Assembly: GCA_947601655.1 (NCBI GenBank)
Contig: CANQGG010000006.1
Span: 1-64,000, forward strand
Reading direction: 5' to 3'
Length of the DNA: 64,000 nucleotides
Source: an uncultured Akkermansia sp.
GTDB lineage: Bacteria > Verrucomicrobiota > Verrucomicrobiia > Verrucomicrobiales > Akkermansiaceae
The translations under genes were made by a program, and so were the position numbers. The notes under the pieces are model-generated. The model was given only the letters and a program-made list of their open reading frames with translations. It was not told the origin of the DNA and did not search any database. This document shows positions 1 to 64,000 of this stretch, one piece after another; positions within the stretch are counted from its first letter, which is position 1, and each line of letters begins with the position of its first letter.

Positions 1-324
1 TGTCCGAGGAGTCCTGTTGAGGATTTCCCTCTCAACTCTTCAGATTATACCACCTCCGATTAATAGTGTACCATGGACCATGTACCGTGTACCATGTATG
101 AAGTTTGCGCGCTTGCGCGCGAAGCTGCAATGCGCTAGCATTGGTGGAGGGTTAAACATAAGCGTCATTGCGTTCGAAAGGTTTTCGGCTATGCAGAGCT
201 GTGGCTACCGCTCTGATACATGGTACACGGTACATGGTTCATTGTCCATGAAAGGGTTCATATTGTGAGGGTAGGGGGAATTCATGTTGATAACTTATAA
301 TCAGGTGACAAGGGTGTAATATTC

Positions 325-1980
325 GTGTCTTTTGACTTGACAAATCGAGCAAGAGGCACTATAATGCACAACTCACCCACTCAAAGAATCATGGCTAAGG
401 TCATATTATCGATGCTGAGGAGGAGAAAAGGAGATGGGGCGGCAGTACTCAATGGGCGGCAGAGGATGCTGCTGGTGGCAGTGGTAGGGATGCTGCTGCT
501 GTGCTATCTCGTGGTGGGGCCCGGGCAGACGATAGGGGAGGCGGCGTACAGGATGACGTGGCTTGTGCTCAGCGGGGTGGCGCTGACGATTTTTTATTCT
601 GTGGACCACACGCGGCAGGAGTTGAATTGGGGACGCTCGGCGCTGGTGACGATACTCATTTGCGCGCAGATCGGGCTTTTTCACGCCTTCAACAACATAC
701 GCGAGATACTTCCGTGGCAGGTCAGCTATGGGCAGATGCTGCTGGCGCTGCCGTACGCTTTGGCGCCGGGCATCACATCGGCAATGCTGGGGCGGCGTCT
801 TGGGGTGTTCACATCGCTGTGCACTTCGCTTTTCGGTCTGGCGCTCCTGCCGGCGGATTGTCCGCGGATGATCGCGCAGGATTTTTTTGTGATCAGTTTG
901 CTGGCGGGTTTTGTTTCGGCATTGCTTTGCAGCCGGGTGCATAAGCGGGAGCACATCCTCTACGCCGGTTTTGCCACCGGCGCCGTCGTTCTCGTCTCCA
1001 CAATTGCGCTGGGGTGTTTTCAGGACAGCGGGCTGGCTATGCTGCGCGGCGGGTTTAACCCGGTGAGCTTTTTCGCGGAGGCGGTGGTGGCCTTCGGCGT
1101 GAGCTTTCTCGTGAGCGTCTTCATCGGCGGTTTCATGCCGTTTCTGGAGGGACTGTTCAACATTTCGACGCACATCACCTGGCTGGAGTGGGCGGATATG
1201 AACCACCCCGTGCTCAAGAAATTGCAGATGACGGCGCCGGGGACATTTCATCACAGTCTGTACGTGCAGCGACTGGCGGAAGCGGCAGCGGAGGCCATCG
1301 GGGCGGATGTGACGCGCGCGGGCGTGTGCGGTCTTTACCACGACATAGGCAAACTGAAGAACCCCCAGTATTTCACGGAGAACATCAGCAACCAGGCCAT
1401 TTCTCCGCATCATGAGCTGACGCCGGAGGCGAGCGCGCGCATCATCATCCAGCACGTACAGGACGGCGTGGACATTGCGCGCGAGTACAAGCTCAATTCC
1501 CGCATTATCGCCGCCATTCGCGAGCACCACGGCACTCTGAGCACCTATTTTTTCTATCGCAAGGCGTTGGATCGCTACAAGGAGGAGAAAGCGAAATTTG
1601 ACGCCGGGTCGATCGACACCTGTCCGGATGAGGTAGACAAGGCTGTTTTTTCCTACAAGGGCCCGGTGCCGCAGACGCGGGAGTCCGGCATTGTAAGCAT
1701 GGCGGATGCTGTGGAGAGCGCGACCCGCTCGCTGGTGAACCCCACGGAAGAGGACATTCGCGAGATGGTGGAAAAAATCTTTCGCGATCGCATACTGGAT
1801 GGTCACCTGCAGGATTGCCAGATCACACTGGGCGATATTGAGAAAATGAAGGAGTCATTTCTCACAACGCTGCGCACGATGAATCACAACCGCATCGCCT
1901 ACCCCAAACCGGAGCCCGACCTGAACACGACCCCGGCGGAGGCGCCCCCCACACCTGCCGAATCTTCGGCTGCGCCATGA
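325..1980 (+). CDS. 7TM-HD family membrane phosphohydrolase (PgpH-like, HDIG domain; possible c-di-AMP phosphodiesterase)
   Basis: 551-aa ORF with several hydrophobic segments followed by an HD domain (HHSLYVQRLAEAAAEAIGAD...GLYHDIGKLKNPQYF). Start codon uncertain (325, 364 or 391). Confidence 0.85.
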   Translation: MSFDLTNRARGTIMHNSPTQRIMAKVILSMLRRRKGDGAAVLNGRQRMLLVAVVGMLLLCYLVVGPGQTIGEAAYRMTWLVLSGVALTIFYSVDHTRQELNWGRSALVTILICAQIGLFHAFNNIREILPWQVSYGQMLLALPYALAPGITSAMLGRRLGVFTSLCTSLFGLALLPADCPRMIAQDFFVISLLAGFVSALLCSRVHKREHILYAGFATGAVVLVSTIALGCFQDSGLAMLRGGFNPVSFFAEAVVAFGVSFLVSVFIGGFMPFLEGLFNISTHITWLEWADMNHPVLKKLQMTAPGTFHHSLYVQRLAEAAAEAIGADVTRAGVCGLYHDIGKLKNPQYFTENISNQAISPHHELTPEASARIIIQHVQDGVDIAREYKLNSRIIAAIREHHGTLSTYFFYRKALDRYKEEKAKFDAGSIDTCPDEVDKAVFSYKGPVPQTRESGIVSMADAVESATRSLVNPTEEDIREMVEKIFRDRILDGHLQDCQITLGDIEKMKESFLTTLRTMNHNRIAYPKPEPDLNTTPAEAPPTPAESSAAP

Positions 1981-2882
1981 TGCAGCAGCTGCGCAGCGTG
2001 AGCATGGTGCTCGCTTTTATCATCGGTGGCGTTTTTCACGAACAGCTTGCGCCTTTCACCGGCTTGTTGCCGTTCGGCATTGCCATCATGCTGAGCATCA
2101 CGTTCATCGGGCTGGATGTGCGGCAGTTGAAGCCCGTGCGCATGCATCTCTGGCTGCTGCTGGCCATTCAGGCCACCGGGCTGTTTTTCTGGGGCATAGC
2201 TCGCGCGGCGGGCTACCCCATCATGGCGGAGTCACTCTACTACTGCGCTGCGGCGCCCATTGCCTCTGCAAGCCCCATCATTGTGAATCTTCTTCGCGGC
2301 AATGTGGAGTTTTCCACCACCGCTATGGTACTCAGCCAGGTTGTGTTTGCGCTGGTGACGCCGTTTTTCCTGCCCCTGGTGGTTTCGGGAGCGGATATGA
2401 GTTATTCTGAAATCAGTCTCACGGTGGCGTGGCAGATTTTCACGGTGCTGGGGATACCCGCCATAGTGGCGCTGGCGCTGCGGCTGGCGCATCCTGCCTG
2501 TCGCGCGTGGGCGGCGAAATTAAAGGATGTTTCGCTGGGCATCTGGGTGATGAATCTGGTGGTGATTTCCGCTTCCGGCGTGCAGCGCATCATTGCCGGC
2601 GGCTACAGTCTGCATGAGATGTGGCCGCTGATGCTCGGCGCCGCCGTGGTCTGCCTTTTCGGCTTCACGGCGGGGTATCGTCTGGGGTATCCGAATCTCA
2701 AGCGCGAATGCTCCCAGGGACTCGGGCAAAAAAACACCGTGCTCACGCTGTACATGGCAAGTCAGAGCTACGCTTCCCCGCTGGCATACATCGGCCCGGT
2801 GTTCTACGTGTTTTGTCACAACACGGCCAACGCGATTCAGCTTGCCCTCGCCGACAGCGAGAAGCGCAAGAGCCGGGGCTGA
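1977..2882 (+). CDS. Bile acid:sodium symporter (BASS)-like membrane transporter
   Basis: 301-aa polytopic protein overlapping the upstream stop (ATGA); AAPIASASPIIVNLLRGN and KNTVLTLYMASQSY segments resemble the BASS/SBF fold. Confidence 0.55.
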   Translation: MMQQLRSVSMVLAFIIGGVFHEQLAPFTGLLPFGIAIMLSITFIGLDVRQLKPVRMHLWLLLAIQATGLFFWGIARAAGYPIMAESLYYCAAAPIASASPIIVNLLRGNVEFSTTAMVLSQVVFALVTPFFLPLVVSGADMSYSEISLTVAWQIFTVLGIPAIVALALRLAHPACRAWAAKLKDVSLGIWVMNLVVISASGVQRIIAGGYSLHEMWPLMLGAAVVCLFGFTAGYRLGYPNLKRECSQGLGQKNTVLTLYMASQSYASPLAYIGPVFYVFCHNTANAIQLALADSEKRKSRG

Positions 2883-2888
2883 TTCCGG

Positions 2889-3362
2889 TCAGCGGGGTTT
2901 GGGGACATCTTTCGGGAACAAATTCGCCAACTGGGGCTGAAGGATGAGATAGAGCTGAGCCTCCTCCTCTTCGCTCAGATCAAAATCATCCATGAGGGCT
3001 TTTGTGCCGATGATGCGTCCGCCCAGCGACTGCCCATTCAGAGGGTAGAGGTAGAAGATCAGGTCGGTGTCGTCGTTCCGATTGCCCTGGCGTTCGCTGC
3101 GGTAGTACTCCTCGCCCACATGGCGCACTTTTTCCGGGGTGAGAATGGCGCAGACGCGGTCACGCTGCTCCCGGCTCAACCCGCGAAGTTGGTCGGCGTT
3201 CAGCAACCAGCGCGGCATACGCGGCGTGACGGATAATTTCGGCGATGCGAGCGCCTCTGCCACACCCTCCCTGCTCACCGAGCCGTAGGGTCCGGCGCAC
3301 ATTGTAAGCACCGGCGCCAGAAGAGCCGCCGCTGCCAGAAGACGCGTGAATTTTCTCTTCAT
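2889..3362 (-). CDS. Secreted hypothetical protein
   Basis: 157-aa ORF with N-terminal signal peptide (MKRKFTRLLAAAALLAPVLTMCAG). Confidence 0.55.
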   Translation of the reverse strand: MKRKFTRLLAAAALLAPVLTMCAGPYGSVSREGVAEALASPKLSVTPRMPRWLLNADQLRGLSREQRDRVCAILTPEKVRHVGEEYYRSERQGNRNDDTDLIFYLYPLNGQSLGGRIIGTKALMDDFDLSEEEEAQLYLILQPQLANLFPKDVPKPR

Positions 3363-3418
3363 TCGCTCTCCATTTTATCCCCGCATTAGCGGTGTGTCAA
3401 GCTGCCCCTTGCGAGTTT

Positions 3419-3508
3419 CAGGGCAAACGCATTGGGAATGCGTTTGCTCATGTACCATGTATTGTATTTTTCTCTGTTGCTTCACTTCTCTCAAATACGT
3501 TTGCCCTG
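3419..3508 (+). mobile_element. MITE-like element, short copy (90 bp)
   Basis: Ends CAGGGCAAACGCATT ... AATACGTTTGCCCTG (inverted); flanked by 10-bp direct repeats TTGCGAGTTT at 3409-3418 and 3509-3518; perfect GCAAACGCATT-GGG-AATGCGTTTGC hairpin at 5' end. Confidence 0.75.
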
Positions 3509-3699
3509 TTGCGAGTTTCGAGCAATCATATTTCCCCGCCCTCTCGCAGCCGCCGGGAAAGAATCCGCCCGCCTGAAGACGAATCTCCGGGCGGGCGGAA
3601 TTGAACGCAACAAAGGTGAATACAACACTCACACGGGTTCAGGCTAGCAAATCATGCGGGAGGTGTCAACTATATTTTTTGGGGGGAGAAAAAACGGAT

Positions 3700-3860
3700 T
3701 CATGAACGACGGAGAAAGTTCGCGATGGCGCGCGGGGTTGCAAAGCGGGAGCAACGGCGAATTATGAGTTAATGCGGGTTTTTGGATGTGCCAGGCCGTC
3801 TTGCAGGCATGGCGACAGTGTGCGTGATTTGCACGGCAAACGCATTTGCATTGGTCTTAC
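3700..3860 (+). repeat. Degenerate partial copy of the dispersed intergenic repeat
   Basis: GGTTGCAAAGCGGGAGCAACGGCGAATT...CGTCTTGCAGGC...GGCAAACGCATTTGC resembles the internal module at 12.2 and 30.6 kb. Confidence 0.4.
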
Positions 3861-4004
3861 TGTTCAGGGAGGGTATATCACAAGTAGCGCCGCTCACTGC
3901 CGAAGTGGCAATGAGCGGCGCCGTGTCTTCTATGGATTTGATTTGTGTGTTGGTGTTGGCTTCCCGGATCGAAGACGCATCCCCGGTGAAGATTGTTCCC
4001 TGCG

Positions 4005-7000
4005 TCAGAAGCCCATGCGGACGCCAAGCGCGGCGTTCCATGCGTTCGCGTGCTCTCGCAGTTCGCCGCCGGCGTTCACGTAGATCTGCGAGTTCGGCGT
4101 CACAGGCACGTTCACTCCCGCGCCAAACTGGAACGCCGTGCTGCCCGTCTTCGAGCCGTACACGCTCTGCGTGAAGTTCGGATCTGCCAGCAGCGCCACG
4201 TTCGCCACGCTCCGGCGGTCTCCCAGGTCCTGCGCCACATTCGCATGCACCTCCGTGCTCACCGTGCGGTTGACTGCCTTCGCGGAGTTGATCGCCGCCA
4301 GCCACCGCAGCCCAAGACCCAGCGTTACCGTGTCGCGCGTCTGCTTCTCTGCGGCAAGGCCTACGTTCCCCGCGTTCTTCTCGCTGAAGCCGTCCATGCT
4401 CGTGTGCATCATTGCCACGTTGAAGAGCGGCTGGAGGATATTGCTCTTGTTCTCTTTCACCGGGTGGAAGTCATAAGTAACTTCCCACATCGCGCCCAGG
4501 CTGCTGCCGCTCGTGTTGCTCGTGGCGGTGTAGCTGCCCGCTCCGTAGTTCACCGTGCGCTTGAGATCCGCTTCATTCGTGCCGAGAGTGAAGAGCAGCG
4601 TATTGCCCCAGCGTCCGTTCTTCGCCTGGCTCCAGAAGCTCACGGTGTACGTATCCAGATCTCCCTTGGCATAATCCGCTGCACGCGCTTCCAGGTCGCC
4701 ATAGCTGGCAGAAAGGCTCACACCGACACTCCAGTGAGCGTCCACCTGAGCATCGATGCCAACGGCGCCGCCCCAGGAATTGAGGCGATAGCCGCTCTCA
4801 TCGCCGACGCTGTGCTGCTCGGAGAAGAAGCTGGTACCTTCCACCCAGACGTGGGAGTTCTTGCAGGGGCGTTGCGTGGCAGTTGCCTCATCATTACCCA
4901 TGCAGCGCAGACGTCCCGCCTGCAGGGCATGATCGCGCACGCGGCCCATCTGGTTGCGCAAAGCCGCACTCTGCGCCGCGGAGAGTGAAGTGAGCGTGCT
5001 TCCCGGTATCGCCGCCATCACCCGACGAGCCTCGGCGGGATTGACAGCAACGAGATTATCCAGCACGGTGAACATGTTTTCCACCTGCGGGTCAATCGCG
5101 GCGCCTGCGGTGTTGATGTGCTGCCAAAGCAGATTCAGACCAGCCCCGCTGTTACGACTTGTGGCAACAGGCGTCCAGGGACTGGCGCTGCGGCGCGCAG
5201 CATCAAACCAAACCTTCTTGCCATCCGTCCAGAGAGAGGGATCCTCGTAGAGCTGGCTGAGAATGACACCAAGGTCAAACTTTACATTATTCAACTGCTT
5301 TTCGTCTTCAGATGCAGGCTCCAAGCTCGTGAGCATGATACCGGATATCATCGCCTCCTCATCATCACGATATTCCATATTCTTAACCTCGCCTCCTTGC
5401 AGGAGAATCACCTTACTCAGATTGCCCTTGGCGTTGAGTAGCGTGTTTGCCAGGCAATCAACCACGAACTTTGTTCCCGGCTCGATGTAGATGGTCCTTC
5501 CCGTTGAAAGCATCGTGGCATCGTGATCATCGGAACCCCAGAGATTCGGGTCGCTCAGGTTGATCGTGAAGTCCGCTTCGGCTCCGTTGCGGAAGACGAT
5601 GTCCCCTGTCACCCGGATGTCGGCGCCGGCTTTATTCCCCTCTGCGGCTGCCGTGACGATGAGTTTGTCGTTGTTTTGGACATCGTCACCAACGGTGATG
5701 GAGTTGTACTCCGACCCCGGCGTGATGGTCACTTGCGTGTCCTCTCCCTGCACCACAAGATCGCAGCTGCTGTTTGCGGCATTGCTCATATTGAGACTTC
5801 CGCCCTTCACGGTCAGTTTCCCTTCGACGGAACCTGCAAAGGTGGCATCTCCCGTTGAGGTAAATTCTGCCCCCTTCACTGTGCCGGTCGTGCCCTCAGC
5901 CAGTTTTTTGAGATCGACAGGTGTGTCGCCTGTGAACTCAAGCCTGCCGCCCTTTGTCGCGCCAAAGCTAAGTCCATTTTCGTCGGTCAGCACGTCGCTG
6001 CTCAGTTTCAACGAACCGCCATCTCCGACGAAGATTGACCCATCGCCAGTGAGTTGGTCAGATGAAGCACTCGTAAGATCATTATCTTTCCCATTGAGCG
6101 TGAGTTTGCCGTTCACCTGCAACGCGCCCTCTCCGTCGAGTGTAAGCTTGCCGTCGATAGAGCTGTCATTGCCGCCAATTGCCAGCTTGCCCTCCTCCAC
6201 GGTAACATCTCCACCGGCTTTCAGGTCGCCGTCCACGGTCAGGCTTGCATCCCCGGTCTTCTTGAGGTTAACTCCATCTTCGGCAACTATATTGCCGGAG
6301 AGAATTGTATCGCCCGTAGAAACAAAAGCGGACCCCTCATTTTTGTTTTCGAATTCCACAGTGCCGCTTCCCCGGATCGTCAAGTCGCTACTGCCTTCGA
6401 GTTGCCTGATGACTCCATCCGTCCCCTCTTCTGCTGTCACCGTTGTCTGCTCATCAATTACCACTTTGTCGAATTCGGAAAGTTTTTCGGCTTTCACATA
6501 AGGTCCGTCAACGTCCGCATCCCATATATTGCTCCTGCCGGACAAGATGAGCTTACCTTCTTCGGCATTCCAGCTCTTGACACTCAATCCCCACCCTGTT
6601 CCAAGTATGAAGTGCTCCTTCGCCCAGGTCTCGGAATCCTCGGAATCCTCGCCTTTCAACCTGCCGTTTGTGAGCCAGACCTCCAGAGTGACGCCGACGT
6701 CGCTCTCCTGGGCGGCGACCTGCTTTCCATCGAGATCCAATTTAATTTGGATACCATCCGCTACATCCACGATACTCTGATCACCGGCATCACCTGCATC
6801 CGTTCCGAATTGCAGAATGACTTGCTTGCCTTCAAGCGCTCCTTCTCCTCCTACCACTGCGTTTTGCTCAGACACCTTGATCACTGCGTTTTGCTCAGAC
6901 ACCTTGATCACGTCTCCTTCGTGCAAGGTGAGGGTGGTATCCTTCATGAGTCCAATGATTTGATCGCCCCCATTACTCAAAGAGATTCCCTTAATCAAAG

Positions 7001-8321
7001 AGGCGTCCAGCCCTCCCACATCTATTGTGATGGGACTCTTCGAAGAATCAGTCCGAACTTGCACTCCCTTGGCAAAGAAGTCCTTCTGGTAACTACTCCC
7101 CGCAGCATTATTCTTAAACTCGAGCCGTCCCCCTTTCAGAATGACATTGCCATAGATATAGCCCTTAAGTCCTTTTTTCCAGTCTACGCTTAAAGTGGAG
7201 TTGCCTTCAATAGTCATTGTAACATCTTCGGTCCCCCCGCTTGGAATGTAGCTATCCCCGACATTTACGGAGTTTTCAATGCAAAATTGAGCATCGATTA
7301 CCTGAATATTTAGCTCAAATCTACCATTTGCCGTAACATCCCCAATTGAGGCAGTGCTCCCCCCCTGCTTAATCAGAAACTTGGCTCCATCTCTTACGGT
7401 GATGTCAACCTTTGAAGTCGTGCCATTTTGACCGTAGTCTGCAATTTTGCCGCTTGTGGAGAATAAACTCTCCTCTCCGGCGACGTCAATGCGTAATACC
7501 ATTTTGGAATTTGATGAAGACGTATCACCTATTTCCGAATTATCGCTTCCCAAGTACTTTCCTCCATCTGTTATTGTGATTGTCGTCTCAAGATCTAATC
7601 CTTTGCCTATCACATCATCCATACCCCTCTCATTTCCGGCTCCATCGCGTACCGCGTCATAAATACCTCCGCACAAGTTCAAATTGGTGACACATTTTGA
7701 CCCGCGCGAGTTCACTTCTCCTACGGTCATGCGTTTTGCGTAAACCGTTCCACCTTTAAATACATTGATGTTAGTGATCATCGTTGCTCCTGCATCGTAC
7801 ACTTTTGAGAGGCAAGGAGCATAAATACCACCTTTTAGATCATCGCAATTGAGGACCCCACCGTCCCGTACGTTGATTGTTCCCGTTGTCGTTGTTCCTG
7901 TCGTTGTTCCGACTGCATAGAAAAGATCGCAGGTGGTTTTATTCGTATCTGCTCCGTTCCACCTTAGCTCACCATTGAGCTCTATCGTGGTTTCCCCAAT
8001 CGAAGAATCGGAACCGGAGAATGCTAAGAAACTCGGCCCTTTTGTGATCTCAAGAAAGCATCCTTTCCCAATGGTGATGGAATTGCTTCCGAAAAATCTC
8101 ATATTCGTTTTGCCTTCTGTCTTCACCCCGGTGATATCACCAACGTCATCAGGATCATCTTCTATTATTAACGTGACATTATGATAGTCCCGAACCTTCA
8201 AAGTATCGTCCTGAAGTTCAATGTTCTCGTCGTTGGTGAAAGTCACCTTTGCGGAGGCAGGCAACGTAACCATCACCGCCATGAGGGCGGTGAACAATGT
8301 AACCGGTAAATGGAGTTTCAT
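4005..8321 (-). CDS. Autotransporter (beta-helical passenger with C-terminal beta-barrel)
   Basis: 1438 aa; signal peptide MKLHLPVTLFTALMAVMVTLPASA; repetitive passenger; C-terminal domain (HVWVEGTSFFSEQHSVGDESGYRLNSWGGAVGIDAQ...ALGVRMGF) ends in an aromatic residue. Confidence 0.9.
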   Translation of the reverse strand: MKLHLPVTLFTALMAVMVTLPASAKVTFTNDENIELQDDTLKVRDYHNVTLIIEDDPDDVGDITGVKTEGKTNMRFFGSNSITIGKGCFLEITKGPSFLAFSGSDSSIGETTIELNGELRWNGADTNKTTCDLFYAVGTTTGTTTTGTINVRDGGVLNCDDLKGGIYAPCLSKVYDAGATMITNINVFKGGTVYAKRMTVGEVNSRGSKCVTNLNLCGGIYDAVRDGAGNERGMDDVIGKGLDLETTITITDGGKYLGSDNSEIGDTSSSNSKMVLRIDVAGEESLFSTSGKIADYGQNGTTSKVDITVRDGAKFLIKQGGSTASIGDVTANGRFELNIQVIDAQFCIENSVNVGDSYIPSGGTEDVTMTIEGNSTLSVDWKKGLKGYIYGNVILKGGRLEFKNNAAGSSYQKDFFAKGVQVRTDSSKSPITIDVGGLDASLIKGISLSNGGDQIIGLMKDTTLTLHEGDVIKVSEQNAVIKVSEQNAVVGGEGALEGKQVILQFGTDAGDAGDQSIVDVADGIQIKLDLDGKQVAAQESDVGVTLEVWLTNGRLKGEDSEDSETWAKEHFILGTGWGLSVKSWNAEEGKLILSGRSNIWDADVDGPYVKAEKLSEFDKVVIDEQTTVTAEEGTDGVIRQLEGSSDLTIRGSGTVEFENKNEGSAFVSTGDTILSGNIVAEDGVNLKKTGDASLTVDGDLKAGGDVTVEEGKLAIGGNDSSIDGKLTLDGEGALQVNGKLTLNGKDNDLTSASSDQLTGDGSIFVGDGGSLKLSSDVLTDENGLSFGATKGGRLEFTGDTPVDLKKLAEGTTGTVKGAEFTSTGDATFAGSVEGKLTVKGGSLNMSNAANSSCDLVVQGEDTQVTITPGSEYNSITVGDDVQNNDKLIVTAAAEGNKAGADIRVTGDIVFRNGAEADFTINLSDPNLWGSDDHDATMLSTGRTIYIEPGTKFVVDCLANTLLNAKGNLSKVILLQGGEVKNMEYRDDEEAMISGIMLTSLEPASEDEKQLNNVKFDLGVILSQLYEDPSLWTDGKKVWFDAARRSASPWTPVATSRNSGAGLNLLWQHINTAGAAIDPQVENMFTVLDNLVAVNPAEARRVMAAIPGSTLTSLSAAQSAALRNQMGRVRDHALQAGRLRCMGNDEATATQRPCKNSHVWVEGTSFFSEQHSVGDESGYRLNSWGGAVGIDAQVDAHWSVGVSLSASYGDLEARAADYAKGDLDTYTVSFWSQAKNGRWGNTLLFTLGTNEADLKRTVNYGAGSYTATSNTSGSSLGAMWEVTYDFHPVKENKSNILQPLFNVAMMHTSMDGFSEKNAGNVGLAAEKQTRDTVTLGLGLRWLAAINSAKAVNRTVSTEVHANVAQDLGDRRSVANVALLADPNFTQSVYGSKTGSTAFQFGAGVNVPVTPNSQIYVNAGGELREHANAWNAALGVRMGF

Positions 8322-8398
8322 AGTGTATGGTAAGGTAAATTTTACTTCGAAGAGGCCATCGCATCGCGGTTCCTACCGCTGCTGCGCCTCCGGAGAGA

Positions 8399-8580
8399 GG
8401 ATACGTATTTGCAATACGTATCCGTACACACTTAAAAAACTGATTATGTGAAGTCTAAAAAAACAAGAACAACCGCATTTTTCGTCGTTGAAGTAGATGT
8501 CTTCTCCCAATAAGAAATTGAATATGAAGGATAAGAATTTTCAAATTAAGGCTTGACATACGTATTGCAAATACGTACCC
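8399..8580. promoter_or_regulatory. Pair of inverted palindromes in the divergent autotransporter/mscS intergenic region
   Basis: TACGTATTTGCAATACGTAT at 8402-8421 and its exact reverse complement at 8558-8577, 136 bp apart. Confidence 0.5.
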
Positions 8581-8707
8581 ATCAAGACAACGAGGGAGGG
8601 TTTCTCATCCGGCAACAACCGCGAGTTTCGAACAGAATTGCTCTGGCGTGATTTGAACTTGACCGGGGGCAAGAGTAGAGGTATAGGAGAGGGAAAGTTC
8701 AATTTCA

Positions 8708-9526
8708 ATGGATACGCAGCAGATTCTGGCGAAGATATCGGAGTACTACCGCATCGTGGCTGATGGCGGGTGGGTGGAGATGTTTGTGTACGTCGTGGCG
8801 GGGTTTCTGCTGGCGAATGTGGTGTCGAAAGCTTTTGTGAGGCTTGGGCGCCTGCAGAAGATACCGACGCAGCCGCTGAGGTTCATTCGCAAGCTGGCGG
8901 TGGTGTGCATCTGGCTGCTGGCGGGGTTTCAGGCGTTGCAGGCGGTGGGGGTGGACCTGGTGAGCATTCTCGGCGCGGCGGGGGTGGCGGGCATTGCGAT
9001 CGGCTTTGCCTCGCAGACGGCGCTGAGCAACCTCATCAGCGGCTTTTTCCTGATTTCGGAACGCAGTTTCTCGCCGGGGGACTACGTGCGCGTGAATGGT
9101 CTGGAAGGGACAGTGGAGGGCATCAACCTGCTGTCCATCTACCTGCGCCAGCCGGACAACGCCCTGATCCGCGTGCCGTGCGAGCTGCTGATCAAGAACC
9201 CGGTGGTGAATCTCACGAAGGAGGACATCCGCCGCTGCGATTTCGACCTGGGGGTGGATTACGGGAGCGACACGGAGAAAGTGGAGCGCGTGATACGGCG
9301 GGTGATGCAGGAGCACCCTATGTTGTTGAGCGACCCGGCGCCCGTGGTGCAATTCAACGGGTTCGGCGATAGTTCATTGAACCTGCACATCGGCGCCTGG
9401 TGCAAAACCGCAGATTACCACACCGCGCGCTACGCCTTTGCGGGCGCGCTGCTGAAGGCGTTTGCCGAAGAGGGCATTTCCATTCCGTTCCCGATCCGCG
9501 ACGTGCGGCTGCAGCGGGACGCATGA
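8708..9526 (+). CDS. Small-conductance mechanosensitive channel, MscS family
   Basis: 272 aa; GAAGVAGIAIGFASQTALSNLISGFFLISERSFSPGDYVRVNGLEGTVEGINL is the canonical MscS region. Confidence 0.92.
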   Translation: MDTQQILAKISEYYRIVADGGWVEMFVYVVAGFLLANVVSKAFVRLGRLQKIPTQPLRFIRKLAVVCIWLLAGFQALQAVGVDLVSILGAAGVAGIAIGFASQTALSNLISGFFLISERSFSPGDYVRVNGLEGTVEGINLLSIYLRQPDNALIRVPCELLIKNPVVNLTKEDIRRCDFDLGVDYGSDTEKVERVIRRVMQEHPMLLSDPAPVVQFNGFGDSSLNLHIGAWCKTADYHTARYAFAGALLKAFAEEGISIPFPIRDVRLQRDA

Positions 9527-9530
9527 GGCG

Positions 9531-10457
9531 TCAGAACGCGCGAAGCTGCTGAGCCAGGGCGGCGCCGAGGGCTTCCGGAGCATCGGCGGACCCACTGCGG
9601 ACGAGGCGCACGGGGGGCTTCGGCGCGGCGGGGAAGTAGAGCACGCGCAGGAGGATCTCCGCCCCGCGCAGTTCTGCATAGCCGGCCACCGGGACCGAGC
9701 AATCCGCCCCGAGGGCGGCGAGGAAAGCGCGCTCGGCGCGGATGCAGAGTTCCGTGGGCTCGTGATTGACGCTGCGGACGAGCTCGCGGACAGCGGAATC
9801 TGCCACGCGGGTCTCCACGCCGATAGCGCCCTGGCAGAGGGCGGGCATGAAAGCCTCGCAATCCAGATCCAGAGCGAGGAGACGGCTGCCCTCAAACTCC
9901 CACTCACCGCCGGTGAAGCCGAGGCGGTTCAGCCCGGCGCGGGCGAGGAGGATTCCATCCATCTCCTCGCTTTCCACGAGCTTGCGCAGGCGGGTGGGGA
10001 CATTGCCACGCAGCTGCATTGCGCGCGCGCGACCCGACCAGTACGGACCCATCTGGCTGCTGCGGCGCACACTGCCGGTGCCCAGCACGGGAGCCGCCGC
10101 ATTCGCGCCGGGTTTGAGCACGAGCGTGTCGTTCATCGCTTCCCTCGGCAGCACGGCTGCGATCTCGAAACGGGAATCCTGCGCACCGGGCAGATCCTTG
10201 CAACTATGCACGGCGCAATCAATGGCGCCGGAGGCGAGTTCTTCCTCAATGGCGGCGACGAACACGCCTTTGTCCCCGACGCCGGCGACCTGATTCACCC
10301 GGCAGAGGGGGAGATCCGTGCGCACATCCCCGGCGGTGCGGATGGTGACAAGGCTGACCTTCAGCCTGGGGTGACGCTTCACCAGGGCATCCGCCACCAT
10401 TTGAGCTTGTTTGATAGCTAACTCACTGCCGCGCGTTCCGATGCGTAATTCTTCCAT
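9531..10457 (-). CDS. hemC: Hydroxymethylbilane synthase (porphobilinogen deaminase)
   Basis: MEELRIGTRGSELAIKQAQMVADAL...VHSCKDLPG...LGTGSVRRSSQ...CEAFMPALCQGAIGVE; start moved to internal ATG at 10457. Confidence 0.93.
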   Translation of the reverse strand: MEELRIGTRGSELAIKQAQMVADALVKRHPRLKVSLVTIRTAGDVRTDLPLCRVNQVAGVGDKGVFVAAIEEELASGAIDCAVHSCKDLPGAQDSRFEIAAVLPREAMNDTLVLKPGANAAAPVLGTGSVRRSSQMGPYWSGRARAMQLRGNVPTRLRKLVESEEMDGILLARAGLNRLGFTGGEWEFEGSRLLALDLDCEAFMPALCQGAIGVETRVADSAVRELVRSVNHEPTELCIRAERAFLAALGADCSVPVAGYAELRGAEILLRVLYFPAAPKPPVRLVRSGSADAPEALGAALAQQLRAF

Positions 10458-10588
10458 GCCCGACATGGTAGCACACGCCTTCTCGAGGCGGCAAGAAAAA
10501 AGCCCCGCCGCCCCTGCGTGCCCGAGGGCGATTGATTCCCGTCGCGCGGAGTGTGGGAGAGAGGGGGACGGGACGTTTCTTCCGGCAG

Positions 10589-10717
10589 CTAGGGCACGCC
10601 GCCGACGTAGAGAAAAATGAGGCAGACCACAGCCAGGGCCGCGCCGAAGAGAGCGACAAAGACGCCCAGGGCAATCCATGCCTGGTGCGTGGGATCTGCG
10701 GGAGAATTTTTGATCAT
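10589..10717 (-). CDS. 42-aa single-pass membrane microprotein overlapping the ATP-grasp stop codon
   Basis: Read directly: MIKNSPADPTHQAWIALGVFVALFGAALAVVCLIFLYVGGVP*; ATG at 10717 overlaps the TGA at 10714-10716 (ATGA coupling). Confidence 0.6.
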   Translation of the reverse strand: MIKNSPADPTHQAWIALGVFVALFGAALAVVCLIFLYVGGVP

Positions 10718-11652
10718 GACCGCTGCGGAGGGGAGGGAAGATGCAGATCGTGCACACGCATGATTTCATCGACGATGGCGGTGAGCATGCCGCGCTCATT
10801 TTTGATGTCCATCCATGCGAATTGCCCGTTCGGATTCAGCTCGAGGAAGGTGAGGCCCTTGTCCGTGCGCAGGAAATCCATCCGCGAGAAAGAAAGCCCC
10901 GTTTCGCGCATCAGGGCGCATACGCGCTCGGTTTCGTCCGTGGTGAGTTCGCAGGACTCCCACTGCGCCTCGCCATTCACCGTGGCCTGCCGACTGTCGT
11001 TGCTCTTCAGCCCGGCGCGCCTCATGCGGTTGGCGAATACGCGCCCGGCGATGTACGCCACCGTCACCTCATATTCCGCTTCGCCTGCCACCTGCAGGAA
11101 CCAGGGGAAGCTCGTGTCGATACGCTGCGGGTCCACGCGGTTCACATTGAAGCAGAATCCGCTGCCCATGGGAGCGCCCGTGTTAGCCTTGCAGACGACG
11201 GAGGAACCGAGCTGCGGCGCCACGCCGTGGATCATCTCCCAGGGCAGAACGGGGAAGTACTTGCTCGCGAGACGCATTTGGCGCATCTTGTACCAGTTGC
11301 CCGTGGCGGAGGGATGGATGAGCGCCAGCTTGCCAGCACCCATCGCCAGATCTTTGATGCCCGACCAAATGGCAAACACTTCTTCTCTCAACCACGATTC
11401 TTCGCTGCCCTGCGCCGGTACGTCGATATTTGGCGGATCGAACATCACCTTGCGCTCGTACACCGCGCCTACCTGTTCCTCGCGACAGGTGCGCCCCGTC
11501 GGGTCGGAGAGTTCGTAGCCTTCCGCCCCGATGCGCCAACGGTAATCCCGCCACAGGTCAATGTTGAAGCGGAACACCTCCGCCCGTGGTGTGAGGTAAG
11601 GCAGAAGGATGTCCGTGGTCACATCCCGGCTGTTGGTCAGTAGAAGGATCAT
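10714..11652 (-). CDS. ATP-grasp RiPP maturase (MvdD/graspetide-synthetase-like)
   Basis: 312 aa; MILLLTNSRDVTTDILLPYL N-terminus and LTFLELNPNGQFAWMDIKNERGM C-terminus typical of peptide-maturing ATP-grasp ligases. Confidence 0.8.
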   Translation of the reverse strand: MILLLTNSRDVTTDILLPYLTPRAEVFRFNIDLWRDYRWRIGAEGYELSDPTGRTCREEQVGAVYERKVMFDPPNIDVPAQGSEESWLREEVFAIWSGIKDLAMGAGKLALIHPSATGNWYKMRQMRLASKYFPVLPWEMIHGVAPQLGSSVVCKANTGAPMGSGFCFNVNRVDPQRIDTSFPWFLQVAGEAEYEVTVAYIAGRVFANRMRRAGLKSNDSRQATVNGEAQWESCELTTDETERVCALMRETGLSFSRMDFLRTDKGLTFLELNPNGQFAWMDIKNERGMLTAIVDEIMRVHDLHLPSPPQRS

Positions 11653-11665
11653 GGCTTTGTCTCAT

Positions 11666-11701
11666 AAAAAAAGCCGCCGTCTCTTCCAATGAAACGGCGG
11701 C
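11666..11701 (-). terminator. Rho-independent terminator/attenuator between precursor and maturase genes
   Basis: Minus strand reads GCCGCCGTTTC-ATTGGAA-GAGACGGCGGC followed by TTTTTTT. Confidence 0.75.
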
Positions 11702-11718
11702 GTTTAATCTCTCCTGTT

Positions 11719-11937
11719 TTAGGCAAGATTTGCATCGTCCATCCTTTGCGATGGAGAGCCGGGGAACGTGTATGTGAAATTCACGCCTGTCTTCATATCC
11801 TCATCGGAGATGATGGCCTTGGCATTCTGGTCGCTCCAGTTGTAGGTAGCGACAGGAGCCTCCGGCATGGCGACAGCCGTATCAACAGGTTGAGCAGCCA
11901 CAAACGGAGTTACGCTTGCGATGATTGCAGTAATCAT
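11719..11937 (-). CDS. Putative graspetide-type precursor peptide (72 aa)
   Basis: MITAIIASVTPFVAAQPVDTAVAMPEAPVATYNWSDQNAKAIISDEDMKTGVNFTYTFPGSPSQRMDDANLA; immediately upstream of, and co-oriented with, the ATP-grasp gene. Confidence 0.6.
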   Translation of the reverse strand: MITAIIASVTPFVAAQPVDTAVAMPEAPVATYNWSDQNAKAIISDEDMKTGVNFTYTFPGSPSQRMDDANLA

Positions 11938-12158
11938 AGTGTTTTTCTGGTTGTATGTTGATTGATGAACGACGGCATAAAAATGGCAACTTATGCGCCG
12001 TTACGGATATATATGTATCTGTTTCGAGCGAAACAGTCAAGTCAAAAAAGAATTTTTTCGCGTTACAGCTACAAAAATTAAAAAGGAAGGAGGGACAGCA
12101 TCCGCGCTCCAACGCCGAACAAGGCTTTTCAATCCGGAGCTTCACCCGGGCGTGGCGA

Positions 12159-12501
12159 CGGGGCGAACGCATTGGGAATGCGTTTGCTCATGGACCATGT
12201 GAGATGTACCATGGACCATGTAGGAAATTTGGCGAGCTTTGCTCGCGAAGTTGCGAAGCAGGAGCAAGGCGAATTTTTGAACCGATGCGGTTTGGGGAGC
12301 GGAAAGGTTTTGGATAAGAGCTGAGCCGCCTTGCAGGCTTTGCGCAGTTTTTTTGAATGATGAACGTGGGCGGGGACTTCGTGAGAGTTCTCATCATGAT
12401 TGACCGCTTGCTGTCATGATTTTTGGTGCGTATCAACGATGATATCAGTTGACAAGAGTATTTTCTTTGTTGATCCACTTCTCTCAAATGCGTTTGCTCT
12501 G
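12159..12501 (+). mobile_element. MITE-like element, long copy (~343 bp)
   Basis: Degenerate ends CGGGGCGAACGCATT / AAATGCGTTTGCTCTG; 5' hairpin; flanking 10-mers GGCGTGGCGA / GAGGCGGCGA agree at 7/10 positions. Confidence 0.6.
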
Positions 12502-12553
12502 GAGGCGGCGACAAAACGCTTGACAAGGGAGATGAAAACCACATACTGGAAAC

Positions 12554-12889
12554 ATGGATGATCTGAAACTCAACGTGAAGTTGTGGCTCAAGGCGAATCG
12601 CAAAGATTACGCGTGGCTGGCGCAGCAGTGCTACGTGTCAGAGACGACGGTGAGAAACTGGATGGCGAAGAAGCCCATCCCGAAAGCGAAGGCGTATATC
12701 ATTCGGGAGCTTGTCTCGAAAAATCCCGTAGCGATGCCGGCGACGCCGATCGACGTGAGTTTGCAGACGCACGTGACGATCAAACTGGATCGGGAGGTGA
12801 CGAGAAGGCTGGAAGAGAAGGCGTTTTCGCAGGGGCTGACGCTCGAAGAATTTTTGTCGAAAACCATGGCGGAACTAAGCGCTGAATGA
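12554..12889 (+). CDS. Small HTH protein with C-terminal ribbon-helix-helix-like segment
   Basis: 111 aa; KDYAWLAQQCYVSETTVRNWMAKKPIP (HTH-like) and VTIKLDREVTRRLEEKAFSQGLTLEEFLSKTM (RHH-like). Confidence 0.6.
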   Translation: MDDLKLNVKLWLKANRKDYAWLAQQCYVSETTVRNWMAKKPIPKAKAYIIRELVSKNPVAMPATPIDVSLQTHVTIKLDREVTRRLEEKAFSQGLTLEEFLSKTMAELSAE

Positions 12890-12902
12890 GGCGGAGAGAG
12901 AC

Positions 12903-14465
12903 ATGGAAACGGCTGTAGTGGGGCTGCCCCCGGGAACCTTGGTGGGGGAAAGATACAAGCTGCTCGGGGTACACGGGCGGGGAGGGTTCGGCATCACCTA
13001 CGCGGCCTGGGACACGCAGAAGGAAGAGCGTGTGGCCGTGAAGGAATGCTTTCCGCAGGAAGTGTGCGTGCGGGATGCAAAGACGGGGGCGATTCAGCCG
13101 GCATGCGCCGAGTGGGAACCGCGGTACCTGAAAGCGCTGGAGAGCATGCGCAAGGAGGTAGAGACCCTCAGCAGTCTGCGCCATCCTGCCGTGGTGCAGA
13201 TACGGGATGTGATATGGGGGAACGGGAGCGTGTTCTGCGTGATGTCCTGGCTCTCCGGCGGCACGCTGAAGGAAAGGATGGAACAGGGAACCATCACCCG
13301 GGAAAAGAGTCTGGAATGGCTCAGCACCCTGCTGGACGCGCTGCGCTACCTGCACGGGCGAGGGGTGTATCACCGCGACATCAAGCCGGGGAACATCATG
13401 TTTGACGCCTCAGACGCGCCGGTGATCATCGACTTCGGGGCCGCGCTGAACCGGGGGGATCGCACTACAGCCAGCACGACGTCGCAGGGGGAATTTTCAC
13501 GCAATTATGCCGCGCCGGAGCAGATCACCGGCAAGGGGGAAGTGGGGGCCTGGACAGATATCTACGCGCTTTCGGCGACATGGTATGAACTGCTCACCGG
13601 GGTGCGACCTGAGAGCTCGGACGCCCGGCTCATGCGCGACGGGCTCAAGCCGCTTACCGGGATGCCGAACAAGCTGGGCTATCCGGAGATTCTACTGGCG
13701 CTGCTGGAGCGCAACATGTCCCTGTCGTCGGCGAGTCGATGCCAGAGCGTGGACCAATGGCGGCAGTGCGCGGAGGACGGCGTTCTGCCGGCGCTGGTGC
13801 AGCCCGGGAAGAGGCGCAGGAGAATCTTCATCGCAATCGGCGTTCTCGCGGCGCTCGGGCTCGGCGGGCTGTGCGGAGTGCATCTGGCCATTCGCGGCGA
13901 TTCCACGGCGACGGCGGCGGAACAGATACCCGCCGTCGGCTTGCGGAAACAGCTCATCGCACGCGTGGAGAGCGAGATTCGCGCGCAGGAGTACAGAAAA
14001 CTCTGCGAGCAGTACACCCACAGGATCGATCAGCTCCACGAGGAGCACAAGAAGCTCATCCGCCGCATGGATGACCGATACAGGACTGACATCGCGCAGG
14101 CGGGCAGCGAGGATGCTCTGGAAACGCTGAGGAAGCGGCTTTGGAAAGAGGCGAGAGAGCTTGACGGCAGGATGCAGGGAGAGGCCAGGACCATCTACGA
14201 CGAATTCATGGAAAAGGGGAAGGGGTATAGTATCTCTTCTTCTGCCATGCAGGCGCGCGTGCAACCCCGGAACCACGCGGAGGAGATCATGCTGCCCGTT
14301 GTTTGCGAAGAGTTGGCGCAGGAACTTGCGCAGTGCCAGGGGAAGGCGCTCATCCGCTGGAGCTCGCAGGATGCCGCAACTGTTTTTTCTGACGCTGTGA
14401 GCAGGATAGAGAGCGCCATCGATGCCAGGTATGACGCGCTGATGGATCGGCAGGGCAAGCGTTGA
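12903..14465 (+). CDS. Hanks-type serine/threonine protein kinase with one TM segment
   Basis: GRGGFGITYAAWD, AVKECFP, YHRDIKPGNIMFD, IDFGAA, APEQ motifs; TM near residue 305 (IFIAIGVLAALGLGGLCG). Confidence 0.9.
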   Translation: METAVVGLPPGTLVGERYKLLGVHGRGGFGITYAAWDTQKEERVAVKECFPQEVCVRDAKTGAIQPACAEWEPRYLKALESMRKEVETLSSLRHPAVVQIRDVIWGNGSVFCVMSWLSGGTLKERMEQGTITREKSLEWLSTLLDALRYLHGRGVYHRDIKPGNIMFDASDAPVIIDFGAALNRGDRTTASTTSQGEFSRNYAAPEQITGKGEVGAWTDIYALSATWYELLTGVRPESSDARLMRDGLKPLTGMPNKLGYPEILLALLERNMSLSSASRCQSVDQWRQCAEDGVLPALVQPGKRRRRIFIAIGVLAALGLGGLCGVHLAIRGDSTATAAEQIPAVGLRKQLIARVESEIRAQEYRKLCEQYTHRIDQLHEEHKKLIRRMDDRYRTDIAQAGSEDALETLRKRLWKEARELDGRMQGEARTIYDEFMEKGKGYSISSSAMQARVQPRNHAEEIMLPVVCEELAQELAQCQGKALIRWSSQDAATVFSDAVSRIESAIDARYDALMDRQGKR

Positions 14466-14481
14466 CCGACGCGCGGGAAGA

Positions 14482-14673
14482 TCACGGCGTCGGTTCGGGC
14501 TCGGGCCGATCGGAAGGGAAAACGGGGCTGGCGCCGGTGTCCGGCATCTCGTAGTAGAGCGTGTACATCATGTTGAGCGTGCGACCGAGCTCGTCCTCGT
14601 GGATGAGATCCGTCTTGCGCAGGTTGTACGGCTCGGAAGGATGCGATGTGCGGCCCCGGTGATTTTTCTCCAT
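14482..14673 (-). CDS. Short hypothetical protein
   Basis: 63-aa ORF (MEKNHRGRTSHPSEPYNLRKTDLIHEDELGRTLNMMYTLYYEMPDTG...) filling the gap between kinase and thiE. Confidence 0.35.
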   Translation of the reverse strand: MEKNHRGRTSHPSEPYNLRKTDLIHEDELGRTLNMMYTLYYEMPDTGASPVFPSDRPEPEPTP

Positions 14674-14753
14674 GTGAAAATGGGACGCGTGTGAGAGCGG
14701 CGGCGTTGCATATATGATTGCACCCGGCGATTTATGTGCTATGCTAATGGCTG

Positions 14754-15392
14754 ATGAGAAGAACGCTGGAAGAATGCCGCCTCTACGGCATCGTGGATAC
14801 CGGTTATGTGCCGGCGGAGGGGCTCGCGGCGTGTGCGCGTGAGCTCTGCGAAGGAGACGTGCGCGTGCTACAACTGCGGGCAAAGGGATGGACGACCGAA
14901 CAGCTTGTATCCGCCGCGCCACCGGTGCAGGAGGTCTGCCGCGCCGCCGGCGCTCTCTTTGTGATGAATGACGACCCAACTGCCGCGGCGGAGCTGGGGG
15001 CGGACGCTGTACATGTCGGGCAGGATGCGGGACCGCTGGCGGAGATACGCCGGATCGTGGGGGAGAGGATGCTCATCGGACGCTCCACGCACAGCGTCTC
15101 TCAGGCCCTCGCCGCCCGCGATGAGGGGGCGGATTACATCGGCTTCGGGCCGCTCTTCCCCACGCCGACCAAGCCAGGACGCCCCGCCGTGGGGCTTCAG
15201 GATATCGCGACGGTGGAGCGCGAGGTGGGGAAGAGCATTCCCGTCTTTTGCATCGGAGGCATCACGAGCGCGACACTGCCCTCCGTGCTGGCGGCGGGTG
15301 CGCGGCGTGTCGTGATCGTGTCGCATCTTCTCTGCGCGGCGGATCGCGCGGGGCTGGCCCGGGAGCTGCTGCAACGCATCCCTCTTCTCTGA
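14754..15392 (+). CDS. thiE: Thiamine-phosphate synthase
   Basis: 212 aa; LQLRAKG, FVMNDDPTAAAELGADAVHVGQ, GRSTHS, YIGFGPLFPTPTKPG, GGI motifs. Confidence 0.9.
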   Translation: MRRTLEECRLYGIVDTGYVPAEGLAACARELCEGDVRVLQLRAKGWTTEQLVSAAPPVQEVCRAAGALFVMNDDPTAAAELGADAVHVGQDAGPLAEIRRIVGERMLIGRSTHSVSQALAARDEGADYIGFGPLFPTPTKPGRPAVGLQDIATVEREVGKSIPVFCIGGITSATLPSVLAAGARRVVIVSHLLCAADRAGLARELLQRIPLL

Positions 15393-15399
15393 TTGTTTT

Positions 15400-16500
15400 A
15401 TGGCACGCATACTGGCAGCGATGAGCGGGGGAGTGGACAGCGCAGTGGCGACGGCGCTGCTCGTGCAGCAGGGGCATGAGGTGGTGGCGGCATACATGAA
15501 AAACTGGGTGAATGAGGAGGGCATACCAGGCGAGTGCCCGTGGGAGCAGGACATCGAGGATTCCATCGGCGTCTGCCGCACGCTGGGCATCGAGCTGCGC
15601 GTCATCGATCTCACGGTTCAATACCGCGAGCGCATCGTGAACTACCTGCTGGAAGGCTATCGCAACGGCAGCACGCCGAATCCGGATGTGCTGTGCAACC
15701 GCGAGATGAAGTTCGGAGTGCTGCTCGACTACGCGCTGGACCAAGGGTTCTCCGCCGTAGCCACGGGGCACTACGCGCGGCAGGAGGACGTTCTTCCGCC
15801 CACCCCCGGCGGCGAGGCGCAGAGCTACATCCTGCGCGGGGCGGACCCGAACAAAGACCAATCCTATTTTCTCGCGCTCATGCGCCCGGAACAGGCGGCG
15901 CGCGCTCTCTTTCCCATCGGCGACCTCATCAAGCCCGAGGTGCGGAAAATGGCCGAGAAGCTGCGCCTGCCCAACGCGCGGAAAAAGGATTCGCAGGGCA
16001 TTTGCTTCATCGGGCAGGTGAAGATGAGCGACTTCCTCAGCCACTACATCCCCGACAACCCCGGCGAAATTGTCGATACGCAGGGACGCGTCCTCGGCAC
16101 CCACCGCGGGCTGCACCTCTTCACCATCGGCCAACGCAAGGGACACCACGTCGCGTCGCCACGGGAGGGCATCGCCTACGTCGTCGTCGGCAAAGATGTG
16201 CGGAACAACCGCCTGATTCTCGGCTACGAACAGCCCGATTCTCCGGGATTGTACTCTACCACCGCCACCGTCGGAAGCATCTGCAATGCGCGCGTTCCCC
16301 TGCCGGAGCGCGTGCTCGCGCAGCCCCGCTACCGCGCCCCGGCCGTGCCTGCGGAATGCCGCTACATAGATTCTCAGCGCGTGGAGTTGTGCTTCGGTTC
16401 GCCCGTGCGGGCCCTGGCGCCGGGGCAGGTCTGCGCCTTCTACGACGCCTCTTCTCCCGACCGCCTCCTTGCCGGCGGATTCTTTGAAACGATGGCTTGA
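15400..16500 (+). CDS. mnmA: tRNA 2-thiouridine(34) synthase MnmA
   Basis: 366 aa; AMSGGVDSAVATALL, TPNPDVLCNREMKF, ATGHYAR, DPNKDQSYFLALM, KDSQGICFIG motifs. Confidence 0.95.
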   Translation: MARILAAMSGGVDSAVATALLVQQGHEVVAAYMKNWVNEEGIPGECPWEQDIEDSIGVCRTLGIELRVIDLTVQYRERIVNYLLEGYRNGSTPNPDVLCNREMKFGVLLDYALDQGFSAVATGHYARQEDVLPPTPGGEAQSYILRGADPNKDQSYFLALMRPEQAARALFPIGDLIKPEVRKMAEKLRLPNARKKDSQGICFIGQVKMSDFLSHYIPDNPGEIVDTQGRVLGTHRGLHLFTIGQRKGHHVASPREGIAYVVVGKDVRNNRLILGYEQPDSPGLYSTTATVGSICNARVPLPERVLAQPRYRAPAVPAECRYIDSQRVELCFGSPVRALAPGQVCAFYDASSPDRLLAGGFFETMA

Positions 16501-16538
16501 GACACGTCTTCGCGCGCCTGCGGAACACAGAATCGGCA

Positions 16539-18221
16539 TCAGGCGATTTTCTCGCGGAAGCGGGTGCGGGCAGCGGCGCATTCCCGAGCGACCTGCTCCT
16601 CCGTGGCGCCGAGACCGCGCAGAAGGGTGCCGGTCATGGAGAGAGCCACCTCTTCTTCACCTGAGAAGACGGATTCCGCCCCACTGCGGCGCAAAGCCTG
16701 CGCGTTGCGGGTGTAGGTGGTGTAGGCCATGATGGAGATGGAGGGATTCAGGCCGCGGACGGCGGAGGCGATTTCACTCGCCGGAGCGGCAGAAGAGGTG
16801 ATAATGATGGCCTCGGCTTTCTCTGCCCCCGCGAGCTTCAGGATGGTGCGTTGCCGCGCATCGCCGTGCAGCGCGGGGACGCCGGCCTCCACAAGGCGGT
16901 TGACGGTGTCGATGTTCATTTCCAGCACAACGATTTCGACATCATAGTCGGCGAGGATATGGCCGAGTATCTGTCCGCATGGACCATAGCCGACGAGGAT
17001 GACGCGGTGGCGATCCTCAGCCGGAGGCGGTACGGCCCCACTTGCGGCGGCAGCGCCGATGCCGCGATCCTCAAAAAACTTGACGAGTCTTGGGACGAAG
17101 CGATAGAGGGCGGCATTCAGGGTGATGGTGATGATGGCGCAGCCGGTGATGACATTCACGGCGAAGGGGGGAAGCAGACCGTACTGCCCGGCGATGAGCG
17201 AGGCGAGGATGAAGGAGAATTCCCCGACCTGGGAGAGAGAAGCCGCGACCACGAGAGCCATGCGACTGGGACGCTTCAGCAGGCGAATCACGATGTAGGC
17301 CGCTACGGGCTTCGCGATGAGCGTGAGCAGGATAGCACTGAGGGCGAGCGGCCAGTACTCCAGCAGACCGGCGGCATCAAAACCCATGCCGACGGAGACG
17401 AAAAAGAGCACGGCGAAAGCATCGCGCATGGGAAGGGCATCCCCTGCGGCGCGGGCGGAGAACTTGCTCTGCCCCACCACCATGCCGGAGAGGAAGGCGC
17501 CGAATTCCAGCGAGGCGTTGAAGACATGCGAAGAGAGCACGGCGATGCCAAGCGCGATGACCAGCACGGCAAGCGTGAAGAGTTCATCGCTCGTGCTGCG
17601 CGATACGTAGGTGAGCGTTTTCTCGATGATGTAGCGGCCGAGGAAGGCGACGCAAAGGATGAGCAGAGTGAGCTTCAGCGTCATCCACCCCAGCGCGGGG
17701 AGCAGAGCCTGCCCGGCAAAGATCACCGGAAGCAACACCAGAAGCACGATGGTGAAGATATCCTCCACCACGAGCCAGCCGAGCGCCGTGTGGCCTGCGG
17801 GCGTTTGCAGCACTTTGTTGTCCGCCAGCACGCGGGTGAGCACCACTGTGCTGGAGACGCACATGCACGCGCCGAAGAGGGAGGCGCTCATCCACGTGGA
17901 CCCCGGCGCGAGCCAGTAGTAGAAGACGGCGCCCATGGCAGCGCGCACCAGCATGCACACAACGGAACCCGGCACCGCTACGCGCTGGACGGCCAGAAGA
18001 TCCTTGAAGTGGAATTGCAGACCCACGCCGAAGAGGAGCAACACCACGCCGATGTGCGAAAATTCATCCACCACCTCCCCCTTCACCGGCATGCCCCACC
18101 ACGGCTGGGCCGCCAGGATGCCCGCCACAAGGTACCCGACGATGGGCGAGAGTTTGAGCTTCTGCGCGAGGATGCCCAACACGAGGGCCAGAGAGAGACC
18201 GATGGCGAGTGTAGAAATCAT
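16539..18221 (-). CDS. Monovalent cation:proton antiporter-2 (Kef-type) with TrkA-N domain
   Basis: MISTLAIGLSLALVLGILAQKLKLSPIVGYLVAGILA...; C-terminal RHRVILVGYGPCGQILGHILADYDVEIVVLEMN (TrkA-N). Start placed at 18221. Confidence 0.88.
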   Translation of the reverse strand: MISTLAIGLSLALVLGILAQKLKLSPIVGYLVAGILAAQPWWGMPVKGEVVDEFSHIGVVLLLFGVGLQFHFKDLLAVQRVAVPGSVVCMLVRAAMGAVFYYWLAPGSTWMSASLFGACMCVSSTVVLTRVLADNKVLQTPAGHTALGWLVVEDIFTIVLLVLLPVIFAGQALLPALGWMTLKLTLLILCVAFLGRYIIEKTLTYVSRSTSDELFTLAVLVIALGIAVLSSHVFNASLEFGAFLSGMVVGQSKFSARAAGDALPMRDAFAVLFFVSVGMGFDAAGLLEYWPLALSAILLTLIAKPVAAYIVIRLLKRPSRMALVVAASLSQVGEFSFILASLIAGQYGLLPPFAVNVITGCAIITITLNAALYRFVPRLVKFFEDRGIGAAAASGAVPPPAEDRHRVILVGYGPCGQILGHILADYDVEIVVLEMNIDTVNRLVEAGVPALHGDARQRTILKLAGAEKAEAIIITSSAAPASEIASAVRGLNPSISIMAYTTYTRNAQALRRSGAESVFSGEEEVALSMTGTLLRGLGATEEQVARECAAARTRFREKIA

Positions 18222-19594
18222 GACAGGACGCGAGCCCAGAGGACCTTCAGATACCGCCCTTCCGGGTAGGTAGACAAATATGGGTGATCCCAACCGGGAC
18301 CGCTTGTTTCGAGAATCTGCAAACGCCGCCCGAGACGCTGCGCGGTATGGATGATGAGTTGCTCAAAATCCGCCGCGGAGAGGAGCCCCGAGCAGGAACA
18401 CGTCACGAGCAGACCATCACGCCGCACGCATTGCATGCCTAGCGCATTCAGGTCCCGGTATTTTTTCAATCCCTCCTCGCGGGCTTCGCCATCGCGGCTC
18501 ATGACGAGCTTGGGAGGGTCCAGGAGGACGACGTCGAATTGCCTGCCGTTGCGGATCATCTGGCGTGCGTAGGTGAAGGCGTCGGCATGCACGAAATCGA
18601 TGCGCAATGGGCCGCGGCGGGAGTTGATGTTGGCATTGCGGCGGGCCATGGCGATGGCGTCTTCATCCAGATCCACCGCCGTCACCTCTCCTGCGCCGCC
18701 AAGGAGTTTCGCGTAGATGGAAAAGCCGCCGGTGTAGCAGCAGAGATCCAGCAGGCTCTTGCCGCGCACAAGCTGCGCGAGTTTGTAGCGATTTTCCCGC
18801 TGGTCGCAGAAGAAGCCGGTTTTATGCCCCCGCTCGAAATCCACTTCAAAATTCACGCCGTGCTCCAGGATACGCACACGCCGGACGGGTTCGCACGCCG
18901 GCGCCGTGGCGGGATCTATCCCCTCCATGCGCGCGATTTCCGGGTCCACCTGCACCACGTGGCGCTTCGTGCCGCATATCTCGTGCAGCAAAGGCAACCA
19001 TTTCCCGAGGCGCTGCCACACGCCCAGCACGCTCACCTCCACGCTCAGCACATCCCCATAGCGATCCACGATCAGCCCCCCGAGTTCATCCGAATCTCCA
19101 TGCACCAGCCTGCAGGCAGTGGTGTCTTCCGGCAGCCATTCCCGCCGACGCATCACGGCACGACGCAACGCGGAGAGCAGGTCCTCCTCGCTCAGCGGGG
19201 CGGCACCGTGGTGAAGCATGCGCAACGGCGTGCGGGAAGTCGGATTCCAAAAGCCGCTGCCGAAAAATTCTCCGTTCTTATCGTACACCTGCACGAGGCT
19301 CCCGGGGCGGGCATCCGGGCTCACGGCTCCCAGCATGCGCGGGTACACAGCGGGGTGGTAAGTGAAGTATCTGAGCTGCACCCAGGGCTTTTGCCAGGCG
19401 GCACTGCCGACAGGAGGAGATGACTTCTTTGAGCTATGCGCCGCTGCCGGCATGCGTTTCGGCACGGATCGTCGTTCTCCCTCTTTTTTGCCCGTCTGCA
19501 CGCGCGTATCATACCGCGAGGAAGGGGCGCTGTCAATCCCGCGCTTGCGGGTGGACACTGCGATTTTCACCGGGACGGAGCGCGGAAATTGCAC
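18218..19594 (-). CDS. Class I SAM-dependent rRNA methyltransferase (RlmI/PUA-like)
   Basis: VDRYGDVLSVEV, KTGFFCDQRENRYKLAQLVRGKSLLDLCCYTGGFS, VLLDPPKL motifs; overlaps downstream ORF (ATGA). True start may be internal. Confidence 0.85.
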   Translation of the reverse strand: MQFPRSVPVKIAVSTRKRGIDSAPSSRYDTRVQTGKKEGERRSVPKRMPAAAHSSKKSSPPVGSAAWQKPWVQLRYFTYHPAVYPRMLGAVSPDARPGSLVQVYDKNGEFFGSGFWNPTSRTPLRMLHHGAAPLSEEDLLSALRRAVMRRREWLPEDTTACRLVHGDSDELGGLIVDRYGDVLSVEVSVLGVWQRLGKWLPLLHEICGTKRHVVQVDPEIARMEGIDPATAPACEPVRRVRILEHGVNFEVDFERGHKTGFFCDQRENRYKLAQLVRGKSLLDLCCYTGGFSIYAKLLGGAGEVTAVDLDEDAIAMARRNANINSRRGPLRIDFVHADAFTYARQMIRNGRQFDVVLLDPPKLVMSRDGEAREEGLKKYRDLNALGMQCVRRDGLLVTCSCSGLLSAADFEQLIIHTAQRLGRRLQILETSGPGWDHPYLSTYPEGRYLKVLWARVLS

Positions 19595-19704
19595 GGCGGC
19601 ACGCGCCTCGAGAAGAGGGCGGGCGGGGCAGTTGCGAAGGATGAATCAAAAAAAGGTTGCAAAACAGGTGGAATCGCGCTACTCTATGCTCCATCTGACG
19701 CGAT

Positions 19705-21309
19705 ATGGATGAGAGTTCACCAGAATCATCTCTTGCTCTTGACCTGTCTCAGTTGACAGATTTTCGGTTTGGTCCGGATTGGGCTCGTAAGGATTTCAAC
19801 TCACCCGCGGGGTACGCCCGCTATGCCGACAAGGCGCCCCGGGGCGGACGTGCCGACTTTCGCAGAAACGGCGAGGGGCGGCGTCCGCGCGATGCACGCT
19901 CTTCTGACAGACCGCCGCGCCGCAACGCGGGAAAACCGGATGGGCGGCCTCCCCGCTATGCGAATGGAGCGAATCGTCCGCGCCGCGAACTCCCGCAGCC
20001 GGCGGAGGGGCTTCGCGTGGAGGTGCGCCCGGGCAATGCGGCTCTTTCCCTTTTTGCGACGGAGATTCAACGCAGCAAGCGCGTTCTCTCCCTGATGGAT
20101 CTTGCTCGCGTCGTCGTTTCGAAGCGCGATCGTTTCGACATCGTTTTCATGACGCAGGAGAACGGACCGATCATGTACCACTCTGCAAAGGAGGACGGCT
20201 CCTGCTGGCTCTCCCGGGAGGAAGCTCTCGCTTACCTGCCGCATGCACCGTGGTTCAGCGAATTCTATTCGGTGGATGAGGTGCAGGTGGAACCGCCCAA
20301 AGGCTCCTTCACCGGCATTGCGGTCTGCTCCCTCGGCGGGGAGGTGGTCGGCCCGGTGAACTGGCATGGCTACCAGCCGACCCTCGCAGCCCTGTACAAA
20401 TCCAAGTATTCCTCCATGCCCCTTCGCGATTTCCGCGCGTCCATCAAGGTGGACAAGGATGAAGAAACCGTGCAGAAATGGCTGAGCTCTGCCTCTACGC
20501 AGAAGGTGTGGCACCCGACCCGCGAACCGGCGGAGCAGGAGCCGCGCACCACTTTTTCCTCGATGCACGAGGTGCAGGAGGACTTCATGAAGCACCATTT
20601 CGCGGAGGTGTTTAAGGAGGAAGATAAGGTTTTCATCAATGCCTCCACGCCGGCGAAGAAGCTTTCCCCAGGTCTGGCCGCATACGTCTCCATCCTTTCC
20701 GGGAAGTATCTGCGCTCTCCCCAGATTCTCATCCCCAACCTCTGCCATGGTCTGGCGCGCCACCGCATGCCCATCTTCAAATGGAAGGGGCACCACTACA
20801 CAGGACCGAGCCGACTGCGCGCTGTGCCGGCGGATACGGCGCTGGCAGATCGCATGGCGGCTATCGTGAAATGGGCTGCCGAGAATCCCGGCAAGAAGAC
20901 GGACGTCATGCTCGCAGAGCTCACCGGCGTGCGCGCCGGCGGGGACGAGGAGAGCAAGAAGGCGGCGCAGGAAGCGTACGATCCCTACACCGCCGATATG
21001 ATCTGGCTCATGGAGCAGGGGTTCATCATCGTGACCAGCGATAATTCGGTCTGGCTGCCGAAGACCCCGCTCGCTCAGCAGGCGCCGGCAGCGGAAGAAA
21101 AGGACTCTCCCCAGACGGAGGAGGATGCTTCTTCCCATGAGGAGGTTTCCTCATCACCCGCAGAAACGGAGAAAGAGAAGCAGGAAGAGCCTGCGCCGAC
21201 CCAGGAGCAGCCGGCAGCGGAGGAAGCAGCCCGCCCCGGGGAGACGACGCAGGAGAGCCCTGCGGAGGAGAGCGGGAGCAGCGACGGTGAAGAGGCTGCT
21301 CTCTCCTGA
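19705..21309 (+). CDS. Conserved-looking hypothetical protein with R/G/P-rich N-terminus and acidic low-complexity tail
   Basis: 534-aa ORF with consistent codon usage; RADFRRNGEGRRPRDARSSDRPPRRNAGKPDGRPPRY segment; C-terminal E/A/P-rich tail. Confidence 0.7.
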   Translation: MDESSPESSLALDLSQLTDFRFGPDWARKDFNSPAGYARYADKAPRGGRADFRRNGEGRRPRDARSSDRPPRRNAGKPDGRPPRYANGANRPRRELPQPAEGLRVEVRPGNAALSLFATEIQRSKRVLSLMDLARVVVSKRDRFDIVFMTQENGPIMYHSAKEDGSCWLSREEALAYLPHAPWFSEFYSVDEVQVEPPKGSFTGIAVCSLGGEVVGPVNWHGYQPTLAALYKSKYSSMPLRDFRASIKVDKDEETVQKWLSSASTQKVWHPTREPAEQEPRTTFSSMHEVQEDFMKHHFAEVFKEEDKVFINASTPAKKLSPGLAAYVSILSGKYLRSPQILIPNLCHGLARHRMPIFKWKGHHYTGPSRLRAVPADTALADRMAAIVKWAAENPGKKTDVMLAELTGVRAGGDEESKKAAQEAYDPYTADMIWLMEQGFIIVTSDNSVWLPKTPLAQQAPAAEEKDSPQTEEDASSHEEVSSSPAETEKEKQEEPAPTQEQPAAEEAARPGETTQESPAEESGSSDGEEAALS

Positions 21310-21397
21310 AATTCTCCGGTTTTTTGCGACTTCGACGCACTTTAGACTTGCAAGCCGCGCTGAGATATGGTGCAATAGCGCTCGCAGTTCTATTCAT

Positions 21398-21479
21398 GCG
21401 CACGTGGCGGAATTGGTAGACGCGCTAGTTTCAGGTTCTAGTGGGTAACTCCGTGGAGGTTCGAGTCCTCTCGTGCGTA
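21398..21479 (+). tRNA. tRNA-Leu (anticodon CAG)
   Basis: Acceptor GCGCACG/CGTGCGT, D-arm GGAATTGGTAGACGCGC, anticodon loop TTCAGGT, long variable arm, GGTTCGAGTCC T-arm; CCA not encoded. One mismatch at the base of the anticodon stem. Confidence 0.93.
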
Positions 21480-21496
21480 GCGGCAAGACTGCCCTG

Positions 21497-21525
21497 AGGC
21501 TTGCGGTGGACCGCAAGCCTTTTTT
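21497..21525 (+). terminator. Rho-independent terminator downstream of tRNA-Leu
   Basis: AGGCTTGCGGT-GG-ACCGCAAGCCT followed by a T-run. Confidence 0.85.
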
Positions 21526-21586
21526 CATGCCCGGGTCTTTCGTATTTCTACTTGTGGAGGTGTGTCCGGTGTGGTAGGATGAGGGC

Positions 21587-23239
21587 ATGGCAACACCACC
21601 ACCATTTGTGTATCAGGAAATGTTCCCCATGGGGGAAGATACGACAAAATACCGTTTGCTCACGAAGGATTACGTGAACGTGAGTGAATTTGAAGGGCAT
21701 CCGATCCTCAAGGTGGAGGCGGAGGGCTTGCGGCTGCTGGCGGAGACCGCGTGGCATGACGTGGCGTTCTACCTGCGTCCGGAGCATCTCCGGATGGTGC
21801 AGGGGATATTGAGCGACCCGGAGGCGTCGGAGAACGACAAGAGCGTGGCGCTGACGATGCTGAGGAATGCGGAGGTGGCGGCGCTGGGCGTGTTACCGCT
21901 TTGCCAGGACACGGGAACGGCCATTTGCGTAGGCAAGAAAGGACAGCAGGTGTGGACCGGTGTGGATGACGCCGAGTGGATCTCCCGCGGCGCCTACGAT
22001 TGCTACACAAAGAACAACTTGCGGTATTCGCAGAATGTGGCGTTGGATATGTACCGCGAGGTGAATACCGGCACCAACCTGCCCGCCCAAGTGGACCTCT
22101 TTGCCACCTCTCACGGCATGGAGTACGAGTTTCTTTTCATCGCGAAGGGGGGAGGCTCTGCTAACAAGACGTATCTTTATCAGGAGACGAAGGCCTTGCT
22201 CAACCCGACCTCGCTCAAGAAGTTCATGGTGGAGAAGATGAGCACGCTCGGCACAGCCGCCTGTCCCCCCTACCACGTCGCGTTTGTCGTGGGCGGCACA
22301 AGCGCGGAACTCTGTCTCAAGACCGTAAAACTCGCCTCGACCAAATACTACGACAGCCTGCCCACGAGCGGCAACGAGCATGGGCGCGCCTTCCGCGATC
22401 TGGAGCTCGAAGCCGAGCTGCGCAAGGAAGCGGAGAAGCTGGGACTGGGAGCGCAATTCGGCGGCAAGTGGTTTGCGCTGGACGTGCGTGTGGTGCGCTT
22501 GCCGCGGCATGGGGCGAGCTGTCCGGTGGCACTGGGGGTCTCCTGCTCGGCGGATCGCAATGTGAAGGCGAAAATTACCCCGGAGGGCATCTTTATTGAG
22601 CAGCTGGAGAATGATCCCGGCAAGTACATTCCCGCCGAGCTGCGCGAGACCAGGAGCGCCGGCGTGCCCATCAACCTCGACCGCCCGATGAAGGAAGTGC
22701 TCGCGGAGCTCTCTCAATACCCCGTCAAGACGCGGCTTTCCCTCACCGGCACCATCATCGTGGGACGAGACATTGCGCACGCCAAGCTCAAGGAGCGTCT
22801 GGACGCCGGACAAGACTTGCCGGATTACATCAAGAATCACCCCATTTACTATGCCGGTCCCGCCAAGACGCCTGAAGGCTGTCCCTCCGGCTCCTTCGGA
22901 CCCACTACGGCGGGGCGCATGGACTCCTATGTGAACCTTTTCCAGAGCCACGGCGGCAGCCTCATCATGATTGCCAAGGGCAACCGCTCTCAAGCTGTCA
23001 CGGACTCCTGTCAGAAGCACGGCGGCTTCTATCTCGGCTCTATCGGCGGGGTGGCGGCGGACCTGGCGAAAAATTGCATCACCTCCATTGAGTGCCTGGA
23101 GTACCCCGAGCTCGGCATGGAAGCTATCTGGAAGATCACGGTGAAGGACTTCCCTGCCTACATCCTCGTGGACGACAAGGGTCACGATTTCTTCGCGGAT
23201 ATCCGCGCCGGCTGGGCTTGCCCGGGATGTGCGCACTAA
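21587..23239 (+). CDS. Fumarate hydratase, class I (iron-sulfur)
   Basis: 550 aa; [58 protein letters not shown] motifs. Confidence 0.93.
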
Positions 23240-23269
23240 ACTCCACTCGGATTTCGCCTCCCCACGACG

Positions 23270-24130
23270 ATGAGCGACAAACTAAAGACTTTTCTCAAGC
23301 GTCTCTTCTCCACCATCATCGGTCTCGTTGTGGTGGCGGCGGCGTTGGGCGGGACGTACTATTTTGAAAACACATGGTACTGCGCGGCGCTCATCTGCGT
23401 GCTCTGCAACCTGGCCGCCGTCGAATGGTTCCTGATGTTGCGGGAGAAGAAAACAGAGTGCAATCGCTGGCTCATCCTCATCGGTGGTTTGGTGTACCCA
23501 TGGCTCCCGGCTTGTAGGCTCATCAGCGGGATTACCGGTCTCGTCCTTTTTATCCTCACCGCTTTCATCTGCGAGCTGTTTCGCATGGATTACGGGAAGC
23601 AGAGCGCTGAGGCGGCTCTCCGCAGCGTCGGCACCACTGTCCTCGCCTTTGTCTATCCGGGCTGGTTCTTTGCCTTCGCTCTCTGGTACATGGATCCGCA
23701 GCTCAGCTTGCCCATCCTTGTGATCCTTATTGTCTTCACCAAACTCAGCGATATCTGGGCCTACCTCTGCGGAGTTCTCGTTGGGCGCCGTTTTATCTCG
23801 CGTCCCTTCAGCCCCGCCGTCTCTCCCAAGAAATCGTGGGAGGGGATCATCGGCTCCTTCATTCTCACCGTCCTCTGCGGAATGGCGAGCCTCTGGTATA
23901 TTGAGTCGAAATTCCCCGCAGTGGATGCCCTTCCCACGGTGGATGCCGTCTGGCTTTTCGCCGGTATTTTTGTCCTGGCCGTGGCGGGGGATCTCGCCGG
24001 TTCGCTCGTTAAGCGGGGTATTGGCGTGAAGGACAGCGGCCACCTCCTCCCCGGCATCGGCGGTATCATCGACCTCATCGACTCCCCCGCCTTCACCCTC
24101 GCGTTTGTCACGCCCTTTTTGCTCTTTTGA
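23270..24130 (+). CDS. cdsA: Phosphatidate cytidylyltransferase
   Basis: 286 aa polytopic; C-terminal signature GDLAGSLVKRGIGVKDSGHLLPGIGGIIDLIDS. Confidence 0.93.
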   Translation: MSDKLKTFLKRLFSTIIGLVVVAAALGGTYYFENTWYCAALICVLCNLAAVEWFLMLREKKTECNRWLILIGGLVYPWLPACRLISGITGLVLFILTAFICELFRMDYGKQSAEAALRSVGTTVLAFVYPGWFFAFALWYMDPQLSLPILVILIVFTKLSDIWAYLCGVLVGRRFISRPFSPAVSPKKSWEGIIGSFILTVLCGMASLWYIESKFPAVDALPTVDAVWLFAGIFVLAVAGDLAGSLVKRGIGVKDSGHLLPGIGGIIDLIDSPAFTLAFVTPFLLF

Positions 24131-24191
24131 TGCTCGCACGTCATTTCCTCCAGGGAGGAGGAAAGTAGCTTTTTCCGGTGAGTTCGATGAA

Positions 24192-26741
24192 TCAGCGGAA
24201 GATGGGAGTTCGCAACAGGAGGAATGAACGCGGCTCGCTGGAAAGAGAGCGGGCGTGCTTTTTCAGATCCTCTACGCTGCGGAGGATGACGCCGGAGCCG
24301 CTTTCCTCGAAGTGCTCAGCCGTTTCCCGCGGTACGGGCTGCACGACACCCGTCGTGAGAGAATAGGTTGCGAAACGATCGCCTTTCAAGCCGAGTACTG
24401 GGAGAATTTCCGTCGGTTCAATGCGCACCTTGCCAAAACGGGCCAGCAATTCCGCATAAGAGCGCGGCATGACGGTGGAGCTTCCGGCGCCGGTATAACC
24501 CGGATGATCCATGTAGTTGAGGGAGCCGAAGCCCTGCAGCACGGTGACCAATCGCGAATCGCGGCAAGCCTGCAGGAGTTCTTCAACCTGGCGGGCGTTG
24601 CCGGGATCGAGCGACTGCTGCTGACGTTTATCGGCATCTTCAGTGGAAGCCAGACGCTTTTCCCAGTCACGCAGGATGAAAGCGATTTCCGGGCTGTACT
24701 TTTCCTTGTCTTTCAGATAATTGCTGATGCGTGCGCGCCGACCGTATATATCCATCGCCACACCGAATATGGCACGGGCATCCTGCACGATCCGAGGGGG
24801 GATGCCGGAGGAATCCTTCTCCAGCGCCTTAAGCACGGCGTACAGCGACATGTCCGTGCGGCAGATTCTCGGTTTTTTGCGAGCGAATGTGCGGCAGAGG
24901 TGGCGAGAGAGAGCAATGGCTTCCCGTTTTACCTGAGCCCTTGTGCGGAGAAGCGGCGGCGCCTGCCCGTCTTTTTCAAGCCGGAGCAACTGTTTTTCGA
25001 CTTCTTCGCTCGGCGGATCGTTTGAGGTCTGCACTTCGATAAAAATTCCCTGCAAATGCGCGAGGTGCAGCAGCTTATCATCTGTCTCACCAACCTCGAG
25101 CCACCGACTGAGAAAGGTGTATTCCTGCAGATTCGGCACCATTTGCCGCATGGTTCTGCGAATCTGAGCGGCAGCGGAAGGTCCGATCACCCAGAGCGCG
25201 CGGCGAGCCAGAGCATCGTGAAAGAGGAAGCTCAGTGGAGCAGGGCAGCTCAACTTGTTGATTTTGTCAATCTCTTCCGAGATCATTCCGGGTGTCAGCG
25301 ACTCCCAGCTCCCCTTGTGCTTGAACCAATCTGTGAGAGAGGGCTCATTCGTGGAAACATCGTCGGCAAGAAGGCGCAGCATGGCGCGCCCGGCAGGCAA
25401 TGCACGGTCGATGTCCGAAGAGCGCTTTTTCAGCAGTTCACGAGCTTCCTCAGCGCCATGCGGATCCGGCTCATCGCTGCGAGAGCAGAGGAAAAAAGCG
25501 AGGCGGGCACACCAGGCAGCGATGGCGGGTTCATCGCTTTCTCGAGCGATCCGCAGCAGTAGTTGTTCCGCCTCCTTTGTCCCCCCAGTATCCAAGCGGG
25601 CAATGGCTTCCTGCAGAGTCTGCATCTCCGGACTCACCAGGCTGACCTTTTCCACAGGAACCGGAGCGACCCCGCGAAATATATTGAGTTTCGCCGGGCT
25701 GATCAGGAGCGCCAGAATGCCGCCGAGCAACAGAGAAATAAAAATGGCCGCTGCGCCGCGTACCAGGCGTTTCCAACGCAGGGAGACGCCCATGCGTGCC
25801 TCGTGTTCTCGTTTTTCAAGTTCACTGCGGACGTCGTCAAGCTCTTCGATAAGCTCGCCGTAATCAGCAGGTCGCTTGTGCGGAGAGAAGGCCGTCATGT
25901 GGTCCACCAGGTCGCTGAGGACACCGGGAGCATCCGGCTGTTTCTCAGCAAAGGAGGACCTGTTGCGCTTCAACTCCAGCAACTGGTTCACGGATTCCAC
26001 GGGTTCTGCAAACTGTCCGACCCCGGTAAGCAAGAAGTCCAGGGTAATGCCCAGAGCGTAGATGTCGGCACGCGCGTCTTCCTGTTCCCGATTGAGCGTT
26101 TCCGGTGCGGCGTAGTAGGGCGTCGCCCAGATAACCTCCTCCGTGTCTCCCTGTTTCTCGGCCAGGGCGAGACCGAAATCGATGACCTTTGCCTTACCGG
26201 GACGGGTGAGCAGAATGTTGCCGGGTTTCATGTCGCGGTGCAGCAACCCGGCTTTTTGCGCTGCGTCCAGCCCGCTAGCCACCTGTCGCACGATGCGTAC
26301 AGCCTCCAATGGCTTGAGAGGACCATGCTTGGCGACGCGGTGCTCCAAATTTTCACCTTCCACCAATTCCATCGCGATGTAGAACTGATCATAGGCGCGC
26401 CCAGCAGAATAGACGGCGGTGACGTTTTCATGCCGCACCCGAGCCATCATGGCACTCTCCTTTTCAAAGCGCTCGATGCGATCCCGGTCGTCCCGGAAGC
26501 GGTCGTTGAGCACTTTCAGCGCAAGTGGGCGCCGCAAGGAGACATCCAGCGCGCGGTACACCACACTCATGCCGCCGATACCCAGAACCCCCTCCAGGCG
26601 AAACCCACCGAGCTGTGCGTGCACTCGATCGACGAGATTGCACTGCGGACAGGAAACCTCGGCGTACAAGCCGAGGCTTGCAATATCCACCTGTGCGCCG
26701 CAACGCGGGCATGTCCAGATTTCGCTGCCCTTTTTGGCCAT
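24192..26741 (-). CDS. Hanks-type serine/threonine protein kinase with N-terminal zinc ribbon
   Basis: 849 aa; CPRCGAQVDI...CPQCNLVD ribbon; GIGGMSVVYRALD, LHRDMKPGNILL, IDFGLA, APETL motifs; TM after kinase domain. Confidence 0.9.
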   Translation of the reverse strand: MAKKGSEIWTCPRCGAQVDIASLGLYAEVSCPQCNLVDRVHAQLGGFRLEGVLGIGGMSVVYRALDVSLRRPLALKVLNDRFRDDRDRIERFEKESAMMARVRHENVTAVYSAGRAYDQFYIAMELVEGENLEHRVAKHGPLKPLEAVRIVRQVASGLDAAQKAGLLHRDMKPGNILLTRPGKAKVIDFGLALAEKQGDTEEVIWATPYYAAPETLNREQEDARADIYALGITLDFLLTGVGQFAEPVESVNQLLELKRNRSSFAEKQPDAPGVLSDLVDHMTAFSPHKRPADYGELIEELDDVRSELEKREHEARMGVSLRWKRLVRGAAAIFISLLLGGILALLISPAKLNIFRGVAPVPVEKVSLVSPEMQTLQEAIARLDTGGTKEAEQLLLRIARESDEPAIAAWCARLAFFLCSRSDEPDPHGAEEARELLKKRSSDIDRALPAGRAMLRLLADDVSTNEPSLTDWFKHKGSWESLTPGMISEEIDKINKLSCPAPLSFLFHDALARRALWVIGPSAAAQIRRTMRQMVPNLQEYTFLSRWLEVGETDDKLLHLAHLQGIFIEVQTSNDPPSEEVEKQLLRLEKDGQAPPLLRTRAQVKREAIALSRHLCRTFARKKPRICRTDMSLYAVLKALEKDSSGIPPRIVQDARAIFGVAMDIYGRRARISNYLKDKEKYSPEIAFILRDWEKRLASTEDADKRQQQSLDPGNARQVEELLQACRDSRLVTVLQGFGSLNYMDHPGYTGAGSSTVMPRSYAELLARFGKVRIEPTEILPVLGLKGDRFATYSLTTGVVQPVPRETAEHFEESGSGVILRSVEDLKKHARSLSSEPRSFLLLRTPIFR

Positions 26742-26771
26742 GCGCGGCGGGTATTGGGTAAACTTGACGGA

Positions 26772-28172
26772 TTACTTGACGATTCTGGGCAGAGAGGCTG
26801 CCGCCACGGCTTGTCCATGGCGTTTCGTGCGCTCGTCCGGGACGCAGAGGTTGATGCTCAGCTCGGGGAACTCACCGTGCAGCACCTCTGTCGCTTTGTC
26901 GATAATAATCTGCCCTCCTTCACCGGTGGCCACGCGTCCCAGGAAAAGGAGGTTCTTCACATCGTAAAAGCGGGCGAAGTACGCCACAGAATAACCGAAC
27001 TCAACACCGATGGTTTCGTAGATTTTGCGGGCCCGTTCATCGCCTTCCGCCATGGCGGCCTGCACTTTTTTGAGCTGTTCCGGGAAGGGCATGTCGCCGA
27101 AGTCGAATCCCGCGCGCGGGGCGAGGCGGGCCACGGCCTGCTGGGAGAAGTACATGGCGCCTACGCCTTTGTCCTTTGACCACTCATCTACTCCGCCGTC
27201 TTCCTGATAGTCCACCGGCACGAAGGCGAGCTCATTGAGCCAGGGCATGATGTGCCCCTCGGGATCCACATAGCCGGAAGCGAGGGAGGTGCCCATGGCA
27301 ATGCCCAGCACAGAATCATCATTCATCCCCATGGCTCCGGCAAGGGCTGTTACTTCCCCATCGTTCACGACCTCAAAGGGCACATCTCTGCCCATGCGTT
27401 CGCTCCACCGCTGCTGCAATGTGTGGAACATCGGACGGATGACGCGCCGAAAATCCTCCGGATCAATTCCACGGAAGAGGGATGCCACACGGGGCTCGTT
27501 ATTCACGTACACGCCTGCAGCGGATCCGCCGATAGCGTCCACATGAGGGAGGTGTTTGGCGACGCGTAGCAGGGAATCATCCACGCCCTCCAGGTGGTAA
27601 TTCGGATCCTTCTCATGGTAGGGGTTCCAAACGACTTCTTCGGAATAGACCACCTCACCATTGACGACTGCAGCGGCCTTGCGATCTGAGCCGCCGAGGT
27701 CGAAGCCGATGCGGCAGCCATCCAGATTGCGACCCAGCGAGATCGAATTGATGTGCTCTGCCGGCAGGTCAGCCGCACTCGCCACCTTCACCACCTCGAT
27801 GGGCTTGTCGTAGATCAGCCTGCCGATAAAGTCCCAGTCAAACTCCCTTGCACCGCCTTTGCAGTAAGTTGACGCCAGCATATCCGCCACTTTGTCATCT
27901 CCTGCCACCATGATGGTGCAGCCACCCTTCATCCAGAGCAAAAATTTTACAATACGCTCCACGTACCGGTTGTTCAGCGCTTCATTTTCCGGACCCTCAG
28001 GCAGAAGCTGTCCCTTCCAGCGAAAGCATGCGCCATCCTGTCGTGTGAGAGCCAACTCAATTATGTGGCTTCCGGGAGTTGCTGCTACCTTTTCCTCAAA
28101 GGCTTTGTTCCATAATACCGGCGCAACGAAGTCCGGATCCAGCTCAGGTGTGTATTTCGCTTGTGTCTTCAT
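26772..28172 (-). CDS. ROK-family sugar kinase-like protein
   Basis: RIGFDLGGSDRKAAAVVNGEVVYSEE and GSAAGVYVNNEPR motifs; start placed at MKTQAKY (28172). Confidence 0.7.
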   Translation of the reverse strand: MKTQAKYTPELDPDFVAPVLWNKAFEEKVAATPGSHIIELALTRQDGACFRWKGQLLPEGPENEALNNRYVERIVKFLLWMKGGCTIMVAGDDKVADMLASTYCKGGAREFDWDFIGRLIYDKPIEVVKVASAADLPAEHINSISLGRNLDGCRIGFDLGGSDRKAAAVVNGEVVYSEEVVWNPYHEKDPNYHLEGVDDSLLRVAKHLPHVDAIGGSAAGVYVNNEPRVASLFRGIDPEDFRRVIRPMFHTLQQRWSERMGRDVPFEVVNDGEVTALAGAMGMNDDSVLGIAMGTSLASGYVDPEGHIMPWLNELAFVPVDYQEDGGVDEWSKDKGVGAMYFSQQAVARLAPRAGFDFGDMPFPEQLKKVQAAMAEGDERARKIYETIGVEFGYSVAYFARFYDVKNLLFLGRVATGEGGQIIIDKATEVLHGEFPELSINLCVPDERTKRHGQAVAAASLPRIVK

Positions 28173-28244
28173 GAGATTTCGATGCTTCTTATAGCATTTT
28201 CCCCTTTCCATGACCAGAAAAAAACGAAGAAAACATCATCGGGG

Positions 28245-28679
28245 CTATTGGGAGTCATCCGTCTTTGCGTTTGTCTGGATTCTCAAGGGTATCTGCTCAA
28301 CCTGCAGACCCGCTTCATCCAACGTGTCGAGCACCTGCAACAGAGCCCCGAGGGAGGCTTCATCCGCCGCAGCGACCTGGAGCCGCGATTGAGGCGCGCG
28401 GTCCAGCAGCTCGCGAAGGGCGGGGAACAGTTCGTCGGATGAAATTTTTTTACCACCGAGGGCGAGGGCGCCGTTCGAAGAGACTTCGAGCAGCACCTGA
28501 GTATTGTCTCCCTTTTCGCCGGCGAGGTGTTGCGTACGCGGCAGAGCGACGTCCAGCACACTCACCTGGCGCTTGAATTCGGTGTGTACGATGAAGAAGA
28601 TGAGCAGGATGGTGAGGATATCCAGCATCGGAACGATGGGGATGCCCGGTGTTCCCGCAGCTTTGCGGTAGATATTCAT
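28245..28679 (-). CDS. ExbD/TolR-family biopolymer transport protein
   Basis: 144 aa; IPIVPMLDILTILLIFFIVHTEFKRQVSVLDVALPR typical ExbD/TolR TM segment. Confidence 0.88.
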   Translation of the reverse strand: MNIYRKAAGTPGIPIVPMLDILTILLIFFIVHTEFKRQVSVLDVALPRTQHLAGEKGDNTQVLLEVSSNGALALGGKKISSDELFPALRELLDRAPQSRLQVAAADEASLGALLQVLDTLDEAGLQVEQIPLRIQTNAKTDDSQ

Positions 28680-28705
28680 GGAGAATGTATGGATGAGGGA
28701 AGAAG

Positions 28706-29308
28706 TTATTTGCCCGGGGAGGAAAGCAAATCGGTGAAGAAACGATCGATACGGGCGGCGCGGCGCTCCAATCCCCTCTCGAAGCAGGTGAGTGCGATGA
28801 TGCCCGGCACTGCGATCGCCAATCCGAATATCGTGGTGTACAGGGCGGTGGATATTCCCATGGCGATTCCCGGTTCTGCGCCGGATCCACCGAACACTCC
28901 GAAGATTTCCACAAGACCCCAGGCGGTGCCGAGGATGCCGAGCATGGGTGCAATGTTGGTGATGACGCTGATGGTGGCCATGCCGACGCGTTGGGAATCG
29001 ATGAGCAGGCGCAGACGGGATTCCATCTGCTCTTTGATGTGCGGTTCACCGCGGCGCTGGAGCACGAAGAGCACTTCCTGCGCGAGGGGCGAACTGTTCC
29101 GCAGACAGCAGTCGCTGAGAGCCGGCGCGGGATCTATGTCGTTTTCGCGAGCCATTGACATGGCGCTCTGTAGTTTACCCAGGAAGCGGCCATCGCCCGT
29201 GAAAAGCAGGTGGTAGATGATGGCGGCTACGAGGATGAGCGAGCAGGCCAGAAGGGGGTATCCGAACGGCTGGCAGGCATCGAAGAATCGGAGGATAGTT
29301 TCTGTCAT
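28706..29308 (-). CDS. MotA/TolQ/ExbB-family proton channel protein
   Basis: 200 aa; ISVITNIAPMLGILGTAWGLVEIFGV...GISTALYTTIFGLAIAVPGIIA. Confidence 0.9.
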   Translation of the reverse strand: MTETILRFFDACQPFGYPLLACSLILVAAIIYHLLFTGDGRFLGKLQSAMSMARENDIDPAPALSDCCLRNSSPLAQEVLFVLQRRGEPHIKEQMESRLRLLIDSQRVGMATISVITNIAPMLGILGTAWGLVEIFGVFGGSGAEPGIAMGISTALYTTIFGLAIAVPGIIALTCFERGLERRAARIDRFFTDLLSSPGK

Positions 29309-29329
29309 GGTGGATAATGGGGTTGTGTG

Positions 29330-30469
29330 TTAATCGAAATTGAAGGTAAAAATGAGTTCCAGAAGGTCACCGTGCATTTCTCGCCGCACCTGAGAGGGCA
29401 TAGGCGGCAGTGAGGCGTTCCTGATGGCGCCGAAGGTGAAGGATTGCTGGATCATGCTTGCCCCGCGCCGCCGTACGAGCTCCATATTTTCCAGCAGTCC
29501 GTCGGCATTGATGCGCAGACTGACGACGACGCTGCCGGGGATGATGTCTCCCCGGTGTTCATCACACGCCCGGTACCAGAAATACGCGATGCGGCGGTAG
29601 ATTTCCTCCTCATAGCGTCCGCGTGGGGTGGATGCAACGTTCAGCGAGGGACGACTTCCTACGACAAACCTGCCGGTGCTGCGGGTGAGGCGTTCATTCG
29701 TGCGAAATCCTGCTCCGAGCGGTTGTGCGCTGTCCGCCAGAGAGGGATCATACACGGGGCCAGGCCTGCCGGGAGATGGGACGCGGATGGGATTCACGGC
29801 GGGGCGGATGCGGATGGGGGCGTTTCCCTCCTGTTCTCCTTCTCCCTGTTGCCGAGTGGCGAGGCGTATTGAGGCGGCATTCATCCCCTCATCATCTCTT
29901 TTCGGGATCTGAACAGCAGGGATTCCTGCCCTGCCGGCTTCGGCCTGTCGCCGCGACTCGCCCTCCGTTGATGGCTGCCTCTGCGGTGGCGGAGGAATGG
30001 TCGGCGCAGCGGGTGGTGCGGGTGGCGGTGTCGCGCGGCGGGAAGTCCGGGTGTCCTCCAGGGGACCCTTCTGTGCGCGCTGAGAGAAGGTGACTACTTC
30101 TTCGCTATCTTCTCCGTTCTGTGTGGGCAGAGGGGCATCACTTTGCCGCTTCGGGGCAAATTCGGAGGCGCTTTGCACGCTGTCGCGAGCACCGACAAAA
30201 TCCGCCCGCGTCGGCGTTTGTTCTTCTCGTTCAGGGTCGGTCTTGGCAAAGGGAAGTTTTTCTTCTTCCTGCTGCTGCTCTACCCTCGTCATGCGCAACA
30301 CGCGGCGCTTTTTCTCTGTCCAAGGTGTTGGGTTCCCCTTCCTTTCCACCATCCCTACCGATCCTACTGTCACCAGCAAAATCATCATTATCAGGTGCAC
30401 CAGTGCAGAAAGAGCCATGCTCAGCGTCACGCGACCAAGCGTTCGTCTCCCTGTCACCTCCTCGTGCAT
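29330..30469 (-). CDS. TonB-like/TolA-like periplasm-spanning protein
   Basis: 379 aa; N-terminal TM, proline-rich linker, C-terminal YEEEIYRRIAYFWYRACDEHRGDIIPGSVVVSLRINADGLL; co-operonic with ExbB/ExbD-like genes. Confidence 0.75.
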   Translation of the reverse strand: MHEEVTGRRTLGRVTLSMALSALVHLIMMILLVTVGSVGMVERKGNPTPWTEKKRRVLRMTRVEQQQEEEKLPFAKTDPEREEQTPTRADFVGARDSVQSASEFAPKRQSDAPLPTQNGEDSEEVVTFSQRAQKGPLEDTRTSRRATPPPAPPAAPTIPPPPQRQPSTEGESRRQAEAGRAGIPAVQIPKRDDEGMNAASIRLATRQQGEGEQEGNAPIRIRPAVNPIRVPSPGRPGPVYDPSLADSAQPLGAGFRTNERLTRSTGRFVVGSRPSLNVASTPRGRYEEEIYRRIAYFWYRACDEHRGDIIPGSVVVSLRINADGLLENMELVRRRGASMIQQSFTFGAIRNASLPPMPSQVRREMHGDLLELIFTFNFD

Positions 30470-30540
30470 GTGTTTTTTTTACCATACTCCCCATCTGCTC
30501 GCAAGCTCTCCATGGGGCGATTTCATGAGAAAAAGCGATT

Positions 30541-30853
30541 TCAATTTTCAGTTTTGACTCATGATGCGTTTATCTTGCAGAATTTGCGCGCTGGCGCGCA
30601 AAGTTGCGGAGCAGGAGCAAGCCGAATTTCTGAATCGACGCGCTTTTGGGACCGGAAAGGTTTTGGATAAGCTGAACCGTCTTGCAGGCTTTGTGTAGTT
30701 TTTTCGAATGATGAGAGTATGCAGGGACTTCTTGAGAGTCCTCATCATGATTGACCGCTTGTCGTCATGATTTTTGGTGCGTATCAACGGTGATATCAGT
30801 TAACAAAAGTATTTTTCTCTGTTGCTTCACTTCTCTCAAATGCGTTTGCACTA
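30541..30853 (+). mobile_element. MITE-like element, 5'-degenerate copy
   Basis: Shares GAATTTGCGCGCTGGCGCGCAAAGTTGCGGAGCAGGAGCAAGCCGAATTT...TCATGATTTTTGGTGCGTATCAACGGTGATATCAGTT...CTTCTCTCAAATGCGTTTGC with 12159-12501. Confidence 0.6.
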
Positions 30854-31051
30854 GAAAACACATTGAATGAAAGAGTTTTTTGAAAAGAGGAGAGACGATG
30901 GATAGATTTGCTTTTTTGTTGCGTGGCTTTTTTGAAGATGAGCAGTTCCCTTTTCAGGTTCTTTCCCTTTTTTCCTCGCTTCCCATTGGAGTTTTTAGAT
31001 AATATTTTCTTAACTAAATTATTATGAGATAATTACGTCATTTTTCAGGGT

Positions 31052-31247
31052 GTATATCTCTTTCCTAATGCGATGTACAGCCAAAAAACAAAAAAATCGC
31101 ATAGCGACGTGGAATTCGGGAATTTTGAAAAAGACAAAAGGAAAAGGCGCGATTGTTGGAATTGCGAAGGATTTATTCATATAATTTATTGATTGATAAA
31201 TAGTAATTAAAATCTATACAGTACATCGCATTAGGAAAGAGATACAC
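31052..31247. promoter_or_regulatory. Candidate invertible promoter: inverted repeats bracketing a promoter-like sequence
   Basis: 31052-31078 GTATATCTCTTTCCTAATGCGATGTAC versus reverse complement of 31221-31247 (26/27 identical); interior TTGGAA (31156-31161) - 18 bp - TATAAT (31180-31185) on the + strand. Confidence 0.55.
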
Positions 31248-31272
31248 TACGCCCCGTTGGTGTTCCCGGTAT

Positions 31273-32310
31273 ATGCTTCAGCAAAGATCGACAGGTCTCG
31301 CGAATGCGCAGAGCAGAGCGCGAGAAGTGCCAGAGGTATCTGTGATCATGCCTGTGTACAACACACGGCAGGAATGGCTCGATACGGCTATTGGCAGCAT
31401 TCTGGGGCAAACCTTCAAAGATTTCGAACTTATCATCATTGACGACGGTTCGGACGAGACCACTCAGCGTCAGCTCAGCGGATATAAAGATTCGCGGATC
31501 GTGTACCTGCGGTTGGAAGAGAACATGAAGGCGGCCATAGCACGCAATGAAGGGCTGAAGATAGCGCGCGGGCAATATATCGCCTTCATGGATTCGGATG
31601 ACATTTCCCTGCCGGAAAGATTGGAGAAACAGGTAGAGTACATGGAAAGTCACCTGGGCGTCGGTCTGGTTAGCACGCGGATAGGAGACGCAGAGCATCC
31701 CCGGAGAGCAGAACGTCTGAGGGAGGCGAATTGTTCCAAACAGATTGAATGTGACCTGTTGCTCGTGGGCAACGTACTCTGCACTTCCTCGGTGATGGTG
31801 CGCCGGGAGGTTCTTCATCGGGAGAATGTGCAATTTTGTGCAGACTGTGTTCTTGCTCAAGATTACAAGATGTGGCTGGATCTTCTGGGCAGGACAGAAT
31901 TTGGGAAGATGGATGATGTTCTTGTGAGATACCGCAAGAGGAAGCCAAATCCGAAAAGAGAAAGGCAGGAGGAAATAGCCTGCCGTATACAAACAGAGAC
32001 ACTTAATCGGAAATTCGGGGTACGAGTGGATGAGGCAGAGATGCTCGTTTCGTTCCTGCACGGCAAAGAGGTATCAGGTGACGGAGAACTCTTGCTTGCG
32101 ACTATGAACCATATCATCGAACAGTTGGAAGTCGGAGGATATAAAAGACAGTATGCGGAAGCTTCCCTTCAGTGGGCGCTTCGCAAAGTTCTTCACCGCA
32201 CGAGAACGTGGCGCAGACAGTTGCGTTTGATACGGCTGCTGCACAACAACATTTGGCGGCCAAACTTGTTCTGTCGATTATTTTGCCTGTTTACAAGGGG
32301 AATTTTATGA
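31273..32310 (+). CDS. Glycosyltransferase family 2
   Basis: 345 aa; VSVIMPVYNTRQEWLDTAIGSILGQTFKDFELIIIDDGSDE...YIAFMDSDD. Confidence 0.92.
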   Translation: MLQQRSTGLANAQSRAREVPEVSVIMPVYNTRQEWLDTAIGSILGQTFKDFELIIIDDGSDETTQRQLSGYKDSRIVYLRLEENMKAAIARNEGLKIARGQYIAFMDSDDISLPERLEKQVEYMESHLGVGLVSTRIGDAEHPRRAERLREANCSKQIECDLLLVGNVLCTSSVMVRREVLHRENVQFCADCVLAQDYKMWLDLLGRTEFGKMDDVLVRYRKRKPNPKRERQEEIACRIQTETLNRKFGVRVDEAEMLVSFLHGKEVSGDGELLLATMNHIIEQLEVGGYKRQYAEASLQWALRKVLHRTRTWRRQLRLIRLLHNNIWRPNLFCRLFCLFTRGIL

Positions 32311-32497
32311 TCGCAGTCTTCGTCACAAAAGGAGCCGATCTCTTCGGTTCATATCTCCGTACCCGGATTCTGAGCAGAGAGCGGATGATACTTTGTTCGG
32401 ATAACAACAGCACCAGGCTCATCGAAAATATGATGAAATCGTTGGAGCGGATCCCGACGCGACAAATAAGATAGTTCGAAACGCAAATCAGCAAGGC

Positions 32498-33751
32498 ATG
32501 AAAGTCGCTATCATAGGAACAGGGTATGTGGGACTGCCCACAGGAGTGGGACTGGAAAGTCTCGGACACGATGTCACCTGCATCGACTGTGACCGAGAGA
32601 AGGTGGAGAAGCTGCGTGCGGGAGTAGTGACGCTTTTTGAGGAGGGGCTCGAAGACCTTCTGAAGTCCGGGTTGCAGTCTGGGCGACTCACCTTCACCGA
32701 TTCCATGGAGCAGGGCGTGCGCGAAGCACAGCTCATCCTGTTGGCAGTGGGTACGCCCCCGGACCGTCAGACAGGGCAAGCCGACTTGCGCCATCTGTTT
32801 GGAGCCGTGAAACAACTGGCGCCCTTCCTGTCTTCTGATGTTGTCGTGGCTGTCAAGTCCACCGTACCCGTGGGCACGGGAGATGAAGTGGAGACCCTAT
32901 TGCGTCGTCTGAATCCGACAGCCCATGTGGAAGTTATTTCGTTGCCGGAGTTTCTGCGAGAGGGCTATGCTGTGCATGACTTCTTCCACCCGGCGCGTAT
33001 CGTCGTGGGTACGCAATCGGGGAGAGCCCGCGAGTTGATCCGTGAGCTTTATGCTCCCTTGCCCAACGTACCGAGATTCCTCTTCGTGTCGCGGCGTTCC
33101 TCCGAAGCCATCAAATACGCCTCTAACGCGTTCCTCGCGGTGAAGATCCATTACATCAATGAGATGGCCGACTTCTGCGAGGCAGCGGGAGCCAATATTC
33201 ACGAGGTCGCGCAAGGCATGGGGTTGGATTCACGTATCGGTCCTGTCTTCCTCAGACCCGGTCCTGGCTATGGCGGCTCATGCTTTCCGAAGGATACAAA
33301 GGCTATTGATCACATGGCGCACAAGTTAGGGGTGGAGCTCTCGCTCATCCGCGCAGCCATCAAGGGAAACAAGAAACGCCGTGAGAACATGGCGCAGCGC
33401 ATTATGAAGGAAGTTGAAGATATACCCTCCCCGAAGATAGCTATATGGGGACTGGCTTTCAAGGAAGGGACGGATGATTGCCGGGAGAGTCCCGCTGTGG
33501 AGATTGTGCAGCGCCTGGCGAATCACCACGTGGACGTGTGCGTCTACGACCCGCAGGCCATGACGACGGCGCGCCGCATCCTGGGCGACAGTGTCCGATA
33601 CGCTCCGGATATGTACAGCGCGGCGCAGGGAGCCGATGTGTTGGCCATTCTCACGGAATGGCCGCAGTTTGATGCGGCGGACTGGAAACGTGTGGCAGGC
33701 GGGCTGCGCTCTCGCCATATTTTAGACTTCCGCTTTTTTAAAAAACGATGA
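32498..33751 (+). CDS. ugd: UDP-glucose/GDP-mannose 6-dehydrogenase family
   Basis: 417 aa; MKVAIIGTGYVGLPTGVGLESLGHDVTCID; KYASNAFLAVKIHYINEMADFCE; GPGYGGSCFPKDTKA. Confidence 0.93.
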   Translation: MKVAIIGTGYVGLPTGVGLESLGHDVTCIDCDREKVEKLRAGVVTLFEEGLEDLLKSGLQSGRLTFTDSMEQGVREAQLILLAVGTPPDRQTGQADLRHLFGAVKQLAPFLSSDVVVAVKSTVPVGTGDEVETLLRRLNPTAHVEVISLPEFLREGYAVHDFFHPARIVVGTQSGRARELIRELYAPLPNVPRFLFVSRRSSEAIKYASNAFLAVKIHYINEMADFCEAAGANIHEVAQGMGLDSRIGPVFLRPGPGYGGSCFPKDTKAIDHMAHKLGVELSLIRAAIKGNKKRRENMAQRIMKEVEDIPSPKIAIWGLAFKEGTDDCRESPAVEIVQRLANHHVDVCVYDPQAMTTARRILGDSVRYAPDMYSAAQGADVLAILTEWPQFDAADWKRVAGGLRSRHILDFRFFKKR

Positions 33752-33796
33752 AGAGGTGAATGAATAACAAATTTTGGCAATTAATAATCAACGTGT

Positions 33797-34075
33797 ATGA
33801 TGCAGCAACATAAGCAACAAGGGGCAAAAGGAATCAGCAGGATCAAACAAATCAAATATTGGCTGCTGTACAAAACGAGGATTATTAGCGGGCACAGGTA
33901 TGCGGAAAAGCTGGTGAAGTGGGGGCTCCCATGCGGGGAAGAAATCGAGAGGAGCGGTGCGAAAATGGGGGTTGGCGAGAGATTGAAGTACATATGGGAA
34001 TACCCAATACGCTTACAGGAGGAATGCGATCGCTTGGAAAACGAGATTGAACGGCTAAAAAAAGGCTTACCGTAA
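33797..34075 (+). CDS. Small coiled-coil-like hypothetical protein
   Basis: 92-aa ORF in the cluster, ending RLQEECDRLENEIERLKKGLP. Confidence 0.45.
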   Translation: MMQQHKQQGAKGISRIKQIKYWLLYKTRIISGHRYAEKLVKWGLPCGEEIERSGAKMGVGERLKYIWEYPIRLQEECDRLENEIERLKKGLP

Positions 34076-34136
34076 CGATAGAGAAGGACATGATGAGGGG
34101 TGTAAGCATTGCAAAGTAGAAAGCAACAGAGAAGAG

Positions 34137-37100
34137 ATGAACCATATAAAAGCACAGCCCATAGAGGGCGGAACTATCCAGGTTCAAAATGCAGAGGGAG
34201 TGCCAGGCTCAACGGCATATTTTATTGCGCACAATAAAATAGATTATGTGCCAAAAGTGTCTGTCATTATACCCGTATACAATGCAGAAGTTTATTTGCG
34301 GGAATGCTTGGATAGCGTTATCAATCAAACCCTCAGAGAGATTGAAGTCATCTGCATCGACGATGGTTCAACGGATAGCTCTCTGTCCATCTTGAAGGAA
34401 TATGCACAAAAAGATCCACGCGTCAGCGTACTACAGCAAGAAAACCTGCATGCCGGAGTTGCTCGTAACGCAGGTATCGCTGTCGCACAGGGAGAGTATA
34501 TCCATTTTTTAGATAGCGATGATTGGGTAGATACAGACACGTATGAAAAGCTTACCGCTCTCATAACAAGACATGGTGTGGAGGTGCTTAAATTCTGCTC
34601 TTTTTCATACGATAACCAAAAAAAGGAGATCGTTAGCTCCTATTTTACGGACATGAGGGCACTTCAGGAAAATGATTTTGAGAAAAGCTATTCATTGAAT
34701 CATGATTTCAAACTTTTGGTGCGCATTTCGGATGCTCCGTGGTCAGGTATTTATTTGAGGTATTTTTTGCTGAAACATAACGTAAGGTTTGACAACCTCC
34801 TTTGCGCTAATGATACATCATTTTTTTACCGCTGCTTACTATATGCAAGAAAAGTTTACATCACGAAAGAAAAGTTTGTTTATTATCGTATCAACAACAT
34901 TTCTTCCTTAATTGGCATCCGGGCACATAACTTTGACTGTCAAATTCGCCAATTCTTCATCATCCTTAATATCATTTGCTCTTGTCGACAGAATATTATC
35001 AGTTGTGTTCGCCAGCATCTGATTAACAGTATCTATTACAGGTATTTAACCTATATCAAGAATCCGTACTTGGAGTCGGTGTGCAAGGACAAAATTCGAA
35101 CGCTTATCAGGGATTTCAACACCCATGTTTGTCGTGACGAAATTAACATAGAATATCTGGCATATTTTGATGATATTCGAGAGGAGAAAATGCCTGAAAG
35201 AGAGGGAAGAGAGATGGCCCGTATCGTGGCGCAAAATCGACTCGATTTCGAGCCAAAAGTTTCGGTAATTATTCCGGTTTATAATGTGGAAGAATTTCTG
35301 AAAGAATGCCTGGAAAGCGTTGTTAATCAAACGCTTCGTGAATTAGAGATCATTTGTGTGGATGACGCCTCCACAGATCATTCACTTGAAATTCTAAAAG
35401 GGTACGCGAGGGAAAACCCTCAAATTACTATCATCAGCAATTCAAAAAACATAGGCTCACCTGGAGCCGTAAAAAATTTGGGTCTTTCGTACGCTAAAGG
35501 GGCTTATATAGGCTTCGTTGATGCTGATGATTACATCGATACCCGTTATTTTGAAGAACTCTTTAATCTCGCTGTGCGTCATAGTGCTGATATAGCCGCA
35601 GTGAGAACGATTGTAAGATTTTCAGAAAATAATGAGTCCAAGACTGTCATTCCCTGCACCTCAAATGTCTTGGTTACAATGGCGCAGAAAAAAGAATTGA
35701 TGATAAAGTCTGGAAGCAATTGTAATAAAATATATAAGAGGGAACTTTTAGACACCTATCACATCCGATGCTATGAAAAGAGAAATATAGCAGAAGATAA
35801 TTACTTTTCTATGGTCGTCATGTCTGTTTCAGAAAAAATTGTCCTGACAGACAGAGTGGCGTATTACTACAGGAGGCGTAAAGGGAGTGTAACAGCTGAT
35901 GGACGAACAGCGAAAGATTTCCTTATTTTTGATGTGTACGCCAAGGTAGAGGCCTTCATTCGATCAGCATTTAAGAATAAAGAGGAACCCTATATTCAGG
36001 CTGTCAGAGAGCGAGAATATCAGGATTTCACTTGGTTCATTCACGACTGCGATGAGGAGTGGCAACTAGCCTTCAAAAAGAGATTGGCGGAAGAATTTCC
36101 AAATATTTACCATAAAATCGTCCCCAGGGATCTTATCGTTTCCTTAACTTCCTATCCGGCACGAATCGGAACTGTAAATCAAACGATTGAAAGCCTCCTA
36201 AACCAGAGTTTAAAGCCTGATAAGCTTATTTTGTGGCTGGCAGCGGAGCAATTTCCAAGTAAAGAAGTTGATTTGCCTCAAGAATTGCTCGATCTACAGG
36301 ACCAAGGGTTAACAATCGATTGGTATCACGATATTGGCTCTTATAAAAAATTGATCCCTACCTTGAAGAAGTATCCGGATGCAATCATAGTGACAGCAGA
36401 TGACGATAATATCTATGAGCGCGACTGGTTGAAGAAATTATTTGATAGTTATCAACAATTTCCTCACGATATACAATGCCACCGAGTCACGAAATTCTTG
36501 TATAATGGTGACTTTAGAATCATCAAAGGAGGACACGATTACTATAGGGGAAGCAGTTTCTTGAATAAGTTAGTAGGTCTTGGTGGGGTGCTTTATCCGC
36601 CCCATTGTTTTTACAAGGATATTCTGAATGAAGAGCTTTTTATGCGATTAGCTCCAACAAACGATGATCAGTGGTTTTGGATGCAAGCAGCTCTGAATGG
36701 GGTCCGAGTTCGCGTTGTCAACCAGCCTATCATTGAAGCGAATTACATTCCCGGAACACAGGAAAGGGGTCTAACGAAAATCAATGATGCGGGGGAAAAA
36801 TTGTTTTGGAAGGATTTTAACCGCCTTACAGCATATTATCCTAGGATTAAGGAAATGTTCATATTTGAATATAAACGAAAAAAATTAGGAATGATTAATA
36901 AGGCAACCCCTTATAAGCAAGAGCTTCAAAGTTGGTATCGTCGAATTTCTAAAAATAAGTCTTTCGATATTGACCATCCACAGACATTTAATGAAAAAAT
37001 TCAATGGCTCAAACTTTACGATTCCACACCCATCAAGACGAGATTAGCTGACAAGTATATGGTCCGCGAGTGGGTGAAAGAGAAAATAGGTGGGGAATAT

Positions 37101-38381
37101 CTTATCCCCTTGTTGGGCGTATATGATCGATTTGAGGAAATTGATTTTAATCGGTTGCCTGACCAGTTTGTGATCAAATGTAATCACGGGTGTGGTTATA
37201 ATATCATTGTCAAAGATAAATCTCAACTTGATCTCGTTGCTGCGAAATTAAAGGTAGATAAATGGATGTGTGAAAATTTTGCATTTAAATGGGGATTTGA
37301 GCTCCACTATAGAGATATTAACCCCAAAATCCTAGTAGAGCAGTACATGGATGATAATACGGGTGACTTAAGGGATTACAAATATACTTGTTTCGATGGA
37401 ATACCTGAATTTATTTGGGTAGATAGTGATAGACATACGGAACATAGAAGAAATTTGTATGACTTATCTTGGACACAGTTACCCTATAAGGTAAATACAA
37501 AATATGATACATTCCCTTCTCCTCCAAAACCAGATTGCTTGGAGGAAATGACAAAATTAGCTAGAATTTTGAGTAGTGGATTTCCTTATGTACGAGTGGA
37601 TTTTTATGTCATCAACGGGAGAATTTACTTTGGAGAAATGACGTTTACTTCTTCTTCTGGTACAGAAGACATTTATCCAGCATCCTTTGAAAAAATAATT
37701 TCAGAAAAACTAGTGCTTCCTTCTCTAGCCTATGATGTGGAAAGTAGCGAATATTATAACCCTCGAGAAAGATCGAGGAATAAACCTCGGTCATTCCTGT
37801 TGTCGAATTGGTACAGGAGACATTGTCTGCTGAAGAAATTCAAATCATTGTGTATTAAATACATCCAAAATCAGTTGCGTCAGGCACGAATCGATGTTAA
37901 GAATATTGGCACAGCAGAGAATGCCGTCGCAATCAAAGCGGAAAACAGTACAATTGTAAAGCCAGAGTGGTTTAAGAATGCACAGGGCGTTGGGCAGGTC
38001 CTGACAAGTTCGGAAGGAAAGGGAAAAATAGAAATTTCCATCATTGCCGCAGGTAAGCTTATGCTGACCTTCCGAGGATCAGATATGCGCTTTGGAGGAG
38101 AAAGATTTCCTCTATGGAATGACTACAAATCCATCAGGATTGACGGAAAAGAGATTCTCTCTTCGCCCATTGCTGTGTGGCATGACAAGCCATGGCGTTA
38201 TGAGATGCCCGTGAGAGATGGGCAGGAAGTGCGGGTTGAATATGAGCAGCAGACTCATCCCTACACACGGAAGGAATTGAAGGAAACTATCCTGAAACTC
38301 AACCCGAGCTCGGAAGTGATTCGTGGAAATATCGATGTGCTGGCTGACGAAATCGAGAAAATAATCACCCATGCAAAATAA
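34137..38381 (+). CDS. Multidomain glycan enzyme: two GT2 domains, a third GT-like domain, TupA-like ATP-grasp domain, C-terminal beta-sandwich-like domain
   Basis: 1414 aa; KVSVIIPVYNAEVYLRECLDSVINQT and KVSVIIPVYNVEEFLKECLESVVNQT; RDLIVSLTSYPARIGTVNQTIESLLNQSLKPDKLILWLA; TFNEKIQWLKLYD...DKYMVREWVKEKIGGEYLIPLLGVYD (TupA-like). Confidence 0.85.
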   Translation: MNHIKAQPIEGGTIQVQNAEGVPGSTAYFIAHNKIDYVPKVSVIIPVYNAEVYLRECLDSVINQTLREIEVICIDDGSTDSSLSILKEYAQKDPRVSVLQQENLHAGVARNAGIAVAQGEYIHFLDSDDWVDTDTYEKLTALITRHGVEVLKFCSFSYDNQKKEIVSSYFTDMRALQENDFEKSYSLNHDFKLLVRISDAPWSGIYLRYFLLKHNVRFDNLLCANDTSFFYRCLLYARKVYITKEKFVYYRINNISSLIGIRAHNFDCQIRQFFIILNIICSCRQNIISCVRQHLINSIYYRYLTYIKNPYLESVCKDKIRTLIRDFNTHVCRDEINIEYLAYFDDIREEKMPEREGREMARIVAQNRLDFEPKVSVIIPVYNVEEFLKECLESVVNQTLRELEIICVDDASTDHSLEILKGYARENPQITIISNSKNIGSPGAVKNLGLSYAKGAYIGFVDADDYIDTRYFEELFNLAVRHSADIAAVRTIVRFSENNESKTVIPCTSNVLVTMAQKKELMIKSGSNCNKIYKRELLDTYHIRCYEKRNIAEDNYFSMVVMSVSEKIVLTDRVAYYYRRRKGSVTADGRTAKDFLIFDVYAKVEAFIRSAFKNKEEPYIQAVREREYQDFTWFIHDCDEEWQLAFKKRLAEEFPNIYHKIVPRDLIVSLTSYPARIGTVNQTIESLLNQSLKPDKLILWLAAEQFPSKEVDLPQELLDLQDQGLTIDWYHDIGSYKKLIPTLKKYPDAIIVTADDDNIYERDWLKKLFDSYQQFPHDIQCHRVTKFLYNGDFRIIKGGHDYYRGSSFLNKLVGLGGVLYPPHCFYKDILNEELFMRLAPTNDDQWFWMQAALNGVRVRVVNQPIIEANYIPGTQERGLTKINDAGEKLFWKDFNRLTAYYPRIKEMFIFEYKRKKLGMINKATPYKQELQSWYRRISKNKSFDIDHPQTFNEKIQWLKLYDSTPIKTRLADKYMVREWVKEKIGGEYLIPLLGVYDRFEEIDFNRLPDQFVIKCNHGCGYNIIVKDKSQLDLVAAKLKVDKWMCENFAFKWGFELHYRDINPKILVEQYMDDNTGDLRDYKYTCFDGIPEFIWVDSDRHTEHRRNLYDLSWTQLPYKVNTKYDTFPSPPKPDCLEEMTKLARILSSGFPYVRVDFYVINGRIYFGEMTFTSSSGTEDIYPASFEKIISEKLVLPSLAYDVESSEYYNPRERSRNKPRSFLLSNWYRRHCLLKKFKSLCIKYIQNQLRQARIDVKNIGTAENAVAIKAENSTIVKPEWFKNAQGVGQVLTSSEGKGKIEISIIAAGKLMLTFRGSDMRFGGERFPLWNDYKSIRIDGKEILSSPIAVWHDKPWRYEMPVRDGQEVRVEYEQQTHPYTRKELKETILKLNPSSEVIRGNIDVLADEIEKIITHAK

Positions 38382-39168
38382 TCGGTCAGGGGAGGAGAGC
38401 ACAAGCTCTCTCGAGGGGCAACAAGTAACTTTGTTGAACCTAGCTCGGAAGTACGAGCAACGGTTTGCCGCCCTAGAGGGGAGGCTGGAGCAGTGCTACA
38501 ATGGGCTGAAGGAACTCAATTACGCTCATCTCCTGCGTGACGGTATGAGGGAGAGTTCTTGGGTAAAGAACCAAACTTTCAACTTACACAACTGGGCGGC
38601 CAATTACAGCTTTATCTATCTGCTGTTCCGCATACTGGACAAGATTGAGCCGCAAAACATCCTAGAGTTTGGCTTGGGACAGACGACAAAGTTGACGACG
38701 CAATATATTGCATACAAAAATCCTGAAGCCTACCTCAACGTATGCGAGCACAGCCTTGACTGGATCAAAATCTATCAGCCGGAGTTGCCAAAGCATGATC
38801 ATATCCGCATCAATCACCTCGATTTAGAGTATTTTGAGTACAGGCGCAAGAGAAATGATAAGTATGCAGGGTTGTTGGAATTTGTGGAAGATCGAAAGTT
38901 TGATCTAATTATTGTGGATGGTCCAGTGGGGGGAGGGAAGAATCTGCCGCGATCCAATGTGGTGGGCTTGATCGGGCATGGGAATTTGGCAGAGAATTTT
39001 GTGATCATTTTTGATGATGCTGAGCGCGTAGGAGAGAAAAATACAATCAGGAAGACGCAAGCAGCGTTGAGAAAGAAATCGATCGCTTTTCAAACTTTTG
39101 AACGTTTTGGCATTAAAAGGCAGGCCTACATCGTGAGTAAGAGCCGAGCCTTTGCTGCTTTCTTGTGA
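38371..39168 (+). CDS. Hypothetical protein, methyltransferase-like Rossmann region
   Basis: 265 aa; NILEFGLGQTTKLTTQYIAYKN...FDLIIVDGPVGGGKNLPRSNVVGLI. Confidence 0.6.
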   Translation: MQNNRSGEESTSSLEGQQVTLLNLARKYEQRFAALEGRLEQCYNGLKELNYAHLLRDGMRESSWVKNQTFNLHNWAANYSFIYLLFRILDKIEPQNILEFGLGQTTKLTTQYIAYKNPEAYLNVCEHSLDWIKIYQPELPKHDHIRINHLDLEYFEYRRKRNDKYAGLLEFVEDRKFDLIIVDGPVGGGKNLPRSNVVGLIGHGNLAENFVIIFDDAERVGEKNTIRKTQAALRKKSIAFQTFERFGIKRQAYIVSKSRAFAAFL

Positions 39169-39211
39169 AGAGCCTATCATTAAACTTGTGAAACATTCAG
39201 TTTGCTACAAT

Positions 39212-41047
39212 ATGAAAAGAATCATAAAAGCGTTACTGGGAGGGCTTGGGGTAAGCATTGTGCTGTGTTCTCTGTTCCCGAGTGCCTTCCTAAAAGATGA
39301 AGCCCGGTGGACATACCAAAGCGACGTTGGTCGGGTAGATGTCACTTTTGCTGGGGATGTTCGTGACGGGCAGATTGATGTCCAAGGGAAATCGCTGCGC
39401 GTGGATAGACCTCAATGGATACACGACGGCAAGCATAACCAAGGGGTTGTGGTTCAATTTCCTGTTTCCTACTTAAAAAGGACGTATGAAATAACACTGA
39501 AGCCCCGGGGAAATACCAAAGAAATGTCGTTAGGAATGAGTTTTCTCGGAAAAGATTTGCGAGTCCGTAACCGACGAAAACCTGCGTACGTCTGTTTTGA
39601 GAATATACGAGTTAATGGGAAGACCGTTGCTGAGGAGCGAACGGTTTGGCATGACAAGCCATTCAGGTATCACGTAAAGAACATGTCAGCCAATTCGACC
39701 GTCACATTAGGCTTTGAAATCCGGAAGCCGATCACCCCTTCGGATGTAAACTGGGGCCGCCTCATCGGGTTATTTGTCGTTGTCGGGCTGCTGATTTTCT
39801 ATTTTGGCGCCCTTAGAAGGCTGGGCAATAAAATTTCAACTTCCATGGGGAGGGAAGATGGGATGCAATGTAACATCAAGGATGGCACTCAAAGGCTGCA
39901 TACTGTCGAATCTTTAAGGATATCTGATCAAGACGAAAAATCTTCAGACGTCTATACTTTACCGTCAGAATATCCTTCACCTGCCGGAAAGTTCAAGAAT
40001 ATCGAACTTCTCCGCTTCCTCATGGCTTGGTCCGTTGCGGGCTTCCATACCATGCATGTAAAGAGTTTTGCACCGTATGGACTGTCTTTTCTTGTGGATT
40101 ACACCGGAAAGGGCTTTCTTGCCGTCCTGTATTTCTTTGTTGTTTCCTTCTTTTTCCTCGTATTGAAGACACGCCCGGATTGTTCCGTCTGGAAATTTGT
40201 GCGTAACAAATGGTTGCGTATGGCACCCTTGATCATTGTCGTCACATTGATAGCCTATGTACTCCACTTTTTTGGTTTCTGGGGGTGGAGTATGTCCGCC
40301 AATCTTGAACAATGCCTGCTCATTCACGATACATGCCCGGCTGATCGCTGGTCCAAATTTGTCAGCCCTGCGTGGTTCTGCTGTGTTCTCTTCCTGAGTT
40401 CCATTCTATACTTGTCGTGGATCAAGACGCTGTCCGCGAAGCATGTCGCTCTCGTCGTAACGAGTATAGCATTCATTGGCTTGGTACTATGGAGGAGCCT
40501 TCCTCAGTTGCCCAATTCTGGACAGCTTGTGGGGTTCATAGATTACAGTAGAGTTTTTGTGTTTTTAGGAATCTCATATGTGATTGCTAATGTGTTTGTT
40601 ACTACCACCCCCCCCGCACACAGTTTGGTAACTCTTTGTCGCCAATCGCTCACAAAAGTTTTTGTATACACTGCAGCCGAACTTTTTTTCCTGAGTATTT
40701 TCGTATGTTCATTGTACGGCGCACATTGGTACAAGCTTTCGGATCTTTTAAGCATTGTGTCTTTCGCGTGCCTGTTCCATCTGTTTATTTGGAAGGAGGG
40801 TTATTTGTCCCGTCTGCTGGAGCAGGATTGGTGCGTCTGGGTCGGACGCTACGCGTTTGGCATTTTCATCGTTCACAGGCTGATCTTCCAAGTTACATTG
40901 CACGTCCTCTCGCCAGGACACAAGGAATGGGCGCTCGCTCATCCGTGGTGTCTTCTTTTGAGTATGGTCTGTGCCATCATGCTTTTGGCGATGCTCGGTT
41001 ACCACTACATCGAGGTGCCCGTTATGCGCTACATTAAGTCGAAATAA
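39212..41047 (+). CDS. Membrane acyltransferase (family 3-like) with N-terminal beta-sandwich-like domain
   Basis: KNIELLRFLMAWSVAGFHTMHVKSF...FLAVLYFFVVSFFFLVLKT plus multiple TMs; start moved to MKRIIKALLGG at 39212. Confidence 0.75.
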   Translation: MKRIIKALLGGLGVSIVLCSLFPSAFLKDEARWTYQSDVGRVDVTFAGDVRDGQIDVQGKSLRVDRPQWIHDGKHNQGVVVQFPVSYLKRTYEITLKPRGNTKEMSLGMSFLGKDLRVRNRRKPAYVCFENIRVNGKTVAEERTVWHDKPFRYHVKNMSANSTVTLGFEIRKPITPSDVNWGRLIGLFVVVGLLIFYFGALRRLGNKISTSMGREDGMQCNIKDGTQRLHTVESLRISDQDEKSSDVYTLPSEYPSPAGKFKNIELLRFLMAWSVAGFHTMHVKSFAPYGLSFLVDYTGKGFLAVLYFFVVSFFFLVLKTRPDCSVWKFVRNKWLRMAPLIIVVTLIAYVLHFFGFWGWSMSANLEQCLLIHDTCPADRWSKFVSPAWFCCVLFLSSILYLSWIKTLSAKHVALVVTSIAFIGLVLWRSLPQLPNSGQLVGFIDYSRVFVFLGISYVIANVFVTTTPPAHSLVTLCRQSLTKVFVYTAAELFFLSIFVCSLYGAHWYKLSDLLSIVSFACLFHLFIWKEGYLSRLLEQDWCVWVGRYAFGIFIVHRLIFQVTLHVLSPGHKEWALAHPWCLLLSMVCAIMLLAMLGYHYIEVPVMRYIKSK

Positions 41048-41297
41048 ACAGCATGGAATCGTGCACTTTACCGTCGGAGTATTCTTCACTCGTCAACTTG
41101 GTGTCGCTGTGCGAGAGGGGAGTTAATGCACAGGAGGCATTGGGAATTCTCATCCGTGTGAATCAGAGTGGAGAGGGGTATGCTTTCCGGAATTTGACAG
41201 GCAATTTTGCGGAAGAGGAAACGTTCGTAAACGCGAACCGCGGAGCAGTATTCCCGCATTCGAGAATATGGTTAAGTACTAACAAACTAAAAATAAA

Positions 41298-43571
41298 ATG
41301 GAAAAGATTATAAGAGCATTGTTGGGAGGGCTTGTCATAAGCATGGTGCTGGCAGCACTGTTTCCAAGCGCCTTCCTGAAAGACGACGCCAAGTGGACAT
41401 ACCAAAGCGACGTTGGTCGGGTAGATGTCACTTTTGCTGGGGATGTTCGTGACGGGCAGATTGATGTCCAAGGGAAATCGCTGCGCGTGGATAGACCTCA
41501 ATGGATACACGACGGCAAGCATAACCAAGGGGTTGTGGTTCAATTTCCTGTTTCCTACTTAAAAAGGACGTATGAAATAACACTGAAGCCCCGGGGAAAT
41601 ACCAAAGAAATGTCGTTAGGAATGAGTTTTCTCGGAAAAGATTTGCGAGTCCGTAACCGACGAAAACCTGCGTACGTCTGTTTTGAGAATATACGAGTTA
41701 ATGGGAAGACCGTTGCTGAGGAACAAACGGTTTGGCATGACAAACCGTTTAGATATCATGCACAGAATATCTCTGACAATTCGGTGGTCACATTGAGCTT
41801 TGACATCCAGAAGCCGCTTGCCCTCACAGACATTAGATGGGAGCGTGTTATTGGATTATTCATGGCTTGTTCGTTGCTTATCTTTTGTTCCGATATCCTA
41901 AAACGGCTGGTCAATAGGTTCAATAAGAAGAATATCGTTCAAGTAATTGCAGAAAACTACAGAAATATTGACGGAGTGTATCGGAGATCTTTTTGGATCA
42001 TCTTTGGCATACTTTGCCTTGCCTTTGGGTTCCACGCTATTCAATTTATGTGGGGTAATCATGATTGGGATTATGCAGAAGGTTCTGCATTCTCGTGGGA
42101 TGGTCGTGCGTGGGAAGGGCGGTATGCACTTAATGTATTCAAAAAATTGTTCTTGGGAGGAGTTTATTTGCCTCTTATCTACGATGTCGTCTCATTTCTG
42201 TTTCTTGCACTCAATGCCGTGCTGCTTTGCATTTATTGGAGATTGAAAAAAAGGATCATTTACTTCGTATTATGCGGGCTCATTCTGACGGCTCAGCCGT
42301 TTACATTATGCATGATGTATTATGTGCATATGCTTCCCGAGACTTTCATTGGTGTCACCCTTGCTCTGACTGCACTTATGCTGCTCGAGAAGATAGCATT
42401 CGAGAAAGGTTCTCGCACGAGGAAGGTGGTTTGCTCACTTCTTTCCATTGTTCTGCTTAACCTGTCACTGGCCATGTATCCTGTTTTGCTTAACACCATT
42501 GCCGTGGCTTTCGTTGGTAAGCTGTTAGTAAAATCGTTCGAATGGGATAGCTCATGGGGGCAGTTTCGATCCTATTTTGTCCCATACGCTGTTTCAGCGA
42601 TCAACATTGTCTTTGGGATTCTTTTTTACAAACTCGTACTTACATTTGTGTTCTCTCTATATGGTGGCTACAACGCGCAAACGCTACCCCTTGACCAGAT
42701 CCCGGAACGTCTAGTTGTTTTATTCGAACAAAGTTTCCGTCAATTGTGCGAATATCCTTTTCCCTTTATCTCCCAAGGCATTTTGTGGGTCTTTTTAGGG
42801 TTTACGGTTCTCGTGGTGTTGCACATTTGTTCGATGGGAAACTTCAAGCAAAAAATCGTGAGAGTGCTTTTACTTGGTGGAGCGCTCTTCGCGACGCAGA
42901 CTGCCATGATAATTGCTAATGAGCACCTCATAGCTGGACGGATAGAATTATTTGGGTTGGTCGTTTTTGAAACACTTGTGATGGTTGTAGTATTTACGAA
43001 ACTCAAGAAACTACACAATTTGAGCGTCCTTGCGACAACAGGAGTTATCTGGATGTCCATCATCAATGACTTAGATTGCCTTCGTGTCTGGAAACTGGGA
43101 TTCGATGCAGAAAAAATGCTCTGGAACAGAGTGCTGGCACGTATGGAAATCCAAAAAGATTTTGACGTAAATCGAAAATACAAGGTTATTCAGATTGGAC
43201 GCCCCATTTCTCTGCGCCTTCGCTTTTATAAGAAATTGCGACCTTCAAAAAGAGTCCATAACTACGGGAACAGCCTATTGTCATACAGCTATGATGCTCC
43301 TTGGGATTTGTTTCATGCCTGCGAGTTTTATTATCAAACAGAGTTTAGAGGCGAGCACCCTCATCCTATCCATCCTAATACCAAGTACAGGGCTCAACTC
43401 AAGCGGCTGTGGAAAGCGGGTATCCTAGATAAAGCACGCGCGTGGCCACACGAGAACGGACTTATCGTGTGGAAAGACGTCATTCTCTTTGTCACCGATG
43501 CACAACTGCTTGAAGACTATAAAAAACAATTTGCCAAAGAATTTCCCAGAAAATTCGAGCAGAAATCATGA
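41298..43571 (+). CDS. Polytopic GtrII-like glycosyltransferase with N-terminal beta-sandwich-like domain
   Basis: 757 aa; N-terminal domain shared with 39212 and 43568 ORFs; long multi-TM region with WDGRAWEGRYALNVFKKLFLGGVYLP. Confidence 0.6.
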   Translation: MEKIIRALLGGLVISMVLAALFPSAFLKDDAKWTYQSDVGRVDVTFAGDVRDGQIDVQGKSLRVDRPQWIHDGKHNQGVVVQFPVSYLKRTYEITLKPRGNTKEMSLGMSFLGKDLRVRNRRKPAYVCFENIRVNGKTVAEEQTVWHDKPFRYHAQNISDNSVVTLSFDIQKPLALTDIRWERVIGLFMACSLLIFCSDILKRLVNRFNKKNIVQVIAENYRNIDGVYRRSFWIIFGILCLAFGFHAIQFMWGNHDWDYAEGSAFSWDGRAWEGRYALNVFKKLFLGGVYLPLIYDVVSFLFLALNAVLLCIYWRLKKRIIYFVLCGLILTAQPFTLCMMYYVHMLPETFIGVTLALTALMLLEKIAFEKGSRTRKVVCSLLSIVLLNLSLAMYPVLLNTIAVAFVGKLLVKSFEWDSSWGQFRSYFVPYAVSAINIVFGILFYKLVLTFVFSLYGGYNAQTLPLDQIPERLVVLFEQSFRQLCEYPFPFISQGILWVFLGFTVLVVLHICSMGNFKQKIVRVLLLGGALFATQTAMIIANEHLIAGRIELFGLVVFETLVMVVVFTKLKKLHNLSVLATTGVIWMSIINDLDCLRVWKLGFDAEKMLWNRVLARMEIQKDFDVNRKYKVIQIGRPISLRLRFYKKLRPSKRVHNYGNSLLSYSYDAPWDLFHACEFYYQTEFRGEHPHPIHPNTKYRAQLKRLWKAGILDKARAWPHENGLIVWKDVILFVTDAQLLEDYKKQFAKEFPRKFEQKS

Positions 43572-45861
43572 ATAGCAAAATTTACAAGTTCGCTATGAAG
43601 AAGATTGTGAAAGGCTTATTAGGAGGTTTGGGAATCAGTGTTGTGCTGGCAGCTCTAATTCCAAGCCTATTTCTGAAAGACGATATTAAGTGGAGGATCC
43701 AAAGCAATTTTGGTCGAGTAGATGTTGTGTTTTCCGGAGATATTCGTGACGGGCAGATCGATGTTTATGAAAAATCACTGCGAGTGGATAGACCTCGGTG
43801 GATAAGAGATGGCAATGGTAACCAAGGAGTCGTGGTTCAATTCCCGGTTTCTTTCTTGCGAAAGACCTATCAAATGACGTTGAAGCCCAAGGGAAATACC
43901 CAATCAACCTCTTTGGTGGTGAGTTTTCTCGGGCAGGATTTGAGAGTTGGTGAACAGATGAAGCCTGCCTACGTTCGTTTCGAGAATATACGACTCAACG
44001 GGAAACTTATTGCTCAGGAGGCGACTGTTTGGCACAATAAACCGTTCTTATACAGAGCAAAAATGCTAAGATCGGACAAGATTTGGCGTTAAGCTTCGAT
44101 ATCCAAAAGCCTGTTTTTTTCACAGATATCATATGGAACAGATTGATAGGAATGTTCCTTGCTTGTTCATTGCTTATTTTCTGTTCTGATATCCTAAGAC
44201 GGTATTCATTGGAGACAACAGGAGGTGATATTCTTCAAGTAATTGCTAAAAGTTATTCAGACATCAACATGGTTTATCGTCGAGCCTTTTGGATCATTTT
44301 TGGCGTTCTCTGTTTCGCCTTCGGATTCCATGCTATCCAGTTTATGTGGGGAAACCACGATTGGAACTTTGTAAGTAATTTTAATTTGCTTCCGTGGGAC
44401 CAACGCATCTTCGAGGGAAGGTACGCTGTTTATTTGTTTAAAAAGGCGTTCTTAAGAGGCGTTTATTTGCCCTTTATCTACGATGTTATCACATTCCTCT
44501 TTCTTGCACTGAATGCGGTATTGCTTTGTATTTATTGGAAATTGGAAAAACGGGTCGCTTATTTTTGTCTATGCGGTCTCATTTTGACGGTGCAGCCTTT
44601 CACATTGAGCATGATGTACTATGTGCACATGCTGCCGGAGGTTTTCATGGGTGTCACCCTTGCTCTGATTGCCCTGATACTAAGCGAGAAGATCACATTT
44701 GAGAAAAAAAGTTCTCTCATGAGGAAGGGAGCCCTCGCTGTACTCTCCTTTGTCCTGATTAACCTGTCGCTGGCAACGTATCCTGTCCTGATTAACACCA
44801 TTGCCGTAGTCTTTATTGGCAGGCTATTAGTGCAGTCATTTGAGTGGGATGGTTCGTGGAAACATTTTAAATCTTGTTTTGTCCCGCTTTCAATACCAGT
44901 GATTTGCATCGTCCTAGGCATTGGTTTGTACAAATTCATTATCACTTTCGTATTTCCTGTGGAAGATTTTTATAATACAAAAACACTGCCATTAGAACGA
45001 TTGCCGGAGAGATTATTTGTTCTGTTTAAACAGAGTCTTTATCAATTGTATGAATACAATTCTCCCTTCATCTCCCGAACCGTTCTATGGGTTTTTTTAG
45101 GCTTTACGATTCTCGTGACTCTGTACGTTTGTTTAACGGGAAACTATAAACAAAAATTGGTTAGACTGACCCTACTTGTAGGGTCGCTCCACGCAACTCA
45201 AGCTACTATGATGATATCATCTGAACATATCATTGCTGATAGAATAGAATTATTTGGATTAGTCCCGTTTGAAATGCTCATGACAGTTTTGGTGTTTACC
45301 AAACTAAAGAAGATGCACAATTTAAGTATTTTTGCAGTAATGGGAGCTATTTGGATGTCCATCATCAATGATTTAGATTGCCTTCGTGTCTGGAAACTGG
45401 GATTCGATGCAGAAAAAATGCTCTGGAACAGAGTGCTGGCGCGTTTGGAAACACAAAAAGATTCTGATGTGAATAAAAAATATAAGGTTGTCCAAATTGG
45501 ACGAATATCGATGAGACCTCGCTTTGCGACAAACAGTACGTTCGGCTCTGAATATTCTTTGCCACTCGTGAGCTTCGGATACGATTTTAACCCATTCGAT
45601 GGGCTGAATTTCTATTGGCCAATAAATTTTGTTTCATTTAAATGCGATACAAAGCTTAAATATTTAAAGCCTGTGTGTAAGGATCAACTGAAACTCCTGC
45701 ATGAAGCGGGCATCCTAGACAAAGCACGTGCGTGGCCACACGAGAACGGACTCATCGTGTGGAAGGATGTCATCCTCTTTGTCACCGACGCAAAACTGCT
45801 TGAGGAGTACAAAAAGCAACTCGCCCATGAATTTCCCAGACAACCTCAAATAAAGCCATAA
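43568..45861 (+). pseudogene. Paralogue of 41298-43571 split by a frameshift (ORFs 43568-44092 and 44083-45861)
   Basis: ORF 1 ends TVWHNKPFLYRAKMLRSDKIWR*; adding one A to the A5 run at 44059-44063 gives ...YRAKNAKIGQDLALSFDIQKP, joining the ORFs in line with the paralogue. Confidence 0.75.
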
Positions 45862-45862
45862 A

Positions 45863-46342
45863 ATGTACAGATTCCTATGTTACACAGCCGGCAGCGGATT
45901 TGGTGTCGGCTACTTTCCCTTCGCCTCCGGAACTGCCGGTTCGGCGGCTACTCTGCCCGTTGCTTTTGGCATCGCCTACTTCTACGGGACGTGGGGACTG
46001 CTGCTCACCGCTGTTGTCACCTTCTTTATAGGTGTCGTCGCATCCAAAGAAATTCTCAAATACACCAAACACGACCCCTCGCTCATCATCATCGACGAGG
46101 TTGTGGGACAGTTGGTCACTTTAGCCTTTGTAGGCCCTTGCCTGGTTGAAAACCTGCACGCTTGGTGGGCGTACATCGCCGGTTTCTTCCTGTTCCGACT
46201 CTTCGATATCGTCAAACCTCAACCAGCCAAATGGGCGGATCAAAAGGTACTCAACGCCTGGGGCGTGATGCTCGATGATGTATTCGCCGGGATCTACGCC
46301 GGTCTCTTCCTCCTCCTCATCAACTTCTATATCGTCTCATGA
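45863..46342 (+). CDS. pgpA: Phosphatidylglycerophosphatase A family
   Basis: 159 aa; GFGVGYFPFASGTAGSAATLP...HDPSLIIIDEVVGQLVTL...FRLFDIVKPQPAKWAD. Confidence 0.88.
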   Translation: MYRFLCYTAGSGFGVGYFPFASGTAGSAATLPVAFGIAYFYGTWGLLLTAVVTFFIGVVASKEILKYTKHDPSLIIIDEVVGQLVTLAFVGPCLVENLHAWWAYIAGFFLFRLFDIVKPQPAKWADQKVLNAWGVMLDDVFAGIYAGLFLLLINFYIVS

Positions 46343-47205
46343 AAACCTGGTTGAAACTTATTCGCATCAAGCAGTGGGTCAAGAACGCCTTTGTCCTTGC
46401 GCCTCTCTTGTTCTCCTTTCAATTTACGGACATCCCCTCCGTTCTCTCGGCACTCTACGCCTTCCTCGCATTCAGCCTTATCGCCAGCGCCCACTACATC
46501 GTCAACGATATTCAGGACCGCGAAAAGGATGCCCTGCATCCTCAAAAGAAATATCGCCCGATAGCCAGCGGAGCCATCTCGGTGAAGAAAGGGTTGGCGG
46601 CGACCTTATTCCTACTGTTGGGAGGAACATCTGTTTTAATCCTGCTGGGTGACATCAAGGTTGCGGGGGTCATCGGACTCTATCTGCTCATCAACGTCCT
46701 CTATTCCGGGAAGCTGAAAAATATCGTTCTGTTGGATGTGTTCGTGATCGCCATAGGATTTGTGCTGCGGGTGTACGCAGGAGCCTATGCCATCCATGAG
46801 CCGGTATCGAGCTTTATCTTCATGACGACGCTGTTTTTATCGCTCTTCCTGGGATTTGCGAAGCGCAAGGGTGAGCTACTGCGGCATGGAACGGCATCGC
46901 GGACGGTGCTCAAAAAGTACGGAAAGGAAATGCTCAATGCTTATCTGGCCGTCACGATGGCGCTTACGATTATGTCCTACGCCCTCTGGACCATGGAGAC
47001 CAATACGAAGGCTAATCTGGGAACGCACCGCATGATCTACAGCATCGTTTTTGTGGTATTCGGGATGTTCTGGTACGTGTATATTCTGGACAAGTATAAC
47101 GGTTCGGAGGATCCGACGGAGAACCTGTACAAGGATAAGGCCCTGTTGCTGACGTGCTGCACCTTTGTCGGCTACGTGCTTCTGTTGTTCACGAACATTG
47201 TATAA
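46339..47205 (+). CDS. UbiA-family prenyltransferase (decaprenyl-phosphate phosphoribosyltransferase-like)
   Basis: 288 aa; IRIKQWVKNAFVLAPLLFS...SAHYIVNDIQDREKDALHPQKKYRPIASGAIS; start overlaps pgpA stop. Confidence 0.82.
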   Translation: MKTWLKLIRIKQWVKNAFVLAPLLFSFQFTDIPSVLSALYAFLAFSLIASAHYIVNDIQDREKDALHPQKKYRPIASGAISVKKGLAATLFLLLGGTSVLILLGDIKVAGVIGLYLLINVLYSGKLKNIVLLDVFVIAIGFVLRVYAGAYAIHEPVSSFIFMTTLFLSLFLGFAKRKGELLRHGTASRTVLKKYGKEMLNAYLAVTMALTIMSYALWTMETNTKANLGTHRMIYSIVFVVFGMFWYVYILDKYNGSEDPTENLYKDKALLLTCCTFVGYVLLLFTNIV

Positions 47206-47217
47206 AAAACGAAATCC

Positions 47218-47598
47218 ATGAAAAACATCTTACTCATTTTATCCAGTGTGGCATTGAATGCCTTGGCACAACTGTTCATCCGGCAGGGGATGCTCAAGAT
47301 AGGCTCCGTTTCCCTGAAGCTCGAGCAGCTTTGGAATATGTGCATCAGCTTCTTCTCCAACCTCTACCTCTGGGGGGGCATGCTTTGCTATGCCGTATCC
47401 ATCATTTTGTGGATGGTGGTTCTCTCGAAGGTCAATGTGTCGCTGGCTTATCCCTTTTCCTGTGTCGGGTTCATCATCACCGCTGTCTTGGCTTCTTTTT
47501 TCCTCAACGAGCCTCTTACTCTACAAAAATGCGTTGGGATAGCGGTCATTTGCCTGGGGGTCATCATTTTAACTTACAGTAAAGATCTCACATCATGA
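47218..47598 (+). CDS. EamA/SMR-type small transporter (putative lipid-linked sugar flippase subunit)
   Basis: 126 aa, four TMs; SKVNVSLAYPFSCVGFIITAVLASFFLNEPLTLQKCVGIAVICLGVIIL. Confidence 0.7.
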   Translation: MKNILLILSSVALNALAQLFIRQGMLKIGSVSLKLEQLWNMCISFFSNLYLWGGMLCYAVSIILWMVVLSKVNVSLAYPFSCVGFIITAVLASFFLNEPLTLQKCVGIAVICLGVIILTYSKDLTS

Positions 47599-48560
47599 GA
47601 TACGTCATTATAGGTGGCTCCGGCTTCGTCGGGAAGGAACTAGGCAATCTCTTGCTTCAAAGAGGGGAGGAAATAATTAATTTGGATCTCATCCCTTCAG
47701 GGATACCCGTGCAAGATGTGCAGCAAGACATCACCCGGGAAATCCGATTTCAATTCCGACCGGATGATATCGTCGTGCACTTGGCGGCCAATCAATACCA
47801 TCACAAAGTGCCCAAGAAAAACAGGCAGGCATTTTTTGAGGAAGTCAATGTAGCGGGCACGCAAAATATATTGAAGAAGATGTCGGAGGACGGCGCGCAT
47901 CAGATGGTTTTTTTCAGCACGGATATGGTTTACGGTAAACCTCAGTATCTGCCGGTGGATACAAAGCACGTGCAGAATCCATTTGGATACTACGGGAAGA
48001 GCAAAAAGGCAGCCGAGGCCATTTGTGAGGAATACCGGCAAGAGGGGATGAACATCACGATATTCCGTCCCCGTATGATCATCGGCAAGGGGCGGCTGGG
48101 AATTCTGGTGAAGCTGTTTAAGTTGATAGAGTACAACCTGCCTGTCCCCATGATCGGAAGCGGGAGGAATTATTATCAAATGGTTTTCGTACAGGATTGC
48201 GCGGAAGCTATCGCCCAGGCCATCCGGCATCAATTGCCCAATAAATCCTACAATCTTGGCTCCATCAATCCACCGACTGTTAAGGAGCTACTAGGACAGG
48301 TGATAAAAAGAAACCACTCGAAATCCATCCTCATCCCGACATGGGGAAAGGCGGTGAAGATGACATTGGGCGTGTTGGGCTGGCTGGGTTTGGAAATGAT
48401 GTACAAAGAGCAATACATGATAGCTGATGAGAACTACATCATCGACATATCTGAGACACGGCAAGAGCTGGACTGGACACCTCAATTTAACGACACCGAC
48501 ATGATGCTGGCTGCCTTTGAGGAGTACCAAAAGCTGAAGGATAAGACGGGAAAGAATTGA
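47595..48560 (+). CDS. NAD-dependent epimerase/dehydratase
   Basis: 321 aa; MRYVIIGGSGFVGKELGNLL...FGYYGKSKKAAEAICEEY. Confidence 0.85.
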   Translation: MRYVIIGGSGFVGKELGNLLLQRGEEIINLDLIPSGIPVQDVQQDITREIRFQFRPDDIVVHLAANQYHHKVPKKNRQAFFEEVNVAGTQNILKKMSEDGAHQMVFFSTDMVYGKPQYLPVDTKHVQNPFGYYGKSKKAAEAICEEYRQEGMNITIFRPRMIIGKGRLGILVKLFKLIEYNLPVPMIGSGRNYYQMVFVQDCAEAIAQAIRHQLPNKSYNLGSINPPTVKELLGQVIKRNHSKSILIPTWGKAVKMTLGVLGWLGLEMMYKEQYMIADENYIIDISETRQELDWTPQFNDTDMMLAAFEEYQKLKDKTGKN

Positions 48561-48672
48561 CGCAGAATTTCGCATGGTTAAATTTGCAGATTATCAATAG
48601 ATAGCAGAGATCGCATGTTGAATTTGCGTTGAATTTGGGGCAAATTTGACGCAAAATTCAACTTTTTTCAAC
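48557..48672 (+). repeat. ~120-bp hairpin repeat, copy 1 (terminator-like)
   Basis: GAATTGACGCAGAATTTCGCATGGTT...GTTGAATTTGCGTTGAATTTGGGGCAAATTTGACGCAAAATTCAAC (hairpin 48617-48662) followed by T6. Confidence 0.75.
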
Positions 48673-48699
48673 GTGGCTCTGCCAAAGGTATGGCATAGG

Positions 48700-48760
48700 C
48701 AGGGCAACCGCATTAGGAAATGCGTTTACTTATTTACGATTTAATTCATTTACGATGTCG
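48700..48760 (+). repeat. Partial MITE-like element, 5' end
   Basis: CAGGGCAACCGCATTAGGAAATGCGTTTACTTATTTACGATTT... matches the 5' end of the family. Confidence 0.55.
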
Positions 48761-49029
48761 CTCTTCACCTGTTTGCCTACACTTCGGGCAAATGCCCTTA
48801 CTGCTGGCGGAAACAGGCATACCCATTCCATTCCTCTCCTGATGAGTTTCATCGTGAATGGCCGACTCACCGACCCTGTGGCCTCATAGGCTATGAGCAA
48901 TTGCTCCGTCTTGCTCTTCCTTCTTGCCCACTTGATCATTTCTTGGATGCCTTTCTCTTCATTTTTAAAGCTTCTCACGCTCCCATTCAACGACGCTTTG
49001 AAGCTTTCCTTTGCTAAGTCACCCCCCAC
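48730..49029 (-). pseudogene. Truncated IS110-family transposase (N-terminal DEDD region only)
   Basis: GGDLAKESFKASLNGS...LLIAYEATGSVSRPFTMKLIRRGMEWVCLFPPAVRAFARSVGKQVKSDIVN matches the IS110 N-terminal pattern; stops after ~99 aa. Confidence 0.75.
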
Positions 49030-49410
49030 GATCGGGGTGTTGCTGCTTTCCGGCTTTTTCTCGAGCTTGACTTTTATTTCGTTTGTCGTATAATTACTCG
49101 TGTGTTTTTATCTCACACGGTTACGGGCCTGGGAATTGCTTCCTGCCCTATCAACCGAGTCTTTTGCGGAGCCGTCACCTAGGCGGGGCGCATGACGCTC
49201 TGACATCGTAACGGGGCTTTCTCCCTAATCGATTTACGAGCCTCCCATGTACCGGGGATAGAGGTTCTAGACGCCCCCTATCCCTTCTTCCGCAACTGCG
49301 GTTATTCTACCTCAGTCCCGCGTATTTTAACACCCTAATTAACCGAGTACGAGGTACGATTCGCAAAATTTAGCGAGCGGAGCTCGCGAGAGGCGGAGAG
49401 CTTGGGATTT

Positions 49411-51582
49411 TCATGGCTCTTGTTGCCGTGCTCGATAGGACTGTTGTGGATGATTTTGATGCCGAGGGTAACGAACCTCTAACAGGCCATGATGAACCAT
49501 GGGTCGTAGAATTCGCTGCAAAGTCCGACGATCTCTGTCAAGAACCCGGATGAGATCTGCCATCGAAACCCATTGCCCGCGACACAGCTCGATGATAGCT
49601 TGCTCCTTCTCCTCTAGGCTTGCTTTACGCGATGTTCTCACCTTGACTACGCTTTGCGGCAATTGAGGCATCTGCCCGGATTCTAGCAACGTTTCTTCTT
49701 GATGATGAGATATTTGCTCGGGAGCTTGTGACATTTGCCTGTTGAACTGCGACATTTGCGCAGGCGCTGACGATATATCTCCATGATTATGAGTCACTTG
49801 TCCACGTGCTTGTGACATTTGCTCGGGAGCTTGTGACATTTGCCTGTTGAACTGCGACATTTGCGCAGATTCTAATGATGCCTCTCCCTGATTATGAGTT
49901 ACTTGTCCACGTGCTTGTGACATTTGCTCGGGAGCTTGTGACATTTGCCTGTTGAACTGCGACATTTGCGCAGATTCTAATGATGCCTCTCCCTGATTAT
50001 GAGTTACTTGTCCATGTACTTGTGACATTTCCCCATCGATCTGTGACGTTTGTTGCACTTCTCCCCAACTGTACTTCATTCCGCGAGCTCGTCCCTTTGT
50101 TTGCAGATATCCGTGTTCCGCAAGAACTGACAGATAGTGACTCAAATCCGCCGGATGTATGGGTAAAATGCTCCGAATTTCGCCATGAGAAACGTATTTG
50201 TCTGGAGGGATGCAAACTAGCACCAATTTTTCAAAGGAGGATAGTTTTCTGAAATTGTCGTTCCCAACGCATTGTATGATAGCATCAAGTCTCTCTCTGG
50301 GTATTAATCCTACACAAGGAAGTTCCCAAACGACACGCGGGGGATTCAACGTTTCTTCGACAGTCGGCACTGCCATGCAGGTCTCAAACCATCCTTTTGT
50401 CATTTTCTCCACTCCACTCCCAGCCTTGTCCACCACACCCAGGATTTGGAACATTCGCTGCAAGTTCTTATTGCGGCAAATGCTTATTTGTTCAAGCTCG
50501 GTAAACAATGCCTCCTTATTTACCAAAAGTGTGCCTGGATTGATAAATTTGAGTCCTTCTGATCGCTTGATGATTCGGATTCCCGCATCCACCCAATAAT
50601 CGGCGTGCACAATTGCGTTGGCCAGAGCCTCTCGGATGGCAATATGAGCAGAGGTTTCATCCCTCCTGGTCATATCTCGGTTTAGTTCAAAGGGACGTCG
50701 TACCCACGTCTGCAACTTCGCAAGCACCAAAAAGAAGAACTCATACAGATTGCCTGCCCATGTACCATCATTGGTCAAGCGGTCATCCCAACGTGCGTTA
50801 ATGTCCGTGGTGTTCTCGTACTCAAAATAATCAAGCTGAAAACTCGGCCACATTTCGATGATTGAATCATGCTTTCCGAACATCAACAACCCGGCCAGAG
50901 TCAAACCACTTTGTCCGGACATCCGGTCAGTCCGATAGGCTTGCAAATGTCGTAGCAACGCTTCGTCACTCTCATGCTGCCACTGATTTCCCAAAGCGGT
51001 ACCACGCATATAGTTCCGAAATTTCCCCAGCGTGTCTAAATTAATATCACTCAACTGACTGTGTGGGACAATATATGAGTCCAAGGAATATGTCCCCATG
51101 AGGCAAACGTCACGATTTCGCCGCATGCGTGCTATATCAATATCTGTACACTGCACATCTGCTTCCTGTTGTCGGATGTAACTCTGTTTTTCATTTTTGT
51201 TGAGATGCACAGGTTGCTGTTGAGGAATCGCCATGGGGACATCCATGGCAAGTATTTCCTTTCCATCAAGCACGACTCTTTCAATACTCTCCGAACGAGC
51301 GCAAAGGTTGCAGCTTACCTGCTCACTGTTGTTGAGTATATCAATCAATTCTTTGTGCCTTTTTTCGATGTGCGGAACACCTTCCACCTCCCCATTGTCC
51401 TTTACGCCAAGTAGTATGATGCCTCCTTTGGTATTAGCAAATGCACTATAAGTAACACGTAACTCCTTGTTTGGCAATCCTCCTTTAGCAAGTTTGAACT
51501 CCAGCTTGAGACCCTCTCTCCACCCGGAATCCGAGTGATAGAGCCGTCTCACTTTTTGCTCCAATGACTCACCATTCCACAT
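49411..51582 (-). CDS. AlbA_2 (Schlafen-like) ATP-binding/HTH protein with tandem repeats
   Basis: 723 aa; EGLKLEFKLAKGGLPNKELRVTYSAFANTKGGIILLGVKDNGEVEGV; ATPase-like REALANAIVHADYW; C-terminal winged helix; ~35-aa MSQ-rich repeats. Confidence 0.88.
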   Translation of the reverse strand: MWNGESLEQKVRRLYHSDSGWREGLKLEFKLAKGGLPNKELRVTYSAFANTKGGIILLGVKDNGEVEGVPHIEKRHKELIDILNNSEQVSCNLCARSESIERVVLDGKEILAMDVPMAIPQQQPVHLNKNEKQSYIRQQEADVQCTDIDIARMRRNRDVCLMGTYSLDSYIVPHSQLSDINLDTLGKFRNYMRGTALGNQWQHESDEALLRHLQAYRTDRMSGQSGLTLAGLLMFGKHDSIIEMWPSFQLDYFEYENTTDINARWDDRLTNDGTWAGNLYEFFFLVLAKLQTWVRRPFELNRDMTRRDETSAHIAIREALANAIVHADYWVDAGIRIIKRSEGLKFINPGTLLVNKEALFTELEQISICRNKNLQRMFQILGVVDKAGSGVEKMTKGWFETCMAVPTVEETLNPPRVVWELPCVGLIPRERLDAIIQCVGNDNFRKLSSFEKLVLVCIPPDKYVSHGEIRSILPIHPADLSHYLSVLAEHGYLQTKGRARGMKYSWGEVQQTSQIDGEMSQVHGQVTHNQGEASLESAQMSQFNRQMSQAPEQMSQARGQVTHNQGEASLESAQMSQFNRQMSQAPEQMSQARGQVTHNHGDISSAPAQMSQFNRQMSQAPEQISHHQEETLLESGQMPQLPQSVVKVRTSRKASLEEKEQAIIELCRGQWVSMADLIRVLDRDRRTLQRILRPMVHHGLLEVRYPRHQNHPQQSYRARQQEP
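49685..50040 (-). repeat. 105-bp tandem repeat inside the AlbA_2 gene
   Basis: GATTATGAGT(C/T)ACTTGTCCA recurs with 105-bp spacing (49786, 49891, 49996), encoding a 35-aa unit built from heptads such as QMSQFNR/QMSQAPE/QMSQARG. Confidence 0.9.
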
Positions 51583-51989
51583 GCTCTTGCCTCTGTTTTT
51601 AATTGATAACGATAAGCTCTTTTCAAATTATCTCCGGTTTTATCTAAGGAATGGGTAATTTGCTTTTGAATCCGTTGTAAATCCCGTAGATACATCAAGA
51701 GAGGGAAATCGTCGAAATTTCAATCATCACACACCTGCCAAGAAGGAGACGAACACTCCTTCAGGCGATTCCTTCCATTCCTACGCGAGAATACCGAGCA
51801 AACAGCTTGCTCCCATCTCTGTCTCTTGGACTTCACCCTTTCTGCTAATATAACTTTCTGCGCCATGCTATACTGCCTTGTATCACGAGAAAAGCAATAT
51901 TGCAAGCTTATAAATCTGGACACTCTGAAAATTGGTATGCCTGTTCTGGAAAAACAAGCGAGTGTTACATCCATCCAAAATAAAGCCCT

Positions 51990-52115
51990 GTTGAAAAAAG
52001 TTGAATTTTGCGTCAAATTTGCCCCAAATTCAACGCAAATTCAACATGCGGTCTCTTTTATCTATTAATAATCTGGCTATTCAACCATGCGAAATTCTGC
52101 GTCAATTCCCCTGAC
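51990..52115 (-). repeat. ~120-bp hairpin repeat, copy 2 (inverted relative to copy 1)
   Basis: Reverse complement GGAATTGACGCAGAATTTCGCATGGTTGAATAGCCAGATTATTAATAGATAAAAGAGACCGCATGTTGAATTTGCG... aligns closely to copy 1; hairpin 52000-52045. Confidence 0.8.
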
Positions 52116-52204
52116 AGCATCCCCTCAGGGTGGTACAGCATGAACTGATAGATAGTGACTCAAATCCGCCGCATCCGTCCCAAGAAAAAGAGATCCCAAC
52201 ACGC

Positions 52205-52350
52205 AAGTCATTTACGATTTGCAAAATTTGGCGAGCGAAGCTCGCGGGGAGCGAGGCAGATGCGAACGCGTACCCATCAAGCAACGTACGGACGTGATTA
52301 GAAAGGGGCGGGGGCAGGCGGAGCTTGGCCATTTACGATTTGGGGAGTTA
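52205..52350 (+). repeat. Degenerate internal module of the dispersed intergenic repeat
   Basis: TCATTTACGATTTGCAAAATTTGGCGAGCGAAGCTCGCGGGGAGCGAGGC matches 49350-49400 and the core at 12.2 kb. Confidence 0.45.
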
Positions 52351-52410
52351 GCACGCGTTGTGCGGAGGCAAGTGGTGTGTCTCGCATCCCGCACGCGAAA
52401 AATGGGTTGA

Positions 52411-53123
52411 ATGCGATCGGAGAAATTTTTGAGGGGCACGTGTGGGTGTAAAAGGTACCACAAAAAAATCCAAACGCTCGCCCGCCGCTACCCGCGCTAC
52501 ATCCGCTGGAGCGACGAAGACAAATGCTACATCGGCTCCTTGCCCGATCTAGACGGCGATTGCACGCACGGCGATACCCAGGGCAAACGCATTTGAGAGA
52601 AGGTCATCAACAGAGAAAATGCTCTTATTGACTGATATCCCTGTTTATACGTATCAAAATCATCACAACAACCGGTCATCATAATGATGGATCTACAGGA
52701 ATCTCTGCACACGTTAATGATCCGAAAAGAATCTGCGCAACACGCACATTATTAATAAATCGTACATCGTACATAGGCAAACGCATTTCTAATGCGTTTG
52801 TCCTGCGGCGATACCCCGGACGAAGTCGCCCGCAACCTCGATGAATGCGCGGAAATCTACGCCGCCGATTGCCTGGATGACGACACTCCGCTCCCCGAGC
52901 CAAACTCCTTCATCGTCGCCCCGTCCCGCTTCCGCCAGCAAGGCGCCACCGGCCGCGTCCAAGCCCTGCGCAAATCCCGCGGCATGTCGCAAAGGACTTC
53001 GCCGCATTCCTCGGCGTGAGCGCATCCTCCTTCATCAAATGGGAAAACGACGTGCGCAAACCCTGCGGAGCAGTCGCCCGCCTGCTCGAAATCTGCGCCG
53101 CGCATCCCGAACTCGTCCGATAA
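52411..53123 (+). pseudogene. HicB-like antitoxin with C-terminal XRE-type HTH, interrupted by a MITE-like insertion and a frameshift
   Basis: 5' part KKIQTLARRYPRYIRWSDEDKCYIGSLPDLDGDCTHGDT; 3' part GDTPDEVARNLDECAEIYAADCL...VQALRKSRGMSQ, then in another frame KDFAAFLGVSASSFIKWENDVRKPCGAVARLLEICAAHPELVR*. Confidence 0.75.
52579..52805 (-). mobile_element. MITE-like element (227 bp) inserted in the hicB-like gene
   Basis: Ends CAGGGCAAACGCATT / AATGCGTTTGTCCTG; 10-bp target duplication CGGCGATACC at 52569-52578 and 52806-52815; interior is reverse-complement homologous to 53990-54172. Confidence 0.8.
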
Positions 53124-53214
53124 CCAAACCCATTGACACCCGCCCCACCGGCTTATCATACCCCCAGATAACCGCCCCCGCCTCGGACTTGCCGCCGCAA
53201 GAAACTGCGCACCG

Positions 53215-53502
53215 TGATCGGACAAAAATAGTGCACTGAACGGAGAAGAAGAGGGCAAGAGATTTATCGTTTGGACAAAAATAGTGAACCATAATGTCTG
53301 TATGGCAGACACAGACAAAGACCAAGAAGGTATAGCGAACATCATCGAAGCACGCAATAAATACAGAATGCTACGCACTCGCAAGGAGCGAACAGCTTTT
53401 ATCACAAAAGCAGCAAAGATATTCAAGTACAGTTGCAAGTACACCAATGGTTTGAACTTCTTGCTGGCTTACCATCTTCATCCGTGGGAAACGCATGAGT
53501 AA
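53215..53502 (+). pseudogene. Possible remnant of an integrase-type transposase N-terminus
   Basis: Short ORF with RNKYRMLRTRKERTAFITKAAKIFKYSCKYTNGL; preceded by direct repeats GGACAAAAATAGTG (53219 and 53274 areas) that look like IS ends. Confidence 0.35.
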
Positions 53503-53575
53503 TGTGTTAATGGGTCGAATGAGCCCAGAGAAGATTTTATTGGGACACGTGTGGTAGCATAAGCAAGATGCCGAG

Positions 53576-53690
53576 CGATTTGCAGCAGAATTTCGCATAT
53601 CGCAATATATTGAATATTAAATTTCAGCAAAGATGCAATTTCGAATTTGCGTTGAATTTGGGGCAAATTTGACGCAAAATTCAACTTTTT
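53576..53690 (+). repeat. ~120-bp hairpin repeat, copy 3
   Basis: GCAGAATTTCGCATAT...CGAATTTGCGTTGAATTTGGGGCAAATTTGACGCAAAATTCAACTTTTTT; 3' half essentially identical to copy 1. Confidence 0.75.
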
Positions 53691-53727
53691 TCAGCGCGGC
53701 CTTATTTGGGATGAACGATGGCAGACG

Positions 53728-54172
53728 GAGCCTACTCATTTACGATGTACGATTTGCAAAGTTCGGCGTGTGGAGCTCGTGAGCTGCAAAGCGAATGCAA
53801 CGCGGAATTTGAAAGCCGTGCGCGGGCGTGGCCAGAAAGGCGGTGGCGGTTAACGCCTCCTATGTACAAGACGCCCGACGGCCCCGTTTAGGGTGCTCGC
53901 GTCAGCGGGCAGTGAGGGCGGTTGGACAGCGCAAAGGCGCTGCCCCGCAGGGGCTCACTGGCAGGGTGGTGCCAGTGAGCCAAGGTACGATTTATTAATA
54001 ATGTGCGTGTTGCGCAGATTTTTTCGGATCATTAATGTATGCTGAAATTCCCTTGGAGCCAACATCATGATGATCTCTTGTTGTCATGATTTTTGATACG
54101 TATAAACGATGGTATCAGTCGATAAGAGGATTTTCTCTGTTGATTAACTTCTCCTCAAATGCGTTTGCCCTG
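53728..54172 (+). mobile_element. MITE-like element, long 5'-degenerate copy
   Basis: TTTACGATGTACGATTTGCAAAGTTCGGCG... and 3' module TTGTCATGATTTTTGATACGTATAAACGATGGTATCAGTCGATAAGAGGATTTTCTCTGTTGATTAACTTCTCCTCAAATGCGTTTGCCCTG. Confidence 0.55.
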
Positions 54173-54191
54173 AAAAGGGGGGGGAGAGGTC

Positions 54192-55073
54192 TTGACGAAA
54201 GCCATCCTTTCGTGTACCCTGATGCGCATGAGCAGCGTGTATCAGGCACCGGCAAAGATTAACCTTTCCTTGCGAGTGAAGGGAAAGAGGGAAGATGGCT
54301 ACCATGATGTGGATCTCATTATGGCGAGGCTGGATCTGACCGATGAATTGGATTTTCACAGCTCACGCACGACAACTCTGCTATGCGAGGAGCCAGGTGT
54401 GCCGACCGATGAGAGCAACCTCGTGGTGCGCGCCATACTTGAATTTGAGAAACACTACGGTCGCAAGGCAAAACAGCGTATTACTCTCACCAAACGCATT
54501 CCGCATGCAGCAGGACTTGGCGGCGGTTCTTCGGATGCTGCCACCACACTGCTGGCTGTCAATGAAATTCTCGGCACGCAGTACAGTCCGGAAGAGCTTT
54601 CCAACATGGCGGCGGCTGTGGGCAGTGATGTTCCATTCTTCCTGAATCCTGTGCTGAGCCGCTGCACCGGCAGGGGGGAGCAGGTTCGCCCGCTCGTTCC
54701 CTTTGCGGGTTGGACAAGTCCGATTGTGATCATCAAGCCGGGCTTTGGTGTGGCCACAGCGGAGGCATACCGGAAATTTATCGGCTCCCGGCGACTGGCA
54801 AACGTGATGTATGATGTTCAGACCGTCAAAGGGCTTCGAATGAGCAATGACCTGGAACGCCCCGTGTTCGCAAAGTTTCCCATTCTGGCAATCATGAAGA
54901 TGTGGATGCTGGAACGCCCGGGAGTGAGCGCTGCGTTGATGAGTGGCAGCGGTTCTTCGCTCTTTGCCCTTACCGAAACTACAGAGCAGGCCCAGCGTCT
55001 CGCCACGGATGCCCGTGAGCACTTTGCCGACTCCTCTCTTTTCACCTATTGCGGAATTGTGAATCCCCAATGA
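54192..55073 (+). CDS. ispE: 4-diphosphocytidyl-2-C-methyl-D-erythritol kinase
   Basis: 293 aa; YQAPAKINLSLRVKGKREDGYHDVDLIMARLDL; IPHAAGLGGGSSDAATTLLAVNE; start may be at 54225 or 54231. Confidence 0.93.
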   Translation: MTKAILSCTLMRMSSVYQAPAKINLSLRVKGKREDGYHDVDLIMARLDLTDELDFHSSRTTTLLCEEPGVPTDESNLVVRAILEFEKHYGRKAKQRITLTKRIPHAAGLGGGSSDAATTLLAVNEILGTQYSPEELSNMAAAVGSDVPFFLNPVLSRCTGRGEQVRPLVPFAGWTSPIVIIKPGFGVATAEAYRKFIGSRRLANVMYDVQTVKGLRMSNDLERPVFAKFPILAIMKMWMLERPGVSAALMSGSGSSLFALTETTEQAQRLATDAREHFADSSLFTYCGIVNPQ

Positions 55074-56194
55074 GCGTCTCCCTTGCGGAAGATCCTGTTA
55101 ATTGCCGTCTCCTCGCCATTGCCGAGGACCGCATGCCGGGCTTCCATGAGCGACCGCTGGAGGTGTTGGCCGGGCGTTGTGAGCTCTCGGTGCAGGAGGT
55201 TAAAAAGCGTCTTGTCTCCCTGCTGCATGCGGGCGTTGTGCGCGCCGTGCGACAGACTCTGCCCTCTACCTCGCTCACGCGAAGCTGCCTGGTGGCGTGG
55301 CGTTTACCGAAGGACAGGGTGAGGTCGGCCTTTGACTGGCTCGTAGAGAAGGATCCTTTCTCAGGTCATGTCGTTCTCCGGGAGGCAGAGAATCCCCTCT
55401 CTCCCGGAGCCGACTTCCGGCTGTGGACTACATTGCGATTGCCTGCGCCGGAAGGGGATTTGAATGAGCACTGTCGCATTTTGTCGCGCCACATCGGCGC
55501 GCAGGAATTCGTTTGCATGCCCGTTGTCGGCATGTTCCGTCTCTCCGTCGGGCACTTGCGTCGGGCCGGCCTGGATCCCGGTACGATAGAGGATGAGCTG
55601 CCGGTTATGCAGCGTCCGGTGCAGCTTGAATTTGATAAAGATGAGCGCTCTGTGCTGCTTGCTTTTCGTGCTCCACTCAGCGAGGAGGAATTGTGTCTTG
55701 CGGAACCCTGGTCTCTGCGTGCTGCCTCCCTGGGTTTGGAAAGGGAAGATTTTTATCTTCGGGCACATCGTCTCGCGGAAGCGGGCGCTTTGGGACGTTT
55801 CGCCGTCGTGTTGAATCACACCAGCCCTGCAGCCCGAGCTGTCGCCGGTATCGGTGAGGCTGCTCTTCTCATGTGGGCTGTTCCCCTCGGGGAGGAGGAA
55901 CGTGCCGGAGTCATATGCGCTCGTCATGTCTGTATGACCCACTGCTACTGGCGCAGCGGGGCGGAAAAGACATTCGGAGGTGTGCAAATCATGGGCATGG
56001 TTCATGGCGCTACGCGGTCCGTCGTGCGCGCCCACAAAGAGGCGATAGATGGTGCTCTTCTGCGCGCGGGCATCCCTGTATTGCACTCGCAGATGCACTG
56101 GACCATGCAGGCACGTATTCTTCCCTCTGAATTTGCCCCCGATGTCTACACGGAGTGGAAGCGCGCCATGCTTCAGTCCCCTGCAGAAATATGA
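55070..56194 (+). CDS. Two-domain Lrp/AsnC-like protein resembling siroheme decarboxylase subunits (AhbA/AhbB)
   Basis: MSVSLAEDPVNCRLLAIAEDRMPGFHERPLEVLAGRCELSVQEVKKRLVSLLHAGVVRAVRQT...; second unit with LGRFAVVLNH. Start placed at MSVSLAED, overlapping ispE. Confidence 0.5.
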   Translation: MSVSLAEDPVNCRLLAIAEDRMPGFHERPLEVLAGRCELSVQEVKKRLVSLLHAGVVRAVRQTLPSTSLTRSCLVAWRLPKDRVRSAFDWLVEKDPFSGHVVLREAENPLSPGADFRLWTTLRLPAPEGDLNEHCRILSRHIGAQEFVCMPVVGMFRLSVGHLRRAGLDPGTIEDELPVMQRPVQLEFDKDERSVLLAFRAPLSEEELCLAEPWSLRAASLGLEREDFYLRAHRLAEAGALGRFAVVLNHTSPAARAVAGIGEAALLMWAVPLGEEERAGVICARHVCMTHCYWRSGAEKTFGGVQIMGMVHGATRSVVRAHKEAIDGALLRAGIPVLHSQMHWTMQARILPSEFAPDVYTEWKRAMLQSPAEI

Positions 56195-56254
56195 TGCGCA
56201 GCGGGGGATATCTGACGAGGGCAGGGAAGAAATCGAGCCGACAGCGCGCACAGC

Positions 56255-58270
56255 TCATTCATAGAAAGAGCAGGGAGCTTCCGGAGGGAGAGCCCGCAGA
56301 AAAAAACGACCGTATGGTTTGGAGCAGAGGCGAGAATCCAGCAGAGTAACCATCCCGGTGTCAGATTTTGAACGGATGAGGCGACCGACGCCCTGGCGGA
56401 ATTTAAGGGCAGCTTCCGGGAGAGAATACTCGCGGAAGGGGCTGCCGCCGCGAGATTGGATATCTTCACAACGTGCCTCCACGAGCGGAGTGGAAGGCGA
56501 ATCAAAGGGCAGCTTCACTACAATCACATGGGACAGAGCTTCGCCCGGCACATCGACGCCGGTCCAGAAACTATCTGTCCCCAGCAGCACACTACTCTCA
56601 CCGGCGCGGAAAAGATTGAGCATATCTGTGCGCCCCATACCATCACCCTGCACAAAGAGTTCCCAATGGTGTGCCGCACAGAGCGGACGAATGGCATCAG
56701 CCACACTACGCAGCACGCTGTAGCTGGTAAAAAGGACAAAGGCTCTGCCGCCGGACTGGATGAGAGCGCGGCTGATGTGGTCGATGAGAGCAGGTTGATA
56801 ACGTTCGCGGTCAGTGGGGTCAGGCATGTTGCGCGCAATGTTCACTCGCATCTGGTTTGCAAAATCGAAGGGACTCCCGATCCTCAGGCATTCTGCATTC
56901 TCTGCACCGACACGCCCGGAGAAGTAAGCCATGCCCATATCGCCGGCGGAAAGAGTAGCGGACGTGCAGATACATGCACGGCCACGTTCAAAAATTTTCT
57001 GGCGTAGCAGGGGGGCTACGTTGATAATTGCGGAGCGCAGGGTGAGGTAACGACGGTCATCCTGTCGACCGCCGAATTCTGCCCAATAGACGGAGTTTTC
57101 CTGCTCCGTGAGGCCAATGATTTCCCTGGCGGACACCGAATAAGCCTGGAGGTTCGCTGCGGTGTCGAGCAGCTCGGCCCGTGTGATCTCGTTTTCCTCC
57201 TCTTTGGCCATACCGACAATTTCTTCCGTCAGACCATCCAGATGTCCTGTGAGCACATCTTCGGTCCAATACGGCTGGCGAAGCCTCAGCTCACGCATGT
57301 CCTCATTTTCTCTTTGTTGAACGGATTTACAATCTTTTGCAGCTCGATCGAAGAATTCATCCACCGCCACCTGTGCTTCTTCAATGAGCTGAAGAAGGCG
57401 GGGCGTAGCAGCGTGCCGCAGGACTCCCTTGCGAGTGCGCGGGTTGTAGAGACGCCACAGATCGCGACGCAGCTCAAACTCCGGGAGAGCAACGCCGAAT
57501 TGATTGGCGGCTACACTCTCAATGGTATGCGCTTCATCCAGCACCACAAAATCGTGAGGGAAAAGGAAGCCGTCAACTTCACTCGCTGCGTCCGGCTTCA
57601 GGATCTGCTGCATATCCAGGATGCTCATCAGACCAAAAAAGAGCGTATGGTTGAGCACAACGAGCTCCGCCTCCTCCGCTTTGCGGCGCGCGGCCTGATA
57701 GGGACAGTCAGGACCGCAATTACGCAGTGAGCAAACATGACTTTCACTGCAGATCTGTGAACGCACCTTGTCTGTGATGCCCCATTCCATCGGCAGTTCT
57801 GAAAGCCATCCTTCCCCACAGTTCTTCGCCCATTCGCGCACGAGCATCAGCTGACGACGCTCCTCCTGGTTGAAGAGATCGTTTGCCTGATCGATCGCGC
57901 GCTGCAACCGGGTACGGCAAAGATAATTGGCGCGCCCTTTGAGCAAGGCTGCACGGAAGGATAACCCCGAAGCTTTGGCGACGGTGGGAATATCCTTGCT
58001 GAAAAGTTGCTCCTGCAGGTTGATCGTGTGGGTAGAGATGATCGCTTTACGTCCGTGCTCCAGGGCAAAGCGCACTGCTGGCAGCAGATACGCCAGAGAC
58101 TTACCCACACCGGTGCCCGCTTCTGCCAGAAGAGAGCGTTCCTGCTGCAGCGCAGTCGCCACCGCGGCGGCGAGTTGCTGTTGCTGGGGACGAAACTCGA
58201 ATCCGCGTCCTTTGGAGAGCACGCCCTCCGCGGAAAAATCAAAGAGACTTTGTGCGACAAGATCCTCCAC
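56255..58270 (-). CDS. DinG/XPD-like ATP-dependent DNA helicase
   Basis: 671 aa; FEFRPQQQQLAAAVATALQQERSLLAEAGTGVGKSLAYLLPA; VLDEAHTIESVA; C-terminal GVGRLIRSKSDTGMVTLLDSRL. Confidence 0.92.
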   Translation of the reverse strand: MEDLVAQSLFDFSAEGVLSKGRGFEFRPQQQQLAAAVATALQQERSLLAEAGTGVGKSLAYLLPAVRFALEHGRKAIISTHTINLQEQLFSKDIPTVAKASGLSFRAALLKGRANYLCRTRLQRAIDQANDLFNQEERRQLMLVREWAKNCGEGWLSELPMEWGITDKVRSQICSESHVCSLRNCGPDCPYQAARRKAEEAELVVLNHTLFFGLMSILDMQQILKPDAASEVDGFLFPHDFVVLDEAHTIESVAANQFGVALPEFELRRDLWRLYNPRTRKGVLRHAATPRLLQLIEEAQVAVDEFFDRAAKDCKSVQQRENEDMRELRLRQPYWTEDVLTGHLDGLTEEIVGMAKEEENEITRAELLDTAANLQAYSVSAREIIGLTEQENSVYWAEFGGRQDDRRYLTLRSAIINVAPLLRQKIFERGRACICTSATLSAGDMGMAYFSGRVGAENAECLRIGSPFDFANQMRVNIARNMPDPTDRERYQPALIDHISRALIQSGGRAFVLFTSYSVLRSVADAIRPLCAAHHWELFVQGDGMGRTDMLNLFRAGESSVLLGTDSFWTGVDVPGEALSHVIVVKLPFDSPSTPLVEARCEDIQSRGGSPFREYSLPEAALKFRQGVGRLIRSKSDTGMVTLLDSRLCSKPYGRFFLRALPPEAPCSFYE

Positions 58271-58303
58271 GATCCGGGAAAAGGGAAGAAAGGAAGAGCG
58301 ACA

Positions 58304-59065
58304 TCATTGCAGCACACGCTCGCCGGACGAGGGAAGAGGGAGATGCAGGGGCAGATCCGGGAAAAAGGCCCGCAGGGTATTGATATCCGTGTTACCATCC
58401 ACAAAATACCACTTGTTAATTTTTGTTTCATGGGTGGTGAATCCATTGCGATCCATCGGTCCGTTCACCACTTCATCCCGGATGGCGTAAATGTGCGCAC
58501 GACGCTCTACACGCCGCACTCCGCCGGAACGATCAGGACAGCTTACCACCAAAGTCGTCGGCAATACGACCAGACGACTGCGTTCGTTGCCCCCTTGAAG
58601 ATCTTCCGCAGAGATGCGCCCCTCTCTATCTCTCTGCGCGGCGCGCGCCAGTCCCGTATGCGGCGTGAGGATATACTCAGCCATGGGTTCACGCACGCTG
58701 AAGGATTCGATTTTCACCCCGCTCTTCTGCATCATCTGCCCCATTTTCACATAGTGCTCACGCAGGGCGCGCAGTCCTTCCCGATACCGTTGCAGAGCCT
58801 GCTCCGGGGATTCCTCCGTCAATCCCATGATACGACGCGCGTTTTCCGCTTCGCGTCCACTACGGTTGGAAAATTGTTCGGCATATACTCTTTTGAGCGG
58901 CGGATACATGGAGTCAAGAGCCCATCCCATATCGCATGATCGCACTGCAGCTCCGTAACTTCGCGCTGCTTCCACAGCTCCGCGCGCTGTTTCACTTACC
59001 GGCACAGCTGAGCTGCTCGCCGCAAGGACAATACCCAAAAGTGTGCTGCATATCCATGCTTTCAT
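58304..59065 (-). CDS. Secreted hypothetical protein
   Basis: 253 aa with signal peptide MKAWICSTLLGIVLAASSSA. Confidence 0.6.
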   Translation of the reverse strand: MKAWICSTLLGIVLAASSSAVPVSETARGAVEAARSYGAAVRSCDMGWALDSMYPPLKRVYAEQFSNRSGREAENARRIMGLTEESPEQALQRYREGLRALREHYVKMGQMMQKSGVKIESFSVREPMAEYILTPHTGLARAAQRDREGRISAEDLQGGNERSRLVVLPTTLVVSCPDRSGGVRRVERRAHIYAIRDEVVNGPMDRNGFTTHETKINKWYFVDGNTDINTLRAFFPDLPLHLPLPSSGERVLQ

Positions 59066-59352
59066 GCCCCCATCCTACCACACTCCCATGCTTTATCACA
59101 AGACGGAAGTGCGTGTGATCAGGGCAATCACGTCAGAAAATGCAATTGTTGGTCACGATTTCCGATTGACAACGCGTTTGACGATTGTGCGGACGTCAGG
59201 AGCGATGCGTAACCGGGTATTTAAAGCGGCGAAATACAACATCTTTCAATGTTTTCTCCATCCAGATAGGATGGACATGGTTCTCCTGTGATTGCTCCGA
59301 CTGAACTGCCATTGTCTTGCTCTTTTTGGGTTTTTATGCTAGTCTCGGGAGC

Positions 59353-60912
59353 ATGGCAAGTGACGAGGCGAAAGAAAAATGGCGCAGTACGCCGCACAGG
59401 CCTGGGGTGTATCTGATGCGGGGCAGCGGCGGCGGCGTCATCTACGTTGGCAAGGCGAAGGATTTGCATAAGCGACTTGCCAGTTATTTCTCCCCTACTC
59501 GCGCCACGCTGGAAAACGGCAAAACTCGCGCCCTCATTGCGGCTATCGAGGATTTTGACTATTTTGAGGTGCGAAACGAACAGGAATCCCTTTTGTTGGA
59601 GCAAAAGCTCATCAAGGAATACCGTCCTCATTACAACGTGCAGCTACGCGATGATAAACGCTACTTTCTGCTGCGAGCAAGTCGACAAGAACCGTTTCCC
59701 CGCTTCTCCCTCGTACGTTTTCGAAAGGAGGACGGGGCTCGTTACATCGGTCCCTTCGTGCACAGCGGAGCCCTGAAAGAGACTATGGAATGGCTCAATC
59801 GACATTTCGGCCTGCGCAGTTGCCCGGTCCATTGTCCCGGTGAGGAAGATTATCGTCACTGCCACAACGATATAATCCGCCATTGCTCTGCCCCCTGCAT
59901 CGGACGCATTTCCCGGGAGGAATACAACGCCCATTTTGATGCGGCCCTTGGACTTTTTGAGGGACATGGGGTTCGTGAGCATTTGGATGAGCTTAAGGAA
60001 CAGATGCTTGTCGCATCAGAAAATCTCAATTTTGAACAAGCTGCAAAGTTGCGCGATATTCGTGAGAACATTGAAAAAACTCTCGAGCCCGCCCGGCGTT
60101 TTTCCCGGCGGATCGACTCTGATCTTCCCGGCACGGTGAATCCGGATTCCGATCTTGCAGAATTAGCTTCTATCCTGACGATTCCGCCTCCACATATCAT
60201 GGAATGTTTCGATATTTCCAATCTTTCCGGGAACTTTATCGTTGCTTCCATGGTAAGATTCACAGAGGGGCGCCCCGATAAGGCAGCATACCGTCGCTAT
60301 CGCATTCGCAGTGTGGAGGATACGCCGAATGATTTTGCTTCTATGTTGGAGGTTGTGAGACGCCGCTATTCTCGCATTTTGGGGGAGAGCAGTGCCCTCT
60401 ATGATAAACCGGAACACATGGGAACATACCATTGGTTATTGCAACTAAGGAAGGAAGGACGTTCTCCAATTACTGTGCCGGACCTCGTGGTGGTCGATGG
60501 AGGCAAAGGGCAACTGAGCATGGCTGTACGGGTACTTTCTGAGATCGGTCTTGGGGATATGCCGACAATAGGTCTCGCCAAACGCGATGAAGAGGTCTAT
60601 TTCCCGGATCGAGATCTCCCTCTTGTTCTTCCGCGAGATTCCGGAGCTCTGCGATTATTGCAAAGACTTCGTGATGAAGCTCATCGTTTTGCGCATAATT
60701 ACAACGAATTACTTATGCGTAAACGCATGCGTGAGAGTCGTCTGGATGCATGTCCCGGCATGACATCCCGTCGCAAGCAGATCCTTCTGTCCCATTTTCC
60801 GAGCCTTTCGCATCTCCGCGCTGCTTCTCCGGATGATCTGGCTGCTCTTCCGGGCATTTCTCGCCCATGGGCCAACCAATTTCACGAGTGGCTCCAGGAA
60901 TTTCGTCCATGA
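59353..60912 (+). CDS. UvrC-like excinuclease ABC subunit C
   Basis: GIY-YIG: GVYLMRGSGGGVIYVGKAKDLHKRLASYF; HYNVQLRDDKRYFLLR; DLVVVDGGKGQLSMA; RDEAHRFAHNYN; C-terminal HhH. Confidence 0.9.
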   Translation: MASDEAKEKWRSTPHRPGVYLMRGSGGGVIYVGKAKDLHKRLASYFSPTRATLENGKTRALIAAIEDFDYFEVRNEQESLLLEQKLIKEYRPHYNVQLRDDKRYFLLRASRQEPFPRFSLVRFRKEDGARYIGPFVHSGALKETMEWLNRHFGLRSCPVHCPGEEDYRHCHNDIIRHCSAPCIGRISREEYNAHFDAALGLFEGHGVREHLDELKEQMLVASENLNFEQAAKLRDIRENIEKTLEPARRFSRRIDSDLPGTVNPDSDLAELASILTIPPPHIMECFDISNLSGNFIVASMVRFTEGRPDKAAYRRYRIRSVEDTPNDFASMLEVVRRRYSRILGESSALYDKPEHMGTYHWLLQLRKEGRSPITVPDLVVVDGGKGQLSMAVRVLSEIGLGDMPTIGLAKRDEEVYFPDRDLPLVLPRDSGALRLLQRLRDEAHRFAHNYNELLMRKRMRESRLDACPGMTSRRKQILLSHFPSLSHLRAASPDDLAALPGISRPWANQFHEWLQEFRP

Positions 60913-60954
60913 ATCAGTGGGATGACACTCCCCTAGTGGCAGAGCGAGAATAGA

Positions 60955-61926
60955 TTATTCCCATGCGAGTCCGACGGCGCGCCGAACGCGAGCAAGGGTT
61001 TTGCCTGCCTCCTCTCGAGCACGAACCGCACCGGTGGTGAGTACGTCGTCCACATAACCGGGATTAGCCAGCAACCATTCGCGCTTTTCTCGTGCATGGC
61101 GAAAGTATTCCCAGTAGGCTTCAAAGAGATCTTTTTTGAATTGGCCATACCCGACGCCGCCGGCAAGGTGCTGCTGCACCATGCGATCGTAATCTTCCGA
61201 TGAGGCAAAAAGCTTGTAGAGGGTCAAGATGATAGATTTTTCCGTAGATTTTGGGGCTTCCAGCGGGGTAGCGTCGGTAACGATTTTTTTGTTGATGAGC
61301 TTGCGGAGTTCTTTCTCTTCGCCGAAGATGGGAAGGGTGTTGCCGTAGCTTTTACTCATTTTTTGTCCATCAAGCCCCGGAACAACGGCAGTTGATTCAT
61401 TGATAACGGGTTCTGGAAGTTTGAAAAGCTCGCCAAAAGCTTCATTCATCTTACCTGCCAGGTCGCGCGTAACCTCCAGGTGCTGTTTCTGATCTTTGCC
61501 TACGGGCACGGCATCGGAATTATAGAGCAGAATGTCAGCGGCCATAAGCACTGGATAGGCAAAAAGAGCATGGGAGGCGGCGATGCCGCGTGCCATTTTT
61601 TCTTTGTAGGAGTGGCAACGTTCCAACAGACCCATCGGACATACCACGGACAGGATCCACGCCAGCTCATTTACCTCAGGAACAGAGGATTGGGTGAAAA
61701 ATACGGCTTTCTTCGGGTCTAAACCGCAGGCGAGAAAATCCACCGCCAGACCGCGGGTATTGTCACGCAGCATCCGCGAAGAACCCATTGTGGTCATGGC
61801 GTGATAGTTTGCGATGAAATAGAACGCTTCACCCTTTTCCTGCAGGAGCACAGCCGGAAGGATGGCTCCGAAATAATTGCCGATATGAAGTTGTCCACTC
61901 GGTTGTAATCCTGTAAGATAGCGCAT
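60955..61926 (-). CDS. trpS: Tryptophanyl-tRNA synthetase
   Basis: 323 aa; MRYLTGLQPSGQLHIGNYFGAI; KMSKSYGN. Confidence 0.95.
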   Translation of the reverse strand: MRYLTGLQPSGQLHIGNYFGAILPAVLLQEKGEAFYFIANYHAMTTMGSSRMLRDNTRGLAVDFLACGLDPKKAVFFTQSSVPEVNELAWILSVVCPMGLLERCHSYKEKMARGIAASHALFAYPVLMAADILLYNSDAVPVGKDQKQHLEVTRDLAGKMNEAFGELFKLPEPVINESTAVVPGLDGQKMSKSYGNTLPIFGEEKELRKLINKKIVTDATPLEAPKSTEKSIILTLYKLFASSEDYDRMVQQHLAGGVGYGQFKKDLFEAYWEYFRHAREKREWLLANPGYVDDVLTTGAVRAREEAGKTLARVRRAVGLAWE

Positions 61927-61934
61927 ATTTTCAA

Positions 61935-62546
61935 TTAGTTGGGGAGAGAATCGTCAGAGATGTCAGTGGTGGCGGTATTGTCCTCATCACGGGAAAGAAC
62001 GCTGTGCAGATAGCGCCGGAGACTATCAGCGTTGTATGCGCCCTCGATGACGCGCAGTTTCACGCCCTCCGCGTAGAGGATGGTGGTGGGCACGCGGGTG
62101 ATGTGGAATTCTTCCGCCAGCGCCGAATATGCATCTGCGTCAACCTCCACCACCTGGACACAACCTTTTTCCTCACGAGCAACAGTCTTTAGTTCCTCAA
62201 TCATGCGTTTGCTGTGCGGGCACCAGGGAGCAGTGAAGCACAGCCAAAGCGAGCGTCCGCTTACGCCGATGACCTGGCGAATGTCCGCGCCGTCATACGT
62301 GGTGAAGAGTTCATAGCGCGGTCCCATAGAGAAAGAGGAGGGCGCCTCCTGCGACTTCAGATCGGCGCGGATGCTGAGATCACCGCGATCCGGACGAGGC
62401 GCAGGGCGCGGCGAAATAATGGGGATGTCCTGTGCAGGCTGTTCCTTTTCTCGTGAGGGTCCCTCTTGCGAGGAATCATCATCGCACGCAGCCAACATGA
62501 GAATCCCGAATAAAAGGACTCCCGCCCGGGAATACCACCGCTTCAT
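61935..62546 (-). CDS. Thioredoxin-fold lipoprotein
   Basis: Start at MKRWYSRAGVLLFGILMLAACDDD (lipobox); LWLCFTAPWCPHSKRMIEELK active-site-like motif CPHSK lacking the second Cys. Confidence 0.75.
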   Translation of the reverse strand: MKRWYSRAGVLLFGILMLAACDDDSSQEGPSREKEQPAQDIPIISPRPAPRPDRGDLSIRADLKSQEAPSSFSMGPRYELFTTYDGADIRQVIGVSGRSLWLCFTAPWCPHSKRMIEELKTVAREEKGCVQVVEVDADAYSALAEEFHITRVPTTILYAEGVKLRVIEGAYNADSLRRYLHSVLSRDEDNTATTDISDDSLPN

Positions 62547-62599
62547 GACACCTGATATCTTCCTCCAATCCACTACGGCTGAAAAGCAGTTTTTGTGTC

Positions 62600-62911
62600 C
62601 TACGACAAAGTTTTCTGTCCGCGAGTTGTAGCGAGACACGGCGACGCGTGAAACCGCATCACGCGCCGCTGGGGTAAACGTATTTTGCGTTGGGTGCCAG
62701 GAAGTAACAAGCTTCGCTCTCCCACGGTCTTGAGGCGGAAAGTCCCGAAACGCGCGATTTTCACTTCCCCATCCGCCAGTAATCCGGAGCGAATGGCTGC
62801 CAGCACGCATTGGATCGCGTCCTGAGCTGCGGCCGAGGTGGCGCTGCCGCCGAGCGCTTTCTGAACGGCGTGGGTAAAATCACGGCGGGGGGGTGCGGAC
62901 CGGGAGGGCAT
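62600..62911 (-). CDS. HU/IHF-family DNA-binding protein
   Basis: MPSRSAPPRRDFTHAVQKALGG...GEVKIARFGTFRLKTVGERSLLLPGTQRKIRLPQRRVMRF. Confidence 0.7.
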   Translation of the reverse strand: MPSRSAPPRRDFTHAVQKALGGSATSAAAQDAIQCVLAAIRSGLLADGEVKIARFGTFRLKTVGERSLLLPGTQRKIRLPQRRVMRFHASPCLATTRGQKTLS

Positions 62912-62934
62912 GGAGTGAGGAGGAGAGGGAAAAA

Positions 62935-63696
62935 TCAACGCCGATCGCGGGAACTGAGAGCTAGAAGGCGCAAGATGTAATACACCAGGACTGCGATGGA
63001 AGAAAGCGCTGCGGCAACATACGTCATCGCCGCCCAACGCAGGGCAGAGGATGCGTGTTTATGCATGGCGGGCGAAACATGCCGCGAGTTGCGTAACCAG
63101 GCTAACGCTCGATGGGAAGCATCCAACTCCACGGGCAAAGTGACGAAAGTGAAGAGAGTACTCATCGAAAAGAGTGCGAGACCGATCCATGCCACCGAAG
63201 TGCTGTTGCCGGCTGCAGCGATGATGAGTCCGATGATTAGAATCCACTGTCCCAGGTGCGTGCCGATGTTTACAAGGGGAACCATGCTGCTGCGCATACC
63301 AAGCCATGGGTAGGCTTGTGCGTGCTGTATAGCATGGCCACATTCGTGCGCTGCCACAGCTGCTGCTGCCACGGAGGCTTGAGAATATACGCTGTCGGAG
63401 AGATTAACCGTACGTGTGCCTGGGTTATAGTGGTCGGTGAGCTGTCCTTGGACATGAGTGATCTGCACGTCGTGAAGACCGTGAGCATCAAGCATTTCAC
63501 GAGCGATCTGCTCACCGGTAAGCCCTGCGGGTTCCGCAGAATACTCCTGCATGCATCTCTTCATGCCTACCTGTACGATAAAACCAACAACGCCGGCAAA
63601 AACGATCAGTCCGATGCCGATGAGTGAGGCGCGATCCACAGGCATACCGTAACCTGGGACGCCGCCGTAGTAGGACAGGAGAAGAGTCGGTATCAT
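62935..63696 (-). CDS. Zinc metallopeptidase, YugP-like family
   Basis: 253 aa; DSVYSQASVAAAAVAAHECGHAIQHAQAYPWLGMRSSMVPLVNIG. Confidence 0.9.
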   Translation of the reverse strand: MIPTLLLSYYGGVPGYGMPVDRASLIGIGLIVFAGVVGFIVQVGMKRCMQEYSAEPAGLTGEQIAREMLDAHGLHDVQITHVQGQLTDHYNPGTRTVNLSDSVYSQASVAAAAVAAHECGHAIQHAQAYPWLGMRSSMVPLVNIGTHLGQWILIIGLIIAAAGNSTSVAWIGLALFSMSTLFTFVTLPVELDASHRALAWLRNSRHVSPAMHKHASSALRWAAMTYVAAALSSIAVLVYYILRLLALSSRDRR

Positions 63697-63728
63697 GGTA
63701 GGTGAGATGCTTCAAGGGTTTTCTTTGT

Positions 63729-64000
63729 TCAATGCTCATGGCGGCTTTGCGGACGAGAAGAGCCTCGGAGGGATCGTACCGTGCGGTTCAGGAGCTTCTC
63801 TCCGGCGCGCCGCATGGAGAAACCGGCAAAAAAACGTTGCCACGTCTCACCTCCCATTTGCTCCAATTCTCCAAGAGTTGCTCGTGCCAGTCGCGCCGGC
63901 ATCAGCAGGTGGGGATCCACTCTGCACACCGGCGGCAAACTATTCCATGGGCACACTTCCTGACAGGCATCGCACCCAAACATTCTCTTTCCAAGAGCCC
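63729..64000 (-). CDS. queG: Epoxyqueuosine reductase, C-terminal part (continues beyond window)
   Basis: MFGCDACQEVCPWN ferredoxin-like motif; ORF open to window edge. Confidence 0.8.
   Translation of the reverse strand, partial: ALGKRMFGCDACQEVCPWNSLPPVCRVDPHLLMPARLARATLGELEQMGGETWQRFFAGFSMRRAGEKLLNRTVRSLRGSSRPQSRHEH

Follow-up and report, generated by a model that had tools for sequence, protein, structure and literature searches.

Is the short AT-rich stretch in front of a polysaccharide-biosynthesis island of an uncultured Akkermansia sp. an invertible promoter and, if so, how would it work and in which state was it assembled? The window (the whole stretch of 64,000 nt that was analysed) is contig C6 of genome G000 (2.46 Mb, 109 contigs); the comparison set comprised 40 Akkermansia genomes. 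The first-pass annotation had described a 27-bp inverted repeat (26/27 match), a promoter-like sequence inside it and the start of a GT2 glycosyltransferase gene 25 bp past the right arm. All these are exact: the 27-nt arms, with 142 nt between them, are complementary at 26 positions (chance expectation for an inverted repeat of such quality, ~1e-7 per 64 kb) and the ATG of the GT2 gene is at 31273. The relevant features of the window are:

31052-31078, plus strand: left arm, putative recombination site GTATATCTCTTT-CCT-AATGCGATGTAC; presumed crossover triplet at 31064-31066
31065-31234, no strand: predicted invertible segment of 170 bp, measured between the site centres; homologous segments are inverted relative to their flanks
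31074-31079, minus strand: putative −35-like end, T-run plus CTGTACA, homologous to CTGGACA of the G013 copies
31156-31185, plus strand: internal promoter-like TTGGAA-18-TATAAT, conserved only among copies of its own genome (G000)
31221-31247, minus strand: right arm, inverted, central triplet as in the left arm; presumed crossover at 31233-31235
31243-31248, plus strand: putative fixed −10-like TACACT, in the flank on the gene side and 9 nt beyond the centre of the site
31273-32310, plus strand: GT2 glycosyltransferase gene that opens the island; the same switch precedes three paralogues (74-79% identity)
32498-33751, plus strand: UDP-glucose/GDP-mannose dehydrogenase family (UGD)
34137-38381, plus strand: two GT2 domains and a TupA-like ATP-grasp
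39152-41047, plus strand: acyltransferase (Acyl_transf_3)
41298-45861, plus strand: two GtrII-type glucosyl transferases (41298-43571 and 44083-45861)
46339-48560, plus strand: last genes of the co-oriented island, UbiA prenyltransferase and NAD-dependent epimerase

The arms are themselves degenerate palindromes of the form GTATATCTCTTT-NNN-AAwGmGATrTAC; in the window element they read ATCTCTTT-CCT-AATGCGAT. A generic scan of the window for paired 7-3-7 palindromic sites returned only this element and a second one at 8403-8576; 20 shuffled sequences gave none.

A search of G000 with the 223-bp element found four more copies that are nearly complete (91-97% identity), along with numerous arm-only sites. 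The paired site ATCTCTTT-NNN-AAwGmGAT, designated class A, occurs 13 times in G000, so that the same arms do exist elsewhere in the genome, a point the first-pass annotation had proposed to check; there are more than 50 such sites in 5 of the 40 Akkermansia genomes (five species). The pattern ATCTCTTTNNNAANNNGAT-N(136-160)-reverse complement had 13 matches in G000, 14 in G013, 15 in G015 and six in each of G019 and G024, while the reversed control pattern had 0 matches in the same genome search. A symmetrical relative, CGCATT-NNN-AATGCG (class B), is present in six other genomes. The Akkermansia motif of the literature, CGGATT-NNN-AATCCG, was matched 39 times in ten genomes; the only pair in G000 is on contig C22, in front of a recombinase gene. 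Judged by sequence, the window segment belongs to a family of dozens of predicted switches that share one design.

Two contigs of G000 (C19 and C29) end inside an arm of a window-type switch and a third (C49) ends inside an inverton arm; such ends might be the response of the assembler to mixed orientations or a repeat-induced break. The 12-mer CGCATTAGGAAA of the arm, noted in the first-pass annotation as shared with a hairpin, was found again at 48709. This copy belongs to another palindrome family, CGCATT..AATGCG with GGCAA/TTTGC-type flanks, located in the window at 3428, 12168, 48709 and 52782. These intergenic palindromes (GGCAAACGCATT..AATGCGTTTGC) contain a class-B-like site, but a single, unpaired one, and are possibly REP-like.

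The central triplet of the site varies between loci and is the same in both arms of one locus in 107 of 109 cases from four motif classes. Arms of class A loci matched in 49 of 50 cases (permutation mean 7.3, maximum 19); the counts were 10 of 11 for class B, 29 of 29 for class C and 19 of 19 for the CGTATT class. Strand exchange requires identity across the crossover, so that matched triplets are what a recombination site should show; they would not be expected at the ends of a transposon or in paired operators. The palindromic arms, the matched central triplet and a segment of ~170 bp, all features of Akkermansia invertons, are present in the window element.

Segments in both orientations between conserved flanks were found among homologous and other class A copies, in comparisons between loci and species. 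L159 (contig C20 of G013, a sister species) is a homologue of the window switch whose interior is 95.3% identical to that of its paralogue L157 when inverted and 36.9% identical when not; the flanks of L159 are still homologous to those of L157 and the window. The GT2 gene behind this flipped copy looks broken (the longest outward ORF has ~160 aa). L161 (G013) and L184 (G015) have both flanks in common (76% and 88% over 130 bp), with interior identity of 75.0% inverted versus 48.5% as it stands. For L182 and L196, both from G015 and with one clear flank, the values are 94.8% inverted and 50.0% uninverted. Copies inverted relative to conserved flanks indicate that inversion has happened; the inversions detectable by such comparisons are historical, between loci and species. 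The comparison of orientation among related genomes, suggested in the first-pass annotation, thus did reveal inverted homologues. The paired-site family, the matched triplets and the natural inversions of homologues lend strong support to the original idea of an invertible promoter before the glycan island, and we conclude that the segment 31052-31247 is very probably an invertible promoter switch (inverton) of the polysaccharide island.

The element has many scattered copies that resemble one another at their ends and hardly vary in length, as would also fit a MITE or insertion-sequence remnant, a non-autonomous mobile element with the arms as its terminal inverted repeats. This idea, prompted by copy number and voiced in the first-pass annotation as a possible origin of the arms, is extremely improbable. 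Homology of the flanks runs on through both arms into the gene, the palindromic arms have matched triplets, interiors that differ between loci recur inverted in place, no transposase was seen with the copies, and the match at 48709 is to a different repeat; flanking homology and in-place inversion led us to reject it. The 12-3-12 palindromes at near-constant spacing could also be a static pair of operators, i.e. regulator sites spaced for DNA looping with no inversion. A triplet that differs between loci but matches within a locus, together with the inverted homologues, led us to reject this reading; related motifs in the promoters of tyrosine recombinase genes argue against it as well, and we consider it highly improbable. 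A third possibility is an ancient inverton now locked, i.e. a former working switch without inversion in the present strain, and here the uniform orientation of all five G000 copies speaks in its favor. Still, arms and triplets remain matched, the ORF of a candidate recombinase is intact, and two contigs (C19 and C29) end in the arm of the window switch, as mixed orientations could cause; a locked state is, in our estimate, unlikely.

For the inverton, the position of the promoter was addressed by site-centred alignment. TTGACA-like hexamers peak at −14/−15, inside the segment, and TATAAT/TATACT-like hexamers are located at +9 in 45 of 98 flanks (shuffled maximum 7); the class A −10 signal partly overlaps the palindromic arm, and classes B and C give the same positions. 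Loci of the CGTATT class have TTGACA, or a sequence close to it, next to one arm and usually TATACT, TACACT or TATCCT beyond the opposite arm. With peaks on either side of it, the recombination site seems to divide the promoter. A split promoter is therefore the likely layout: the −35 would lie at one segment end and the −10, 17-18 bp away, would be fixed outside the arm, so that the crossover separates them.

The proposed switch would operate as follows. Both arms would be paired by a tyrosine recombinase whose gene lies elsewhere in the genome, and strand exchange across the identical central triplet would invert ~170 bp. An outward −35 (T-run plus CTGtACA) would lie at one end of the segment and the −10 would be fixed just outside the gene-side arm, the recombination site itself serving as the 17-bp promoter spacer. 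With the −35 end facing the gene, the promoter would be complete and the GT2-led polysaccharide island would be transcribed (ON).

ON/OFF states were assigned by hexamer geometry, as gene-side calls from ORF length and codon usage were too noisy for a clean statistic. At 13 loci, a single −35 end and a single −10 flank could be recognised clearly; the two elements are apart (OFF) in 11 of them and together (ON) in two. In the window, the −35-like end (T-run plus CTGTACA) faces left, away from the GT2 island; by the split-promoter rule OFF is likelier than ON, and we lean towards an island that would be OFF in the assembled orientation.

The first-pass annotation had called the island ON, on the strength of TTGGAA-18-TATAAT, which is indeed present (TTGGAA at 31156-31161, TATAAT at 31180-31185, 18 bp between). 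This is a variant of the inverton explanation that differs in promoter layout and state: a classical Bacteroides- or fim-like invertible promoter lying wholly inside the segment, with the island ON. The sequence scores 10/12 as a sigma-70 match, is found in all five G000 copies and is aimed at the GT2 gene in the present orientation. The split promoter of G000, if completed by inversion, would be a weak TGTACA-17-TACACT (8/12), so the OFF call may be wrong. However, TTGGAA-18-TATAAT is missing from the homologous switches of G013, where the sole good gene-ward promoter, TGGACA-17-TATACT, is formed in the opposite orientation, and the −35/−10 geometry around the arm repeats across motif classes. 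As the TATAAT promoter is limited to the G000 copies, the ON call is unsupported; the promoter inside the segment is a possible layout, though we doubt it.

If the segment inverts, as the inverton reading implies, which enzyme would act on it? Recombinase searches had no hits on the contig of the window, in agreement with the first-pass annotation, which saw none in the window; the search for tyrosine and serine recombinases that it proposed identified candidates elsewhere. G000 encodes ~12 related tyrosine recombinases and two Xer-like proteins; related tyrosine recombinases number 2-21 per genome in all of the 40 Akkermansia genomes searched. The candidates match PF00589, match Xer and invertase models weakly and do not come near the NCBIfam cut-offs for XerC, XerD and DNA invertase. 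Three PF00239 (serine recombinase) proteins of G000 are all on contig C14, unlinked to the sites, and were set aside. Five recombinase genes of G000 have a matched inverted-repeat pair directly upstream, and the motif follows the recombinase clade across species:

G000:C22:11946-12128: inverton-like promoter of a recombinase, motif CGGATT
G000:C12:29215-29385: inverton-like promoter of a recombinase, motif CGTATT
upstream of G000:C10:38016: inverton-like promoter of a recombinase, motif ATATGATT
upstream of G000:C15:9551: inverton-like promoter of a recombinase, motif AGCATT
upstream of G000:C63:306: inverton-like promoter of a recombinase, GTACGG-type motif

The class A motif was not found upstream of any of these five self-switched recombinases. 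The best candidate for the class A recombinase is the clade of G000:C2:96531-97640, an assignment that is correlative and that we favor slightly. This gene is an intact ORF with no switch of its own; its orthologues occur in 12 of the 13 genomes that have the class A/B motif and in 11 of the 27 that lack it (Fisher p=0.002, with no correction for phylogeny), and its clade is sister to that of C15, whose site AGCATT-NNN-AATGCT resembles CGCATT-NNN-AATGCG. The clades of C27 and C38, which lack clear orthologues in two class A genomes, were dropped as cognate candidates; the C10 clade is present in all class A genomes, but carries its own ATATGATT switch. A literature search for an Akkermansia inversion recombinase found none.

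Four paralogous polysaccharide loci of G000 (in the window and on contigs C1, C2 and C4) begin with the same switch and a GT2 gene. What follows GT2 on C1, C2 and C4 is a different set of sugar-nucleotide and transferase genes, with members of the GDP-mannose dehydratase, UDP-galactopyranose mutase, PEP mutase and GT8 families. The GT2 protein of the window has its nearest relatives (52-67% identity) in uncultured rabbit-gut Akkermansia, in genomes of isolates named ‘Lapin’ (rabbit). Another class A switch of G000 (on C88) adjoins another GT2 gene, and the class A inverton G000:C9:13011-13196 adjoins the VipA gene of a T6SS, which suggests a phase-variable type VI secretion locus.

The second inverton of the window (8399-8580) is of another class, with arms ACGTATT-TGC-AATACGT, TTGACA at the right inner end and TATCCT in the left flank. 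It lies upstream of a gene for a 1438-aa autotransporter (4005-8321, minus strand, PF03797); its motif is that of the switch before the C12 recombinase, and G000 has 12 such CGTATT-NNN-AATACG pairs. At 51972-54172, nested long inverted repeats (arms of at most 76 nt, 70-100% complementary, ~1.2-1.6 kb apart) surround a 132-aa ORF and are possibly a mobile element or a duplicated hairpin array.

In Bacteroides fragilis, many polysaccharide loci have an invertible promoter of their own, and the repeats are shared among them; the recombinase there, Mpi, is of serine type, and the segment contains the whole promoter. The predicted Akkermansia system is similarly a multi-locus capsule system with an invertible promoter and shared repeats at each locus, but its candidate recombinases are of tyrosine type and its promoter is apparently split across the crossover site. 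The candidates resemble the tyrosine DNA invertases (FimB/FimE, Xer-like) in matching PF00589; they differ in forming an expanded family, with motifs that track the clade and several members apparently self-switched. An inverted-repeat motif of Akkermansia and its promoter motif were reportedly found by Jiang et al. in 2019; the arms of the window do not fit the Jiang-type CGGATT-N(2-3)-AATCCG.

PMC11892184, which cites the Mpi capsule promoters of B. fragilis, presents the Akkermansia motif again as inverton group 138. Capsule phase variation by the cps1 inverton of Akkermansia muciniphila, with both orientations, ON/OFF states and PCR and read evidence, is described in PMC13343947 (mBio 2026). 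Like cps1 and group 138, the window element is from the same genus and has a short predicted invertible segment, palindromic arms with 6-3-6 site architecture and a position upstream of a capsule locus. Unlike them, with their CGGATT-NNN-AATCCG, arms of the window family are of the ATCTCTTT/CGCATT-NNN type, and the same switch sequence recurs at several paralogous polysaccharide loci. Since phase variation of Akkermansia capsule promoters is already published with a different motif, the finding here is a new motif class and layout; the parts of PMC13343947 and PMC11892184 available describe neither a split promoter nor a recombinase for the Akkermansia motif.

With at least three more polysaccharide loci of G000 behind the same switch, a cell population could display different coats, and the coat is probably switchable on and off. 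A broader reading, on which we are evenly divided, is a multi-channel inversion network of Akkermansia, in which paralogous tyrosine recombinases with their own addresses (clade-specific flanks plus locus-specific triplet) would flip a −35 to and from a fixed −10, several of them being self-switched and controlling their own phase; the channels would include alternative polysaccharide loci and at least one autotransporter. The correspondence between sites and recombinases provides named gene-site pairs that can be tested singly, and with the split −35/−10 layout, sequence would suffice to predict whether a locus is ON or OFF. Self-switched recombinases, if real, would add a feedback layer, against the general trend given in PMC11892184, where inverton promoters do not, as a rule, drive the invertases found near invertons.
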